This document shows, one piece after another, positions 1 through 64,000 of a stretch of 64,000 nucleotides of DNA; within the stretch, counting starts at the first letter, position 1, and the number at the start of each line of letters is the position of its first letter. The notes beneath the pieces were generated by a model, which made no database searches, was not told where the DNA came from, and worked only from the letters and a program-made list of their open reading frames with translations. Made by a program: the position numbers and the translations under genes. This DNA is from Alentia gelatinosa (taxonomy: Eukaryota; Annelida; Polychaeta; Phyllodocida; Polynoidae). Where the stretch lies: positions 3,092,623 to 3,156,622 of the forward strand of contig OX465592.1 in assembly GCA_950022655.1 (NCBI GenBank), read 5' to 3'.

Positions 1-515
1 GTCCTACAGTTCACGATGGGGCCACCTGGTGATTCTCTTTTTAATTTTGACAATTATCAGTCAAATATTTGTCTGATTTATTCTAATTATAATTGAGTAA
101 ATTTAGTGTTTTGTCCAGTTTGTCTAATTCTAATAAGAATAATCTAAAACGCTATGTTTTCTCTACTCAATTATCTATCTCATTATTTATCTCATTATTT
201 ATCTCATTATTTATCTCACATCTCAAGGTGAAGTACGGAGTATTTTCATCGAGTGGACTTAGGATTTTATCTCACCTCGTATAAAACCAATCAATAGAAT
301 AACTCAATTAGCCATTGAGTATTGGATACACAACTTTCACGGCCGTGGAGTATGAGTTGCTAACGTTAAGCCTATGGAGAAAAATACCGGGGTGAGATAA
401 ATACTCCATATATTTTAGTATCATTCTCTGAGGTAATCCAGAGGAGGTATCAAATGGATCTTATGGAATATGATGACAAAACTGTTTTCTAATTCGTGTG
501 TAATATATTCCACAG
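1..515. other. Intron of gene A, left edge
   Basis: No exon is supported here. It contains a four-fold repeat of a 12-mer (ATTATTTATCTC, about 177-217) and, at about 285-412, one arm of the dispersed foldback family that ends in GGGGTGAGATAAA and carries GTTAAGCCTATGG. Confidence 0.6.
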
Positions 516-692
516 GCGCTACAATCGCTACGTCACCTATGACGTTGCCACAAACGTCACCTATGACGTCAGCAACGACACAGCGGAGGACGCTGCCGAC
601 GAGAAACACCCCACGTCGTACGCAACCAGTGTGGACTATGACGTCACCGACGTCACAGCCCATGACGCCACGCACCGAAAAGACGCATTCTG
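516..692 (+). CDS. Gene A stalk exon (Thr/Ser/Pro-rich)
   Basis: The acceptor TATTCCACAG ends at 515. The exon is symmetric (phase 1 in and out, 177 nt, 59 codons) and stops at a GTCAGT donor. The encoded peptide is about half Thr, Ser and Pro, typical of an O-glycosylated juxtamembrane stalk. Another frame is also open through this stretch and rich in Asp/Val, but only the Thr-rich frame joins the membrane exon in phase. Confidence 0.65.
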
Positions 693-2629
693 GTCAGTGT
701 CTTTAGTTTTCTCTCTGACTTCAATTTTTGGGGTTTTCTTCTCTTTTTTTTTTGTGGGGGGGGGGGGGGTCATTTTGCATATTCAGAGTATGTGAGTATC
801 TGTTTCCATCCCAGCACACTATGCAGTATGACAATAATACTGTAGTGGGGTGGGAATCCAGCAGTGTTCGGACATTCTATGGAAGGTGGCGCGGAGAGCC
901 GATCCTTACTGTGTAGTGGTTCCGGGCAACGCCGCACACAAGAGTGGCGCGGCGGAGACCAGGATTACGTAATGCTGGGTATATATACTTAGCGTTCACA
1001 GTAGGTCGACAGGCTGTCCCTGTGCGTCTCTTCTACGGAACGGACCCTTGGGCCCTCACTTGGCAGGCGGGTTCTCGTAACCTTCCTGGTGGTTAGGCGA
1101 GTCTTTTAGATTAGCCTCTCCAGCGTTACCCGGCACCCTGTGCTGGGGTACTGTACTTGTGGGGAAGATCTTCCATATCTTTCCAGGAAGTAATTGTTAA
1201 TAAACATTCCTGTTTATTAAACTCGTGAGTTGTGTTGTGTGTGACTAGGTTTGTGCAAACTTGCCGAAAACCGAACCGACCTACGTAATAGTGCGTAGGG
1301 TGGGATCCTGCCTGGAACTAGCATTCCGGAACAGGGGTCTTCCATTCTGCTAGACAGGCGGCGACCACCAAAATACTAATAGCGCGGCAGAGGTTGGTAT
1401 CGAAGTGACTTACCAGCATAGGTATATAATAATCATACTCTCACCCCACACCTCTCTTTATTTTAATCATTTTTGTTTTTAAATCCTTTATTTTGCTTTC
1501 GATATTTATACATTATCGTTCTTCCAAACAAAATATACAAATTCATAACTTTTCAACATAGATTACATTGTGATCGCAGATTGTGTTACAGAAGGATAAA
1601 GTTACTTTCCAATAATACAAAGAAGAGATTGTTTGATAGTAATTATTACCCTATAGATATTTAAGTATCAATATTAGTTTTAAATGACAGTTCTTGAGTA
1701 AAATATACCTCTGGTGAAAAGAAAAAAAGGCTGGTTACCAATTAAATAGGTACCTATCATTCATTACCGCTTTTTACTTCTACGTGTCTATATACAGATT
1801 TTTTTTTAATGAAAATATTTTCATTAAAAAAACTATATATAGACATGTAGATTTTTTTGTCAAAATCAATGTTCTCCAACTCATTTGAATGCTACGTGAT
1901 ATTCACTTGGCTTTTGCCTCGTTCATATATCACTCTGCATCAAACTCATGAAGAACAACGACTTTGACCAAAACTTGTTGGTTTCTTCTTGGGTATGTAC
2001 CAGTTGCCTTTGATTTTCTTTAATATAGAAAGACATGGTTAGTGTGTTTGAATGGAATCTGTTCAGAGATATTTTGGTCAGAAATACTCACCGAATTCGA
2101 AGAATGAGGTGAGTATTTCTGACCAAAATATAGAGGAACATATGTAATTCAGACACACTCACTATGTCTTTTTATTATTATATGCCATTCTACAACTCAA
2201 TAAAAAAAAAAAAAAAAAATTTTTTAAATAGAAGAATGAGTGGTCACGTGGTACAGAGGGTAGTATCATATATATTACGCCACAGTGTGGACGAATGAAA
2301 TCATTACTACTAGGGTGTATACATGAGACATTCGTGCACCGGTATATAATAATGCCTTTTCTCTGCCCGCAGTCCCCTCGGCGGGGGTGACGGCGGCGGC
2401 GGTGGTGGGCAGCCTGGCGCTGGTGGCGCTCCTGGTGGTGGTTATCGTCATCGTGGTGGTCAAGATGAGGGCAAACAAGGCTGCCCGCTCTCACCCGGAC
2501 CGCTTCAAGCTGCCCCCTGCCCTCAGCTTCCAGAACATGCTCTACGACGATTCGCCCACGGCCGAGGGCGGCATGACGTTTCACCATCTGCGTAACTTTG
2601 GCCCCGACTCCACAACATCAGAGTCCTAG
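516..2629 (+). CDS. Gene A: 3' end of stalked single-pass membrane protein (partial)
   Basis: Two exons, 516-692 and 2373-2629, join in phase 1 across a GTCAGT donor and a pyrimidine-rich acceptor, giving a Thr/Ser/Pro-rich stalk, a Val/Leu/Ile-rich membrane helix and a cytoplasmic tail ending at TAG 2627-2629. Upstream exons lie left of the window. The order stalk, helix, tail matches the end of gene B, so I infer a third member of the same CTLD/WSC receptor family, but no lectin exon of gene A is visible here. Unlike gene B, helix and whole tail share one exon. It converges on gene B. Function unknown beyond a type I surface protein. Confidence 0.72.
841..1370. mobile_element. Candidate solo LTR of a retrotransposon
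   Basis: A 530-bp block starts TGTAGTGGGG and ends ACCACCA. It is flanked by near-identical 6-mers (TAATAC before, AAATAC after) that could be the target duplication. Inside, on the + strand, are a TATA-like GTATATATAC at about 979-988 and an AATAAACATTCCTG polyadenylation region at about 1200, in the U3-R-U5 order expected of an LTR. No internal retroelement genes are present. The superfamily cannot be assigned. Confidence 0.5.
2036..2161. repeat. Hairpin (foldback) element
   Basis: Arms of about 24 bp (ATATTTTGGTCAGAAATACT...) pair around a short spacer centred near 2101. The outer flanks GTTAGTGTGTTTGAA and TTCAGACACACTCAC also pair. It sits in the gene A intron just before the last exon. 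Confidence 0.7.
2373..2629 (+). CDS. Gene A transmembrane and cytoplasmic tail exon
   Basis: The exon follows TTTTCTCTGCCCGCAG. It encodes a roughly 23-residue Leu/Val/Ile helix, then the basic stop-transfer sequence KMRANKAARSH, then a tail of about 45 residues containing FQNMLYDDSP and ending in TTSES. GC and codon use are clearly coding-like against AT-rich flanks. The single tail tyrosine sits in an acidic context (LYDDS). No ITAM or ITIM is seen. Confidence 0.85.
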
Positions 2630-2831
2630 CCCCAAGTGTGGCGTTTTACTGAAGGATGCCATCTGATGCACTTTGAACTGTGATGTACTATAGAGGAAAC
2701 CTATGTAAGTTTAGGGTCAGTAAAAGTGAGACATTCGCAGATAGGTAATAAGATTTATATGTCATATATCATACACCAAGATGCCATTCTTATACTTTTA
2801 ATATAGATATGTTTTTGATTGATGTAAAAAA

Positions 2832-2893
2832 AATAAAATCATATTGTTTCAAAAATGAATTTCATCATTTCAAATATGATTATGATTAATAAA
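2832..2893 (+). terminator. Gene A polyadenylation signals
   Basis: Two AATAAA hexamers, at 2832-2837 and 2888-2893, lie 200-265 bp after the gene A stop codon in AT-rich sequence, a reasonable 3' UTR length. Which one is used cannot be told. Confidence 0.5.
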
Positions 2894-4453
2894 TTGCACT
2901 GGACCTAAATGGGATCACACTACACTATTTTTATAACCCATCGATAATGTTACTGTATTGTATTTTCTGTGCTTAATACTATTCCAAAGAGAAGTCACAG
3001 TGAAAATCAGTTATTTTCGATTTTGAGACAATTAATCAAGAAATCTAAAACAAAACTGTTATTGCCATGTCCGGCTTGGAATTCCCTATCCAACAGTGAA
3101 AAAATCATTCAAAAACTCCCATCCATTACGGAGATATTAACGAAAATGTCTTTCGCTGTATTATCAATTTGGGGAGCTGTGTGTATTTCTTGATGACTAT
3201 TTCTGCTCTCAGAACCCACCTGTACAGGTAAGTCTGGGTCTGAGAAAGTGAGAATTTTGTGGACACAATTTTAATTTAACCTTACCAACCTCTTAATTGG
3301 GACAGAATGAAAGCAGATGTGGCAGACAGTCTAATAAGGCCCTCCTCATTGGCCAGTGGCCAAAGGGCGCTAAACCATTCAACTTTGTAGAATTAGCCCA
3401 AAGACGGTGCTTAACAAGCCACCTTTTCAGATTGTAAGTAGTACATAGAAAGTGGAAATCGGTGCTGGCCACTACTTCCCAATACATGTTCAGTTGACAC
3501 CCCTCTAAGAAATTACTTTAAAAGTATGTCTAAAAAAATCAGGTCTAAATCTGTGAAATACTATCGTAAAACTGGATAAGTTTTATTCCTGGCCATCTTA
3601 TGCCACGACTGGAGTTTGGCATAGTGACTTCATGAGGCGAAGCCGAGTGAAGCCCGGAGCCAAAACTCCAGGAGTGGAATGCGTTTGCCACGATTGAAAC
3701 GAATCAGGTTTTGATTTTATCCTATCCCGTCTCTTCGATTTTGGAATATTATGTGATAACAATTCTTTATGTCACTAGTGGCATATAAAACTCTGTATGC
3801 CAGTTAGCATGGCATACGGAAACTCAATGTTAAGCCTATGGGATTTTGTATTAGGGGTGGGATAAAGTATATCACTGTAGTATATATATTTAGTCAATTT
3901 CCTCAAACTTTCACAGAATATAGTATATGTAAATTACTACCTATTTCGTTCTTAAAAATCATAGGTCACCGTTCTTGTTTTTGAAAGAATTGAAGAAAAC
4001 CATATCCTTTTAAGAAAATACGTGGCCACGTGATGTTTGTGGCATAAATCCAATGATTTTGTTAACTGTTCATGCTGATAGTAAAATGACGGAATAAAAT
4101 TCAGAAAAGCTGATATACATTGTTTTTTATTGAGATAAATAATATCGAAGCAAATCTTTGAGATGCATTGGTAATGAGTGAAACAAATGACATTCCATTT
4201 CTTCTTCCATTATATTTACCGTTTTATATTCTTTGATTGTGTATTCGATGCGTGTTGATTTGTAATTTTTATTTCGGGTTTTTATGCAGTTCTTCCTTCT
4301 TGACGCATTTAATGAACAATATTACATAATGTCCAATGCCTTTCATATACACTTGGCCTATGGAGTAGTAAAATGACCTTGAACTATTTACACTAAATTT
4401 ACATCAAACCGATTTTCTCAAATATATGCATGAAGGCTGTTGCTATCACAAAT

Positions 4454-4602
4454 AAAGCCCGTTTCCATTGACTAACAAAATTGGTGTAGATTTTTTGAGT
4501 TCTCCTAATAGCCCATTTACATTGGCCGTCACCGATCTACAGTCAGGAACCACTGACCTTTAGCACTGCTGATGCAATATCAATTGATGGAAATGGGCTT
4601 TT
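4454..4602. mobile_element. MITE family 1 (AAGGCCCGTTTCCATTGGC termini), copy 1
   Basis: Inverted termini AAAGCCCGTTTCCATTG and CAATTGATGGAAATGGGCTTTT surround a core with the family signature CACCGATCTACAGTCAGG. No coding capacity. Shorter than the other copies, with a worn right arm. Confidence 0.65.
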
Positions 4603-4764
4603 AGGAGGCATTAGGAAAGACAAACATGTTCGTAATCAAAATATAATATTGATGAAAAAACAAACGTGACAAACAGAAACTGCACATTTTTAACATTACA
4701 CCCGCAAGATAGTGTAAATTTATAATTGCTTGTTTTATCAACACAACGTCTGTAGGATGCTGTA

Positions 4765-4957
4765 TAGGCCCCTCCCCATTGGCCGACGAAAACGGCAGGG
4801 ATTTTTTTTAGCCCCTAAAAGCCCATTTCCATTGGCCGTCACCGATTTACAGTCAGCACTACCGACGGATCTTAAGCACTGCTGACGCCAAATGTAAATG
4901 GGCTATTAGGAGAACTAAAATCTATACCTTTTTCGTCAGCCAATGGAAACAGGCCTT
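4765..4957. mobile_element. MITE family 1, copy 2
   Basis: About 193 bp with complementary ends TAGGCCCCTCCCCATTGGCC and GCCAATGGAAACAGGCCTTA. It has the same internal signature (CACCGATTTACAGTCAGCAC, then TTAGGAGAAC) as the copies at 26135, 51706 and 55983. Confidence 0.75.
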
Positions 4958-5324
4958 ATCTCTCAACGCCCTGTGGATATATTCCTCCTGACTTGACATG
5001 TATATAAGTAGTATATATAAATATATTGAATGTAAATCTTATTCTATGCTCGGTGCACTGTACAATCTGTTCGAGCAAATATTTTATTTACAATTTATAG
5101 CACATTCAGAACGTCAAACGCCAGCGAAACAATGAAGTATTTACAATAGTTTAACCCCAGGAACTGGACATCATTATGGCCTCTTCAAAAATGATTATGA
5201 TTAGATGGTTGGATAGTTGCATGAGAATAAATAAGGAGAGTGCAATGCGATGTAATCCAGGTAAAGAGTTACCTTGAATTAAACAGAAATACGTTTAAAT
5301 AATGTAATATGATGAGAGGTCCGC

Positions 5325-5655
5325 TTTATACGCCCTCCAGAGGTTACTAGTTTCCCTATCATCGCCCAGGGTAAATACAAGTTCCGCTCGCGACTAGGTT
5401 GGCACACCACGACCACATGAACCACAGTTCCCCCGTTAATATTTGAAGAACCTGAATATAACTTCGGATCTATGAGTAGAAATAGCTGAAATTTCCATTT
5501 CTGACATCGAATTTCCCATTTGAAGATTTATAAAAACCGATAAACTGCATTAATTTCGGGTTACGGTTCAAGGTTCATCACCATACAACGTCGGTAACCA
5601 GCGCACACCGGGACCTGTAAACAGACTGAATTCTGGGATACCTTAATAGGGTCTA
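5325..5655. repeat. 330-bp dispersed repeat, copy 1
   Basis: A conserved block from CCAGAGGTTACTAG to GGGATACCTTAATAGGGTCT recurs at 18150-18471 and 34598-34912 at high similarity. No inverted termini or A-tail are obvious, so it may be a SINE-like or satellite-derived unit. I cannot classify it. Confidence 0.65.
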
Positions 5656-5673
5656 TGTAAAGTGGGATTCACA

Positions 5674-5832
5674 CGGTGAGATTCATGTACCTCACAGGGT
5701 GTTTATCTGAGACAAATCCCGGTGAGATTCACGTACCTCACAGGCTGTTATCTGAGACAAATCCCGGTGAGATTCACGTACCTCACAGGCTGTTATCTGA
5801 GACAAATCCTGGTGAGATTCACGTACCTCTCA
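5674..5832. repeat. 45-bp minisatellite
   Basis: About 3.5 units of GGTGAGATTCACGTACCTCA... with TGTTATCTGAGACAAATCC. The inverse complement resembles the repeat around 53160-53340 and 54540-54670, so both probably derive from one dispersed element. Confidence 0.75.
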
Positions 5833-7305
5833 TCCAGTCTCATGCGTATACCTAATCCTTTATCTGGGACTTCTGCACCAATTTAAAAAAAATAATAATT
5901 TGTATAACCTCAAACCCGTAACTGCCATAATTCCACCGTCATAATAAAAATAGCACAGACATCGCCAATGATTGTTAAACTTTACAGACAAAGTACAAGT
6001 CCCTATCAAATAGCAGCTTGCAAGACAAACTAAGACAAATGTTGAGGCATACTAAAAGAAACAGCCTAGCCTAGACTTGCAACTCACAATATTGTATTTT
6101 GATAGCTCATATATAAAGCCTTGCATAACGCTTATTAAACCCAAACCTTCGTATGCCATATTGCTCGTGGTTTTGACACTGACACTCGTGTATTACTACG
6201 TGTCAACCTCTTGTAGTTTACAGGGCCATTTGTACACAAAATCATCGTTTGTTGAATATATTATCCATCTTCTCCAATAGATTAAACCGAAAAATTGCCA
6301 TATTAAAGGTTACACGAATTTTGATTATTTTTTGCTCTAAAACACAAAGGGACTACTTATTTGTTTGCAATTGCTTTGAGGCTGCATACAATGAATTCGA
6401 ATCCGTATACCATGGTTATGGTATCTTGCAGTTTTTAGACGATTCTTAATGGGTGCTTTGTATATCATGGATAATAATTTAAATGTATATTTGTGTACGG
6501 TCTGCCGTAAGGGTATATCCTTTCAGATGTAAATAAATACAGCTACTGCGGCAATAGAAAGGCAAAAACACTACACATATGGAGTCTGTCTGCGGCTAGG
6601 ACAATCAGTAACAAGGTCTGTTCTTGTGAAAACCATTCCAAACTGACAGTTTGGATAAAGCCATTTTCCACTGGCCATCAGAAATGGCACCGATTAATGG
6701 AGTTCTCCTAAAAAGAGGTCAGTGATGGCAAACAACTGCACGTCAGGATCTAAAAATTGGTTGACGTACTGTGTATGCCTTGTTTCTACCAAAATTTGAA
6801 GGTCCTTACCAACTGAACTGTCCTCCAAACACAATGACCATCACCAACAATATCAAACCCCTTTGATTCTGTCGGTCGTTGATCAAGTCAGTCGGCGGTG
6901 GCCTCATTGCATATTTTATGCACAATCAATTGATGAACACTTCTCTGCATGTTTGTTTCCATTCACCGATCTGGCGTCGGTGGTTCCCGACTGCAGATCG
7001 GTGGCGAATAGTCAACCGGTGGAAAATGGCTCATAATGAGACTGGGATAGCAGCTTGGCTGTGTCTTGGAGGTGGCGATCGGCGATTCCCTCGACTTCTT
7101 CTACCATGTTTACATCAGTCGATGCTGAGTCTGTTTCGGTTTGTTTCGTTGGTGAACTCCAAAGACTGTCTTGCTGTCATGTTGTAAGCAGCACCGAACA
7201 TCTTGGGGTCCGCGATCAGTCCAGCTGCAATAGATCAAAAATAGTTGCTGTTACTCAACTACCAATGAACAGTATGTTGCATCTTCACATCTAAAGCTTA
7301 GGCCC

Positions 7306-7502
7306 AGCGTCCACCTACTACGATAACCATTTAAAACCTCCCGATGCACTACAAGGCTTATTGCAAAACAAACATAGATAACGGAAACCTCTTTATCTTA
7401 CACAAGAGTCTAAAGTAAGAATGTCTGCGTGCATCGTAATCAGGTTTTAGGAACATCGCAAAGCCTATCGTAGGTGATTTGGAGCCAGTGGACACCAGGC
7501 CT
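7306..7502. mobile_element. Foldback element with CCACCTACTACGA termini
   Basis: The ends AGGCCCAGCGTCCACCTACT and CCAGTGGACACCAGGCCT pair imperfectly, and internal CTACTACGATA faces CTATCGTAGG. A relative interrupted by another repeat lies at about 39670-40370. Confidence 0.55.
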
Positions 7503-8342
7503 AAACTTGGTCATGGACGCAGAAAGCCATAGCGGTGAATAAGACAATCGATATGATGAAACCATTTTTATTCTTTGCACCACAATTCCTTATTGTGTTT
7601 AAACAGATGGAAATTATGCAAATGCAAATGAATTACAAAATCATCTTTAATATTTTGTCCAGTTATTTATATTTGGATAACCTCAAATATGTCAATGACA
7701 CTATACAGTAGAGGGAACTACAGGGATAAATATAGCGATGTTTACTTGGTCTCAGTTAGATTCTACTGAATGTTTCTATCTGATACATAGACAATAATCG
7801 ATGGTTTTGTGGACAGGCGGCTGTAGACCACGAAAGACTGATGCATAGTAATACACAATCACTAGCGAGTGTATTATGACATCAACCTCGAGTGGTTTAC
7901 AGAGCTGTCTGTCCACAAAACCATTGTTTGTTGCATTTATTATCCATCCTTTCGAATAAATTAAACCCAGTAGTTGCCATATTAAAGAGCATAACAAAAG
8001 GGACTATTTCTTTGCTCTATAGCCAAAAGGAACTATTTTCCCATATACCATGATTTTGAAGGCCGCATACCACAGATTTGGATCCATATACCACAGTTAT
8101 GGTATCTGACAGGTTTTAAACAATGGGTAGTGGTTTACCGATTCCCCATACATTCTCAATGGTAACTTTGTATACTATGGATAATAAACAATGGGTAGTG
8201 GTTTACTGAGTCCCCGTACATTCTCAATGGGGGCTTTGTATACTATGGATAATAAACTTTGAACTGCTATGTATGAAGTAGGGGGTGATGTTTGTTGCCG
8301 CAGAGCTGAGACAAGAAGCACGAATAAAGCGAGGTCAAAGAG

Positions 8343-8819
8343 GAAGTGAATGTGTATTCGTTACACGAATACTGATGTGGAGTTTCCATCTGCCGATTAT
8401 GGGCACCGATTATGGCATTCAGCATTACATAATATGACACCATCGATCGATCTTTTATACCAAATTTTATGACATTTAGCACCGGCGACCAATTTTGTAG
8501 CACTTTTGATGCAATAATCATCCCATGGAAACAGAAAGCGTTAACGATTGTTTCTCCAACAATACATAATATGGCACCATCGACCGATTTTTTATGCCAC
8601 CGACTAAATCAACCCAGATTGAATTCATCGGTTGCGAAATGAACTTGAGGCTAAAAGATCAGTCGCCGACTACCTCCATTTTCTTTGGAAAATGGCATTT
8701 TTGCTGACCGCCACTGATTATGCGCACTGATAATTTCTCAGATAGAATCAAAGACTGACTTTTGTACACGGTGCATAAAATCGGTGGCCTTTTCGTAGGC
8801 AGGTGGAAATGTTACATAT
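8343..8819. mobile_element. MITE family 3 (CATTTCCACCTGCCGATTATG), long copy
   Basis: Starts near GATGTGGAGTTTCCATCTGC and ends GTAGGCAGGTGGAAATGTTA. The core repeats CACCGATTATGGCATT and CGACCGATTTT. It is longer than the 370-bp copies at 14883 and 21305 and partly rearranged. Confidence 0.55.
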
Positions 8820-8896
8820 GTAGATTATTAGGCAAGATGGTGAATAGTGCACCATAATGATCATCGTGTTGAAATATTATGAATAATCCTATATTA

Positions 8897-9157
8897 AAGT
8901 GGTGATTCCAGCAGCACAATTTATTTTGCCTGGCAGGGTCGGGCCGTGTCTTGCAGCATCTGGCTGCATCTTGCTGGATTGTACTAAATCTGTTAACATC
9001 ATTACCCCTGTGTGAGGAGCCCCTATTATCGCTCATGGGGGGATCTTCCACCGCCGTTATCCAACCAGACATACTCACATGATTCAACCTGACCTCGCGA
9101 GTCAACAAATCGGCCATGAACAGCTTAGATTGTGTATCCTGTTGGAATTACCACTTT
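8897..9157. mobile_element. Foldback element, 260 bp, copy 1
   Basis: Inverted ends TAAAGTGGTGATTCCAGCAG and TGTTGGAATTACCACTTTAG. The interior (TTGCAGCATCTGGCTGCATC, then CGAGTCAACAAATCGGCCAT) is shared with the copy at 35347-35610. Confidence 0.65.
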
Positions 9158-9374
9158 AGTGAAGACCTGCCCATTCTAGTGGGATATTTATATTATTTCT
9201 TTTCTGAATCATCAGAAGCAGGCAAAATGGACATAATGAGGTCGATGAATATACTTCAGTGTACCTGTGACATTGTTATTTGGTGAGAAAAGAGCATCAG
9301 GTGATCTCAAGGTTTCAGAAAAGGACCTATATGTAGGATCCAAGATTATTAAACTGGCCCCTGCTGTGGTAATA

Positions 9375-9380
9375 TTTAAT
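9375..9380 (-). terminator. Possible gene B polyadenylation signal (ATTAAA)
   Basis: ATTAAA on the minus strand, about 310 bp after the proposed gene B stop. No AATAAA was found on that strand between 9689 and about 8925. Weak evidence. Confidence 0.3.
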
Positions 9381-9688
9381 ACATTCAATAGATGTTTTCA
9401 CCAAATATAAGGAACTTGTACCCTGTTGAACATGTTTGCAATATCCAAATTAACTGTCTTTTTTCCTTTTTTAATTGGATCTCTTACCACAAGGCAACCT
9501 TTCCAAATCTTTACTTGAATCAAAGGCCAGTATATTTCATTTTCATTCACATTGGGATTGTTACTCAATATGTGGGGACAGTATACAGGAATAAATGGTA
9601 AACAAAGGCTGGCAATGCATAAAAGAGCAAGCAGAACAGAGTCGCTAAAATGCATCTACGCTACTTCATGCCGGTTACCATGGACACT

Positions 9689-9720
9689 TTAGGAGGGGTC
9701 CCGGGCTTCGGTAAGACGTG
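9689..9720 (-). CDS. Gene B exon 14: last ten codons and stop
   Basis: After a TACTAAT branch-point-like sequence and CCTTGCAG, phase 1 joins exon 13 to give SRLTEARDPS and TAA. It is short, so other downstream acceptors are possible. The total open length divides exactly by three with this choice. Confidence 0.5.
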
Positions 9721-10718
9721 CTGCAAGGATTAGTAGTAAATTTACATGTTATAAAATTTGTCGGTGATTTTTTAGCCGAGTATGTCGAAACCTTGAAAAT
9801 TATCCCCCAAATTTGACACTTCAACCTTTATCGCAATATCTTGCCACATCTAGAGTTTATCTGTAAATGTGAGTGATTTGGTGTTCATAATTGATACACA
9901 TTACAAAATGGAATGAGAATAAAAATAGCGTGGCGAAAACACATCTAGTTCAAAGAAATGGAGTGAGGGCTGTCCTTTAGGTATTACAAATTGTACTGAA
10001 ACTGTATAGAATTTGACTCCAAACCATATATAGAGAAAAGTTATTCAAAATTATCTGCTGTTTTTTTCTTAAAATTTGTCTCCACAAAATTATGATAGTC
10101 ATTATACATGAATTCACATGATCTGTGGTCTAAGTCTACCTGATGCTTCGCTAAGTGAAGTCGCAGCTGTTGTGTTTTTTAACATACAGACATGCAACAA
10201 ATAAGATGGTGGTTCTAGCTTCTTTCAGTTGATGTATGTGTGTTAAAGGTGACAGTGCAGGGGCCCGTTTAATAATCTAGGATTGTACATGAAGACCCTT
10301 TTATGCACATTGTACAAGGGTTATTGTTTAATGATAGTTAAGTTTGTTCACTATAATAATCTTAGCCATCCATAAGGTCGTCCATAAGTGTTGAATATAG
10401 TTGACCCACATCATCTCCGGGTCTCTATGGCATACATAAAGAGTCTACATGTACAATCCTAGATTATTAACGGGGCCCAATAGTTCAGGATAAAGAACTG
10501 GTGAGTTTCCTTGATACACGTAAAAGTGACTTTTTGTTGGGTGGGTACAAGACTGGTTCCCTGTCCAATTAAATGATAGGACAGGTATGGTATGATTTGA
10601 CACGACCTTGAACTTTCGCTGGTTCCCTGATTACTGGCAGTGGAGGGGGGAACAAGCTGAATTATGCTGGGAATGTGAGAAATACAAATTTATGAAAAGG
10701 AAAAATCGAGCCAGCGTA

Positions 10719-10780
<62 letters not shown>

Positions 10781-13700
10781 TTGCTACTGGACAGGGAACC
10801 AGCTCAGTTCTACATCCCACAATGCACCAGAAAAATGGCGTCCCATACCTGGCCTATTATGTGAGGAGGATATAAGCCAGAGGGCTGTTGAATAAAGTAT
10901 GTTTATTTCTGGTGCTGGTGCTGGACGATACGATAACTCCAACGACAAACGACATCCTGGACGATTTCTCCCATTCAGTGTTGTATGACAAAAACCGAAG
11001 ATATTTTCTAGTTGAACGTGTTTGTATACAACACCTTGTGAAAGCTTTCGGTTACTCTTATCATCAAAACATCTTATGCTTACAACACATTATTTTTTAC
11101 AACACTATGGCCCCAAAGACAATTCAAAGATACAGTAGAACCCCGCGTAAGCGCACACCATCCGTTCCGGGCCAAAGTGCCCACTTACGCATGGTATCCG
11201 CTTACACGGGATTAAAATAAACATCTAATAGAGGGAGCCAATCCGAGTAAAGGTGTCCGTTAACGCGAGGTGTCCACTTACGGGGTTCTACTGTATTTTT
11301 TTGTCGTTTGTAATTGATTCACCGGCCCCCAGACTTGGTTGCTCGGTGGGTACTTACATGTGCTGCCCGTCTCACTGGGCGGTAGGTACACCTCCTCTCC
11401 GATAGACCCGCTGTAAGGCTGGCCAGCATTCTTACGTGCATCGTATGTGTCGGGGTTCACACGCATCATACTGTCAACAAAGGAAGGTCGCCATCAGACA
11501 AAGTCCAACAAAAACACACAGGCTGGAGCCTCAAGGACAACCAGAGAACCACAGTTTACCTTGGATTATACTTATGTGTAATCGAACGACAGGTATCGAA
11601 TGTATTCAAGCCCCAAAAGAGTGGCGAAATGAGGAAAAAAGATACCAACAGGTTTTGGTCAAAGTCTCCGTTCTCCATGAGTTTGATGCGGAGCGATATG
11701 AACAAGGCGAAGCCGAGTGAATATTGCATAGTATTCAAATGAGTTGGAGAACGATAACTTTGACCAAAATGAGTCGCTTCCTGTATTTATCTCACCCCTG
11801 TGCACATTAAAAGAATGGATGACATACAATATATGATGTCATAGACCATGGAGAATAGACTTTTATACTATATATGTGATTATGCTAGTGAGATGATAAA
11901 CTGATCACTGTTATGTAGTATGTTCAACAACTAAGTATCTACTTACTTATCCTTCTTTTTCTGGTTTACGCAGATGATGACACCAGCGATGATAACGATG
12001 ATAAGTACCGCCAGAACGACAATCAACACTGAGGGGAAGAGTAAGAATACTTAATAACCAGTAAATCAATGGTAACAATGTAAACAATGTTTGCTACCTA
12101 AAGTCTGTGTTCCACTGGGCCGACAATGCCAGGAGGTTGCCAAATATGCCTATAGTGAGCAAAACACTGGCTGCCAGCAGGTAGCAAGTGGGTAACAGGT
12201 GGGGAACTAGAGGGGAACAGGGCCCTGTTTCATAAGTAGCGGAAGGTTTTAGTTAGCGGACCCTTAAAATAGCGGCTGGGATAGCCAGACGAACAACGTG
12301 CCTGTTAATTTTGCGTTTCATAACCCCTCTCGCTATTCAGCAGTCTCGTTCGTTCGTTATTTTCGGGTATTCGCTCGTTGTTCTGGCAATATCACTCTCC
12401 CAGCAGATATTCTGTGCTACTTATCTTATACTGGGTCACAAGATCTATGTTCGGAGAGTGTTTCAGCGCGGCTGGTTCCCTGCATAACCGCTAGAGGGCT
12501 AGGCAGAATTAGAACACGTGCATGCGCACTGTGAGCATCAGAATCAAAACAAAGAAGATGAGTGGAGACATCCAACAGAACTGAATACAAGTGAAATCAT
12601 AAGTCAGTTAATAGATTGAACCAAAATCTAATATATATAAATGAATATATAAATACACACATTATATAATATATTCATATACACATGTGTATAAATATAT
12701 TATTATATATATATATATATATATTATATATGCCGAGCGATGCAGGAGGTTCTGCAGTAGCCACCCGAATGCTGCAGTGACCACAGTTGTCAGTTAGAAA
12801 TAGAATTTCCAGTATTTGTAGAAATAATCATTAGACAATTTTAAAATTTGGGATAAATATATGGAATACAACTAGAATTACTCTCTACAAATATTCTTCA
12901 ATTTGAATGAGATTTAGTGTTTGAAAAAGAAATATTTATACTGCTATTGAGGCTGTACGAGAGGGTCGACCCTTTCGTATATAGCGTGAGCTTTTCCTCC
13001 CAAATATCGGACGTTTAGCCGAGCGGCAGTTTGTTATGCAACGGAACCTACCAACATTTCCTCTCGCTCACTCGGGAAGTGGATGAGGCCATAAAACATA
13101 TCTGCTTATGCAACGGGACCTCACGCTATTAACGGAAGAACCACTATTAACGAACCTTCCGCTGCTTATGAAACAGGGCCCAGGTGGGGGTCCGGCAAAA
13201 GGTAAATTACTAGGTTTTGCCGGTTCATGGCTGGTTCGTCTCTCTGACCTCTTCCACCGCCCCAGTCCTGATACTTGAGGTATAACTGGCGATGTCCGGT
13301 GGGCGGATTGGGCGCCGTTTGGACGCCATTTGGTGGCCAAACTGTGAAATTTCGCTGGTCTGGTAGAACACAGGATTTACATGTTCCAACAAGTGGTTTT
13401 GTACACTATAAAACATTCAACGACATCACCCCTTGATGAAACAAGCCCTATATGTATTTTGATATAAGAATAAAGGCGGGTGTCCACCAACAATGACAAG
13501 GCTATGACAAGCGCCAACAAGAAAGTTCCTTGTCGCAGCCTTGTTGTAAGAAGGGGGGCTCTGCAACAGCATTGTTAGGGAGTGTCATAGACATCGCTGG
13601 TTCCTGTAAAAAAGATGTCCATGGTACCGACACACTACGACAGTGGTATCAAGGAAACCAGCGTTGTGCCACGACACTCTACGACAAGGGACCAGTCGTG

Positions 13701-15411
13701 TGAAAAATCAAACATGTTCGATGTTGTCGTAGCCATGTCAGAAGGCTCCCGACAAGCTTCCAATCGCAGCCCAATTGTGGCCTTGTCGTAGACTCTTGTC
13801 AGGAACTGGGGTCCACCAAGCACAACAAGGCCTCCAATCGTAGGCCAATGGTGGACCTTGTCGGGAAGCCATTGTCGTAGCCTTGTCGTGGTTGGTGGAC
13901 GCCCCCCTAATAGAGTAGAATCGCAATCTGATGATCATGTGATGACAATGATAATGGTGAGGACTATGATTAATCTAATCTGAATTCTAACAATATTAAA
14001 TTGATAGCATAGACAGATTAAGATAATCAAAGACGAGAATTACAATCTTGTTGTGATGCGTATAGATGACTTACCTATTTCAAACGTTGACAGAGAAAAC
14101 CCCTTCGCTGTTGAGGCGTCGGCACCAGGTTCGACTGTTGTGGCAACATTCAGGTTGTTGCCGTTGTTGGTGTTTTGCTTTTTTGTTGTTGGTTGTGTCG
14201 TAGTTTGTGTTGTTGGTTGTGACGTCACTTCCGTGCTCGGTATAGTGACCGCCGAGGTGGGATCTGTTACTTTCGGTGTTTCTGGTTGTGTTGCTGTTGG
14301 AATCGGTGTTGATGTGGCACCATTGGTGTTGCCATTATTATTAGTGTTGCCGTTGTTATTGTTGGTGTTGCCGTTGGTGTTGCCATTATTATTGTTGGTG
14401 TTGCCATTGGTGTTGCCATTGTTGTTGTTGGTGTTGCCATTGGTGTTGCCGGTGTTGCCATTGGCGTTGCCATTGGTGTTGCCATTGTTGTTGTTGGTGT
14501 TGCCATTGTTGTTGTTGGTGTTGCCGTTGTTGTTGTTGTTGGGTGGGTTGGGTGGGTTGGTGGCTGGTACTGGTGTAGGCTGGGGTGTTGTCGTTGGTGT
14601 GGGTCCCACAGCTGTCAAAATAGGAGAAAAACTCAAATATCTGCAACTTACAATCTAACAGGAAAAAAACGTACATGTTGAGGCAACAACTAAAGACAAG
14701 GTTCTCCACTATGTACACATGTTTGTGTTAGGGGTTATCAAAGTCAAAGTCAATCTGAGAATTGTGAGAGATTAATGATACTCTAGACTATGAATGCTTA
14801 TTAAGAAATAGATATGCAAAGAAGAGTTTCAAGCCACTGATGATAATTCATAAGAATAAATTATCAAGATCAGATTAAAGTAATGCGGCATTTCCACCTG
14901 CCGATAATGACCACCGATTATGAAATTTCACACCACCGACCGATTATGTGACACATTTAATGCAATAATCATCAGGTGGAGACAGAAATGGTCTACGATT
15001 TTTCCCTCCTGGCTTATGCAATATGGCATGACCGAACGACTTCTGCATCCAACGATGAAATCAAAGCACATTGAATTAATCGATGATGCTCTGCATTTTA
15101 CTACCAAATGTCGGTCAGCGTCCATCACATTTTTGCAGTGCAGGTCACTGATTATGTACCACCAACCTTTCACAAGAAGAACCACTGACCAACTTTTGTA
15201 CAGCGTGAAAATTATCGGTGGGTTTTTAGTTGGCAGGTGGAAACGCCACATAAAATGTTAATTAAGATGAGTAGATCAAAAGCGGCACACAAAATGAAGA
15301 TATAAGTGTCAAAAGCACCCCTCGCACCAGTAGTTGGTCGTTTAGTAGTGGTAGTAGTAGTAGTAGTAGTTGGCGTAGTTGTCGGAACTGTCGTTGTTGG
15401 CTGGGGTGTGG

Positions 15412-15457
<46 letters not shown>

Positions 15458-18400
15458 AGGAGTCGCTGATAGAGCTAAAGTATTTGCAGTTTTCAGATAT
15501 AAGTTAGTTAGTTTTATCTACAAAATGGGATGCAAGCAGGAAGTAAGAAATGAAGAGGAAAATCATGCAGCAATTCCAACATTTACAACAGATGTTTTTA
15601 CAATCAAACCTTTGAACAATGAATAGCATCATCCTACTTTATGAGGAGGAGAAATTAAAACTTTGAAGATCAAGAGTGATCTGTTATCTATATACAATGA
15701 TCATGGATTATATTACATTATTTGAAATGATAGAATCATGGTTGTATATCATACAAATGGATACAGAAATGGCTAATCCTAATGACTTTTTTAGAGAATC
15801 ATTTAAAATGTAAACATTGATTATGGGAACTAAATTGTATATTATTTCATGGTATTAGATAGATATAGTGTGCGTTTTATCCATATACACATCTAGAAAT
15901 TCACAGAAAATAAAAACGATTAGGGAACAACATTAGAGAAAGCTTGTGATGAGTACAGATCCTCCATGAGTTCCTGTATTCAAGTCTGATTTCTTTTGCT
16001 GTTTGTGTAAAGCAAAATACAAGGCTGTCTGTGCCATTCTAAAGAAGAAACCAACAAGTTTTGATTTAAGTTGTCGTTCTCCACGAGTATGATGCAGAGC
16101 GATATGAACAAGGTGAAGCCAAGTGAATATCACATAGCATTCAAACAATTTGAGGAACAAAGACTTTGACCAAAATGAGTCACTTTCTGTATTTATCTCA
16201 CCCCTGTACACACTGGGTGGCACACTCGATATAATGCATCATAGACCATGGGGAACGGACTGTAATACTTGTAGGGGCATGGAGAACGAGTTGCCAATGT
16301 TATTAAGCTTATGGGACAAGAATACAAGGGGTGAGATAGTAGTTGTACTGCCATTCCATCTGAAATCAAGCGCATGAAAAAAGGCAAATGCATATTGCTT
16401 AAAGCTTGTATGTGTAGCAGTGACTGCGAAGCGAAGTGTTTTCATGCCAAGTGTATAATCCGTTCAACACCAAGCATAGCCAGAGATTCATGGAACTTTA
16501 TCAAATTTACAATCTGTGTTCAGTGTATTAAGGAAGAAACTGAGGAGTGTTTGGTCTGTGTCACCGTACGCCATCGAGTTTGGAGCACTCAGGGATATGA
16601 ACGAGGCGACAGCCGAGTGAATATTCTGAAGCGCTTCAAACGAGATGGTGAACAGGGACACAGATGAAACACGAACACGTTTCTGATTTTATCTTAGCCT
16701 GGACATATTTATCAGTTAATTGCCCATTGAGTATGAGTTACCATACTTGCATGCCTGTTGAGAACGAGTTCCTAATGTTATAGAAAATATCTAAAAACAT
16801 TTTTAGACAAATTGGAAATAGATATTCATCTTTGACCAGTAATCTAGAAATTTAAAAATATGAGTTCCTAATGTTATGCCTAGAGACGTTAATACCAGGC
16901 TACGATAAACATGCAGAATTTATGTACAGTAATCATATATTTTTTTGTGATTTGTCCATGAATCTTGGCTATAGAGAGTGCCCATGCAATAGTTTGGGAC
17001 TCTACCCGTTGTCGTTTCAGGCTCTGTAGTATCAGGGATAGTAGTTGGGGCTTCTGTTGTCATGGCAGTTGTGATTGTTTCTGTCGTTGTCTGGGGTGTG
17101 GTGGTCGTCGATGTAGTTGTAGTCACAAGTTCAGCTATAGGAAGGATTCACAAATATAGGGGAATGGTATATCACGCAGGGCATATTATCATATACCTGT
17201 GTGCGAGTGTCTATCAAATACTGCCCACTGCCAGGGGTGCAGTAATAATAATGTTTGTGCCCGCTGTGACTGTGACTTAACAAGTCATTAAAATTGCCTT
17301 TTTTAAAAATCTATTTGAGGTACACAGTAATAAACAAACGTCCTGAATATGGACGAAACGGTTCTCATTCTCAGTCAGCCATCGATTTCATACGGCCTTC
17401 CACCGGTAGTATGAAATAACAGACTGACCTCAAACAAGAATCGTTTTGTCATGTTTCCTGATAATCCCAACCAACAATAAACAGCTGGATTCACTGACAA
17501 AATCCATGCTGAAATGAATACAATCTCTTACAAACAGCTCAACTGCACTTAACCATTTTCAAACCGAAAATCTGAATAATTTGTTTTTATGAAAATCAAA
17601 ATAAAAGAAATTCGGATATACTGCATCACCTAAAATAAATGAAAATAAAAGTCAGTAAAGGTTATTATCTTAACTTACATCGCACACAATATTCACTGAC
17701 AGTGTAACTCTTTACTATGATTGGAATACTGTAAGACATGCCTCCCACCTACTACGACGGGCTATGATGCGCTACGATAGTCTGCCTGAGCCGCTACAAT
17801 GTCGGCGACGCACATCGCCATCATTGCTGACATTGTAGCGCATCAGGAGGTCTATCGTATTGCATCGTAGTCCATCGTAACATATTAGGTTGATTTCTGT
17901 CCCGACACGCCCTGTTATAGGCCAATGATAGGACTACGCCACGCTACAATATTCAAACATATTTGAATTTCGTAGAGCCCCTCTGTTTCAGTTTTTTTCA
18001 CCATAGTGGGTCCTAGCATGTCAGCATGTGCCATAGAGCTCAGAGACAAAACCTGACTAATTGACGCCGTGCTCTACGATTGCTCCACAATTTTCATATG
18101 TGTCGCAGAGCTTGCGGATGTGTTAATCATAGTTCGTCTGGAGCAAAATGACGCCCCCCAGAGGTTACTAGCCTCCCTATTATCGCCCAGGATAAATACA
18201 AGTGCCGCTCGCGACTGGCTGGCCTCACCACAACAACATGAACCATAGTTTTCCCATTTATATTTGAAGAACTTGAATATAATTTCGGATCTAAATGTAG
18301 AAATGGCTGAAATTTCCATTTCTGATATCAGATTTCCCATTTGAAGATTTATAAAAACCGATAAACTGCAATAATTTCGGGTTACGGTTCAAGGTCTATC

Positions 18401-21400
18401 ACCATACAACGTCGGTAACCAGCGCACCCCGGGACTTGTAAACAGACTGTATTCTGGGATACCTCAATAGGATCAAACATATTTGAATTTCGTAGAGCCC
18501 CTATGATTCAGTTTTTTTCACCGTAGCGGGTCCTAGCATGCCAGCATGTGCCATAGAGCTCAGAGACAAAACCTGACTAATTGACGCTGTGCTCTACGGT
18601 TGCTCCACAATTTTCATATGTGTCGCGGAGCTTGCGGATGTGTTAATCATAGTTCGTGGTAGGTGGACACCCCCTGGAAAGGAACTTACCGTATTGACAG
18701 ACATAGTAGCGCTGGGTGTCGCAGTTCTCATCGGTCCACCAGTACCTCTGGGGAACAAGATGGTAGGCGCGTTTGATGGCCATACAGTTCCTGGTCTTGC
18801 TGTAGTCCTGCAGGTCAGGTTCCCAGTCCGTGTACACAAACTTCTCACCTACAAGAGAAACATTCACATGAATTACATCTCCTCATCTACAAAGAAACAC
18901 ATTCACATGAATTACATCTCCTCATCTACAAAGGAACACATTCACATGAATTACATCTCCTCATCTACAAAGAAACACATTCACATGAATTACATCTCCT
19001 CATCTACAAAGAAACACATTCACATGAATTACATTCTCCGATCCGGCCTGGAAGTAGGTGGCGCTACGAACCGCCTTGGCTGCCATTTTGGAGACACACC
19101 TCCGCAGTGCTAAGCCTATGGGCCGTTTGGACGTCCATTAATTATACTTTTTAAAGTGTGAGGATGTTTTAAGTACTTCTGAAGAATTTCTCCTGATAAA
19201 ATCAGACTTCCCTCGCAATTTCAGATCAAATAACTATGTGGTAGCCCCAGTTAGACTAAAAACTCGATATCAACAAATCGTCGAAACAAGCGATTTTCTT
19301 CAAGTTGGCACGTTTAAATTATGTCTGACCAATGTAAATAATCCCATTTTAACTATTACATGTACAGAATGCACAAGAGAAGGTCGATTAATACAGTTTT
19401 TCGCCATTTTAGACTCTGACAGCGCTTTGTATTCACCAGGCAAGATGGTGGATCGCTCCGTTGTCAGGTGAATTTGCATGATTTGGAGGGTATTTTGAAC
19501 CGGAAGTGTCAAGCCGGATCGGAGAATTGAGTTCCCTTCAGGTAGTACAGTTATTTGCAATACGGGGAAACACAGTTACTGAGCCTGTACTAATGGCTGT
19601 TCGGGGTATTTTGTAACATAATTTATGTCAGCTGTCAGCCTTTGTATTTATTATCCACCTATTCCTGACAAGTGGCATACCAATATTGGTTCATTTAAGT
19701 ACACACTATTTCTTCATATGCAATATTTTTCTCTATTTGCTGGTTTTTGCAGCCCAAAGCACACAACATACACACTCCCTTAGTGTTTTCTATGGACATT
19801 TTGTATTTCTCTTTATAGTGGCTATTCCCCCAGTGCACAAGATATAGCAAGATTCATCATGATTGTTAATTTGTTAAGTTTTGCTAGGTTTTCAGTAATC
19901 ACATGCACTTTTGCCCTGAAGCATCTGTAAGATTAAGCACCTTCAGAATTTTTGTTGCGATAGATTGTGGCATGCTGCTATATATTATGCAATAGATCGT
20001 GAGGCGTCATGGCGGTGGAGCATCAAAATATACACACATTATCACGAAAAATACACACACCATCGTGCCGACATATTGCAGCAAAGGAGGTAAGACATAA
20101 TGCGATACTGTAAGACATAACAAGACATATCAAGATACAACAAAGCAAACCCATAGTACTGGTGGAACCAGTCCTTTAGCTGGATAATAAGAGGATATCA
20201 AAAAAAAAAAAAAATAATAATAATAATAATAAGAGGATATGAAATAGATACCAACCTGTGGGCCAGGACCATAGGCGGGAGTTGAGGCCCACCCAGTAGC
20301 TCTGCGAGCGTGGATCTAAGATCTTGACCTGTTCCACCAGTTCGGTGTGGAACTCGGCCGAGTTGATGGCGAGCAGGTCTCCTCCCATCGTGACACACTT
20401 ACTGCGGGCCTCGTACCAGGTGAACTTCTCGTCCTGAGTGTTCACGTAGACGCACCGCTCTGCCTGGTTGGCTCCGTATGCCACGCGGATGTAGTTAGTC
20501 CCAGAGCACTGAGACAGAGCTGTGCGGAGGAAGAGTGTGAGTGTGAGCTAACATTAAAATATCACAATCCGGTTTTTTTTCAAGGCGAAGCCGCGTGAAT
20601 TATGTAGCGATTCAAATGAGATGGGATCAAGCTCTGGCCCTAAACTTGAATAGGTTTCTGAATTTATCTCACCCTTCACATTGACCAATGGGCTAACCTT
20701 TGTGACATAATCCTCCATTGAGTACTCCATGGGAAATGAGTACAAGTTCCTAGTGTTAAGTCTATGGGGAAAAAATACCAGGGGTGAGATAAATTAATTA
20801 ACTGTTATTACAACGAAGATCATGATGTACCTTCATGAATATTACATATAAGAGGTGAACCACATCTCATAATCACCAATCACATCTTGACAATGAACAT
20901 TTTTAGCTGTCATATCATCTTTTCTGCTTCGCCCTATTGTGAAGTTTTCATAAAGTTTCCAACAACAGAAGACCAAAGGCTAGGTTTCTTTCTAATTTTC
21001 TCAATACAAGGAGTGGTCTGCAAGCACAACCTTCAATTAAGTGATGGACAACTTCCTTGAGGTATGAAGGTAATGATATGATGCCCAATTGTAGTGAAGA
21101 ATGATGATTTCTCTAATATGCGGCATTTCCACCGATTATGACTACCGATTATGGCATTTCACACCACTGACCGATTATGCAACACATTTAGTGCAATGAT
21201 TGTCAGGTGGAAACAGAAATGGTCAAAAAATAGATATGCAAAGAAGAGTTTCGAGCCACTGATAATAATCCATAAGAATAAATCATCAAGATCAGATTAA
21301 AGTAATGCGGCATTTCCACCTGCTGATAATGACCACCGATTATGGCATTTTGTACCATCGACCGATTATACAACACATTTAATGCAATAATCGTCAGGTG

Positions 21401-24400
21401 GAAACAGAAATGGTCAACATTTTTTCTCTCATGCCTCATGCAATATGGCACCAGCGACCAACTTCTGCAACCGACACCGAAATCAAAGCACATTGAATCA
21501 ATCAGTGATGCTCTGCATTTTACTACCAAAAGTCGGTCAGCGTCCATCACATTTTTGCAGTGCAGGTCACTGATTATGTACCACCAACCTTTCACAAGAA
21601 GAACCACTGACCAACTTTTGTACAGTGAAAATTATTGGTGGGTTTTTAGTTGGCAGGTGGAAACGCCGCATAAGGTGCATTTTACTTACGTATCTCGCAC
21701 ATGGAAGGAAAGCCGTTGTAGCTGTGGCAGGTTTCGTCAAGTAGTTTGTAGTTGTAGAAGCTGTTCATGGCAAGAACCCCACAGAACTGCTGGTTGTCGT
21801 AATAATTGGGCTGGTTCCGAGCCCACAGTGCATAAGCCCCTGAAAAGGAAGAGGAACATATTAGTAATAATGATGGAAATTTCCTGGGACACCTCCGTTC
21901 ATCACTGACCAGGTTGACAAGGCGAAGCCGCGTGAATTACGTAGCGATTCAAACGAGATGGGATCAAGCTTTTTATTAATGTATCTATTATTGAAGTCCA
22001 GATTATATTTCGCACTAAGAAGGCAATACAAAATATATGTTTACCATGCAGAGCTTTGTAAGATATCTATGTTAGTTAGGGATGTCACACGAAAACCAGC
22101 AAACGCAAAATGAACAACTGATATGATTTCCTAAAATTCCACCTTTTATTGGTGCAGTGACTTGTATGGGATGATTGTGAAAAATCTGTAAATGAAAGAC
22201 TATAAAGCACATAATAAAAATTCAATAAAAAAAACAAAAAACTTACCTCCAACCTTGAAGACGAGGTTCAGGCCGTTGCCTCCACACATCTGACTACTGT
22301 CGTCCTTGCACTTGACATTACATTCGCCGATTGCACGTTCTTGAATGTTCTTGTTTTTGTCTCCGTGGGTGTAACCGCAGTAGCATTCATCACCATTCTG
22401 TTAAACAGAGGGTAAAATGTCAGTGAAAGCCGGATTTCAGTGGTTTCAGTAGGATTACCTTGAAAACTAGGTCAGAACGTCTCAAATTCATACTTATTTT
22501 CAGGCCCATACTTCTTCATAATTATGATGAGCAATGCATTTTGTGAATCTCACTAAAGAACGTTGTGGAAAGTGCCAGCGTGAAAATGGTATTGCAGCGG
22601 GGTATTTCAGGGTGTGTGTTTGGTGCTATGCAGCGTAGTGAAAGGGTTAATAAACAGGCCCCAGGGGCCCAGGTTTATTAGAGGGTGCGTGCACGGCCTA
22701 TATACATTGCCTAAAGGTTATTCTGGTCATATAAAGACTTCTAATGTGCTGCAAAAAACTATCCCTTCACTATCTGCGTGCTATTCACTGTGATATTGTG
22801 AAAGGAGAATATGGCCAGTGTCTAAGTGTCATAGAGGCGTGCCCAACTGACTATGACCAATCACTCAAGACCGAAATACCTCAAGATCCACTGGTGATTG
22901 ATATGTTTGGATCCAAGATTTAGGCATTTGCAGAAATGACAAGTTGACTGGGTGCAAGTGGGTTACAAAAAAATTATCTATTGACTGAATGTAACCCACA
23001 CCTTTTAATTGTTATTCATTGATAATTTCACGCTCATTCATCAGTGATGAACATACCGTTTGTTCCTAGTTAGTGTAGCTGAACATACCATTTGCCAAGC
23101 TTGGTGGCTAGGGGGTAGGGGTGTTCGCCTCGAGCATGGGAGGTCGTGGATTCCAACCCTGGTTAGGTCATACCAAAGACTTACATAAAAATGGTACCCA
23201 CTGCCCATTCGGCTTAACACCCGCCATTAGAATGAGGAGTAGCGGGCTAGGGACTGAGTGGAAGAACGGCTGTATAGCTGAATTCGGGGACTGTGTACAC
23301 ACAATATTCCCTTAATGAAAATTGCTGAAAAAGTTTAAGAAATTTGCGGCAAGTTCCACCACTATCTAGTGCGTATGTGTCAGAACCAATCACAGTACAG
23401 CTTACAATAGTCCAGTTCATATGACACAGATTAAAGACATAGGTCTGTGATGGTCAAAGAGAGCACGGCTGACATTGGTCAGCGCCGCTGGGTGGTGAAA
23501 GGAATAACGTGGTTTGTTGTTCTATATATAGCATCAGTTTGACAAGATCTGATTGGTTCTGACGAATACGCACTAGACAGCCCTTTTAGTGTGGCTACTG
23601 ACCTGCAGGGCGGCGTAGCTGTAGCCGGTACAGGCGGTGATACACGAGTCCTGGGTGATGGTGGTCGGGAAGACGCGATACGGAATATCTCGATTCTGAA
23701 CGTTATCCGTGAAGCAGCCCTGAGGCTTGATGATGCGCTCACCTGGTGGGAGAGAAAATGGTGAATTTATTTTGTTATTATTATTATTTTTTTTAATAAT
23801 GTTTATTCCACATTCTGTAGTTATTTTTTCAATATATTTTTTTTTAGCAGAAATTGTATTGCTCCATTCCAGTGTGCTACATGCTATCACAACATACAAT
23901 GATAATAGCATTAGCTTTGTTCTATTTTGGTGATTATTAACAGTTTGCTCCTTTTTATAATTGAATTTTCTTTTTTTTAACTATTGAGGGGAGGGGGAAG
24001 ACGGTGAATTTTATCATATCTCAGGGTTTGTCTTCTATCAATAAACAAAAATGGTTTCTTGAATGGAGATATGAGTTCTGTAGTGCAGGTTTACAAGTTC
24101 ATGCACTCCCTGGTGTGTAATATCAAGAGTTATGATATCTCCCTCAACATACATTCCCAAAATGATTGACCTATTATTTCTTAGATATTGGAGGAGGTGA
24201 CATGGTGATATCAAATAACCAGCAATTTGATCCCTCTTCATTGTGGAATTATTTTTTTTTGGGGTGCATATGTATTTAGATATTTCTACGATTAATCCAT
24301 ATCTTAAACGTTTCTTAAGCATGGACTTTTATCTTACCCCAGTATTTTTCTCCATAGGCTTAACGTTAGGAACTCATACTCCATGTCCATGAGGTTTGTG

Positions 24401-27400
24401 TACCCAATACTCAATGGCTAATTGGGTGATTCATTTTATCAATAAATAATGTTATACGGGGTGAGATAAAATCAGAAACCCACTCGATGAGAATAACTTG
24501 GTCCGTACTCCTCTGCTGTCAAACTCGGTGGAGTACGGACCAAGTTATTTTCATCTCGTGGGTTGCCTTCTAAGTATTGACAGAAAGCTCTACAACGCCT
24601 TACTAATTCCCACTCAGGCTTAAAGAATGCTGCTTTGTATTGGCACCATCCAGCTTTGGCAACTGCAATTGTTTTTGTTATGTAAATAGTGTTCCTGGTA
24701 AACGCCGTATATACTGCGTGCAACTGGGCAAAATAATACAGAGGAAACCCATGAAGGTTCAGAGTCAGAGCTCATATCCCATCAAGTTTGAATAGCGTAG
24801 TAATTCACAAGGGGAGCTGTGAATTACGTAGCGATTCAAACGAGATTGGACCGAACTCTGACCATAAACTTGAATAGGTTTCTGAATTTATCTCACCATT
24901 CACATTGACTAATGGGCTAACATTTGCGACATAATCTCCCATTGAGTATTTTTCTAAATACTCAATGGGCATTAGATACGAGTTCCTGCTGAACCTGCTG
25001 AAACCACAGATACCTGTTTACAACACACCATTTCTGGTGGTCAGTAAGAACGAGGCTTAGTGCTAAACCTATGGGGGTTTGAGGATAGACTTTTGTTTTT
25101 GGTCTTGTTTGTTACTTTTGAAGTGTAGTTTACTATCGTCTCTGAATAGCTCTGTCTTGAAGCTACGATGACAGTTGTTAAGTTTATCAAAAATATGGAT
25201 CTCAAAGATTGGAGAATGACGCATATAATCTCGAACCTATATAGTCAAAGTACTGAGTGCCTATATCCGGAAATGGTGTTTTGTAAACGGGTATCTGTGG
25301 TTTCAGCGGGTTCACTTTGGCTCCCTATGTTAAGTCTATGGGGAAAATACCAGGGGTGAGATAAAGTTGGTTGAAATAACCACAAGTCTAGCAGATGTGT
25401 GATGGCTTTATATTTCTTAACGTTGTCAACAGGCTTCATACCGGAATGTAAACATACACAGGAGTCCGGACAGGTTCATACAGGCACAGTATGCAGTATT
25501 TCTGTGTTCGGAGTGTATACACAATATTGACAATATTTACAAGCGACCGTATGCTCCGAGGAGTTGACAGGTACTAGTCTATATTGTATTTATCATCCAC
25601 TTTTATCCAACTGGTGGCGTGCCCATGTTAGTTGACTTTAAACGCACTATTTTTCGTATGCACTATTTTTTTCGGTATGGGCTATTGTATGTAACGGCAA
25701 AGGATGTAAGACATATCGTGGCACTAAGGCAAAGCAAGATATACCACGGCAAATGCATCGTGTTGGTGGAACCACCACTTTACAGAACCAAGTTATTCCC
25801 TGAACGTGACAAAGGCCTCTAATGCTTTAACGTTTTTGTCTTGTTGGTGGAATACCCCCTTTAAGCAGTTGCAGCCTTTGTCATGCCGCTTCGATATTAA
25901 GCGACTCTTGTAGAGAGAGGTAGAGCATGCACAAACAACCATAATCCCCTCTGTGTAATAGCTTACTGCTAAAGCATGCTATTTACATCTTCTAGCTGTG
26001 TGTTAGGCCAGAGCCTATTTAGTAAGCTCTGCGGGCAGTTGCTCCACGTTTATAATAACCTTTGCGGATCATAGAATAGCGACCAGAGGGCCTTAACCTT
26101 GCTCCCGAAATTTAGCATCGCATCGCAATGGCATAAGGCCCGTTTCCATTGGCTGACGAAAATGGTGTAGATTTTTTGTGTCCTTCTAATAGCCCATTTC
26201 CATTGGCCATCACCGATATACAGTCAGGAACCACTGACGGACCTTTAGCACGGCTGACGCAAAATGTAAATAGGCTTTTAGGAGAACACAGAAAATCTAT
26301 ACCGTTTTTGTCAGCCAATGGAAATGGGCCCATAGCCGCATCGCAGCAGAAAATATGGCTTTTAGCGATACCTTTTATGCAGACGTTCAGACCATGGCAG
26401 GTCGTCTGCGAATCGCATCACTTCAGGCTATTTGGTTAATGACCTAGTCTGAGATTCTCAATAACGATGCATGGTGGCACTACAATCCACCGCCCCTTGT
26501 TTTTCTACCTATAGCAAATAGCGATCCACACCACCAGGTGTCAGATCAGTTTTAACTATGGTGCCATCTGTGTTCAATTAATGAATCTCCCCCAGTCTCA
26601 TCCAATATGTTCCCCTGAATCGTTGTATCGCTATAACGTCATATGAATTAGCGATACCGCGTGAATATAGCGATACGATCCGATATTACGAGAGCAACGC
26701 TTTTACATTCGGATTGTTAAAGTAATTGCGAAGATAAAATTGCGATACGATTGAAGCCAACAATACCACAAAAACAGGAGCAACGACCCCCCCCCCCCCC
26801 CCCCCCTGCTGTGCGAATACAAAATTATATCATAAAGAATAAAGCCCAATGCCTATCTACCAATTTCGGAACATTGATATACCTTTGTCGGTTACAAAGG
26901 AATGGTACTTTGTCTCAGGCGAGGCATCCTAACGGAGTCAGCCCTAGTTGGTAGATGTAGGACAGTTAGGCAAGGGTCAGCCAACGATTAGTGAAACCAC
27001 CTCCTTGAGATGTTCTTTTGTCGCGGACAAGTTGCCATTCGATGCTCTTAAATCAGTCGCCAAAAGTTTATCAACATGTTGATAAATCCAGTTGCCGACA
27101 ACATAAGGTTGGTAAATGGCCATTGATTGGGTGGCCGACACGGACCGAGGTATTACGTAATTTACCGCAGGCAAATTCACCGACCGATTTGGGAACTAAT
27201 AGTTCAATCCTGAATCGGAAGATGTGTATTGGGCTTAAAGCATGCATTATACATAAATACATAGATACAAAAGAATGGTACCAGGCACCAGCCAGTCTAG
27301 GATTGCGGGATTTAATCAAAATGTATTCTCATATCAATTCAGGAGAGTCCGCTACCTAAATACCTCTTTTTGGTCCGGGAAGAAGCCAATGGTTTTATTT

Positions 27401-30400
27401 AGGAACTTAGCTTTTTATAAATGATCCGATGACTGGATAGTCAAGGTGTTGATCTTTTATGACTTTGAGATTTCCAATAAGCGTTCGTGCATGACAACTA
27501 AATAATATGTATAATATAATGAATTATAATAAAATATAATAAATATAAAATAATGATTGTACTGGCTATTGTATCAGGCCCGTGCATGTCTGTAAAATAT
27601 TGTGAAGCCTAATAAAAATGATTTAAAAAAAAGATAAACTGTGTATAAACTGTGAACTTACTTGATTTTGATGGTTGAGCTGTAAAGTGTGTTAATATCA
27701 AACGTTAGTGTGAAGTCATTATAGTAAGTATACACAGTTATTATTCATTTAACATTGTCAAGTATAGGATGTCTACAACTAGTTTCAATCATAGTTACAA
27801 TTCACAGCAAAATAGGTCTTTTTTTATAACACAGAATTCAAAACTGGGAAAAGGGGTTGGGCCCACTACCTATCAATTCTCATATTATTATCACAATATT
27901 ACTCACACTGTTTTATATTTTGTTTATTTCTATCAGTTCTGCCACTTTGTGATAGTTCTTCCACCGATTTTATAGAAATTCGTTATTATTAGATGTCATG
28001 GTGAATTTGGTAGAAAGATTGTTAATAAACTCGAAAATTGTGGGATTCTCTTCTTAGAAAACAAAAGAACTGAACAGTCTGAAGATCTTAGGAATGAATA
28101 AAAGGAAATACATACATACAAGGAGGAAATAGTGTCAAATGAGAAAGGATTGTTGATTCAGTGCTAGCAAACATTTATTATTTTATGAAAAGTGAAATGC
28201 CTTACCTGCGATACCTCCACAGGACGCACAATCTGAAATCAAACCAGGAGGATATTTGTCAAAAACTTTTTCTTTTTTTTTTGTCTGCACATAATTGACC
28301 TTGAAGTAGATGGCCTTCCATTACAATATTACAGTGAATAGCACACTGATAGTTAAGGGATAGACTTTTTTGCAGCAAGCTGTAAGTCAATGTGACCACT
28401 CTAATCTTTAGGCACCGTATATAGGGCGTGCGAGCTCGCTCTAATAACTCAAGCCCATTACGAGGGGATATACTAAATGACATAACTACCACACAGGGTG
28501 CTGACTCATGTACGGGTCGCAGTCTGAGGCCTCAGTTACCAGGGTAACATTGATCTGCATAGTGTGCAGTACACAGTTTACAGTTGATACGTCCCCAGGG
28601 TAATATAGACCGTAATCATGAAGGTGAGAGCTGCTTTGATGGTAAATCGCTTTGTATATCTGTACACGCGAAACAATTTTCAATAGAAAAAATCTTTAAA
28701 AAGAGCTAAAGGACCATGTTGAAGCTCAATTTAAAAAATTTCATTCATCGATTGTGGTGCACCTTTTCTCTCGAGATGATCTCGACGTAATATAACCGTA
28801 GTACACTCTCATACACTTAGTCTAATTGTAGAGAATACGTTGCTATGTAGTTGTTTGGCCGAACACGTGGCGTAACCAAGAAGATAAGGCACACCCCAGA
28901 ATGTGGGAAAAAGTCTAAAAATGTGCTAATAATACAATACTTAGTAGAAACCGAACGAGAGTTAGACTTGTCAGTGTTTATGCCACGATGGGCAAGTCGT
29001 GTATTACTACGCGAAGCGTTAGCTGAGCGTAGTGAGGAACAGACCTGACCAGAGTGGCATAGTCACTGACAAGTCTAACTCGAGTTCGGTTTCGTATTTA
29101 TCCTACCCCGTCCCTACCCTTTTGGATTACTAAAATATAAATATCGATTGAACAACCAACCGAAGTCCAACCGGAACTTTTGAGTCCAACCAGAACTTTT
29201 TTCGGAGCAGCTCACAATCTGGTCGCTGATTGGTTGATTTTTTTTGTTTAGGCCCCTAGAGGCATAAATCGCACTTCACGTCATGGCATGCCGCATAAAA
29301 TTTGCCTATGTTATGCCTATGGACCGTTTTTATTAGGGGTAGGATAATGTAGTATTATCAAGAGACGTCACAAGTTTGAGTCTGAGATCATTTATGCCAC
29401 GCATTTTGTTGGCTCCATAATGTGTTGGCTCCATAGAGTCAAAGACGAGTGACATTACGGAGCGTGGCATAAATAAGCTCAAACTCAAACGAGTGGCGTC
29501 TAGATTTTATCCTACCCCGTTTCCATATTTTTTCAGTATCAGAAAGTAGTGACATAAACAACACTTTATGTCACACCCGTGAAATAAACAAATCCCATGT
29601 TAAGCCTATGGCGTTTTTTATTAGGGGTAGGATAAATACTCGTCTACCCATGCTACTCAGAGTAGTAAGACTGTTCCTCATGTTTTGAGATATATTCAAG
29701 CACCGAAATGATATATCGAAAAAAATTAATAAAAATTAATAAAACCCTCACCGGAAACCCATCGCTAGACGGGAGTGCCCGAGTTTTGAGTATGAATGTT
29801 GCCTAATAAAGAAAATAATTTTAAAAAAATAAAAAAATAAAAAAATAGATTTTTTTTTGAAACTCACCGGAAACCCACCGCCAGACGGGGGTGCCCGACT
29901 CCTCGGTTCCGCCGATGAGCAGTTTCTCGTAGTTGGTCTTGTCGCGGGCCGCGCTGATGGCGTCGAGGGCGAGGCTGGAGACGAAGGCGTTGGTGGCCTC
30001 GTCGCCGAGGACGGCGAGGCTGGCGGGGGAGGTGTAGTACCCGTGAAGGAACGCCCTCTGCCGGCAGTCCTCGCGGGCCTCGGCCGCCGTCCGCGACACG
30101 TTCACCACCTCGTAACAGTTGTTGTTGAGTATGTTGGTGGACTTACAGGCGCCTGTGTGGGGACGAGAACAACATGTGGATTTTTATTATTGTTATTTAT
30201 TGGTTATTATTCCTACCCTAGTGAAATGAAGAAGAGTGGGGTAGGTTTATTGGTAAAATAAAATTCTATTAATTTGAATTGTTGATAAAAAATTGATTTA
30301 TAGGCTCCTGTGTGGGTGTACAAGAAAATTTATGGAGTTTTTATATCGTTATTTATTGGCTATCATTCCTCCTCTAGTGAAATGAAGAAGAGTGATGCAG

Positions 30401-33400
30401 GCGTCTTAGAAAAAATACAATTTTAATTAATTAAATTGTTGATAAGATTGTGTTTGTTAATGATGATGCCGTTTTCGATTATGGCCGTAACAATCACTCG
30501 GCATCTTGGTCATTTAAATACATATCTCACAAGATTTTACACGAATAAGGAGATTCACTACTGAGTAGAATACAGAAACCTACTCAGTAGAATACGGAAA
30601 AAAAGTCCCTAGCGTGCAAAGTAGTGCGTGAGAATATCAGCGGCCATTTTGTGGTTCCTTTGATTTATATTATATTTACTTATATTTGTAATGCTGGATA
30701 AAAAAATACAACATTACCATGTTTTTATCTGCATGGTCGCACTCCCCTTGTAGTTAACACTACGCAACATCCTCGCATTCACTCGGATATTACTACGCGG
30801 AAAATACGACCATGGAGGTAAAAATCATGGTAATATTGTGCATATAACATGCTTAGTATTGGAGCAAAGATTCTATTGATAAACATCAAGGATATAAAAA
30901 GGTGAAATATACTCGATGATAAAATAACCAATAGTACAATTTGTATGTAGGTAGGCGGGGCTTAGCAAAGAAATGTGCGTTTTCCTCTTACCGCTATGCG
31001 ACCACAAATAGAAAAAAATTCAACCATGGAATTCCCATAAACCTCGACGGAACGCAAAAAAATTAAACATACATAGTACAATTTGTACCCACGAATCATC
31101 AATTACAAAAATATACAATCTGGTAGGAAACTAAAAGCTATGGCATAAGGAAAGACTAATCTAAAAAAAATATATACAATGTTTGCAAATGTTGTGTGGC
31201 ACAAGAGCCCGAATCTGTCCATAACATGGAATGTCCATCAAGTGGGCGGTAAGCTGACAATCAGAGGCGGGCATTTATTGACGAGTGGCTCTGGGGATTT
31301 ATTGACTGGCGGGGGATTTATTGATTGGGGTTAACAGGTTTATTGATCAGGAGTGGCTCGCATTGAGTCGCTGGAGTTGCTCATATTCCCCGCGGAGTAA
31401 TTTTCCAGGGTGAGTAAGCTGCCCCCAGGAGGTGGAGTGAGGTGTGAGTGATTGAATACTCCGTTATACACTCTAATTATAACATCTACCTGTAGAATGC
31501 TGCCTCGTTAAATGTATACCTGCCCCGGGGAGGTGGGGTGAGGTGTGAGTGATTGAATACTCCGTTATACACTCTAATTATAACATCTACCAGTAGAATG
31601 CTGCCTCGTTAAATGTATACCTGCCCTGGGGGGGTCGTTGCTCCTAGAAATGTGGGAAAAGCGTTGCTCCAGTAATATTGGATTGTGTCGTGTAGTATGC
31701 TATCTTCATGTTGTATCGCTACCTTTTGCAACACCGCATTTTCAGTGTCATGAGTGAAAGATTCACTAGATTTATATTTGGATATAGATGGCGACAAAAT
31801 TATGATGCGATATGCAAAAAATCTGGAGCAATGCATTCGACTTCAGATCGCTGGTCTGTGTCCCGCAAAACGTGGTGTAACAACTCCCTGGGGAGGTGGG
31901 ATGAGGTGTGAGTGAGTGAATACTTCGTTATACACTGTAATCGTAAGATCTACCTGAAGAATGCTGCCTCGTTAAATGTATACCTGCCCCCGGGAGGTGG
32001 GGTGAGGTGTGAGTGATTGAATACTCCGTTATACACTCTAATTATAACATCTACCCGTAGAATGCTGCCTCATTAAATGTATACCTGCCCTGGGGGTTCG
32101 TTGCTGTGGGAAAAGCGTTGCTCCAGTAATATCAGGTCATTTCGTGTAGTATGTTATTTTCATGTTGTATCGCTACCTTTTACAACACCATATTTTCAGT
32201 GTCATAGGTGAAAGATTCATTAGATTTTTAATTGAATATAGATGGCGACAAAATTATGATGCGATATGCAAAAAAATCTGGAGCAACGCTTTCAACCTTG
32301 GATCGCTAGTCTGTGTCCCGCAAAACGTGGTGTAACGACCCCCTGGCGAGGTGGGGTTAGGTGTGAGTGGCTGAATACCCATATTAGTTAATATTTAGTT
32401 CTTACCGATATTAGCTCGTTTAGGTATGCACTATTTTTTTATATGCAACATTTTTGCCATATGCGGCGGCTTTTGCAGCCCAGAGCATACAAGTTACTCA
32501 TACAATATATCTGTATTCTCTGGGTATACCTATATGTTTCCTATAGAAACTTTGTATTAGGTAGATATATATGTATACTCCAGGTATGGTGATACACACT
32601 CCCTATGTGTTTTCCATGGACACTATGGATAATAGAAATGCTCTTTTAAATGTACCATTCAATTTCAATACCCAAAGGCACCTAAATCAGGAATTTAATG
32701 GTTGTTAGAGGAAGTTCAGGTTGAAGACGAAAACCTGTGTCCATGTTTTATTGCTAATTCTGCACCATTTTGCACACTCCATACTGCAACGCCCAGATTA
32801 TCGTATGGCCAAACATGCCAGAACTGGCCCTTCCAAGCTGAATAAACATGGACTAGACTTGTACAAACGATCCAGACCCAGCGCCCAACCCCTCAGTGTT
32901 GTAAATCTGTCAACGGAATTGGAAATCGTTTGGATCTGCATTTTCATCAATTCGTGGAAACGATTAGGCTGCGCCGATGTATTGTTTGCTCGAAAATAGT
33001 TTTATAAGAGTGAATATAAACATAAAGCTACATAAAGCAGAAAAACGGGTGATGGCAGTGGTTTTTATATACGTATTACATTTCATTTATTTACTGCATA
33101 AGATTTTGTTGGCGAATACAGCTTTAATTTTGTTTCAAATAGCATGTAATATGGGGTATTATCTCACCCCTAGAATAATTGTCCATAGGCTTAACATTGT
33201 GAACTCGTTCTCCATGCCCCTACAAGTATCGCAGCCCGTTCTCCATGTTCTATATCCTGTGTGTTCTCCATTCTTTTAGTGTGTACAGGGGTGAATAAAT
33301 ACAAAAAGCAACTCGTTTGGTAAAAGTCGTCATTCTCCAACTCGTTTTAATGCTACGTGATATTCACTCAGCCGTCGCCTCGTTCATATCACTGTGCATC

Positions 33401-36400
33401 AAACTCATGGAGAATGACAACTTAACCAAAACTTGTTAAACTCTTATTTAAGAATACTCAGTCTAATTGATATTCAATATGCTCATCCGGCAGCCAGCTA
33501 TCGTTGAACGAAACAGATTTTAAGTGTATCCATATTTTCTCTGTGATCAATCAAAATCGTCATCAATGGGTGTTACCAGATTTGGAATCTATTCTTGATA
33601 TCAATAAATTCACTGAGGGTGTGGTCAGTTGTGATGTTTGTTGGAGAATCTGTTGTGACAAAACCATGACTACGCCTACAGTTTAGAAAAAAAGAGAAAA
33701 AAAAGTTCCAAGAAATGGAATACCACTTTCCGTCTCGACGAAAAATTACAACCATACGCCTACAGTTTAACTCATCATTATCACTGATTATGTTGCTTAT
33801 GTTTTCTTTATTGAAGTATAAAGGATATGGATGAAAATTTAAGTGCAAATCATTTTTGCGAGCACGAAATATTGAATCTATGTGACAACTGCTTGATTGC
33901 AAACCCTGTTTCTGAGTATTTGTTTTTAATGGGACATACCCGGCGCATACCGATATGTTGTATGCTCTGGGGGACATACGGAAAAATAGTGCTTATGGAA
34001 AAATAGTGCATAATTAAAAGGAACTGATATCAACATGCCACTTGTCTGGAAAATATGGATAATAAATACAATATAGACTGGTTTCAGACAAACGCGGTTG
34101 TATGCTCCTCGGAGTTGACTGCGCAATATCCTCGCATACGCTCGGATATCACTACGCGTCAACTCCTCGGAGCATACGGCCGCTTGTATCTGAAACCAGT
34201 CAATATTGTGTATTTATATGAACCGCGGGATAATACCGTATGCAGTCATTTTGTAGGTGATGTCGAACATTACCTGCTGACTCTGCTCAGTTGTGAGCAT
34301 ATCAATATAAGTGACGTCATCAAATCGTGTGTACAAAGCATGACGTAACGTGTGCCATAACGGAGAACATGCCCAGACACATTCACTTCCGGTCTAGAGT
34401 AATTCATGGGGCCATGAACTCTCACCACATGCAGGTAAAAATAGCCCTCACCTGAACATAACACACACACACTTATAGAGATCCTATTGACCAAGTCTTT
34501 TCTCTCGGTCTCCATCTTGAGAATTCTCTAACTGATTTTCAACGAGGCGAAAAATTGTCGGAACATTTTTCAAAGGGAAAACATACACAATATAGAGCTT
34601 CCAGAGGTTACTAAACTCCCGATTTAAGACAAAGTTCCGCTCCCGATTGACTGGCTACACTACGACAACATATGAACCAATTTATAAGTGGAGAAACTGA
34701 ACATAATTCCGGATTTCCATGTAGAAATAGCTGACATTTCCATTTCTGGCATAAGAATTTCAATTTGAAGATTTCTGAAAACCGTTAAACTGCATTAATT
34801 CTGGGTTACGGGTAAAGGGTCTATCACCATACAACGTCGGTAACCAGCGAAAACCGGAACTTGTGAATAGACTGAATTCTGGGATACCTCAATAGGGTCT
34901 ATTGACTGGTTTCAGATACAAGCGGTTGTATGCCGCATTATGTGGTATTTCCACCTGCCGATTATGACTGCCCCTTATGGCATTTAGCAATTATTACTGT
35001 ATATAATATTTCATTCAGTATAATGTTTCACCACTAGAATTTGATACGGCCATTATTTCCTTCACAGGTTGTACGCTAAACCTCTGCAGCATAAATACAC
35101 AACATAGACTGGTTTCAGATTCAAGCGGCCGTATGCTCCGAGGAGTTGACGCGTGGTAATATCCGAGTGCATGCGAGGATATTGCGCAGAGGTAACTCTG
35201 AGGAGCATACGAGCATGTTCCTATTATCATATGAATGTGTGGGATTGTCTCACACTTAATGGCCAGCTGTTTGGAGTCCGTTCACCAAAGTGTGACAAAC
35301 TATAAAACAAAGCAACACAGAATAGATTTCATTCAGCCACACTTAAGGGCTGATTCCACCAACACGATTTATCTTGCCCGGCAGGATCGGGTAGCGTCTT
35401 GCAGCATCTGGCTGCATCTTGCTTGATCGTACTAAATCTCATAAGAACATTACCCCTGTGTGTGGAGCACCTATTATCGCTCAAAGGGGTCTATTCCACT
35501 GCAGCAATTCAACCAGATATTCTCAGACGATTCATCCCGACCTAGCGAGTCAACAAATCGGCCATGATCGGCCTATATCGCACGTCCTGGTGGAAACACC
35601 CTTTAACTATGTGTCTGTTTGAGTTCACCCAGTTGAATGAATGAGCTGGAGATGTTGCACATTCCAGCACGCTCCCCCGCCCCTAACACCACCCCAACCA
35701 CCCTCCTTAATGATGTGCGTAACATGCACTGAAAATATTGATCTTTTTGGGATCATTAGATTTGTTCAAGTTTCAAAGCCAAGAGTCCGAGGTGGGAGTT
35801 CTAGATTGAATATTCTTTAGGTAACCAAGCCCTATCAGTAATCCAATCAGAGAATGGTTTTGTTTCAAAGTACCATATACAGTGTGGTAGTTGTATAAAG
35901 GCATATTTATACAATATCCAAAAAACAAAACGTAGCTCCAATATGCTACAGAATGCTCCAATATGCTACAGAATGCTTCAATATCCTACAGGATGCTTCA
36001 ATATGCTACAGAATGCTTTAATATGCTAGAGAATGCTCCTATATGCTACAGAATGCTTCAATATGCTACAGAATGCTCCAATATGCTACAGAATGCTCCA
36101 ATATGCTACAGAATGTTTCAATATGCTACAGAATGCTTCAATATGCTACAGAATGCTCCAATATGCTACAGAATGCTCCAATATGCTACAGAATGCTCTA
36201 ATATGCTACAGAATACTCCAATATGCTACAGGATGCTCCAGTATGCTATAGAATGCTTCAATATGCTACAGAATGCTCCAATATGCTACAGAATGCTTCA
36301 ATATGCTACAGAATGCTTCAGTATGCTACGGAATGCTCCAATATGCTACAGAATGCTTCAATATGCTACAGGATACTTCAATATGCTACAGAATGCTCCA

Positions 36401-38477
36401 ATATGCTACGGAATGCTCCAATATGCTACAGAATGCTTCAGTATGCTACGGAATGCTCCAATATGCTATAGAATGCTTCAGTATGCTACAGAATGCTCCA
36501 ATATGCTACAGAATGCTCCAATATGCTACAGAATGTTTCAATATGCTACAGAATGCTTCAATATGCTACAGAATGCTCCAATATGCTACAGAATGCTCCA
36601 ATATGCTACAGAATGCTCCAATATGCTACAGAATACTCCAATATGCTACAGGATGCTCCAGTATGCTACAGAATGCTCCAATATGCTACAGAATGCTCCA
36701 ATATGCTACAGAATGCTTCAATATGCTACAGAATGCTCCAATATGCTACAGAATGCTTCAATATGCTACAGAATGCTACAGAATGCTCCAATATGCTACA
36801 GAATGCTTCAATATGCTACAGGATACTTCAATATGCTACAGAATGCTCCAATATGCTACGGAATGCTCCAATATGCTACAGAATGCTTCAGTATGCTACA
36901 GAATGCTCCTATATGCTTCAATATACTACAGGTGGAACAACAAAGTGGTTCGGATACCGTCGACGCTCTAACACTAGCATTGTAACCCTTGTATTGTTAA
37001 TGACCGCTGTAAATACGCGCCCATTTGTGGAATGAGGTTGTTTTTCTGTTGCGTTGACAACGGTTTATACAATATGTAACATCAAAATATGGATGGCGGC
37101 AGAATGCCAATATTCTGAGGGCGGGACCCGTTACGGGAACCGTCCTATTTCTAATACCTCCAGTTCCCCCCCATGACCAACAGGAACAAGTCACCCATGA
37201 CTAGACCCAAATAAGGTTGACTATAGGTAAAGTATTCACCCCTCATCTCCATTGATGGGTGACCAGCTGTTCTATCTTAATTGGCGAGGCACTGTGCTGT
37301 TAAGGATCCAGCGAATAAAGACTAAATTAAATGGCTGGACTTGAGAAACAGGGAAGCTCCACCGTGGAACTACTCCTAAATACACAGTTATAAAGTAAAG
37401 CTTTTTTTAAGGCATGCTAAGACATACACAGTTAAAGAGAAAGCGACAGCTGTTTTGAAGGTATGTAAAGATAAATGGGTATATATATTTATTGATTTCA
37501 GATTTGTTTCATACATGTCAAAGTATCCGCAGTTACAAATAACGACCCGTTGGTGAGAAACCCATGTTTGGAGACTAACAGGTTACAGGGCCGGGTACAC
37601 TGGTTAGGTTGCTCGATATATACCAAGCATCAAGTATATATTTCAATCTACTGTCTCAATGAAACATAGTTTGGCAGTATGTACGGGCATGTTCTATACT
37701 GTAACTTACAGCGAGTAATTGTTATAAGTTGTTATGATGAAACTATCTCACCCCAATATTTTCCTAACTTTAGCAACTCATACTCCACGGCCCTGAAGGT
37801 AGTGTACCCAATACTCAATGGCTAAGCGAGTGAGTTATTTTGTTGATTAATGTATACGGTGTGAGATAGATTCAGAAACCCACTCGATGAAAATAACTTG
37901 CTCCGCAAACGAGGTGGAATGCGGACTAAGTCATTTTCATCTCATGAGTTTCCTTATAATAGTCTTATTATATCCACAATATCTTAAAGAAACATAGTTC
38001 GGCAGTATATATACGGACATGTGCTATGCTGAAACTTATAGCGAGCAAGCCGAAATGTATGGACAAGTTGTTCTTATGATGATACTATCTCACCCTGGTA
38101 TTTTTCCTAACTTTAGGAGCTCATACTCCATGGCCGTGTAGGTAGTGTACACAATACTCAATTGGGATAATGAGGTGAGTTATTTTATTGATTATTAACA
38201 TTCCTGATCATGTATAATGGGTGAGATGAAATCAGAAACATACTCAATGAAAATAACTTGGTCTGAAATCCACTTACTGCTTACGTAGCAGTCAAACTCA
38301 GTGGAGTTTCCTTCTAAATACCGCATGAAAGGCAGAGTCCAAGCAATTGCAAGCAGACGACATTTGAACTCGTAGAACCTACTCACCTGAACACGGCGTT
38401 GGGGCAAAGGTCATCAAAAAAAGTACTCCAAACGTCAGGAAAAGTCCGCATCTAGTCCTCATTGTATCACAAGCCAT
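9689..38477 (-). CDS. Gene B: CTLD-with-nested-WSC, CTLD2, mucin-like stalk, single-pass membrane receptor
   Basis: Fourteen coding exons join in frame to 760 residues (765 from the upstream start). Order: signal peptide (1-25); N-terminal half of CTLD1 (26-120); 9-residue microexon (121-129); WSC domain (130-226); C-terminal half of CTLD1 (227-276); complete CTLD2 (277-417); Thr-rich, then Asn/Gly-rich stalk (418-685); membrane helix (about 686-707); cytoplasmic tail to 760. Almost every junction is phase 1. The domains predict a surface glycan-binding receptor; ligand and cell type are unknown. Coding exons are GC-rich against AT-rich introns. It diverges from gene C and converges on gene A. 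The first and last exons are less certain than the middle twelve. Confidence 0.85.
10260..10478. mobile_element. MITE family 2 (GGGGCCCGTTTAATAATCTAGGAT), copy 1
   Basis: Inverted termini GGGGCCCGTTTAATAATCTA and TAGATTATTAACGGGGCCC, with nested complementary TACATGAAGACCC and GTCTACATGTA. About 219 bp, non-coding. Other copies at 39223, 46258 and 48238. Confidence 0.8.
10548..10806. repeat. Foldback around a (TA)28 microsatellite
   Basis: ACTGGTTCCCTGTCCAAT at 10552 pairs with GGACAGGGAACCAGCT at 10788. Between them lies an uninterrupted TA run at about 10722-10778, which may itself extrude as a cruciform. Confidence 0.6.
11133..11293. mobile_element. Pogo/Tigger-like MITE with TA target duplication
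   Basis: 161 bp with ends CAGTAGAACCCCGCGTAAGC and CACTTACGGGGTTCTACTG, flanked on both sides by TA, as expected for the Tc1/mariner/pogo group. Remnants of the same sequence occur at 41455-41525 and 52870-52935. Confidence 0.7.
11358..11470 (-). CDS. Gene B exon 13: cytoplasmic tail
   Basis: 113 nt, phase 2 in, phase 1 out, after TTTGTTGACAG. The tail NMMRVNPDTYDARKNAGQP continues to EEVYLPPSETGST. Three tyrosines occur, none in a canonical ITAM, ITIM or NPxY motif. EEVYLPP could be an SH2-type site, but that is only a guess. Confidence 0.85.
11471..11946. other. Gene B intron 12
   Basis: Mostly one foldback copy (about 11640-11815): arms TTTTGGTCAAAGTCTCCGTT and AACGATAACTTTGACCAAAA around AAGGCGAAGCCGAGTGAATA, followed by TTTATCTCACCCC. 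Confidence 0.6.
11947..12028 (-). CDS. Gene B exon 12: transmembrane helix
   Basis: 82 nt, phase 1 in, phase 2 out (GATAA/GTAAGT). It encodes VLIVVLAVLIIVIIAGVIIC, then VNQKKKD, a hydrophobic helix with a basic cytoplasmic anchor, giving type I topology with the signal peptide. Confidence 0.92.
12220..13181. mobile_element. DNA-transposon-like element with 29-bp inverted termini
   Basis: GGGCCCTGTTTCATAAGTAG at the left and CTTATGAAACAGGGCCC at the right continue pairing into GCGGAAGGTT/AACCTTCCGC. The 0.96 kb interior encodes no recognisable transposase and contains AT-rich microsatellites, so it is probably non-autonomous. Confidence 0.7.
13485..13905. mobile_element. Foldback element rich in TTGTCGTAGCC repeats
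   Basis: GGTGTCCACCAACAATGACA at the left pairs with TGTCGTGGTTGGTGGACGCC at the right. The interior repeats short CCTTGTCGTAG-type words on both strands, so nearly the whole 420 bp can fold. Non-coding. Confidence 0.65.
14075..14611 (-). CDS. Gene B exon 11: Pro/Thr and Asn-Gly-Thr repeat stalk
   Basis: 537 nt, 179 codons, phase 1 to 1. AVGPTPTTTPQPTP leads into about 85 residues made of NNNNGNT and NGNT units, then a Thr/Pro/Ser region (TEVTSQPTTQ) and a juxtamembrane SLSTFEI. Each Thr of the repeat is preceded by Gly-Asn, so no N-x-T sequon is formed. The antisense Leu/Val reading frame is a by-product of the repeat. Confidence 0.85.
14612..15327. other. Gene B intron 10
   Basis: Half of it is a MITE family 3 copy (14883-15252). 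The remainder is AT-rich with nothing recognised. Confidence 0.6.
14883..15252. mobile_element. MITE family 3 (GCGGCATTTCCACCTGCCGA), copy 2
   Basis: 370 bp, ends GCGGCATTTCCACCTGCCGA and TTGGCAGGTGGAAACGCCAC. The interior is near-identical to 21305-21672, so movement or duplication was fairly recent. Both strands show open frames, but these are repeat by-products. Confidence 0.8.
15328..15465 (-). CDS. Gene B exon 10: poly-Thr stalk built on a trinucleotide repeat
   Basis: 138 nt, phase 1 to 1. A run of about twelve Thr is encoded by an almost pure ACA/TTG-strand microsatellite, followed by PQPTTTVPTTTP and a second Thr run ending KRPTT. Length is probably polymorphic. The GTGCGA donor is not strong. 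Confidence 0.75.
15466..17005. other. Gene B intron 9
   Basis: Holds foldback copies at about 16045-16345 and 16555-16760, both with a GGCGAAGCCGAGTGA-type core and TTTATCTCACCCC or TTTTATCTTAGCC. 15640-15930 is AT-rich with nothing seen. Confidence 0.55.
17006..17134 (-). CDS. Gene B exon 9: Thr-rich stalk
   Basis: 129 nt, phase 1 to 1, after CTTCCTATAG. The peptide is dominated by Thr with Pro and Glu (PQTTTETITT, then TTEAPTTIPD), a typical O-glycosylated mucin-like spacer. The donor is G/GTAGAG. Confidence 0.85.
17745..18668. mobile_element. Composite foldback element with internal 185-bp direct duplication
   Basis: The ends CCCACCTACTACGACGGGCT and AGTTCGTGGTAGGTGGACAC are partly inverted. 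Inside, 17955-18139 and 18475-18656 are near-identical direct copies flanking the 330-bp dispersed repeat. The right end lies 21 bp from the donor of exon 8. Confidence 0.55.
18150..18471. repeat. 330-bp dispersed repeat, copy 2
   Basis: Runs from CCCAGAGGTTACTAG to GGGATACCTCAATAGG and aligns along its length with 5325-5655 and 34598-34912. It sits between two direct 185-bp copies of its host element. Confidence 0.65.
18690..18848 (-). CDS. Gene B exon 8: CTLD2, C-terminal third
   Basis: 159 nt, phase 1 to 1, the same length as gene C exon 8. FVYTDWEPDLQDYSKTRNC gives an EPD tripeptide at the EPN/QPD position, then WWTDENC and YYVCQY. Glu-Pro-Asp plus TDEN is compatible with calcium binding, but sugar preference cannot be read. 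A 39-bp minisatellite containing acceptor-like TTCTTTGTAG lies directly upstream. Confidence 0.93.
18850..19032. repeat. 39-bp minisatellite carrying splice-acceptor-like sequence
   Basis: About 4.6 units. Read on the gene's strand, each unit contains TTCTTTGTAG followed by ATGAGGAG, resembling the true exon 8 acceptor TTCTCTTGTAG/GTGAGAAG directly adjacent. Confidence 0.85.
19033..19528. mobile_element. Inverted-repeat element, about 495 bp
   Basis: ATTCTCCGATCCGGCCTGGA at the left and AAGCCGGATCGGAGAAT at the right are perfect complements over 15 bp. No coding capacity is evident. It abuts the minisatellite. Confidence 0.65.
20256..20519 (-). CDS. Gene B exon 7: CTLD2, N-terminal two thirds
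   Basis: 264 nt, phase 1 to 1. Features: QCSGTNYIRV, ERCVYVN, WYEARSKC, GGDLLAINS, a canonical SYWVGLN (WIGL motif) and RLWSWPTG at the exon end. Gene C encodes the same region in two exons with an added phase-2 intron. The intron after WPTG is where WSC is inserted in CTLD1. Confidence 0.93.
20520..21689. other. Gene B intron 6
   Basis: Contains a foldback copy (20576-20800) with AAGGCGAAGCCGCGTGAATT and GTTAAGTCTATGG, a truncated MITE family 3 copy (21119-21225) and a full one (21305-21672). A near-copy of 14810-14880 precedes the full MITE, so more than the MITE was duplicated. Confidence 0.6.
21305..21672. mobile_element. MITE family 3, copy 3, next to a splice donor
   Basis: GCGGCATTTCCACCTGCTGA to GTTGGCAGGTGGAAACGCCG. 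Almost identical to 14883-15252. On the gene strand it begins 17 nt after the exon 6 donor. Confidence 0.82.
21690..21839 (-). CDS. Gene B exon 6: C-terminal half of CTLD1
   Basis: 150 nt, phase 1 to 1. It resumes the CTLD at YALWARNQPNYYDNQQFCG and continues to LLDETC and SMCEI: the long-loop QPN motif plus the three C-terminal CTLD cysteines, able to pair with exon 2 across the WSC insert. QPN differs from the EPN or QPD of characterised mannose or galactose lectins. A 370-bp MITE starts 17 nt past the donor. Confidence 0.92.
21840..22246. other. Gene B intron 5
   Basis: A fragment of the foldback family (GACAAGGCGAAGCCGCGTGA, 21911-21970) is present. The rest is AT-rich with nothing recognised. 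Confidence 0.55.
22247..22397 (-). CDS. Gene B exon 5: WSC domain, second half
   Basis: 151 nt, phase 0 in, phase 1 out. NGDECYCGYTHGD is followed by ECNVKC and the terminal SSQMCGGNGLNLVF signature, supplying the remaining five WSC cysteines. Exons 4 and 5 together form a phase 1-1 module. Confidence 0.93.
23102..23335 (+). mobile_element. tRNA-derived SINE
   Basis: The head has a box A-like TGGCTAGGGGGTAGG, the anticodon-arm-like GTTCGCCTCGAGC and a box B-like GGTCGTGGATTCCAACCC, spaced as in a tRNA. TAGGTCATACCAAAGAC, typical of invertebrate tRNA-SINE bodies, follows. No clear A-tail. Box B is degenerate (ATTCCAACC), so it is probably an inactive copy. Confidence 0.7.
23365..23577. mobile_element. 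Foldback element adjacent to a splice donor
   Basis: Arms ATCTAGTGCGTATGTGTCAG and CTGACGAATACGCACTAG pair, extended by AACCAATCA/TGATTGGTT. It ends 24 nt from the exon 4 donor on the gene strand. Confidence 0.65.
23603..23742 (-). CDS. Gene B exon 4: WSC domain, first half
   Basis: 140 nt, phase 1 in, phase 0 out. It begins GERIIKPQGCFTD and ends in the WSC signature CITACTGYSYAALQ, carrying the first three of eight expected cysteines. WSC domains are putative carbohydrate-binding modules known from yeast Wsc sensors, polycystin-1 and kremen. The residue split after ALQ matches gene C exactly. Confidence 0.93.
24325..24570. repeat. Foldback superfamily copy with a strong hairpin
   Basis: ATCTTACCCCAGTATTTTTC to GGGGTGAGATAAAATCAG forms one inverted pair. 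Then CACTCGATGAGAATAACTTG and TCTCGTGGGT form a second stem whose inner arms (GGTCCGTACTCC/GGAGTACGGACC) are perfect. Relatives at 37740, 38088 and 48541. Confidence 0.65.
26135..26331. mobile_element. MITE family 1, copy 3
   Basis: 197 bp with well-preserved ends AAGGCCCGTTTCCATTGGCT and GCCAATGGAAATGGGCC. The core contains CACCGATATACAGTCAGGAA and TTAGGAGAACACAGAAAATC. Non-coding. Confidence 0.82.
28206..28232 (-). CDS. Gene B exon 3: 27-nt microexon (DCASCGGIA)
   Basis: A symmetric phase 1-1 microexon between TTTGATTTCAG and GTAAGG adds nine residues with a CxxC pair between the CTLD1 half and the WSC domain. Frame and splice sites fit exactly. No equivalent was found in gene C, so it may be optional or gene-specific. 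Confidence 0.75.
28233..29867. other. Gene B intron 2
   Basis: Contains a repeat relative (28300-28450), two foldbacks of the AGGGGTAGGATAA type (28900-29350, 29360-29640) and a 116-bp-spaced duplicate of the exon 2 donor region (29745-29792). Confidence 0.6.
29745..29792 (-). repeat. Duplicate of the exon 2 end and splice donor
   Basis: The segment TCACCGGAAACCCATCGCTA and onward matches the exon 2 3' end and its GTGAG donor with few changes, 116 bp into the intron. It could act as a decoy or alternative donor. Confidence 0.8.
29868..30152 (-). CDS. Gene B exon 2: N-terminal half of CTLD1
   Basis: 285 nt, phase 1 to 1. It has the long-form CTLD start (ACKST..NNNCYEVV), helix 1 with its Cys (EAREDC), a divergent WIGL-type strand (LLIGGTEE) and stops exactly after VWRWVSG, the W-x-W-x-x-G region preceding the long loop. 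The CTLD fold is incomplete without exon 6. The donor CCG/GTGAGT is duplicated 116 bp into the intron. Confidence 0.9.
31420..32360. repeat. Nested tandem duplication, about 120-bp and 450-bp periods
   Basis: GAGTGATTGAATACTCCGTT with TATAACATCTACC and TGCTGCCTCGTTAAATGTAT recurs four to five times. Between copies, two versions of a foldback (GGGGTCGTTGCTCC to GGTGTAACGACCCCCTGG; 31628-31895 and 32092-32345) are inserted or co-duplicated. Confidence 0.7.
34070..34205. repeat. Near-perfect palindrome (GACTGGTTTCAGA family)
   Basis: GACTGGTTTCAGACAAACGC and TATCTGAAACCAGTC are the ends, and the arms continue through TATGCTCCTCGGAGTTGAC. Relatives lie at 35105-35215, 42680-42805 and, diverged, 57080-57195. 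Almost the whole copy folds into one stem. Confidence 0.75.
34598..34912. repeat. 330-bp dispersed repeat, copy 3
   Basis: CCAGAGGTTACTAAACTCCC to GGGATACCTCAATAGGGTCT, the most diverged of the three copies, with a small deletion near its left end. Confidence 0.65.
35347..35610. mobile_element. Foldback element, 260 bp, copy 2
   Basis: TTAAGGGCTGATTCCACCAA and TCCTGGTGGAAACACCCTTT pair. The interior matches 8897-9157 (GCAGCATCTGGCTGCATCTT, CGAGTCAACAAATCGGCCAT). A left-end fragment is also at 52750-52780. Confidence 0.68.
35936..36930. repeat. 20-bp satellite array (about 49 units)
   Basis: Unit ATATGCTACAGAATGCTCCA with point variants. Because 20 is not a multiple of three and the unit has no stop, all three forward frames stay open, which produces long but meaningless reading frames. 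A higher-order duplication is visible: the variant pattern at 36111-36247 recurs 420 bp later. Confidence 0.95.
37740..37960. repeat. Foldback superfamily copy
   Basis: TATCTCACCCCAATATTTTC pairs with GGTGTGAGATAGATTC, and CACTCGATGAAAATAACTTG pairs with AAGTCATTTTCATCTCATGA. A second, similar copy follows at 38088-38320; the intervening text (ATAGTTCGGCAGTATATATA) is also repeated, so the unit was probably tandemly duplicated. Confidence 0.6.
38387..38477 (-). CDS. Gene B exon 1: signal peptide
   Basis: Two in-frame ATGs, at 38477 and 38462, precede a hydrophobic core (LFLTFGVLFLMTFA) and a small-residue cleavage region (PTPCSG). The exon ends at TTCAG followed by GTGAGT, phase 1. A TTATTATTGCAG acceptor lies one base before the upstream ATG, suggesting a spliced 5' UTR; without splicing, an out-of-frame upstream ATG near 38570 opens a 33-codon reading frame. 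Confidence 0.8.
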
Positions 38478-38609
38478 GCTGCAATAATAACAATGATAAT
38501 AATCCAAGCGTAACCGAACTCCGAAAGAAACAAAAATTGGGATAGAAGTAGTCCAAGGGAACGCTCATGGAACGCTTGCGCTGCTGGTTCTTGTTGGAAC
38601 CTGTGTGGG

Positions 38610-38780
38610 GCAGTGAGGAGTACCCGGCGGCGGCTCGCTTTATAAACTCGACTTGCTGACTCAATCTCCAGTCATAGGCAAATGTTAGCACGCCGCTGGA
38701 GCTAACATGTGGGCTTGTTGTGGACACCTTCTCTGCGTCGTCAAGGCTCAAAGCCGCCGGAAACTATGACGTCACTCACA
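38610..38780 (-). promoter_or_regulatory. Gene B core and proximal promoter
   Basis: On the minus strand a TATA box (TTTATAAAG, 38638-38646) lies about 165 bp before the initiation codons, with an initiator-like CTCACTG about 25 bp further on. Upstream are an AP-1 type TGAGTCA (38657-38663) and a perfect CRE palindrome TGACGTCA (38767-38774). The area is GC-rich. The site set suggests inducible transcription, but binding is not shown. Confidence 0.6.
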
Positions 38781-39222
38781 GCTTGGGGATTTCTGACGCT
38801 TGTACCCGGGTCGCGCCGCACGTATGAAGTGCCAGACGCCGGGAACAAGTTAGCGGTGGAACGCGCGGTACGGATTTGTGGCGTTCGCGCCCGGACGGTG
38901 GTTACCCGGATGTAGGTGTTAATGGGCGTGGTGTGTGGAAAACAATAGGTCTGAATAGGGATGCGTTGTCACGTTAATTAGTATCATAATTAGATTAATT
39001 TCGATACAAAGGATGGGGGGATTAATTAGTAAAATATTACTATAATTGCATGACAATGTTTGGGGAAAAAAGAGATCATTTGATACTATGATATTGAAGG
39101 AATATGATGCTGCAATGAAATTGAATGCCTCATTTATTGATATAAGGCAAAGTTTTGGCTTCTTTTTTTCTCATGAAACCCTAATCAATTATCTTGATGA
39201 ACTTTCTCTATCTAACCAACCA

Positions 39223-39559
39223 GGGGCCCGTTTAATAATCTAGGATCATAAATGAAGACCCTTTTCTGTACCTCGTACAAGGGTTGTCGTTTAATAATAA
39301 TCTAGGATGGTACATGAAGACCCCTTTTCTGTACCTCGTACAAGGGTAATCGTTTAAAAGTAATCTAGGATCGTACATGAAGACCCTTTTCTGCACCTTG
39401 TACATGGGTCATCGTTAAATAATATTTAAGTCTGCTTGCTAAGACAGCCGTCCATAGGGTCGTCCATAAGTTTTAAATAAAGTTGACTCACATTGTCCCT
39501 GAGTATCTTGGCGTACAGAAAAGGGTCTACATGTACGATCCCGGATTACTAAAGGGCCG
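39223..39559. mobile_element. MITE family 2, copy 2, with triplicated left arm
   Basis: The left arm (TAATCTAGGATCGTACATGA and onward) occurs three times in tandem from 39232 to about 39400, before one right arm ending GATCCCGGATTACTAAAGGG. Internal duplication of a MITE arm is unusual. Confidence 0.75.
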
Positions 39560-40439
39560 CAGTCTGACTTATACAGGGAAAACCAAAGCAATAATTTTAA
39601 CACGTAAATCTGCATTTTGAAGACGAATTCATGGAGTAGTTGAGAGGGTGGTATTGATAAGTGAAAAAAGCCCGGTGTCTACCTACGACGATAGCAATTT
39701 ACGATCTTCCCATGCACTACAACGCATAATGTCAACTAGGAGCCAAAAGTATGTTCATCACAGATGAATGAGCCTGCAATTATAAATGAATAACAATTAA
39801 AAGGTTTGAGTGAGATTTAGCCTATGGATAGTTTTCTGTAACCCACCTGCACCCAGCCAACTTGTCATTTCTCTAACTGCCTGAGTCTAGGATCAAAACA
39901 TATCAAGCAACAGTGGGTCAATGAGGTATTTTGGTCTTGAGTGATTGATCATGGTCAGCTAGGCACACCACTATACCCTGAGACACTGGCTCCCTGCTCT
40001 GTTCTCACTATCACAATGAACAACATGCAGATGGTAAAGGGATAGTTTTCTTGAAGCACACTGAAAGTTCAATGTGACCATTCTAACCCTGACTCTAACC
40101 TCTAGATGATGTATTTAGCACGTGCAAGCACGCTCTAAAAAACATAGATAATCTGGAACCTCTTTATGTTACACAAACATCTAGACTAGGCACATCGGCG
40201 CGTATCGTAATGTCTTATTCGATACATAGTAGACGATTATACATATTCCTTTTATTCCACTCTTTATTCACCGCTGCTGTTGCTTGAAGAGCGATTCTTG
40301 TGCGATCTCACCAATAAAACCTTTACAATAAAAAGATATTGGAGTTCAGTTGACGCCAGGCCTAAGTATAGATTGTCGTTGTGGTTAATATCCTATTCCC
40401 CTTTCATTGTGGGTATTTTCCGCCACTGAACAGTATATT

Positions 40440-40645
40440 AGAGCGTGTATTGGTTGCCGCCCAGTGACACCGCCTCCCGCTCTCCTCTCACCGCCCCGAC
40501 ACGCTCCCTGGCCGGGGGAGGGAGGCTTCCACTCCCGGTCTCCCTCTCCCTCTCCGGACTGGGTCTGTTGCCATGACAACGTGACAACAACTCCCCCGGG
40601 GCGGCCGGGTGTTTGGCGTCTGCCTTGTCCAGGTACCATGGAAAC
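40440..40645. promoter_or_regulatory. GC-rich patch with an RFX X-box
   Basis: GTTGCCATGACAAC (40567-40580) is one mismatch from the symmetric RFX X-box. It lies in a GC- and CpG-rich stretch that stands out from the AT-rich surroundings, between divergent genes. It could be an enhancer or an unannotated promoter. No exon can be attached to it. Confidence 0.45.
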
Positions 40646-40756
40646 GCGAGCGGGTCTTCTGAAATATGTATGGGGTTCACGGGGGTGAGGGAAAGGGGAT
40701 AGGGCGGGGGAGGTGAGGCGGAACGGTGCTAACCATCCTGGGAGTACCTTCTCTCG

Positions 40757-41372
40757 GCCGGCCTTCGCCGCCCTGCCTTCTCTTCCCTACCTCTCAACCC
40801 TGCCTCCCTCACCCTACCTCCCCAATCCAGCCTCCCCCACCCTACCTCCTCAGCCCTGCCCCCACCACCCTGCCTCCCCAATCCAGCCTCTACCTACCCT
40901 ACCTCCCCCACCCTGTCCCCACCACCCTACCTCCCCAATCCAGCCTCCCCTACCCTGCCTCCCCCACCCTGCCCCCACCACCCTACCTCCCCCATCCAGC
41001 CTCCCCCCACCCTACCTCCCCAATCCAGCCTCCCCCCACCCTACCTCCCCAATCCAGCCTCCCCTACCCTGCCTCCCCCACCCTGCCCCCACCACCCTAC
41101 CTCCCCCATCCAGCCTCCCCCCACCCTACCTCCCCAATCCAGCCTCCCCCCACCCTACCTCCCCAATCCAGCCTCCCCCTACCCTGCCTCCCCCACCCTG
41201 CCCCCACCACCCTGCCTCCCCAATCCAGCCTCCCCCTACCCTGTCCTCCCCCACCCTACCTCCCCACCCTGCCACCCCAAACCTGCCCCCCCAACCCTGC
41301 CTCCCCAACCAAGCCTCCCCCACCCTACCTCCCCCAACACTGCCTTCCCTCACCCTGCCTCCCCCCACCTTA
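40757..41372. repeat. C-rich minisatellite (about 30-bp unit)
   Basis: Units such as CCCTACCTCCCCAATCCAGC and CTGCCTCCCCCACCCTGCCC repeat some 20 times. The complementary strand has many G-runs. The long Pro/Leu/Ser reading frames here are repeat translations, not genes. Confidence 0.9.
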
Positions 41373-41829
41373 AGATATTAGAAAAAGGATCTACCATCCT
41401 TTCTGTCTCCGCAACATATCGGGATATAACTTTTGCCCATTGGCCCGAAGTAACTTGAATACCCCGCGTAAGCGGACACTTTGCCCCGAAAGGGTGGGTG
41501 CCCGCTCAAGCAGGGTTTTACTGTACATGTATATTTATACTAAGTGTATTGTGCTGAACCCTCTTTTAGAGGTAACAGATAAGAATAGGAAAGACCCCTC
41601 TCTACACTCCTACCTCCACCATTTACTCATTCCCCTCCCCCTACACACACACACTCGTGCATTCACTCACTGTGCACCTCGGCAGAGTCTGGGTCAACGT
41701 CAGGACGACTGCTCGTGAACCAAGGCAACCGTTAAGTGTCTGTCGTGAATATTTAACTGCGCCTCAGAGAGTGTTGTTTTTGTGTTGTTTAGGGAGTCAC
41801 AGTGGGTCTGAGTACTGGGTCACTATCAT

Positions 41830-42545
41830 TATCCACCTCATACAGAGTGGCCATAGAAAACACATAGGGAGTGTGTATCACCATACCCAGAGCATACAGA
41901 TATATCCACCTAATACAAAATGTCCATAGACAACACATAGGGAGTGTGTATTACAATACCCGGAGCATACAGATATATCCACCTTATACAAAGTGGCCAT
42001 AGAAAACACATAGGGAGTGTGTATCACCATACCCGGAGCATACAGATATATCCACCTAATACAAAGTGTCCATAGAAAACACATAGGGAGTGTGTATCAC
42101 CATACCAAGAGTATACAGATATATCCACCTAATACAAAGTGTCCATAGAAAACACACAGGGAGTTTGTATGGACATACCCGACATATGCAGATATATCCA
42201 CCTCATACAGAGTGTCAATAGAAAACACACAGGGAGTGTGTATGGACATACCCGACATATGCAGATATATCCACCTCATACAGAGTGTCCATAGAAAACA
42301 CACAGGGAGTTTGTATGGACATACCCGACATATGCAGATATATCCACCTCATACAGAGTGTCCATAGAAAACACACAGGGAGTTTGTATGGACATACCCG
42401 ACATATGCAGATATATCCACCTCATACAGAGTGTCAATAGAAAACACATAGGGAGTGTGTATTAACATACCAAGAGTATACAGATATATCCACCTAAAAC
42501 AAAGTGTCCATAGAAAACACACAGGGAGTATGTATGGACATATCC
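41830..42545. repeat. 73-bp minisatellite (about 10 units)
   Basis: Each unit contains ATATATCCACCTAATACAAA, GTGTCCATAGAAAACACATA and GGGAGTGTGTAT. Two variants alternate (CCCGGAGCATACAG and CCCGACATATGCAG). Single dispersed relatives occur near 19690-19810 and 32500-32640 in inverse orientation, so the array grew from part of a dispersed element. Confidence 0.9.
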
Positions 42546-43129
42546 AGCGGATATGGATATGTTGTATGCTCCGGGTGGCGCATACGGAAAAATAGTGCCC
42601 ACAGAAAAATAGTGTATAACTAAAACAAACTGATATTGACATGCCACTTGTCCAGAAAAGGTGGATAATAAATACAGTATTGACTGGTTTCAGATAAAAG
42701 CAGTTGCTCCTCAGAGTTCACTCTCCGCAATATCCTTGCATACCCTTGAATATTACTACGCGTCAACTCCTCGGAGCATGCGGCCGCTTGTATCTGAAAC
42801 CAGTCTATGTTGTGTATTTATGGTGCAGAGACTTAGAGTACAACCTGTGAAGGAAATAATGGCCGTATCAAGTTCTACGTCATGAAACATGATACTGAAT
42901 GAAATATTATATACAGTAATGATTACTAGATGCCATAATGGGTGGTCATAGTTCATTAAAATGTATCAAGAAAATATATACATATGTGATATATCTAGAG
43001 GTTTCTGACTGGCTGCCTGTGTCACGTTTACCGTGGAATTCATGATTTTGGCTTCCAGGCTACAGGTTTGCTGGTTCTCGCCTGTGTACTGAGCCCCCTA
43101 GCGGATGACCGGGGAGACCTTCTTATGCC

Positions 43130-43235
43130 CCACGTGACTACGCGTCATCAGCGTCCTGAAACCACTCCTCACCTCCCCCGTATTGCCGCGAGCTGATGTA
43201 TAGCTGGCCACTTCCCATGGTCGATGGTCTTTTAT
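43130..43235 (-). CDS. Possible exon fragment, unassigned
   Basis: On the minus strand an open stretch reads GSGQLYISSRQYGGGEEWFQ and then DADDA before TAG, with coding-like composition. A donor-like GGGAG/GTGAGG lies inside it. No convincing acceptor. It could be a terminal exon of an unknown gene or chance. Confidence 0.2.
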
Positions 43236-43359
43236 CATCCATGGTATACAAAGACCACATTGAAAATGTATGGTGGCTCAGTAAACCAAGAACCATTGTA
43301 TAAAACCTGTCAGATACCGTAACTGTGGTATACGTAGTCAAATCTGTAGCATACAGCCT

Positions 43360-43492
43360 TTATCTCCCTCCCTCTTTCCCTCTATCTCCCTCTCTCTTTC
43401 CCCTCTCTGTCTCTCCATCTCTCTCTCCATCTCTCTCTCTCTCTCCTCTCTCTCTCTCCTCTCTCTCTCTGGCTCTCTCTCTCTCTCTCGCA
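43360..43492. repeat. CT-rich microsatellite
   Basis: About 130 bp of almost pure pyrimidine (CTCTCTCT with TCCCTC). Not coding. Confidence 0.9.
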
Positions 43493-43616
43493 CACAAATA
43501 TGTCTATATATCAAAAAGGGGCCATCCCTAAACTATGTACGTACTGAGGAAGGTGGGGGAGTATGTGTAGGGGGGGGTAAAAAATCTCGGAAGTTTTGCA
43601 AATGCTCCTTTTTTTG

Positions 43617-43746
43617 TTCTACTGTGTACGAGATTAGACGGAGAGTCCAACATTTCTGAAATTCTGCTTCGTACTTTACGGATGGACCATTCTGGGTAGA
43701 TTGTTGTTACTCTCAGCTTGGTGGTGAACGTGGTCTCGTTCATCGA
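43617..43746 (-). CDS. Possible exon: SEA-like fragment, unassigned
   Basis: After a good acceptor (TTTCCTCCTACCAG) the minus strand stays open for NETTFTTKLRVTTIYPEWSI and on through SRISEMLDSPSNLV. The alternation F..KL.V, W..., V...I...L vaguely recalls SEA-type stalk domains, but I cannot assign it. The donor end is uncertain. No partner exons were found apart from the weak segment at 43130-43235. Confidence 0.3.
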
Positions 43747-43864
43747 CCCTGGCGCCACCTGGTAGGAGGAAATTGAACGTGAGGAGCCGTTCCGCCCTCA
43801 CCGGATGATTCAGGAACTTCACGTTCCACACATTCACAGCAGTAGCCCCTATACACTGGCCACC

Positions 43865-44005
43865 AGAGCCACACTACGTTAACTCTGTCAACCAGAGCTA
43901 AACAAAGTTACACTGGCCACCAGAGCTACACTACGTTAACTCTGGCCGGGTTACACTAGCAGCCAGAGCTACACAAAGTTAGCTCTGGTACGGTTAGATC
44001 CAGAG
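43865..44005. repeat. Short inverted and direct repeats of ACACTACGTTAACTCTG
   Basis: CCAGAGCTACACTACGTTAA, CAGAGCTACACAAAGTTAGC and their complements recur three to four times, able to form several alternative stems. Confidence 0.55.
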
Positions 44006-44837
44006 TTCACCTTGACCCTTTGCTGCTTCCCGCCTGTGTCGTAGTTATACCTTTAGCCAGGAATACGCCATCTAGTGAATCTTAGCCACACTACAGGGTA
44101 GGAAATGCTTGGAGAGTGCGTCGTTCCCTAACCTCGAAGCCAATTTACTCTTTTGTTATTTTCTCTTATGTGTGTATCTATTAAATACAATAAACATAAA
44201 GCTAGGATTCCTTATCAATTGGTTAAGCTATGGATACTTTGTGTTAAATATTTCTGCTTTTAGAACCTATATAGAACAAAACTACTTGATTTGAGGCAAA
44301 CACATAGTGATCCCGTGTGGGAATTAACCCGACCAACCCTTATGTCGTAGCTCAGCGTAGACAGGGGTTGGTTGCCAAACTATAGAAGATATTCATGGCG
44401 CCTCTGTTTTTCTTATATCTCAACTCTTCTCTAATTGTTAAAATTAGAGTCCAATAGCATCGATTCATGTGACGCTTTCACCTGCCGACGAAAATCCCGC
44501 CGATCATGTACAAAAAGTCGGTCCACATTCACTGCTTTATGTTACTACTTCGACTGACCCATACCCGATCATTGGAGAATCAATTCACGTTATACTTGAT
44601 ATTTGAATATGGATTTCTCCAAAACTACATTTTCTCCGAGCTAGTCATGAAGGTAATTCCAATAATTCAGGGCATCTTTATACATGCGAATATCAATTAT
44701 ACATGCATAAAAGCGATGCATTCGTAGAGCATCTTTTTGCTGCCTCTCTTAAGTAAAAGTGAAAGTGAAAGTAAATGCAGATTTTACCGTATGGGAGTGT
44801 ATATTAACCAGGGGTCGGCCCCCGATAGGAGTCCTTA

Positions 44838-45378
44838 TGTATACGGAAAAGAGAGAGAGGGTGGGAGGGAGGGAGGGAAAGAGAGAGAGGGAGGGAGGGA
44901 GGGAGGGAGGGAGGGAGGGAGGGAGGGAGGGAGGGAGGGAGGGAGGGAGGGAGGGAGGGAGGGATATAGGGAGAGAGAGAGGGAGGGACAGAAAGAGAGA
45001 GAGGGAGAGAGAGGGAAGGAGAGAGAAAGGAAGAGAGAGGGAGGGAGAGGGGGAAGGAGGGAGAAATGAAGAGAGAGAGGGGGAGGGGAGAGAGGAGAGA
45101 GGGAGGGGAGAGAGAGGGAGGGAGAGAGGGAGATAGAGGGAAGGAGAGAGAAAGGAAGAGAGAGAGAAAGAGAGAGAGAGAGAGGAAGAGAGAGAGGGAG
45201 AGAGAGGGAAGGAGAGAGAGCGAGAGAGAGGACAAGTGAGAGAGAGGGAGAGAGAGGGAAGGAGAGAGAGGAGAGACGGAGGGGGAGAGAGGAAGAGAGA
45301 GAGGACGAGAGGGAGAGAGAGAGAGAGAGGGAGAGAGAGGGAGAGAGGAGAGAGGAGAGAGAGAGGGGAGAGAGAGCA
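44838..45378. repeat. 540-bp polypurine tract (GGGA/GAGA)
   Basis: Nearly unbroken purine strand: GGGAGGGA units at 44868-44965, then GAGA- and GGGA-rich sequence to 45376. Mirror-symmetric polypurine tracts of this length can form triplex DNA. Glu/Arg/Gly and Ser/Leu/Pro reading frames here are translations of the repeat. Confidence 0.95.
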
Positions 45379-46257
45379 GTCAATGTACTTTCGTAATTCC
45401 TAAAATAAGAGAAAGGAATTAATGTACTTTTATAATTGATACAATGCTGCTAACAAAATGTAATCTATTGTAGTAGCTTGCCAAGGAGGCTTAAGACTTG
45501 CCAAGATATATAAGCAGAAATCCACCAAGTGCAATTTGCATTTCGTGCCAGGATTGAGGGCGGTATTATGCCTCGGGCGGCTTAGGTTTCAACCTGTGCT
45601 CGTTTGTTGGCGGGTGAATCTTTATAATCACTCAAGAAGTTTACAGAATATTAAAAACAGTTCACCTTATGTCACCCATGCGCCATCAAGAAAAGACCTG
45701 TACACCCTTTATGGTCATTTCAAGCAGGTCATACACAAGGAGCAAATAGTATCTTCATCATTGATGAATGAGCATGCAAATATAAATAAATAACAAATAT
45801 AAGGTTTGGGTTACATTCAGTATATATGGATAGTTTTCTTTAACCCACTTGCACCCAGTCAACTTGCTATTCCTGCAACTACCTGAGTCTTGGATCCAAA
45901 CATATCAAGCACCAGTGGGTATTGAGGTATTTCAGTCTCAGGTGATTGATCATGGTCAGCTGGACATACCTCTAAGACCCTGAGATACTGGCACCCTGCT
46001 CATCTCCCAATATCACAGTGAATAGCACTCAGATAGTGAAGGGATAGTTTTTTTTTGCAGCACGCTGGATGTCCATATGTGACCAATCTATCCTTTAGGC
46101 TACATATACCGTCAACGAGCACCCTATAATTAACGTCCTGGGAAAAATGTATCGTAGTATCGTAGTAATTTGCAAACGGTGTTTTCCAATTCCATGATGA
46201 AGAGTTGTATGATCACATCATTTACTACGACCATTATGTCTTTTTCTGAACTTCCTG

Positions 46258-46538
46258 GTCCAGTTGAATAATCTAGGATCGTACATGAAGACCATTTTCT
46301 GTACTTCATACAACGATTATCTTTTAATCATAATCTAGGATCGTACATGAAGACCCTTTTCCGTAACTCATACAAGGGTTATCGTTTGATCACATTTACT
46401 TCTGTTCGCTAAGACAGTATTAGCCGTCCATAAGGTCGTCCGTAAGTGTTAAATCAAGTTGACCCACATCGTCCCTGGGTCTCCTTGGCATACAGAAAAG
46501 GGTTTTCATATACGATCCCAGATTATTAAACGGGCCCC
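46258..46538. mobile_element. MITE family 2, copy 3
   Basis: The left arm TAATCTAGGATCGTACATGA occurs twice (46267 and 46331). The right arm ends CCCAGATTATTAAACGGGCC. Directly followed by a partial MITE family 1 copy (46554-46691). Confidence 0.75.
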
Positions 46539-46553
46539 TGATTTAGATAGCTT

Positions 46554-46691
46554 ATAGCTTATTCCCATTGGCTATCACCGATATACAGTCAGGAACCACC
46601 AACAGACCTTTAGCACTGCTGACCCAGAATATAAATAGGTTATTAGGAGAACATAGAAAATCTACACCGTGTTTGTCGAAAAGGGCCTTAT
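46554..46691. mobile_element. MITE family 1, copy 4 (partial)
   Basis: TTATTCCCATTGGCTATCAC to AAAAGGGCCTTA, with the family core CACCGATATACAGTCAGGAA. The left terminal arm is missing, possibly lost when family 2 inserted next to it. Confidence 0.65.
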
Positions 46692-47219
46692 AAAAATATC
46701 ACTGCCATATGCTGCAAAATACTTAATTCATTTAAGCGAGGATTTAACGATAAACACTGTAAACTGGAATTAAAACGTAAGTAAACTAATGAAAAGCCAA
46801 GAGCACACACCAGATGGTCACAATGCGCCTCTCATTAATCTCATTACGAATTAAGTTAATCCTTAAGTCAATACCATGGTTGTATTAAGAGCAATTGTAG
46901 GGAAAGGCGCCATTATTCAATGGCGGGAACGTCACCATAAGTAGAGTTGAATGTTCAAATATTTCTCACATTGAATTGAAAAAATGATTTTGTCATTTCT
47001 TGGTGAGGACTCTTTTTTTGCGAGCTTGACAGCGAAGCATCGTAACACAATCCATAAGTAGAGTTGAATTTGAATGTACGTGAATTTTGACACGATTAAC
47101 CATTCCAAGACTTCATCATAAAAGCTATTATTTTAATTAGTTACAATATAACATTCAAAAGGAACAGAATAACCGTACAATTGAGCACCAATGATAAACA
47201 GTGTTCAACCTGTGGTCAG

Positions 47220-47300
47220 TGCATGAGTCTCAGCCAATCAGAAAGGGCGTTACATAAACAGCAACACCAATCGGAGGGAGCGGTACATGTCGGGGCTTGA
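47220..47300 (+). promoter_or_regulatory. Candidate gene C promoter
   Basis: Two CCAAT boxes (AGCCAATCAGA near 47233 and ACACCAATCGG near 47264) flank a weak TATA-like TTACATAAAC. They lie 180-250 bp upstream of the gene C ATG. Weaker than the gene B promoter evidence. Confidence 0.3.
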
Positions 47301-47483
47301 CGCCCGCTAGTATGCAAACAACGACAACTGCCTCGATACCAAGTGGGCAGGACTGGCAGCGAGGTGTGTGGCATGCACACAAACAGACACAGTTATATCT
47401 GACACTCTACTGGAATATTCCTCTTTATTTTACCACGGATGCTTCAATTTTAATCTCTTCGTTTTCGACAACTCCCCACTACG

Positions 47484-47553
47484 ATGGGTGGAGCCGTAAG
47501 GCATGGGATACTTCTGTTTCTCACCTTTATTACCGGCATACATGGAATTTCAG
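47484..47553 (+). CDS. Gene C exon 1: signal peptide
   Basis: The ATG opens MGGAVRHGILLFLTFITGIH, a short basic start and hydrophobic core, then GIS and a TTTCAG/GTGAGT donor in phase 1, parallel to gene B exon 1. The open frame extends upstream of this ATG, but no better start or signal sequence is seen there. Confidence 0.82.
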
Positions 47554-50500
47554 GTGAGTGAAGAATCGGTGATTTAAAGGAGGGTACTATAAAAAAACTG
47601 TATACCCGTGGGGGAATCATTATTCACCGAATCCATGATCCCGGATATTAAAAAACGAGGTCGATAGAACGAGTTTTAAATAACCGGCCGAATACAACTA
47701 TACCCTTAATGAATATTATGATTACATGAATTAAATGTCTATTAAACAGGGAGTTAATAAATATGGGACTTACGCTATTAATAGGTTTGTAATAATGTAA
47801 GGTCCACCTTATAAGAGTTGCCGGTACGCAATATCATATCATAATTCCCCCGTGAATTGTGTCTATGTCCGTGATCTGTCTGTGTGTTGATTCGTTGTTC
47901 ATTTATTTGATATGATCAGTCTTGAGAGAGACTCTGTGAAGTGTGCAGTCAGGAGAATGTAGTCATGCCTGTTCTATCGGTCTGACACATGTCAACCGGG
48001 CTGTAGGTTGTGTTTGTTCTATTTGGGTGCGGACTGCATTGCTATGTTTAATTGAATACGTTGATTAAACACTACAAGTGTTCTGCATATATACAAATCA
48101 ATTCAATGTGCAAATCAATTTAATTAAAACATTGTATTATATACCCAAGCCATATACACCGTTAATATGTACCATTTTGTCAGATGACATAAAATACCAT
48201 ACATACCAGGGTTCCGTACGATAAAATACGGAACCCAGGGGCCCGTTTAATAATCTAGGATCGTACATGAAGACCCTTTTCTGTACCCCAAGGAGACCCA
48301 GGGACGATGTGGGTCAACTTTATTCAACACATATCGACTTTATTGACGGCTGTGTTACCGAACGGATTCAATAATTATTAAACGATAACCCTTGTATAAG
48401 GTACAGAGTTAACTTAATATGGCCTAACAACTAATGTTTTAGTCGACGTGTACTGCACAGTGTTCCGTAATTTTATGATATGTGGAAAAACGGTGAATAT
48501 TTACACTATATACGTCATGGGTATTTGTCATTAGAAGGAAACTCACGAGATGAGAATAACTTGGTCTGTACTCCACCAAGTTCGTCCGCGGAGTAATCCA
48601 CGAAGCGAAGTAGAGTGAATTACGTAGTTGACCAAAGTATTTTCATCAAGTGGGTTTCTGATTTTATCTTGCCCCATATATATGATCAGGTACATCATTT
48701 ATCGATAAAATAACTCACCCAATCAGCCATTGAGTATTGGGGATAATACCTTCACGGCTGTGGAGTATGAGTTCCTAACGTTAAGCCTATGGATACAAAT
48801 ACCGGGGTGAGATAATCTATTGAATATGCCTCCCTTCCCGGTCATATGAATGGTAATCGGCATCGAACTCGATGTGTGTACTGACTGGGGACACAATTGT
48901 ATCCAGTCCAAGTCACAAACCTTTACTGTTACATTGTTGTGGTGTAACCAAAGCAGTTCGCCGTGAAGAGTAATCAAATGCAGCAGGTTTATATCCAAAC
49001 CTTATATACAAAGTCCATTTTATTGAGCTGTTTCCTTATCACACACTTCTTCTTATGTATCATGTGCCCCCTGTATATATCGAGATGAAATCTTTATTTC
49101 AAATAGTATTTGTAATAAAGGTGGGATAGAATGATCACAGAAATTTGATTTTTACTACCTTACTTAAACTGTTTATTGCCTAGAATAGTCTGGTATTTCT
49201 TGAACATTTCACCTTAATGGGAATATGGTATTTGAGCATCAGATTTCCTCGTTTTTTTTCAACACAGATATCATAAGTGGAATGAAATACATTGTGATAC
49301 ACCAATTTGTCTCACCCCTGGTACAAGTTTAGCCATAGGGATAATGTTAGAAAAAAATTACTCAACGATCACCCCCGTAGAGTGACAATTCTACACCACG
49401 GACGTGGCAGAGTGAATATGAGATGACATCATATGTGATTGACCAATCAGCGGCCAGGATTTCAGAGAAAAGACAAGATATCACCAGGGATATCTTAATG
49501 TCCCTAAATGCATTTGCGAAGTAATTAGAATTATTCTAATTTTGTGATGCTATTTAATGTCAGTGAAAGGGGGTGAGATTAATCCAGAACCGTACATATA
49601 AATACAAAATACTCCATTCGTTTTGATGTGCCATAATCGTCACTCGGTTTCGCCTCGTTGACGATTGCGGCCCATCCCAACTCGTGGAGTATTGTGTACT
49701 TATTAGATTCTTAATGTAGTTCTATTTAAAAGCCAATAACATTCCTCCTCCTATGAGTATTAGCTACAAGCTCTTCTTCAACAAAAGGACAGCAATATTA
49801 TAAATTAACACTTGATGATAAATCCCACCATTTGCCAATGGCGGGAGCTTCTGCCAGATTGTATCTGACACTCTCTTTGTCGAGTCATACTCAGTGAAGC
49901 GTGAAAGCTTAAACAGGTTTTAACACTCGTCCATGCGTGACCTAATGCCTGCGACAGTTTACTGAGTGTTTAACACCTCACAGAACAAAGGGCGGGCAGC
50001 ATTCTGTGTTCTGATGTAAAAGAAAAGAGATATATCGGTTACAGGAAAACTCGACCCGAAACGAACTCGACCCGGAGTTAGTAGGAGAACTCGACTCGTT
50101 TTGGAGAAAACGCTTGGAGAATTCGACCCGTTTCAGATACTTATGAATAAGATATTTTCATATAGAAGGACTGGTCTGACTAGTTAGGGATAGGGTTAAG
50201 ATTAGGGTTAAGGATAGGGTTGAGGGTAGGGATATGGATAGGGATAGGGTTAAGGATAGGGACAGGGTTAGGGTTAGGGTTAAGGATAGGGTTAGGGTAA
50301 GGGTAATGGTAAGGGTAAGGGTAAGGGTAAGGTTTAGGTATAGGGTTAGGGATAGGGTTAAGGATAGGGTTAAGGGTAGGGATAGGGTTAGGGTTAAGGA
50401 TAGGGATAGGGTTAGGGTAAGGGTAAGGTTTAGGGATAGGGTGAGGGATAGGGGAAGGGTTTTCTGTTTGTTTTCTTCCCCAGAGAAGACCAACTTTGAA

Positions 50501-53500
50501 GCCAAGATAATGTACTTGAGTTGAGAAGATTTAAAATGGGTCGAGTTCGTTACGGGTCGAGTTTTTTACGGGTCGATATCGTTACGGATCGAGTTCTCCA
50601 GTATTCGATATATCCGGCCTCATTCACACCAATAAACAGTGGTTCAAACCTCCCCATATATACTCCAGCTTCATTCCATGTCCAGTAACGCTATGTTTCC
50701 ATGTTTTCTCAGTCTCTGAAGCAGTAAGTCTCACATGAAAAAATATTTCCTCTTTTTGTCATGACCCCAACTGACATCCCTGGCATACATAAGAGTATAT
50801 TAAAATTGTTGATGGCAAAATAAAAGCATTCTGTGGTGTATCATCATACATATATACTTAATTCATCGGAAAGGTGATAGTAGCTGTCACTACAGTTATT
50901 TCAGTTAAGAAGAGTGGGGAACTCAATTGTAGCACAAACTAGATCCCAATATGCAGCATATAATTGATTATAAAGAATTCCAAAGTCATGCCAAATCTCA
51001 GTATTCCGTTTATGATTGGCGGTGATCCAAGAATTGATCTCCCAATTCTGTTACCTTGTTGAACGATAACTTGTGGGGTATTTATGATGGATATGTGTCT
51101 GACATATATATTTATTCTATTGATATGGTTCTCCGGTACAATACTTATGAAGAAACCAACAAGTTTTGGTCAAAGTCGTCGTTCTCCACGAGTTTGATGC
51201 GGTGTGATATGAACGAGGGGACAGCCGAGTGAATATCGTATAGCATTAAAACGAGTTGTAGAAAGACTTCTTTGACCAAAACGAGTTGCTTTCTGTATTT
51301 ATCTCACCCCTATACACACTAAGAGAATGGACAAAACACAGGATATAAACCATGGAGAACGGGCTGCAATACTTGTAGGGGCATGGAGAACGAGGTCCCA
51401 ATGTTAACCTATGGACACTTATTCCAGGGGTGAGATAAATAGCGGTCTGCCACTATAATCATTATCACCCTTCATCTTTTCTTCATCTGCACTGTGTATC
51501 AATCCCGTCTATGGCATTAGGCAGTGTGAAATCGTGTCGTCTACACTAAGTATGTTTCCTAATAATACTGGAAACCTCAACCCGAAATGACTTGATCCGT
51601 AAAAAACTCAACTCGTAATGAACTCAACCCATCAGAAGAACTCGACCCGTAACGAACTCGACCCGTTTTAAATCAGCTGAACTCAAGCATCGTATTAATA
51701 CAACTAAAGGCCCGTTTCCAATGGCCGACAAACACAGTGTAGATTTTTTGTGTTCTCCTAAAAGCCTATTTCCATTAGCCATCACCGATATGCAGTCAGG
51801 ATCCGCCGACAGGCCAGGGCACCGCTGACGCAAAATGTAAATAGGATTTTAGGAGAACACAGAAAATCTACACCGCTTTTATCAGCCAATGGAAACGGGC
51901 CTTATGGATACTTATTTCAACTTTGATAATAGGAAGTATGTTATTTTGGCTTCAAATTTGGCCCTCTAGGGGGAAGAAAACAAACAGAAAACCCTACTCT
52001 TAACCCTATCCCTAAGCCTCACTCTATCTCTAACCCTAACGCTATCCCTATCCTTATCCCTAACCCTAGCCCTAATCCAAACCTTAAACCTCACTGGTCT
52101 TTTTTTCAAAATCCCCGGGTTTGTTCATCTAAAACAGTGTCTTATCCATAAGTATCTAAAGTAGGTCGCGTTCGCGGGTCGAGTTTTAAAAAAAGGTCAA
52201 GTTCTCCTGATAGGTCGAGTTTGTTTCGGGTCAAGTTCTCCAGTAACCATATGTGTACCACAGTGCTTTCTTTTATCTCAGCCCTGGTATTGTCGTCCCA
52301 TAGGTTTAACATTGTGAACTTGTTCTCCATGTCACTACGAGTATTGCAGTCCGTTCTCCATGGTCTATATCCTGTGCATGATTCATTATTTCATTGTGAA
52401 CAGGGGTGAGATAGATACAGAAAGCAACTCATTTTAGGCAAAGAAGTCATTCTCTAACCTGTTTGAAAGCTATGTGATATTCACTCAGCTGTCGCCTTGT
52501 TCATATCACTGCATCAAACCCATGTAGAATGATGACTTTGACCAAAACTTGTTGGTTTCTTCTTTAGTCTCCTTACCCCCAAGATGTTGTCTTACTCTGA
52601 TTTGTCTCTGTCCGCTGTTCGCTGCTGCTGTTTGTATTAAATACACAAACCCTGTATAAACATCACTAGAGTAGTTCTTCATTTATACGGTAGCATCTAA
52701 CAGCTAAATAAATGGGGCTTACGGTACTTAATGACATACTTCATGCTCCTTAAGGGCTGATTCCACCAACCAGGCGAAATGACTGTACACCAACCACACG
52801 GCGTTTGCCAGCAGATCTGGCCTGTAGCAGGCGAAGACCTGGAACACCTCGGCAGCTGAAGTCTATCTTAACCCCGTGTAAGGGAAACCCTGCGTTAGCG
52901 GATAACCTGCGTAAGCGGACACCTTGCCCCGGAATATCACCCCTTTCATAAGATCTCACACTCTCTAAGCGGTATTCTGTACTCTCACTACGCGCTATGG
53001 GAGAATAATTCCTAATGAACTAGGCTTAAAGCCGTGAGAATCCACTGGCCTGCCTCTGTGCTAAAGACGTACATCAATGCAACCCAAAGATTCCTATAAT
53101 CTCAATGATGCCACCTAGCGGGAATACTGTGTGCCAGTGGATTCTCAAGGCTCTAAGCGAATTCCACTTAAAATGGAACAGAATCTTATGAGATTTTGAA
53201 CCCTGTGAGGTACATGAATCCCACTGTGTGAATTCCACTTAAAAAGGAACAGAATCTCATGAGGTTTTGAACCCTGTGAGGTACATGCATCCCACCATGT
53301 GATTTCCACCTAAAAAGTAACAGAATCTAGCCGAGCCTGGAAATTGTATGAAGAACCCTAATAAAATCTATCTAAAGAAAAAAAAAGAATCTCATGAGAT
53401 TTTGAACCCTGTAATGTACATGAATCCACTTAAAAAGATACAAAAAGTAAAGCATAAAACCTATCTTTTAACAAAAATAAGGAAATACATAGACCAAAAT

Positions 53501-56500
53501 ACAGCATTACAAATTTATCGAACAACTATACTCCCCTACCTTGACTACGCTGATTTTATTTATGACAACGGTACCCAGGCGATGCAAATTGAAATACAAA
53601 GATTACAAAATAAAATTCTTAGATTAATTTATAAAGTAAAACTAGAACCCACCCCAAAGTTTTCAACAGAAGAAATGCATGCTAAAGCGAAGCTGTTCAA
53701 ACTCTCTCAAAGAAGAGATATACACCTGTTGAACTATGCACATACTTTAACTAAAGACGTAGATCTGGTTGATACCCGAAACCTCCCAGTAAGGAGGAAA
53801 CACGGGCTACGACTACTACAACCACCCCTTAAGGACCCTGTATTTAATTCTTCATTTTATTGCCGTAGTATTGCAGCCTGGAATAACCTAAAGGAAGTAT
53901 ACACGATCACCCCCGAAAAAAATAAATTTAAAATACTTATAAAAAAGAATTATTTAGATTGTTACATGGACTAGTCAGCTTGTGTTGCAACTGACGTATA
54001 GCAGTTCTAACTAAATTACATTTAACACAGAGAGCACCCCTATTCCCCCAGCCCCACTCACCCCACTTCTTATAACCTAAATGAGAAGGTAGATTGTGTT
54101 GCAACTACCACTGTACCAGTTTAATATTATCTTGAATTACTTTGTCTTGTAAGGTCTGGTTACTGTTTTTTGCCTTAATTGTAACCTGGCATGGTTAAAA
54201 TTATATTTCTTTAAGCGGCAATGAGGATAATTTGTCTCGATGTACTGCCTAATTAGGCTGCTGAGTATTCTAAGTAACCAAGACTTACTTTCGGAATGTT
54301 TATCGAACTCTTTACCTGTGATTATAGACATGTATATGTAACCCACCTCATCCCATCTCATCACATCAAATGGTCTCACAAAACAGTGGTCAACTGCTCA
54401 GTCGTTATCAATGTTATATGGATTTACAACTGAGAACGAGGGACCAGGCGGCAGAACGGTTTACAACCGAGCCTGGACATCGTATGTATGTACTGATGAA
54501 AACCCTAATAAACTTGATCAAAAAAAAAAAAAAAAACATAATCTCATATGATTTCGAAACCTCTGAGGTACATGAATCCCACTGTGTGAATTCCACTTTA
54601 CAAGGTACAGAATCTCATGAGACTTTTAACCCTCCGAGGTACATGAATCCCAGCTTTTTTTCACCGTGTGAATCCCTCGCTAACATATACCACCCCCTTC
54701 CCCCTCAGGCATCACCTGCCCGCTCCGCTGGAACCAGACCAGCTCGGGCTGCTACCAGATGGTGCAGGAGCTGGTGACGAGGAGCGAGGCGAGTCGGCGG
54801 TGTTCGGACCTGGGCCTCAGCGAGACGGGCGTGGCGGGGGTGCTCGCCTCGCCCGCCACCCAGGAGCGGCAGAAGGACCTCAACACCCTGATGAAGGCCC
54901 ACTACGCCCAGCAGCCCACCGACTACCGCCGGGGACTGGCCAGCGACGTGTGGATCGGGGGGTACGAGGAGAGCGAGGAGTTCAACTTCCCGCCTTACCC
55001 TGTGTGGCGGGTTCTGGACGGTAAGTACACATGTAGATGGAGAAGTGCAGTACTTGGTCGCACGAGCTATATACGGTGCCTAAAGGTCAGATTAAGTACA
55101 TGTACTGTAATAGTAGATTACTTGTTATACAAAGTACCCAGTTAGAGCAAAGAGTTCAACTTCCCGCCTTACCCTGTCTGGCGGGTTCTGGACGGTAAGT
55201 AGAGGGAGTAGTGCAGTACTTGGTCGCACGCCCTATATACGGTGCCTAAAGGTTAGATTAAGTACATGTTCTATAATAGTAGATTACTTGTTATCCATGG
55301 TATACAAAGTACCCAGTTAGAGCAAAGAGTTCAACTTCACTTCTTACCCTGTGTGGCCGGTTCTGGACGGTAAGTAGATGGAGTAGTGCAGTACTTGGTG
55401 GTCGCACGTCCTATATACGGTGCCTAAAGGTTAGATTAAGTATATGTTCTGTAATAGTAGATTACTTGTTATCCATGGTATACAAAGTACCCAGTGAGAG
55501 CCAAGAGTTCAACTTCCCGCCCTACCCTGTGTGGCGGGTTCTGGACGGTAAGTACACATGTAGATGGAGTAGTGCAGTACTTGGTCGCATGCTCTATATA
55601 CGGTGCCTGAAGGTTAGATTAAGTATATGTTCTGTAATAGTAGATTACTTGTTATCCATCGATACAAAGTACCCAGTGAGAGCCAAGAGTTCAACTTCCC
55701 GCCCTACCCTGTATGGCGGGTTCTGGACGGTAAGTACACATGTAGATGGAGTAGTGCAGTACTTGGTCGTACGCTCTATATACGGTGCCTAAAGGTTAGA
55801 ATAAGTGCATGTACTCTATTGAGAGATACAGGCATACTGGCTCAGACTAGAGGGAAACTTGCAGTAATAATTTAACTTAAATCAAATAAAACAAGAAATA
55901 ATAACGTCTTTGAATCAGAAAACTTTAAAAGCATATCATCACCTATCATATGGTCAAACCATCAAATTGTCATGGTTGCAATAAGGCTTGTTTCCATTGG
56001 CCGACTAGAACGGTTCAGATTTTCTGTGTTCTCCTAGTACCCTGCTTACATTAGCCATCACCGATCTACTGTCAGGAACCACTGACGGACCTTAACACTG
56101 CTGACGTCATATGAATATATGCTATTAGGAGAACACAGAAAATCTACACCGTTTTCTTCGTCCAATGGAAACGGGCCTTTAGTGATAAGAAATTTGACAT
56201 TTTGAACTTTGTTAATCCATCTTTCTTACTGGAAAGGCTGGCCCTGGAACCAAGTTGGCAGTACATTCCCCGAGAGGGAGGTGGATGTTTATTGTTTGAG
56301 TATGAGTTCCTAACATTGAGCCTAGAAGACAATGAAATGCCGATTCCACCTTTGCCCGACGGATCCGTCAGTTTTGTGAGAATCCGCATCAATCGGGTCG
56401 ATGTAGGCACTTCACCGACCCGATTTTATTAGCTTTCCCGACGAGTCGGGCATTACTACTATGTCAGATAAGTAATGTCTGAGGGTCTTAGTGGCATGCC

Positions 56501-59500
56501 CAGCTGACCATGACCAATCACTCTAGACCGAAATAACTCAAGACTAACTGGTGCTTTATATGTTTGGATCCAAGGGGTGACTGGGTGCTAGTGGTTTAGA
56601 AAAACTATCTATAGACTGAATGTAACCCAAACCTTCGATAGTTATTCATAATTCCACGCTCATTCATCAATGATGATCATACCTTTTGCTCCTAGTGTGT
56701 TGGTGGAACCAACCCTTTGGTCAGATATATTATTCAGAAATTTCTTAGGAAGTTTTTCAACATGACCAAGAGGGTTATTCTCAGCTGCTTATTATGTAAG
56801 TCAGCTATATACAAAGCTCATGTATTACATGCTATAGTTGACCTGGGGATTTGTGTGCCACTGGAGTCATTCACACACTAACCCACAGCCCGATCGGTCT
56901 AAAGGCATATATATTGTGATGTAGATATTGTTAGTTTGTGTAAGGAGCTAGTAACGCCTGAGTCTAAACCAGAACCTGTTGGTTCTAACTGCATGCGTGG
57001 TTCAATTATAACACTTTGTTTGTGGAAGGTTCTAGTTGTTATGAGCATTTATTACCCACCTAAAATAAATGCGCAATAATGACTGGTTTTGTGTATGAGT
57101 GGCCGTAATCTCCAAGTAGTTGACCTGTAGTAATATCCAAGCGAATATTACGTCGTCAACTACGAGGAGATTACATCAATCATATACAAAACCAGTGGTT
57201 ATTGTATTTATTATCCACCTACATAATTAATAACAAGTATATTGCACAAAAGAAAGTTTATTACGAGACATGTAGGCCCTATTTCCAGATCATGCCATAA
57301 CGCTATATCATGGTGGTAATTAAGTACATCAGTATATTATAGTTCGCTATTTTTCCATGTTTTTTAGCATGCAAATCGTTTTATGACAGTGAGTTCTGAT
57401 GGTAAATGAGATTATTGTAACTCATTCTAAACGATTGATATTGAATGCATATTGAATAATCTTATATTGAAGTGAATGACGACTTGACATCATTATGGCT
57501 GGGACTTTTTTCCCGGAATTTTATGCAGAAGATTTTGACTTGCAATTCGTTACATCGCCTAGAAGTTAGAGTAGTCACATTAAACTTCCAGCGTGCTTCC
57601 AGAAAACTATCCCTTCACCATCTGCGTGCTATTCACTGTGATAGTGAGAACAGAGCAGGGAGCCAGTGTCACAGTCTCTTAGAGGCATGCCCAGCAGACC
57701 ATGACAAATCACCCAAGACCAAAATACCTCAAGACCCACTGGTGCTTGATATGTTTGGATCCAAAATAGGCAGTTGCAGAAATGGCAAGTTGACTGAGTG
57801 CAAGTGGGTTACAGAAAACTAACTTTTGATTGAATGTTGCCCAAACCTTTTAATTGTCATCAATTTATAATTGCACGCTCATTCATCTATGATGAACATA
57901 CTATTTGCTCCTATAAAAAAAAATTTAAATTTTTTTTTTTTAACCCTGCCTTTCTCTTGTTTAACTGTGGAGTCTTGTTTTTACCACACAGGTATGAAGA
58001 AACTGGCCATCCAGGGTTGTTTTGGGGACCGAGACACAGGCCGCGATGAGGACCGAGACCTTCCTGTGAAGGCCACCTTCACCGGAACTGGACCCATCCA
58101 GGCCAAGAACTGCACCGACTACTGCACCGGCTACAAATATGCTGGCCTCCAGGTAAATTCTTTCGAATATTGGTATGTGAAACATACAGTTTCTATCCCT
58201 TGGCCTAACTGACCAAGCTGGCTCTACGTAACACACCGTTGGAGGAGACCCCTTGGTTATGATCAACATGGTGGCCCCACGCGGTAAACACGGAGCCAGC
58301 ATATAATCCTAAACTTGATGTATTCTCATCAATCCGACTAGTGTAGCTCATTGCAGTAACACCAGCAATAAAACTTGTAACGGGATGAAGCCTTGGAGTC
58401 ATTCATTCAGCTTACTATTCACATCTAATAGTACCACCACCTTTCTTATAGTATTGCTGATATTGAAGGACTGTCTCATACCTTGTCTCCACGACCTATT
58501 TTGCAAATGTCTCATTTCTTTGCTGGTTTTTCCAGCTTTGGCCTGTACTCTGATGTAACCGTTTCCATAGGAAGCCAAAGTGAACCTGCTACAACCACAG
58601 ATAGCCGGTCACAAAATACCATTTCCGGATATAGGCGCTCAGTACTTTGACTATGTAGGTTCGAGATTATATGTCTCATTCTCCAATCTTTTAGATCCAT
58701 ATTTTGCTAAACTGAACAACTGTCATCGTAGCTTCGAGACAGAGTTATTCAGAGACGATAGTAATAAACTACACTCCAAAAGTAACAAAAGAGACCAAAA
58801 ACAAAAGTCTAGCCTCAAACCCCCACTAAGACTCGTTCTTACTGGCCATCGGAAATGGTGTTTTGTAAACGGGTATCTGTGGTTTCAGTGGGTTCACTTT
58901 GGCTCACTATACTCCTGATACTTTCAGACCCGGCTGAACCAGGTGCAGTGTTTCTGTGGAGATAATTACGGAAAGTATGGGGTAACCTCCGGCTGCACCG
59001 TGCCTTGTCCGGGAAACAATCAGGAATACTGCGGAGGAGAATCCAAGAACCTCATCTACGATCTCAGCGGTAAGAGCCTTGAGCCTATAAGCCAGCGACA
59101 CGACTATTGTGCCCGATCACACCTACTGCCCTCCACCTATGACCTCAGGCAGCATGAAATCGACGACTGACCTCAAACAGGAACCGTTTCGTTCACAGTA
59201 AGAGCGTTTCCTAGTAATACATATTTAACTTTTCTTTATTTCAGTGGGTACGGTAGGCGTGAAGTGGGCCTACAACCAGCCCAACAACTTCGACAATTAC
59301 CAGTCATGCGGGTCTCTGGAGAGCAGGAATAAGTGGAAAATGGGCGATCAGATGTGCGCTGACCTGCATCACTACATCTGTCACATACGTAAGTCGTTGT
59401 TACCCAATATTTACCCAATTTACCCAATATACCCACTACACCCAAGAGTTACCCACTATTTCTAAATTCTATTTATTTTTGCAAATAACTCTGGATAATA

Positions 59501-62500
59501 TAAGTTTCATATATCAGGAAATAGAAAATGCAAAACAAAGGTATGTCACCATGCTAACTTCTTAGTAACCACGTTTTCTCTTATTACTTCTGCTGAAATA
59601 ACATTTATCTATCTGATTTTTTAATGTGGAGTGGATACCACTGTTGTGATGAGGGCTCTGAACTTGTTCTTGGTATAGTTTGATAAGGTGAATGAAATGA
59701 AAACAGGACGAGGCGACGTCCTTCTCCCTCAGCGATGCTACCTTGAATGACAGTTATTAGAACTGCCCCTAACAACCGTATCCCCGGTGTCTCTATAGTC
59801 AGCTATGGAGGCTGAACAGTAAAATACTATTTGAGGACACAATAAGATGTTGTGAAAAGATTGAAATGTCAAACTTTGGGGGAAATAGGTCAAGGTTTCA
59901 CCGTGCTGGGCTCATCGGGCATCTTAATCAGCTTTTACGATTATGTCAAGGTGCCAGATCACCTGATCTGGACTTCTACTGTCATCTGGATTATGTTAGG
60001 TAATATTATTATTGTTTGTAATAAAGTTTTACCCAATGTTTTTGATGAAAGCGGAGTGCAGCCGTTACAAATTCCCATACTCGGGAATCGATCAAATTAT
60101 TGGCCATCATGTCTTGGATTTGTTGATCACACGTATACTTAGATTTTTTTTTTTTTAATATTGTTTGATAACGTTTCTGTCCTTCTGCTATTGCAGCCCA
60201 GTCCGCGTGCAACACCAACAGCCGTTACCAGACTGTTAACGGGAAGTGTTTGTACTACTCGATTGACCAGACACGGAACTGGTTCAGTGCCAGGACAGAC
60301 TGCATCAACAGGTGGGATCTTATATCTCAATACTTTTACCTCTATGATGATATATGGTCACCGTCAAATCATGTGACATTGTGGACTATTAGCTCAGTAT
60401 ACCCGTCAGGTCATGTGATATTGTGGACTATTATCTCACTATACCCATCAGGTCATGTGACATTGTGGACTATTATCTCAGTATACCTGTCAGGTCATGT
60501 GACATTGTGGACTATTATCTCACTATACCTATCAGGTCATGTGACATTGTGGACCATTATCTCAGTATACCCATCAGGTCATGTGACATTGTGTACCATT
60601 ATCTCACTATACCTGTCAGGTCATGTGACATTGTGTACTATTATCTCACTATACCTGTCAGGTCATGTGACATTGTGTACTATTATCTCACTATACCTGT
60701 CAGGTCATGTGACATTGTGTACTATTATCTCACTATACCTGTCAGGTCATGTGACATTGTGTACTATTATCTCACTATACCTGTCAGGTCATGTGACATT
60801 GTGTACTATTATCTCAGTATACCCGTAAGGTCATGTGATATTATGTATGTCTCAATACTTTTTTTTCAAAACTAATTTCACCATGCATCAACATTTGTTA
60901 ACATACTTAGTTACAGAAGCTAGTGTACAGGTGATATGAACATAAGCAGTCAAGCTGTATGATTATAAGCAGTCACCAGCACACTTTGAATCGTCACATT
61001 TCCATATGTAATTCATCAAATACTTATATTTTAAGGCATATAATAAAATAAAAATGTATTACTTTAAGGTATATATATTGCATCTTACTATCATCTCAGT
61101 ACACCCATCAAGTCATGTGAAATTATGTAATATTATTGATATCCTAAATAACATGGGCCATAGTCCAGCCATTGTGACAAGTAATTTAAAAAGTAAAGAC
61201 AGTAACATGTACTCCTATATACCTATGGCTGTACACTCTATGCTTACACCACGTTCTGGGGTTGGAGTAACTTATTGATACTACCCAAGGTTGCCGTATA
61301 CTACCCAAGGTTGCCGTATACTACCCAAGGTTGACATTTAGACCAATCAGATTGTCTCTTACAAAATTCATAGGAAAAGCGCAGTGGGGAGTAAACATAA
61401 AGTGTCAAGTTACTCGATAAGGTTGGATCTGGCTTCAGGTTTGATGGTAGGTGAGCAAATAACGCTAATTATCGTTATTAAACCACATTTGAAGGTATAT
61501 AGGAATAGGGAAACCAAGTACCAGTGAAAGGAAGTCAAAATTACTCGGTAAGGCTTGGAAAAATTACTGCCCGCAGCCAAGGCCTTGGGCAGTAATTTTT
61601 CCAAGCCTTACCTCGTAACTTTGACTTCCTTTCACCGGTACATAGTTTCCCTCTATTAGATTTATGACATAAATCACATCGTTTTCTGTATTTTATTACA
61701 GGAAGGGTGACCTTGTGAGTATCAGTGGTGAACAGGAGCGATTATTAATGAAGAACAAACTGGACACATTCGGCCTGAAGAGCGTGTACATGTGGATCGG
61801 ACTCATCGGCAGGCAATGGCTCTGGGCTGACGGTTTGTTTATCTTTCATTTTAAACTTTATTATCCATTTAATTTAACTTTTAGCATATCTAGGAGCTTA
61901 TGGAGAACTGAAATGAAAAAGTTTTAGTGTATTTTTTATGAGACTTATATAGAACTGGATTGAGAATCGTATAAATAGACAGTACTCCACAAGTTTGGAT
62001 GCGCCGCAATCGTCACCGAGGCAAAGCCAAGTGATGATTACAGCACATCCGAATGAGTGCAGTATTGTGTATTTTACGATTTGAATACAGTTCTGGATTT
62101 ATCTCACCCCTTTCAATGACATTAGAATAGCATCAAAATATCAGAATGATTCAGATTACTTCACAAATCCAGTTAAGAATGTACATACCTCCATGTTGAT
62201 GTCTTTTCTGCTTTCTCACATCCTGGCTGCTGATTGGCCAGTTCCTTATGACATCATCTGCCATTACTCTGCCACGACCATGGTGTAGTATTGTCACTTT
62301 ACCGGGGTGATCATTGCATATATGTTTTCTTAATGTCATTAATATGGCTAAACTTGTACCAGGGGTGAGATGGTAATACTCATATAACTTTGTATTCTTG
62401 TGCTACATTCACTGAAAATCATTTACAATGCTGAGCATACTTTGAGATGAATGACAGAAAATGAAGCGTTTTCGGGTTGGTGTAGGACTCATGTTATGTT

Positions 62501-64000
62501 CCATGTGGGTATCCAATGGGATGAAACCAAATTTTCCTTGGGAAAAATTCTAATGTGGACCAGAATTGTAGTGAAGTTCTGTCTAACTCCAGAAGACTAT
62601 ACAAATGGATATTTTGACAATAAAACACCTTATTCTCTTTCTAAATGTCGATGAGTAGTGGTGTGGTATACAGCCACTTTTCTCCTTCATCCCCAGCAGT
62701 GGTACACTTACTGATATATCAAATACCAGTCATTCTCATACCATGTCTATGTGGTGTGGAATGTAAAAGAACTCTCACCTCAGTAAATGTATAGAAGTGA
62801 TAATTCTATCTAAATTCATCACCTAGATTCGATCACCACCCTCGTGGTTTGAAAGGACCTTGGAATAATCTGGTAAGAACCTGTAATGGTTAACTGGACG
62901 TTAAATCAAACCAAACGAACCAAACCCATGCCTAGTTTTTCTTTCCTCACAGGTTCTCCGTTCCTCTTCTCCAACTGGGAGAGCCCGGACCCTGACAAGT
63001 TCTCTCAGGTGTGTATGACGTTCCACTACCGAGACGTGAGTAACGCAGGAGGAGACTATTACTGGAAGGACGAGACGTGTTCGAACAGACGCCACGCCAT
63101 CTGCCAGCTGAGTGAGTCGTTTACACTGTACTATAAATAGGTACCCTTTCAGTGAGTCACTCTACTATAAATAGGTACCCTCTGAGTGAGTCATTTACAC
63201 TCTACTATAAATAGGTACCCTCTGAGTGAGTCACTGTATTATTTATAGACCAATCCCAGGTACCTCTGAGTGAGTCATTTATACTGTACTATTTATAGAC
63301 CAGTAACACGTACCCTCTGAGTGAGTCACTGTACTATTTATAGACCAGTACCACGTACCCTCTGAGTGAGTCACTGTGCTATTTATAGACAAAGTACCCT
63401 CTGAGTGAGTCACTGTGCTATTTATAGACCGAGTCCACTCTGAGTGAGTCACTGTGCTATTTATAGGCAAAGTACCCTCTGAGTGAGTCACCGCACTGTA
63501 CTATTTATATATCAGTCCCCGGTACCCTCCAAATGTGAGTTATTGACACTGAAAACATACTACAAGTTGGAAAACCTGAGTACATTGCATCTCTGGCACA
63601 ACATTATAAAACTCGAAGTGTTACGATCAGAAGTGTAATCATAAAAGAAGTGCCCGATAAAATGTATATTTTTGATGATGGTGATTTGGTCGATAGATTT
63701 GTAATCATGTATTCTACTCGTGATTCACGATGTCAATTCATCCTACAAGAAGGTTTGTAGGCAATTATTAAACCCTTTCTCTTGGTCAAGATAAATAAAC
63801 CGCTCAGCCAAAAGTACAATGCAGTATAATCAAATACTGAACTAGATGATGGTTAAATGAATATTGTACTGTTTTTGACTCCAACCCGTTGCAACATAAG
63901 TCGACGGACTAACAACAACGTCCACGACAGAAACTACAACGACGTGGGCGCCGACTACAAGTGTCTCCACACTAACCACAACAACTCTTAGCACTCTAAC
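47484..64000 (+). CDS. Gene C: second CTLD-with-nested-WSC receptor (3' end outside window)
   Basis: Nine exons (47484-47553, 54709-55020, 57992-58152, 58928-59069, 59245-59388, 60197-60311, 61702-61832, 62953-63111, 63901 to the edge) join in frame to about 445 residues. Order: signal peptide 1-23; CTLD1 first half 24-127; WSC 128-228; CTLD1 second half 229-276; CTLD2 277-411; Thr-rich stalk from 412. It is the paralogue of gene B with the same order and the same phase at every shared junction, except that CTLD2 has one extra intron and the microexon is absent. Membrane helix and tail should lie right of the window. Function inferred as a glycan-binding surface receptor. Confidence 0.88.
48238..48406. 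mobile_element. MITE family 2, copy 4
   Basis: GGGGCCCGTTTAATAATCTA at the left. The right half is rearranged: TATTAAACGATAACCCTTGT is present but the terminal GGGCCC is missing. Confidence 0.6.
48541..48815. repeat. Foldback superfamily copy, fullest two-module example
   Basis: Module 1: arms ACTCACGAGATGAGAATAAC and TATTTTCATCAAGTGGGTTT around GAAGCGAAGTAGAGTGAATT. Module 2: TTTTATCTTGCCCC to CGTTAAGCCTATGG and ACCGGGGTGAGATAAT. The same two-module layout is recognisable in at least ten other copies. Confidence 0.65.
50046..50603. mobile_element. Inverted-repeat element containing a telomere-like tract, copy 1
   Basis: The ends AAAACTCGACCCGAAACGAA and GATCGAGTTCTCCAGT, with several internal GGTCGAGTT/AACTCGACC words, are inverted. 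The centre (50186-50460) is a degenerate array of TTAGGG, ATAGGG and TAAGGG. A second copy in opposite orientation is at 51570-52245. Confidence 0.75.
50186..50460 (+). repeat. Interstitial telomere-like repeat (TTAGGG variants)
   Basis: About 45 hexamers of TTAGGG, ATAGGG, TAAGGG and TAAGGA in mixed order, followed by GGGAAGGGTTTTCTGTTTGT. The variant mixture argues against a recent telomere fusion. Confidence 0.88.
51570..52245. mobile_element. Telomere-like-tract element, copy 2, split by a MITE
   Basis: Reverse orientation: ACCTCAACCCGAAATGACTT to GGGTCAAGTTCTCCAG. The tract AACCCTATCCCTAA (51995-52090) is flanked by GAAAACAAACAGAAAACCCT, as in copy 1. A MITE family 1 copy (51706-51903) has inserted into its left arm. 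Confidence 0.72.
51706..51903. mobile_element. MITE family 1, copy 5, nested
   Basis: AAAGGCCCGTTTCCAATGGC to AGCCAATGGAAACGGGCCTT. Inserted into the telomere-like-tract element, so it is younger than that element. Confidence 0.82.
53328..53386 (+). mobile_element. Very short 3' end of the same LINE family
   Basis: About 58 bp (AGCCGAGCCTGGAAATTGTA, AACCCTAATAAAATC, A-tail) aligns with the last bases of the LINE at 53428-54536. AGAATCT before and GAATCT after the tail look like a target duplication inside the minisatellite unit. Confidence 0.65.
53428..54536 (+). mobile_element. 5'-truncated LINE (non-LTR retrotransposon) 3' end
   Basis: An open frame to 53974 encodes about 180 residues typical of the C-terminal end of LINE reverse transcriptases (IYRTTILPYLDYADFIYDN, then IQRLQNKILRLIYKV and SIAAWNNLKEV). 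Palm catalytic motifs are missing, so it is 5'-truncated. A 3' UTR follows, ending AACCCTAATAAACTTGATC plus an A-tail of 17. Clade uncertain (CR1/L2-like or RTE-like). Not a host gene. Confidence 0.8.
54709..55020 (+). CDS. Gene C exon 2: N-terminal half of CTLD1
   Basis: 312 nt, phase 1 to 1, strong acceptor CCCCTTCCCCCTCAG. ITCPLRWNQTSSGCYQM gives the long-form first cysteines, SEASRRC helix 1, SDVWIGGYEES the WIGL-type motif, and VWRVLDG the end point, as in gene B (VWRWVSG). Very GC-rich. Its 3' end and donor are the first unit of a five-copy tandem repeat. Confidence 0.92.
54960..55810. repeat. Donor-straddling tandem repeat, five units of about 177 bp
   Basis: Each unit contains the last 45 or so bases of exon 2 (AGTTCAACTTCCCGCC, GGCGGGTTCTGGACG), the GTAAGTA donor and about 125 bp of intron. 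Donors fall at 55021, 55195, 55370, 55548 and 55730, with spacings of 174-182. Later copies carry exon-end-like coding sequence without an acceptor. Confidence 0.95.
55021..57991. other. Gene C intron 2
   Basis: Starts with the donor repeat. Also holds MITE family 1 (55983-56180), dispersed repeat pieces (56460-56710, 57590-57910) and a palindrome relative (57080-57195). The counterpart of the gene B microexon was searched for by eye and not found. Confidence 0.6.
55983..56180. mobile_element. MITE family 1, copy 6
   Basis: AAGGCTTGTTTCCATTGGCC to TCCAATGGAAACGGGCCTTT, 198 bp, core CACCGATCTACTGTCAGGAA. Non-coding. Confidence 0.8.
57992..58152 (+). CDS. Gene C exon 3: WSC domain, first half
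   Basis: 161 nt, phase 1 in, phase 0 out. GMKKLAIQGCFGD leads to NCTDYCTGYKYAGLQ, the WSC signature with its first three cysteines. It splits after GLQ as gene B does after ALQ. A charged insertion (DRDTGRDEDRD) makes it slightly longer than gene B exon 4. Confidence 0.93.
58153..58927. other. Gene C intron 3, within the WSC domain
   Basis: Contains one foldback MITE (58568-58910) ending 17 nt before the exon 4 acceptor. The rest is unremarkable. Confidence 0.6.
58568..58910. mobile_element. MITE with 45-bp inverted ends abutting a splice acceptor
   Basis: TAGGAAGCCAAAGTGAACCT with ACAAAATACCATTTCC at the left, GGAAATGGTGTTTTGTAAAC with GGTTCACTTTGGCTC at the right. A related inverted copy lies at about 25010-25320. 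Only ACTATACTCCTGATACTTTCAG separates it from exon 4. Confidence 0.8.
58928..59069 (+). CDS. Gene C exon 4: WSC domain, second half
   Basis: 142 nt, phase 0 in, phase 1 out. VQCFCGDNYGKYG, GCTVPCPGNNQEYCGGESKN, LIYDLS: a textbook WSC C-terminal half with the remaining five cysteines. Confidence 0.95.
59245..59388 (+). CDS. Gene C exon 5: C-terminal half of CTLD1
   Basis: 144 nt, phase 1 to 1. VKWAYNQPNNFDNYQSCG, then KMGDQMC and YICHI: the CTLD resumes after the WSC with the same NQPN motif and cysteine spacing as gene B exon 6. Confidence 0.93.
59389..60196. other. Gene C intron 5
   Basis: A short run of TTACCCAATAT-type repeats follows the donor (59398-59460). Nothing else recognised. Confidence 0.5.
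60197..60311 (+). CDS. Gene C exon 6: CTLD2, first part
   Basis: 115 nt, phase 1 in, phase 2 out. SACNTNSRYQTVNGKCLYYS and NWFSARTDCINR form strand 1 and helix 1 with the long-form cysteines. The phase-2 intron after CINR is absent in gene B. Confidence 0.9.
60372..60840. repeat. 42-bp minisatellite (about 11 units)
   Basis: Unit GGTCATGTGACATTGTGTAC plus TATTATCTCACTATACCTGT. It begins about 60 bp after the exon 6 donor. Since 42 is a multiple of three, two frames stay open, giving repeat peptides that are not genes. Confidence 0.93.
61505..61655. repeat. Large hairpin of about 60-bp arms
   Basis: Left arm words GTACCAGTGAAAGGAAGTCA and GTAAGGCTTGGAAAAATTAC face AGTAATTTTTCCAAGCCTTA and TGACTTCCTTTCACCGGTAC around a short spacer at 61570-61587. 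Few mismatches. Confidence 0.85.
61702..61832 (+). CDS. Gene C exon 7: CTLD2, middle
   Basis: 131 nt, phase 2 in, phase 1 out. KGDLVSISGEQE, VYMWIGLIGRQWLWADG gives a canonical WIGL motif and the W-x-W-x-x-G end point. The donor GACG/GTTTGT is weak, but frame and homology to gene B support it. Confidence 0.9.
61833..62952. other. Gene C intron 7
   Basis: Contains a foldback superfamily copy (61975-62375: ACTCCACAAGTTTGGATGCG, GAGGCAAAGCCAAGTGATGA, TTTATCTCACCCC, CCAGGGGTGAGATGGT). Nothing else seen. Confidence 0.55.
62953..63111 (+). CDS. Gene C exon 8: CTLD2, C-terminal third
   Basis: 159 nt, phase 1 to 1. FSNWESPDPDKFSQVC, YYWKDETC, HAICQL. The long-loop tripeptide is ESPDPD-like rather than EPN or QPD, so calcium-dependent sugar binding may differ from gene B. 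The CTGA/GTGAGT donor is the first unit of a minisatellite. Confidence 0.93.
63112..63530. repeat. Minisatellite of donor-containing units after exon 8
   Basis: About ten units of 37-50 bp, each starting CTGAGTGAGTCA (the real donor context) followed by CTACTATAAATAGGTACCCT or CTATTTATAGACCAGTACC. Every unit offers a consensus-like GTGAGT. Confidence 0.93.
63112..63900. other. Gene C intron 8
   Basis: Donor minisatellite for the first 420 bp, then about 370 bp of AT-rich sequence with nothing recognised. Confidence 0.55.
63901..64000 (+). CDS. Gene C exon 9: start of Thr-rich stalk (runs off window)
   Basis: After a weak acceptor (GCAACATAAG) phase 1 gives DGLTTTSTTETTTTWAPTTS and a continuing Thr run to the edge, homologous in style and position to gene B exons 9 and 10. 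No stop occurs before the window ends. Confidence 0.65.

Follow-up and report, generated by a model that had tools for sequence, protein, structure and literature searches.

The C-type lectin domain (CTLD) is very common in animal proteins and takes on new ligands by variation in its long loop region. In polycystin-1 and the sea urchin REJ family, WSC domains and CTLDs are separate neighbours along the chain. WSC and C-type lectin are both named in papers on this family (PMC1934368, PMC9672506), and the description of Kremen in PMC9024836 has a linear arrangement, with the WSC domain between Kringle and CUB domains. For fish CTLD genes of the antifreeze-protein type and the serum lectin type, an intron is described downstream of the WIGL motif, in a passage that mentions no inserted domain (PMC514892). 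An ECOD survey, whose main text names neither lectins nor WSC, gives 20.23% as the share of multidomain proteins in which one domain interrupts another, the A1-B-A2 architecture (PMC13114784). No report of a WSC domain inside a CTLD was found in a literature search.

Two of the genes described here, C and B, lie in a 64-kb window of Alentia gelatinosa DNA. In contrast to Kremen, the WSC domain lies within another domain and not in line, and in contrast to polycystin-1 and the REJ family it lies inside the CTLD, so that one domain interrupts another as in A1-B-A2 architectures. The likeness to the fish genes lies in the intron as described there, but the CTLD1 intron here houses a pair of WSC exons. 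CTLD1 shares with CTLDs of PF00059 (rattlesnake galactose lectin 1JZN/1MUQ, sea cucumber CEL-I, macrophage mannose receptor) the core cysteines together with an N-terminal pair, the WIG-type strand, the W-x-x-x-QPN region and the last cysteines, and after excision of the insert is matched through the junction; it differs in that an entire WSC domain, some 90 residues long, occupies its long loop region. The nested WSC resembles those of PF01822 (Kremen-1 5FWS, yeast Wsc1 7PZ2) in its eight cysteines, CGG motif and full-length Pfam match, and that of gene C has Kremen-1 as its best PDB match (E 5.1e-5). The lancelets mentioned in the sequence-only reading do not fit, since the 15,368-bp mitochondrial contig shows annelid gene order.

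Nested architecture of gene C

The exon joins of all nested genes were read from genomic sequence. A check of the sequence found CTLD1 of gene C interrupted by a complete WSC domain, with the parts where they had been placed before:

Exon 2, 54709..55020, plus strand: N-terminal half of CTLD1 with three cysteines and the VWIGG motif; ends VWRVLD|G, 3' border in phase 1
Exon 3, 57992..58152, plus strand: N-terminal half of WSC; 3' border in phase 0
Exon 4, 58928..59069, plus strand: C-terminal half of WSC with the CGG motif; 3' border in phase 1
Exon 5, 59245..59388, plus strand: C-terminal half of CTLD1 with NQPN and the last three cysteines; 3' border in phase 1
Exon 6, 60197..60311, plus strand: start of CTLD2, a CTLD without inserted domain
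Exon 7, 61702..61832, plus strand: CTLD2 as far as WADG|, with a phase-1 intron where CTLD1 has the WSC; donor gtttgt, not near consensus
Exon 8, 62953..63111, plus strand: remainder of CTLD2
Thr-rich reading frame, 63900..64000, plus strand, open beyond the last position of the window: probably an exon of gene C for a mucin-like stalk, with putative splice borders
Tandem array, 54969..55812, plus strand: about 4.7-4.8 units of 178-182 bp, copying the 52 bp at the 3' end of exon 2, together with its 5' splice site, into the intron

The sequence-only reading had CTLD1 cut after VWRVLDG, followed by a complete eight-cysteine WSC domain and resuming with NQPN and the last three cysteines, and all of this was borne out. 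Exon 2 ends ...PVWRVLD|G in phase 1; the WSC, split over exons 3 and 4, contains eight cysteines and matches Pfam PF01822 over profile positions 2-82 of 82 with 47.4 bits (cut-off 27.8); and CTLD1 restarts in exon 5 as VGTVGVKWAYNQPNN, this exon holding its last three cysteines. The frame is open over all four nested exons and over the seven exons as a whole, with gt/ag borders throughout, and the six CTLD1 and eight WSC cysteines are all retained. CTLD2, which has no insert, matches Lectin_C with 53.6 bits. Read in this way from the genome, gene C is taken to encode a genuine domain-in-domain protein: CTLD1 carries the WSC in its long loop region, and CTLD2, without interruption, comes after it. 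Reading frames for a stalk and a membrane helix lie downstream, and after CTLD2 the protein probably continues with a stalk rich in Thr and then a transmembrane helix. Within the array of intron 2 (2,971 bp in total), the 17-base donor context of exon 2 recurs, giving five identical copies including the true one, four of them in the intron.

A family of nested genes and the continuity of CTLD1

Gene C had been taken for a single case; the nesting stood, but the scope of one gene did not. Gene B, a paralogue, is a second nested gene in the window (minus strand, 30152-21690):

CTLD1 N-terminal half, 29868..30152, minus strand: ends VWRWVS|G, phase 1
WSC N-terminal half, 23603..23742, minus strand: 3' border in phase 0
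WSC C-terminal half, 22247..22397, minus strand: 3' border in phase 1
CTLD1 C-terminal half, 21690..21839, minus strand: ARNQPNYYDNQQFC; 3' border in phase 1
CTLD2 N-terminal half, 20256..20519, minus strand: ends WSWPT|G, phase 1
CTLD2 C-terminal half, 18690..18848, minus strand

Seven further nested genes of identical order and intron phases occur elsewhere in the genome, so that the four parts are ordered on one strand in nine genes (C, B, g13, g97, g10, g43, g34, g23 and g09). The nested plan is thus common to at least nine genes of one annelid genome, and because of this recurrence the order is beyond chance. Not counted as nested were the WSC loci L001-L008 (3.1-3.2 kb each), L012-L014, L019-L020, L021-L023, L026-L027 and L028. 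Additional genome matches were seen at C14:2970777, C14:23212365, C3:53259203 and C7:36545537.

The intron phases are 1-0-1-1 in all nine genes, as computed for five and, for the remaining four, worked out by hand from the sequence around the borders. Eight WSC cysteines and the CGG motif are likewise present throughout, and every WSC exceeds the Pfam cut-off of 27.8 over its full length (best scores 45 to 64 bits). The first WSC cysteine stands 8 residues from the border in eight genes and 9 in g43, and the last stands 12 residues from the border in all nine. Spliced, CTLD1 with its WSC would come to 252 residues in gene C and 218 in g97. The counterpart of gene C intron 2 is 6,125 bp long in gene B, and g97 has short introns of 565, 605 and 353 bp. 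For the pair g13 and g97, dN/dS over the four nested exons in order is 0.186, 0.160, 0.039 and 0.055, and purifying selection acts across all four. GC replaces GT at two borders, those of the CTLD1 N-terminal half of g13 and the CTLD1 C-terminal half of g34. Both g13 and g97 have a VWA exon on their upstream side; none was matched in the 64-kb window at E <= 10. For genes B and C, the scan used found, by its criteria, no upstream exon for a signal peptide. A tandem array resembling that of gene C is borne by g43, whose nested exons are open.

When the WSC is excised, CTLD1 exceeds the Pfam Lectin_C cut-off (22.6 bits) in five of the nine genes (g97 52.4, g13 58.6, g10 49.7, g34 55.9 and g23 37.0 bits), the matches running across the junction from profile positions 2-4 to 106 of 107. 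Three genes fall below it (gene C 18.5, g43 20.9 and g09 17.0 bits), and gene B gives no Pfam match. With the WSC left in place, Lectin_C is reported in g13 and g34 over the N-terminal-half stretch alone. In the Pfam check proposed earlier for gene C, the WSC passed and the excised CTLD1 fell short of the Lectin_C cut-off. Alone, however, the excised CTLD1 of gene C matches CEL-I over residues 3-150 of 151 (E 2.0e-4) and 1JZN with E 2.6e-5; that of gene B matches solved lectins over its residues 73-143 of 144 only, mainly the C-terminal half. A profile of the nine CTLD1 matches 1JZN over 2-137 of 138 (E 7e-16). At E <= 1e-3 it finds 193 distinct PDB sequences, and for all of the 60 best among them the best stretch crosses the junction. 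As genes C and B are weak or absent in Pfam, the identity of gene C CTLD1 rests on the matches to solved CTLDs and on the paralogues passing Pfam. The helix-1, fourth and last cysteines are found in all nine genes and the inner partner in eight; g09, which lacks this one CTLD cysteine, also has a weak donor (gtctgt) on a WSC exon. Since the flanks match CTLDs as one continuous domain, by Pfam in five genes and by the nine-gene profile, they are not two unrelated domains, and their reading as a single continuous CTLD, the core of the earlier domain-in-domain claim, is supported.

It might be argued that the flanks are halves of two CTLDs, that the exons for the other halves were overlooked, lost or misassembled, and that the WSC simply lies between two domains. 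The long introns of genes C and B could hide exons, and their CTLD1 scores in Pfam are poor; but the same two halves would have to be absent in all nine genes, the introns of g97 are so short that they leave scant space for hidden CTLD halves, and the halves complement each other across the junction in the five Pfam matches and against 1JZN and CEL-I. Such an artefact is considered very improbable, and readings by missing exons or faulty assembly were rejected because nine genes share the nested plan. Also improbable is that gene C alone is a decaying copy within a real family, as its divergent, low-scoring CTLD1 and the repeated donor contexts might suggest; against this stand its seven open exons, intact cysteines and strong CTLD2, and the fact that the nested exons of g43 are open as well despite a like array.

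The WSC exon pair might also be an optional cassette, with regulated splicing toggling between a WSC-bearing and a plain CTLD. The pair is symmetric from phase 1 to phase 1 (in gene C directly, in the others from their phases), so that skipping would preserve the frame, and the excised CTLD is coherent by Pfam in five genes. However, in g13 and g97 purifying selection acts on the WSC exons, and the linkers around WSC are near-constant, which argues that the inclusion form matters. Such toggling is rated fairly unlikely, and is compatible with the main explanation and no true alternative to it. That explanation, a WSC nested in CTLD1 in at least nine related genes, with a proposed origin by insertion at a phase-1 intron and a proposed composite recognition surface, is rated highly probable as a whole.

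Ligand face and proposed role

Site 2 of calcium-dependent sugar-binding CTLDs comprises, in the passage concerned, EPN/QPD, Glu and WND (PMC7618208). In the alignments of the nine genes, CTLD1 does not combine these three elements. The EPN/QPD position reads QPN in six genes and HPN, QPS or SPS in one each; the glutamate position (two before the fourth cysteine, Glu in 1JZN) is Gln in eight and Gly in one; and the Asn-Asp of WND is retained in two. As aligned, the canonical calcium-site residues of CTLD1 are eroded, and because the usual calcium/sugar site is eroded, binding of a protein or glycan ligand is likely to proceed through the WSC and outer faces.

The CTLD core would fold closed by its own disulphides, and the WSC would leave and re-enter it via one short turn. 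Because the insertion point lies between the WIGL-type strand and QPN, the WSC would project from the long loop, and the near-constant linkers would hold it on the ligand face, creating a composite recognition surface. The WSC topology is given as beta1-beta5-beta3-beta4-beta2 in the passage describing it (PMC9024836); its first and last strands are adjacent there. The products are likely to be membrane-anchored recognition or adhesion proteins at the cell surface, in which the CTLD loop would present the WSC. The family suggests that the variable CTLD loop can carry a complete extra domain, and a disulphide-rich domain in this position would show that the CTLD scaffold tolerates whole-domain insertions. 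A bolder picture, offered tentatively and thought unlikely in its full form, has the long loop as a mounting frame: the WSC took over the ligand face, the calcium/sugar site decayed, and, the module being a symmetric exon cassette, splicing toggles between plain and WSC-capped CTLD in each receptor of an expanded annelid family with at least nine membrane-anchored recognition proteins.

Origin of the insertion and relatives

The WSC exon pair is flanked by phase-1 introns in all nine genes (with a weak donor in g09 and GC in g13), and CTLD2 has an empty phase-1 intron at the corresponding site in the five CTLD2 examined, with no WSC match between their halves. Together these features are an exon-shuffling signature, and the WSC module was apparently placed in the CTLD by this route. 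A two-exon WSC module with phase-1 borders would have entered a CTLD phase-1 intron in the family ancestor, the receiving intron being the one that stands just 3' of the W-x-W-x-D/S-G strand in these CTLDs. Order, phases and conserved exons can be read directly, while the shuffling, and that it took place once, are inferred; the nested WSCs are not grouped in a WSC tree with long branches (4 changes, 51 of 500 shuffles equally low), which thus does not demonstrate a single insertion. On this account, exon shuffling could act inside a domain where a phase-1 intron falls at a permissive turn. No intronless copy, which would have been an argument for splicing, was seen: among 32 genome matches, none unites a CTLD1 part with a WSC part. 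In other genes, a few WSCs encoded by one exon span both WSC halves.

Profile searches render the nested genes as lectin pieces adjoining a WSC, and similar genes may therefore be misread in other genomes. When exons 2-8 of gene C were compared with a protein database, none of 1066 candidates reached E <= 1e-3. With the nested protein of g97, one match was obtained among 45 candidates: residues 89-134 of 135 of P0001, from another record, correspond to a WSC C-terminal-half exon of the nested family and are 87% identical to g97 in an alignment of 46 residues.

Nested WSC domain in genes C and B

In the sequence-only reading, the first C-type lectin-like domain (CTLD1) of gene C (54709-59388) was interrupted by a WSC domain nested in it, and this is borne out by four exons with gt/ag borders in one open frame. 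Gene B, a paralogue on the minus strand, has the same phases as gene C.

Exons of the nested CTLD1 and of gene B CTLD2 (window coordinates)
54709-55020, plus: gene C, CTLD1 N-half; three cysteines, VWIGG, ends VWRVLDG
57992-58152, plus: gene C exon 3, part of WSC; gt/ag borders, open frame
58928-59069, plus: gene C exon 4, part of WSC; gt/ag borders, open frame
59245-59388, plus: gene C exon 5, CTLD1 C-half; KWAYNQPNN, three cysteines
30152-29868, minus: gene B, CTLD1 N-half; same phases as gene C
23742-23603, minus: gene B, first WSC exon; same phases as gene C
22397-22247, minus: gene B, second WSC exon; same phases as gene C
21839-21690, minus: gene B, CTLD1 C-half; same phases as gene C
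20519-20256, minus: gene B, first CTLD2 exon; 3' of nested CTLD1
18848-18690, minus: gene B, second CTLD2 exon; 3' of nested CTLD1

Eight cysteines are present in the gene C WSC domain, between the CTLD1 halves. It was matched by Pfam at 47.4 bits (positions 2-82 of 82), and the uninterrupted second lectin domain (CTLD2, exons 6-8) at 53.6 bits. With the WSC removed and the halves joined (excised CTLD1), the Lectin_C score of gene C was 18.5 bits, short of the 22.6-bit cut-off; the same sequence matched the solved CTLD 1JZN (E 2.6e-5) in two aligned pieces, the larger of which crosses the junction, and sea cucumber CEL-I over residues 3 to 150 of 151 (E 2.0e-4). The gene B WSC scored 56.4 bits, and its excised CTLD1, with no match in Pfam, matched the C-type lectin BJcuL (E 5.3e-7, residues 77-143 of 144) and 1JZN (E 1.1e-6, residues 73-143 of 144), mainly through the C-half. 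Genes B and C are 31% identical over the excised CTLD1 and 33% over the WSC, and the nested plan therefore looks old.

Genes B and C (18690-63111) stand head to head, and their first recognised exons are about 24.5 kb apart; 5' exons of both were looked for and not found. At 53321-53974 lies a 217-aa open frame that, by the look of its translation, resembles a retrotransposon reverse-transcriptase remnant. Just upstream of the window (L011:7793-8375), two reading frames that resemble CTLD N-halves, with GTTTP ahead of them, suggest another multi-CTLD gene.

Nine-gene family and unity of CTLD1

The 1.23-Gb genome (101 contigs) was searched, and single-exon queries or exon profiles were run against the flanks of hits, giving at least nine nested genes including B and C, a lower bound with four further hits left out.

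Further complete nested sets
C14:13.83 Mb: g13
C4:97.36 Mb: g97
C14:10.66 Mb: g10
C14:4.31 Mb: g43
C14:23.13 Mb: g23
C14:0.09 Mb: g09
C7:34.08 Mb: g34

Excised CTLD1 exceeded the Lectin_C cut-off in g97 (52.4 bits), g13 (58.6), g10 (49.7), g23 (37.0) and g34 (55.9), and fell under it in g43 (20.9) and g09 (17.0). When left intact, the Lectin_C match of g97 and g10 splits into two stretches, and that of g13 and g34 is reported for the N-half stretch only. A profile built from all nine excised domains matched 193 different PDB sequences (E <= 1e-3), the best stretch crossing the junction in each of the best 60 of these 193. Were exons missing, the flanks could be halves of separate CTLDs with undetected partners, but this would require the identical two halves to be absent in nine genes; the three introns of g97 measure 565, 605 and 353 bp. 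Judged from these comparisons, the flanking halves are one predicted domain.

All nine genes keep the eight WSC cysteines. The distance from the exon border to the first of these is 8 residues in eight genes and 9 in g43, and that from the last cysteine to the border is 12 residues throughout, despite median pairwise identities of 29% (CTLD1) and 38% (WSC); the WSC would thus be held in a rigid arrangement. Upstream of their nested CTLD1, g13 and g97 have an exon that encodes a VWA domain (PF00092; L018:2106-2915; L025:1498-2220, minus strand, 132.9 bits for this copy), and no match to it was found within the window. In the CTLD1 C-half of g09 (L039:1553-2389) one of the three cysteines is gone, with LNDRGP where others keep one, and this copy may therefore be changing.

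The nested architecture and the expanded gene family are real. No report of a WSC inside a CTLD was found among the titles and abstract openings of the matches listed, most subscription papers lying outside the search; as far as the literature could be searched the combination is new, domain insertion in general being already known and common (20.23% of multidomain proteins in an excerpt of PMC13114784).

The 15,368-bp contig C101 is mitochondrial. On it nad4, nad1, nad3, cox1, cox2, cox3, cob, atp6 and nad5 were named by Pfam, all on one strand; nad2, which matched a general family only, was placed by eye, as were nad4L, nad6, atp8 and the rRNAs. Four derived positions of annelids, pogonophorans and myzostomids are given in a passage of PMC2639372, and C101 fits all four as stated there: nad6/cob after cox3, atp6 between cob and nad5, nad5 before nad4L/nad4, and nad3 between nad1 and nad2. 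The order is therefore that of an annelid, broadly defined, rather than that of a lancelet.

Introns, selection and origin

In gene C, phase 1 introns lie on both sides of the WSC exon pair, a phase 0 intron within it, and the 3' border of exon 5 is again phase 1. Phases 1-0-1-1 were computed for genes C, B, g13, g97 and g10, and worked out from border contexts for g43, g23, g09 and g34; g10 and g23 have one additional intron within the CTLD1 N-half. Two splice donors in the family are GC and one is weak (g09, gtctgt). At the corresponding motif of gene C CTLD2 (WADG) there is an empty phase-1 intron, as in all five CTLD2 examined (genes C, B, g13, g97 and g10), and an intron downstream of WIGL is likewise described for fish CTLD genes in part of PMC514892. 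A symmetric WSC exon pair in a pre-existing phase-1 intron is a signature of exon shuffling, by which we infer that the nested architecture arose.

For g13 against g97, dN/dS (Nei-Gojobori, on a small number of sites in each exon and with dS of about 0.55-1.4) was 0.186 for CTLD1 N, 0.160 for WSC N, 0.039 for WSC C and 0.055 for CTLD1 C, and all four nested exons therefore evolve as coding exons in this pair. These values cover g13/g97, not gene C, whose CTLD1 is 23-33% identical to its paralogues.

The last 52 bp of gene C exon 2 are tandemly repeated together with the splice donor (54969-55812), in units of about 182 bp, and an identical donor context is found five times. A comparable array in g43 (L032:1626-2569) repeats the end of the WSC C-half exon plus its donor in 82-bp units, so that arrays of one kind occur in two paralogues.

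Predicted working of the protein

According to a section of PMC9024836, WSC has the PAN/Apple topology beta1-beta5-beta3-beta4-beta2; its first and last strands are therefore adjacent, which would suit it to being an inserted domain. Calcium site 2 is made of EPN/QPD, a glutamate and WND, as described in a portion of PMC7618208. Read from alignments, CTLD1 retains QPN in six of the nine genes and ND in two, and the glutamate position is Gln in eight; from this erosion, calcium-dependent sugar binding by CTLD1 would be reduced. Recognition would then pass from the CTLD1 calcium site to the WSC and the outer surface. The consulted text of PMC9024836 mentions beta-glucan binding by WSC proteins in a fungus, and WSC as part of protein complexes in Kremen.

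A Thr-rich frame starts at 63900, 3' of gene C CTLD2, and 6-7 kb beyond the window end (L009:6176-6556) a frame encodes a strongly hydrophobic segment with KKNKS after it; these are probably the stalk and membrane anchor of gene C. Two other loci, L026 (C5:51.78 Mb) and L023 (C4:13.05 Mb), are possibly non-nested WSC-CTLD genes, with CTLD pieces in tandem behind their WSC C-half exons.
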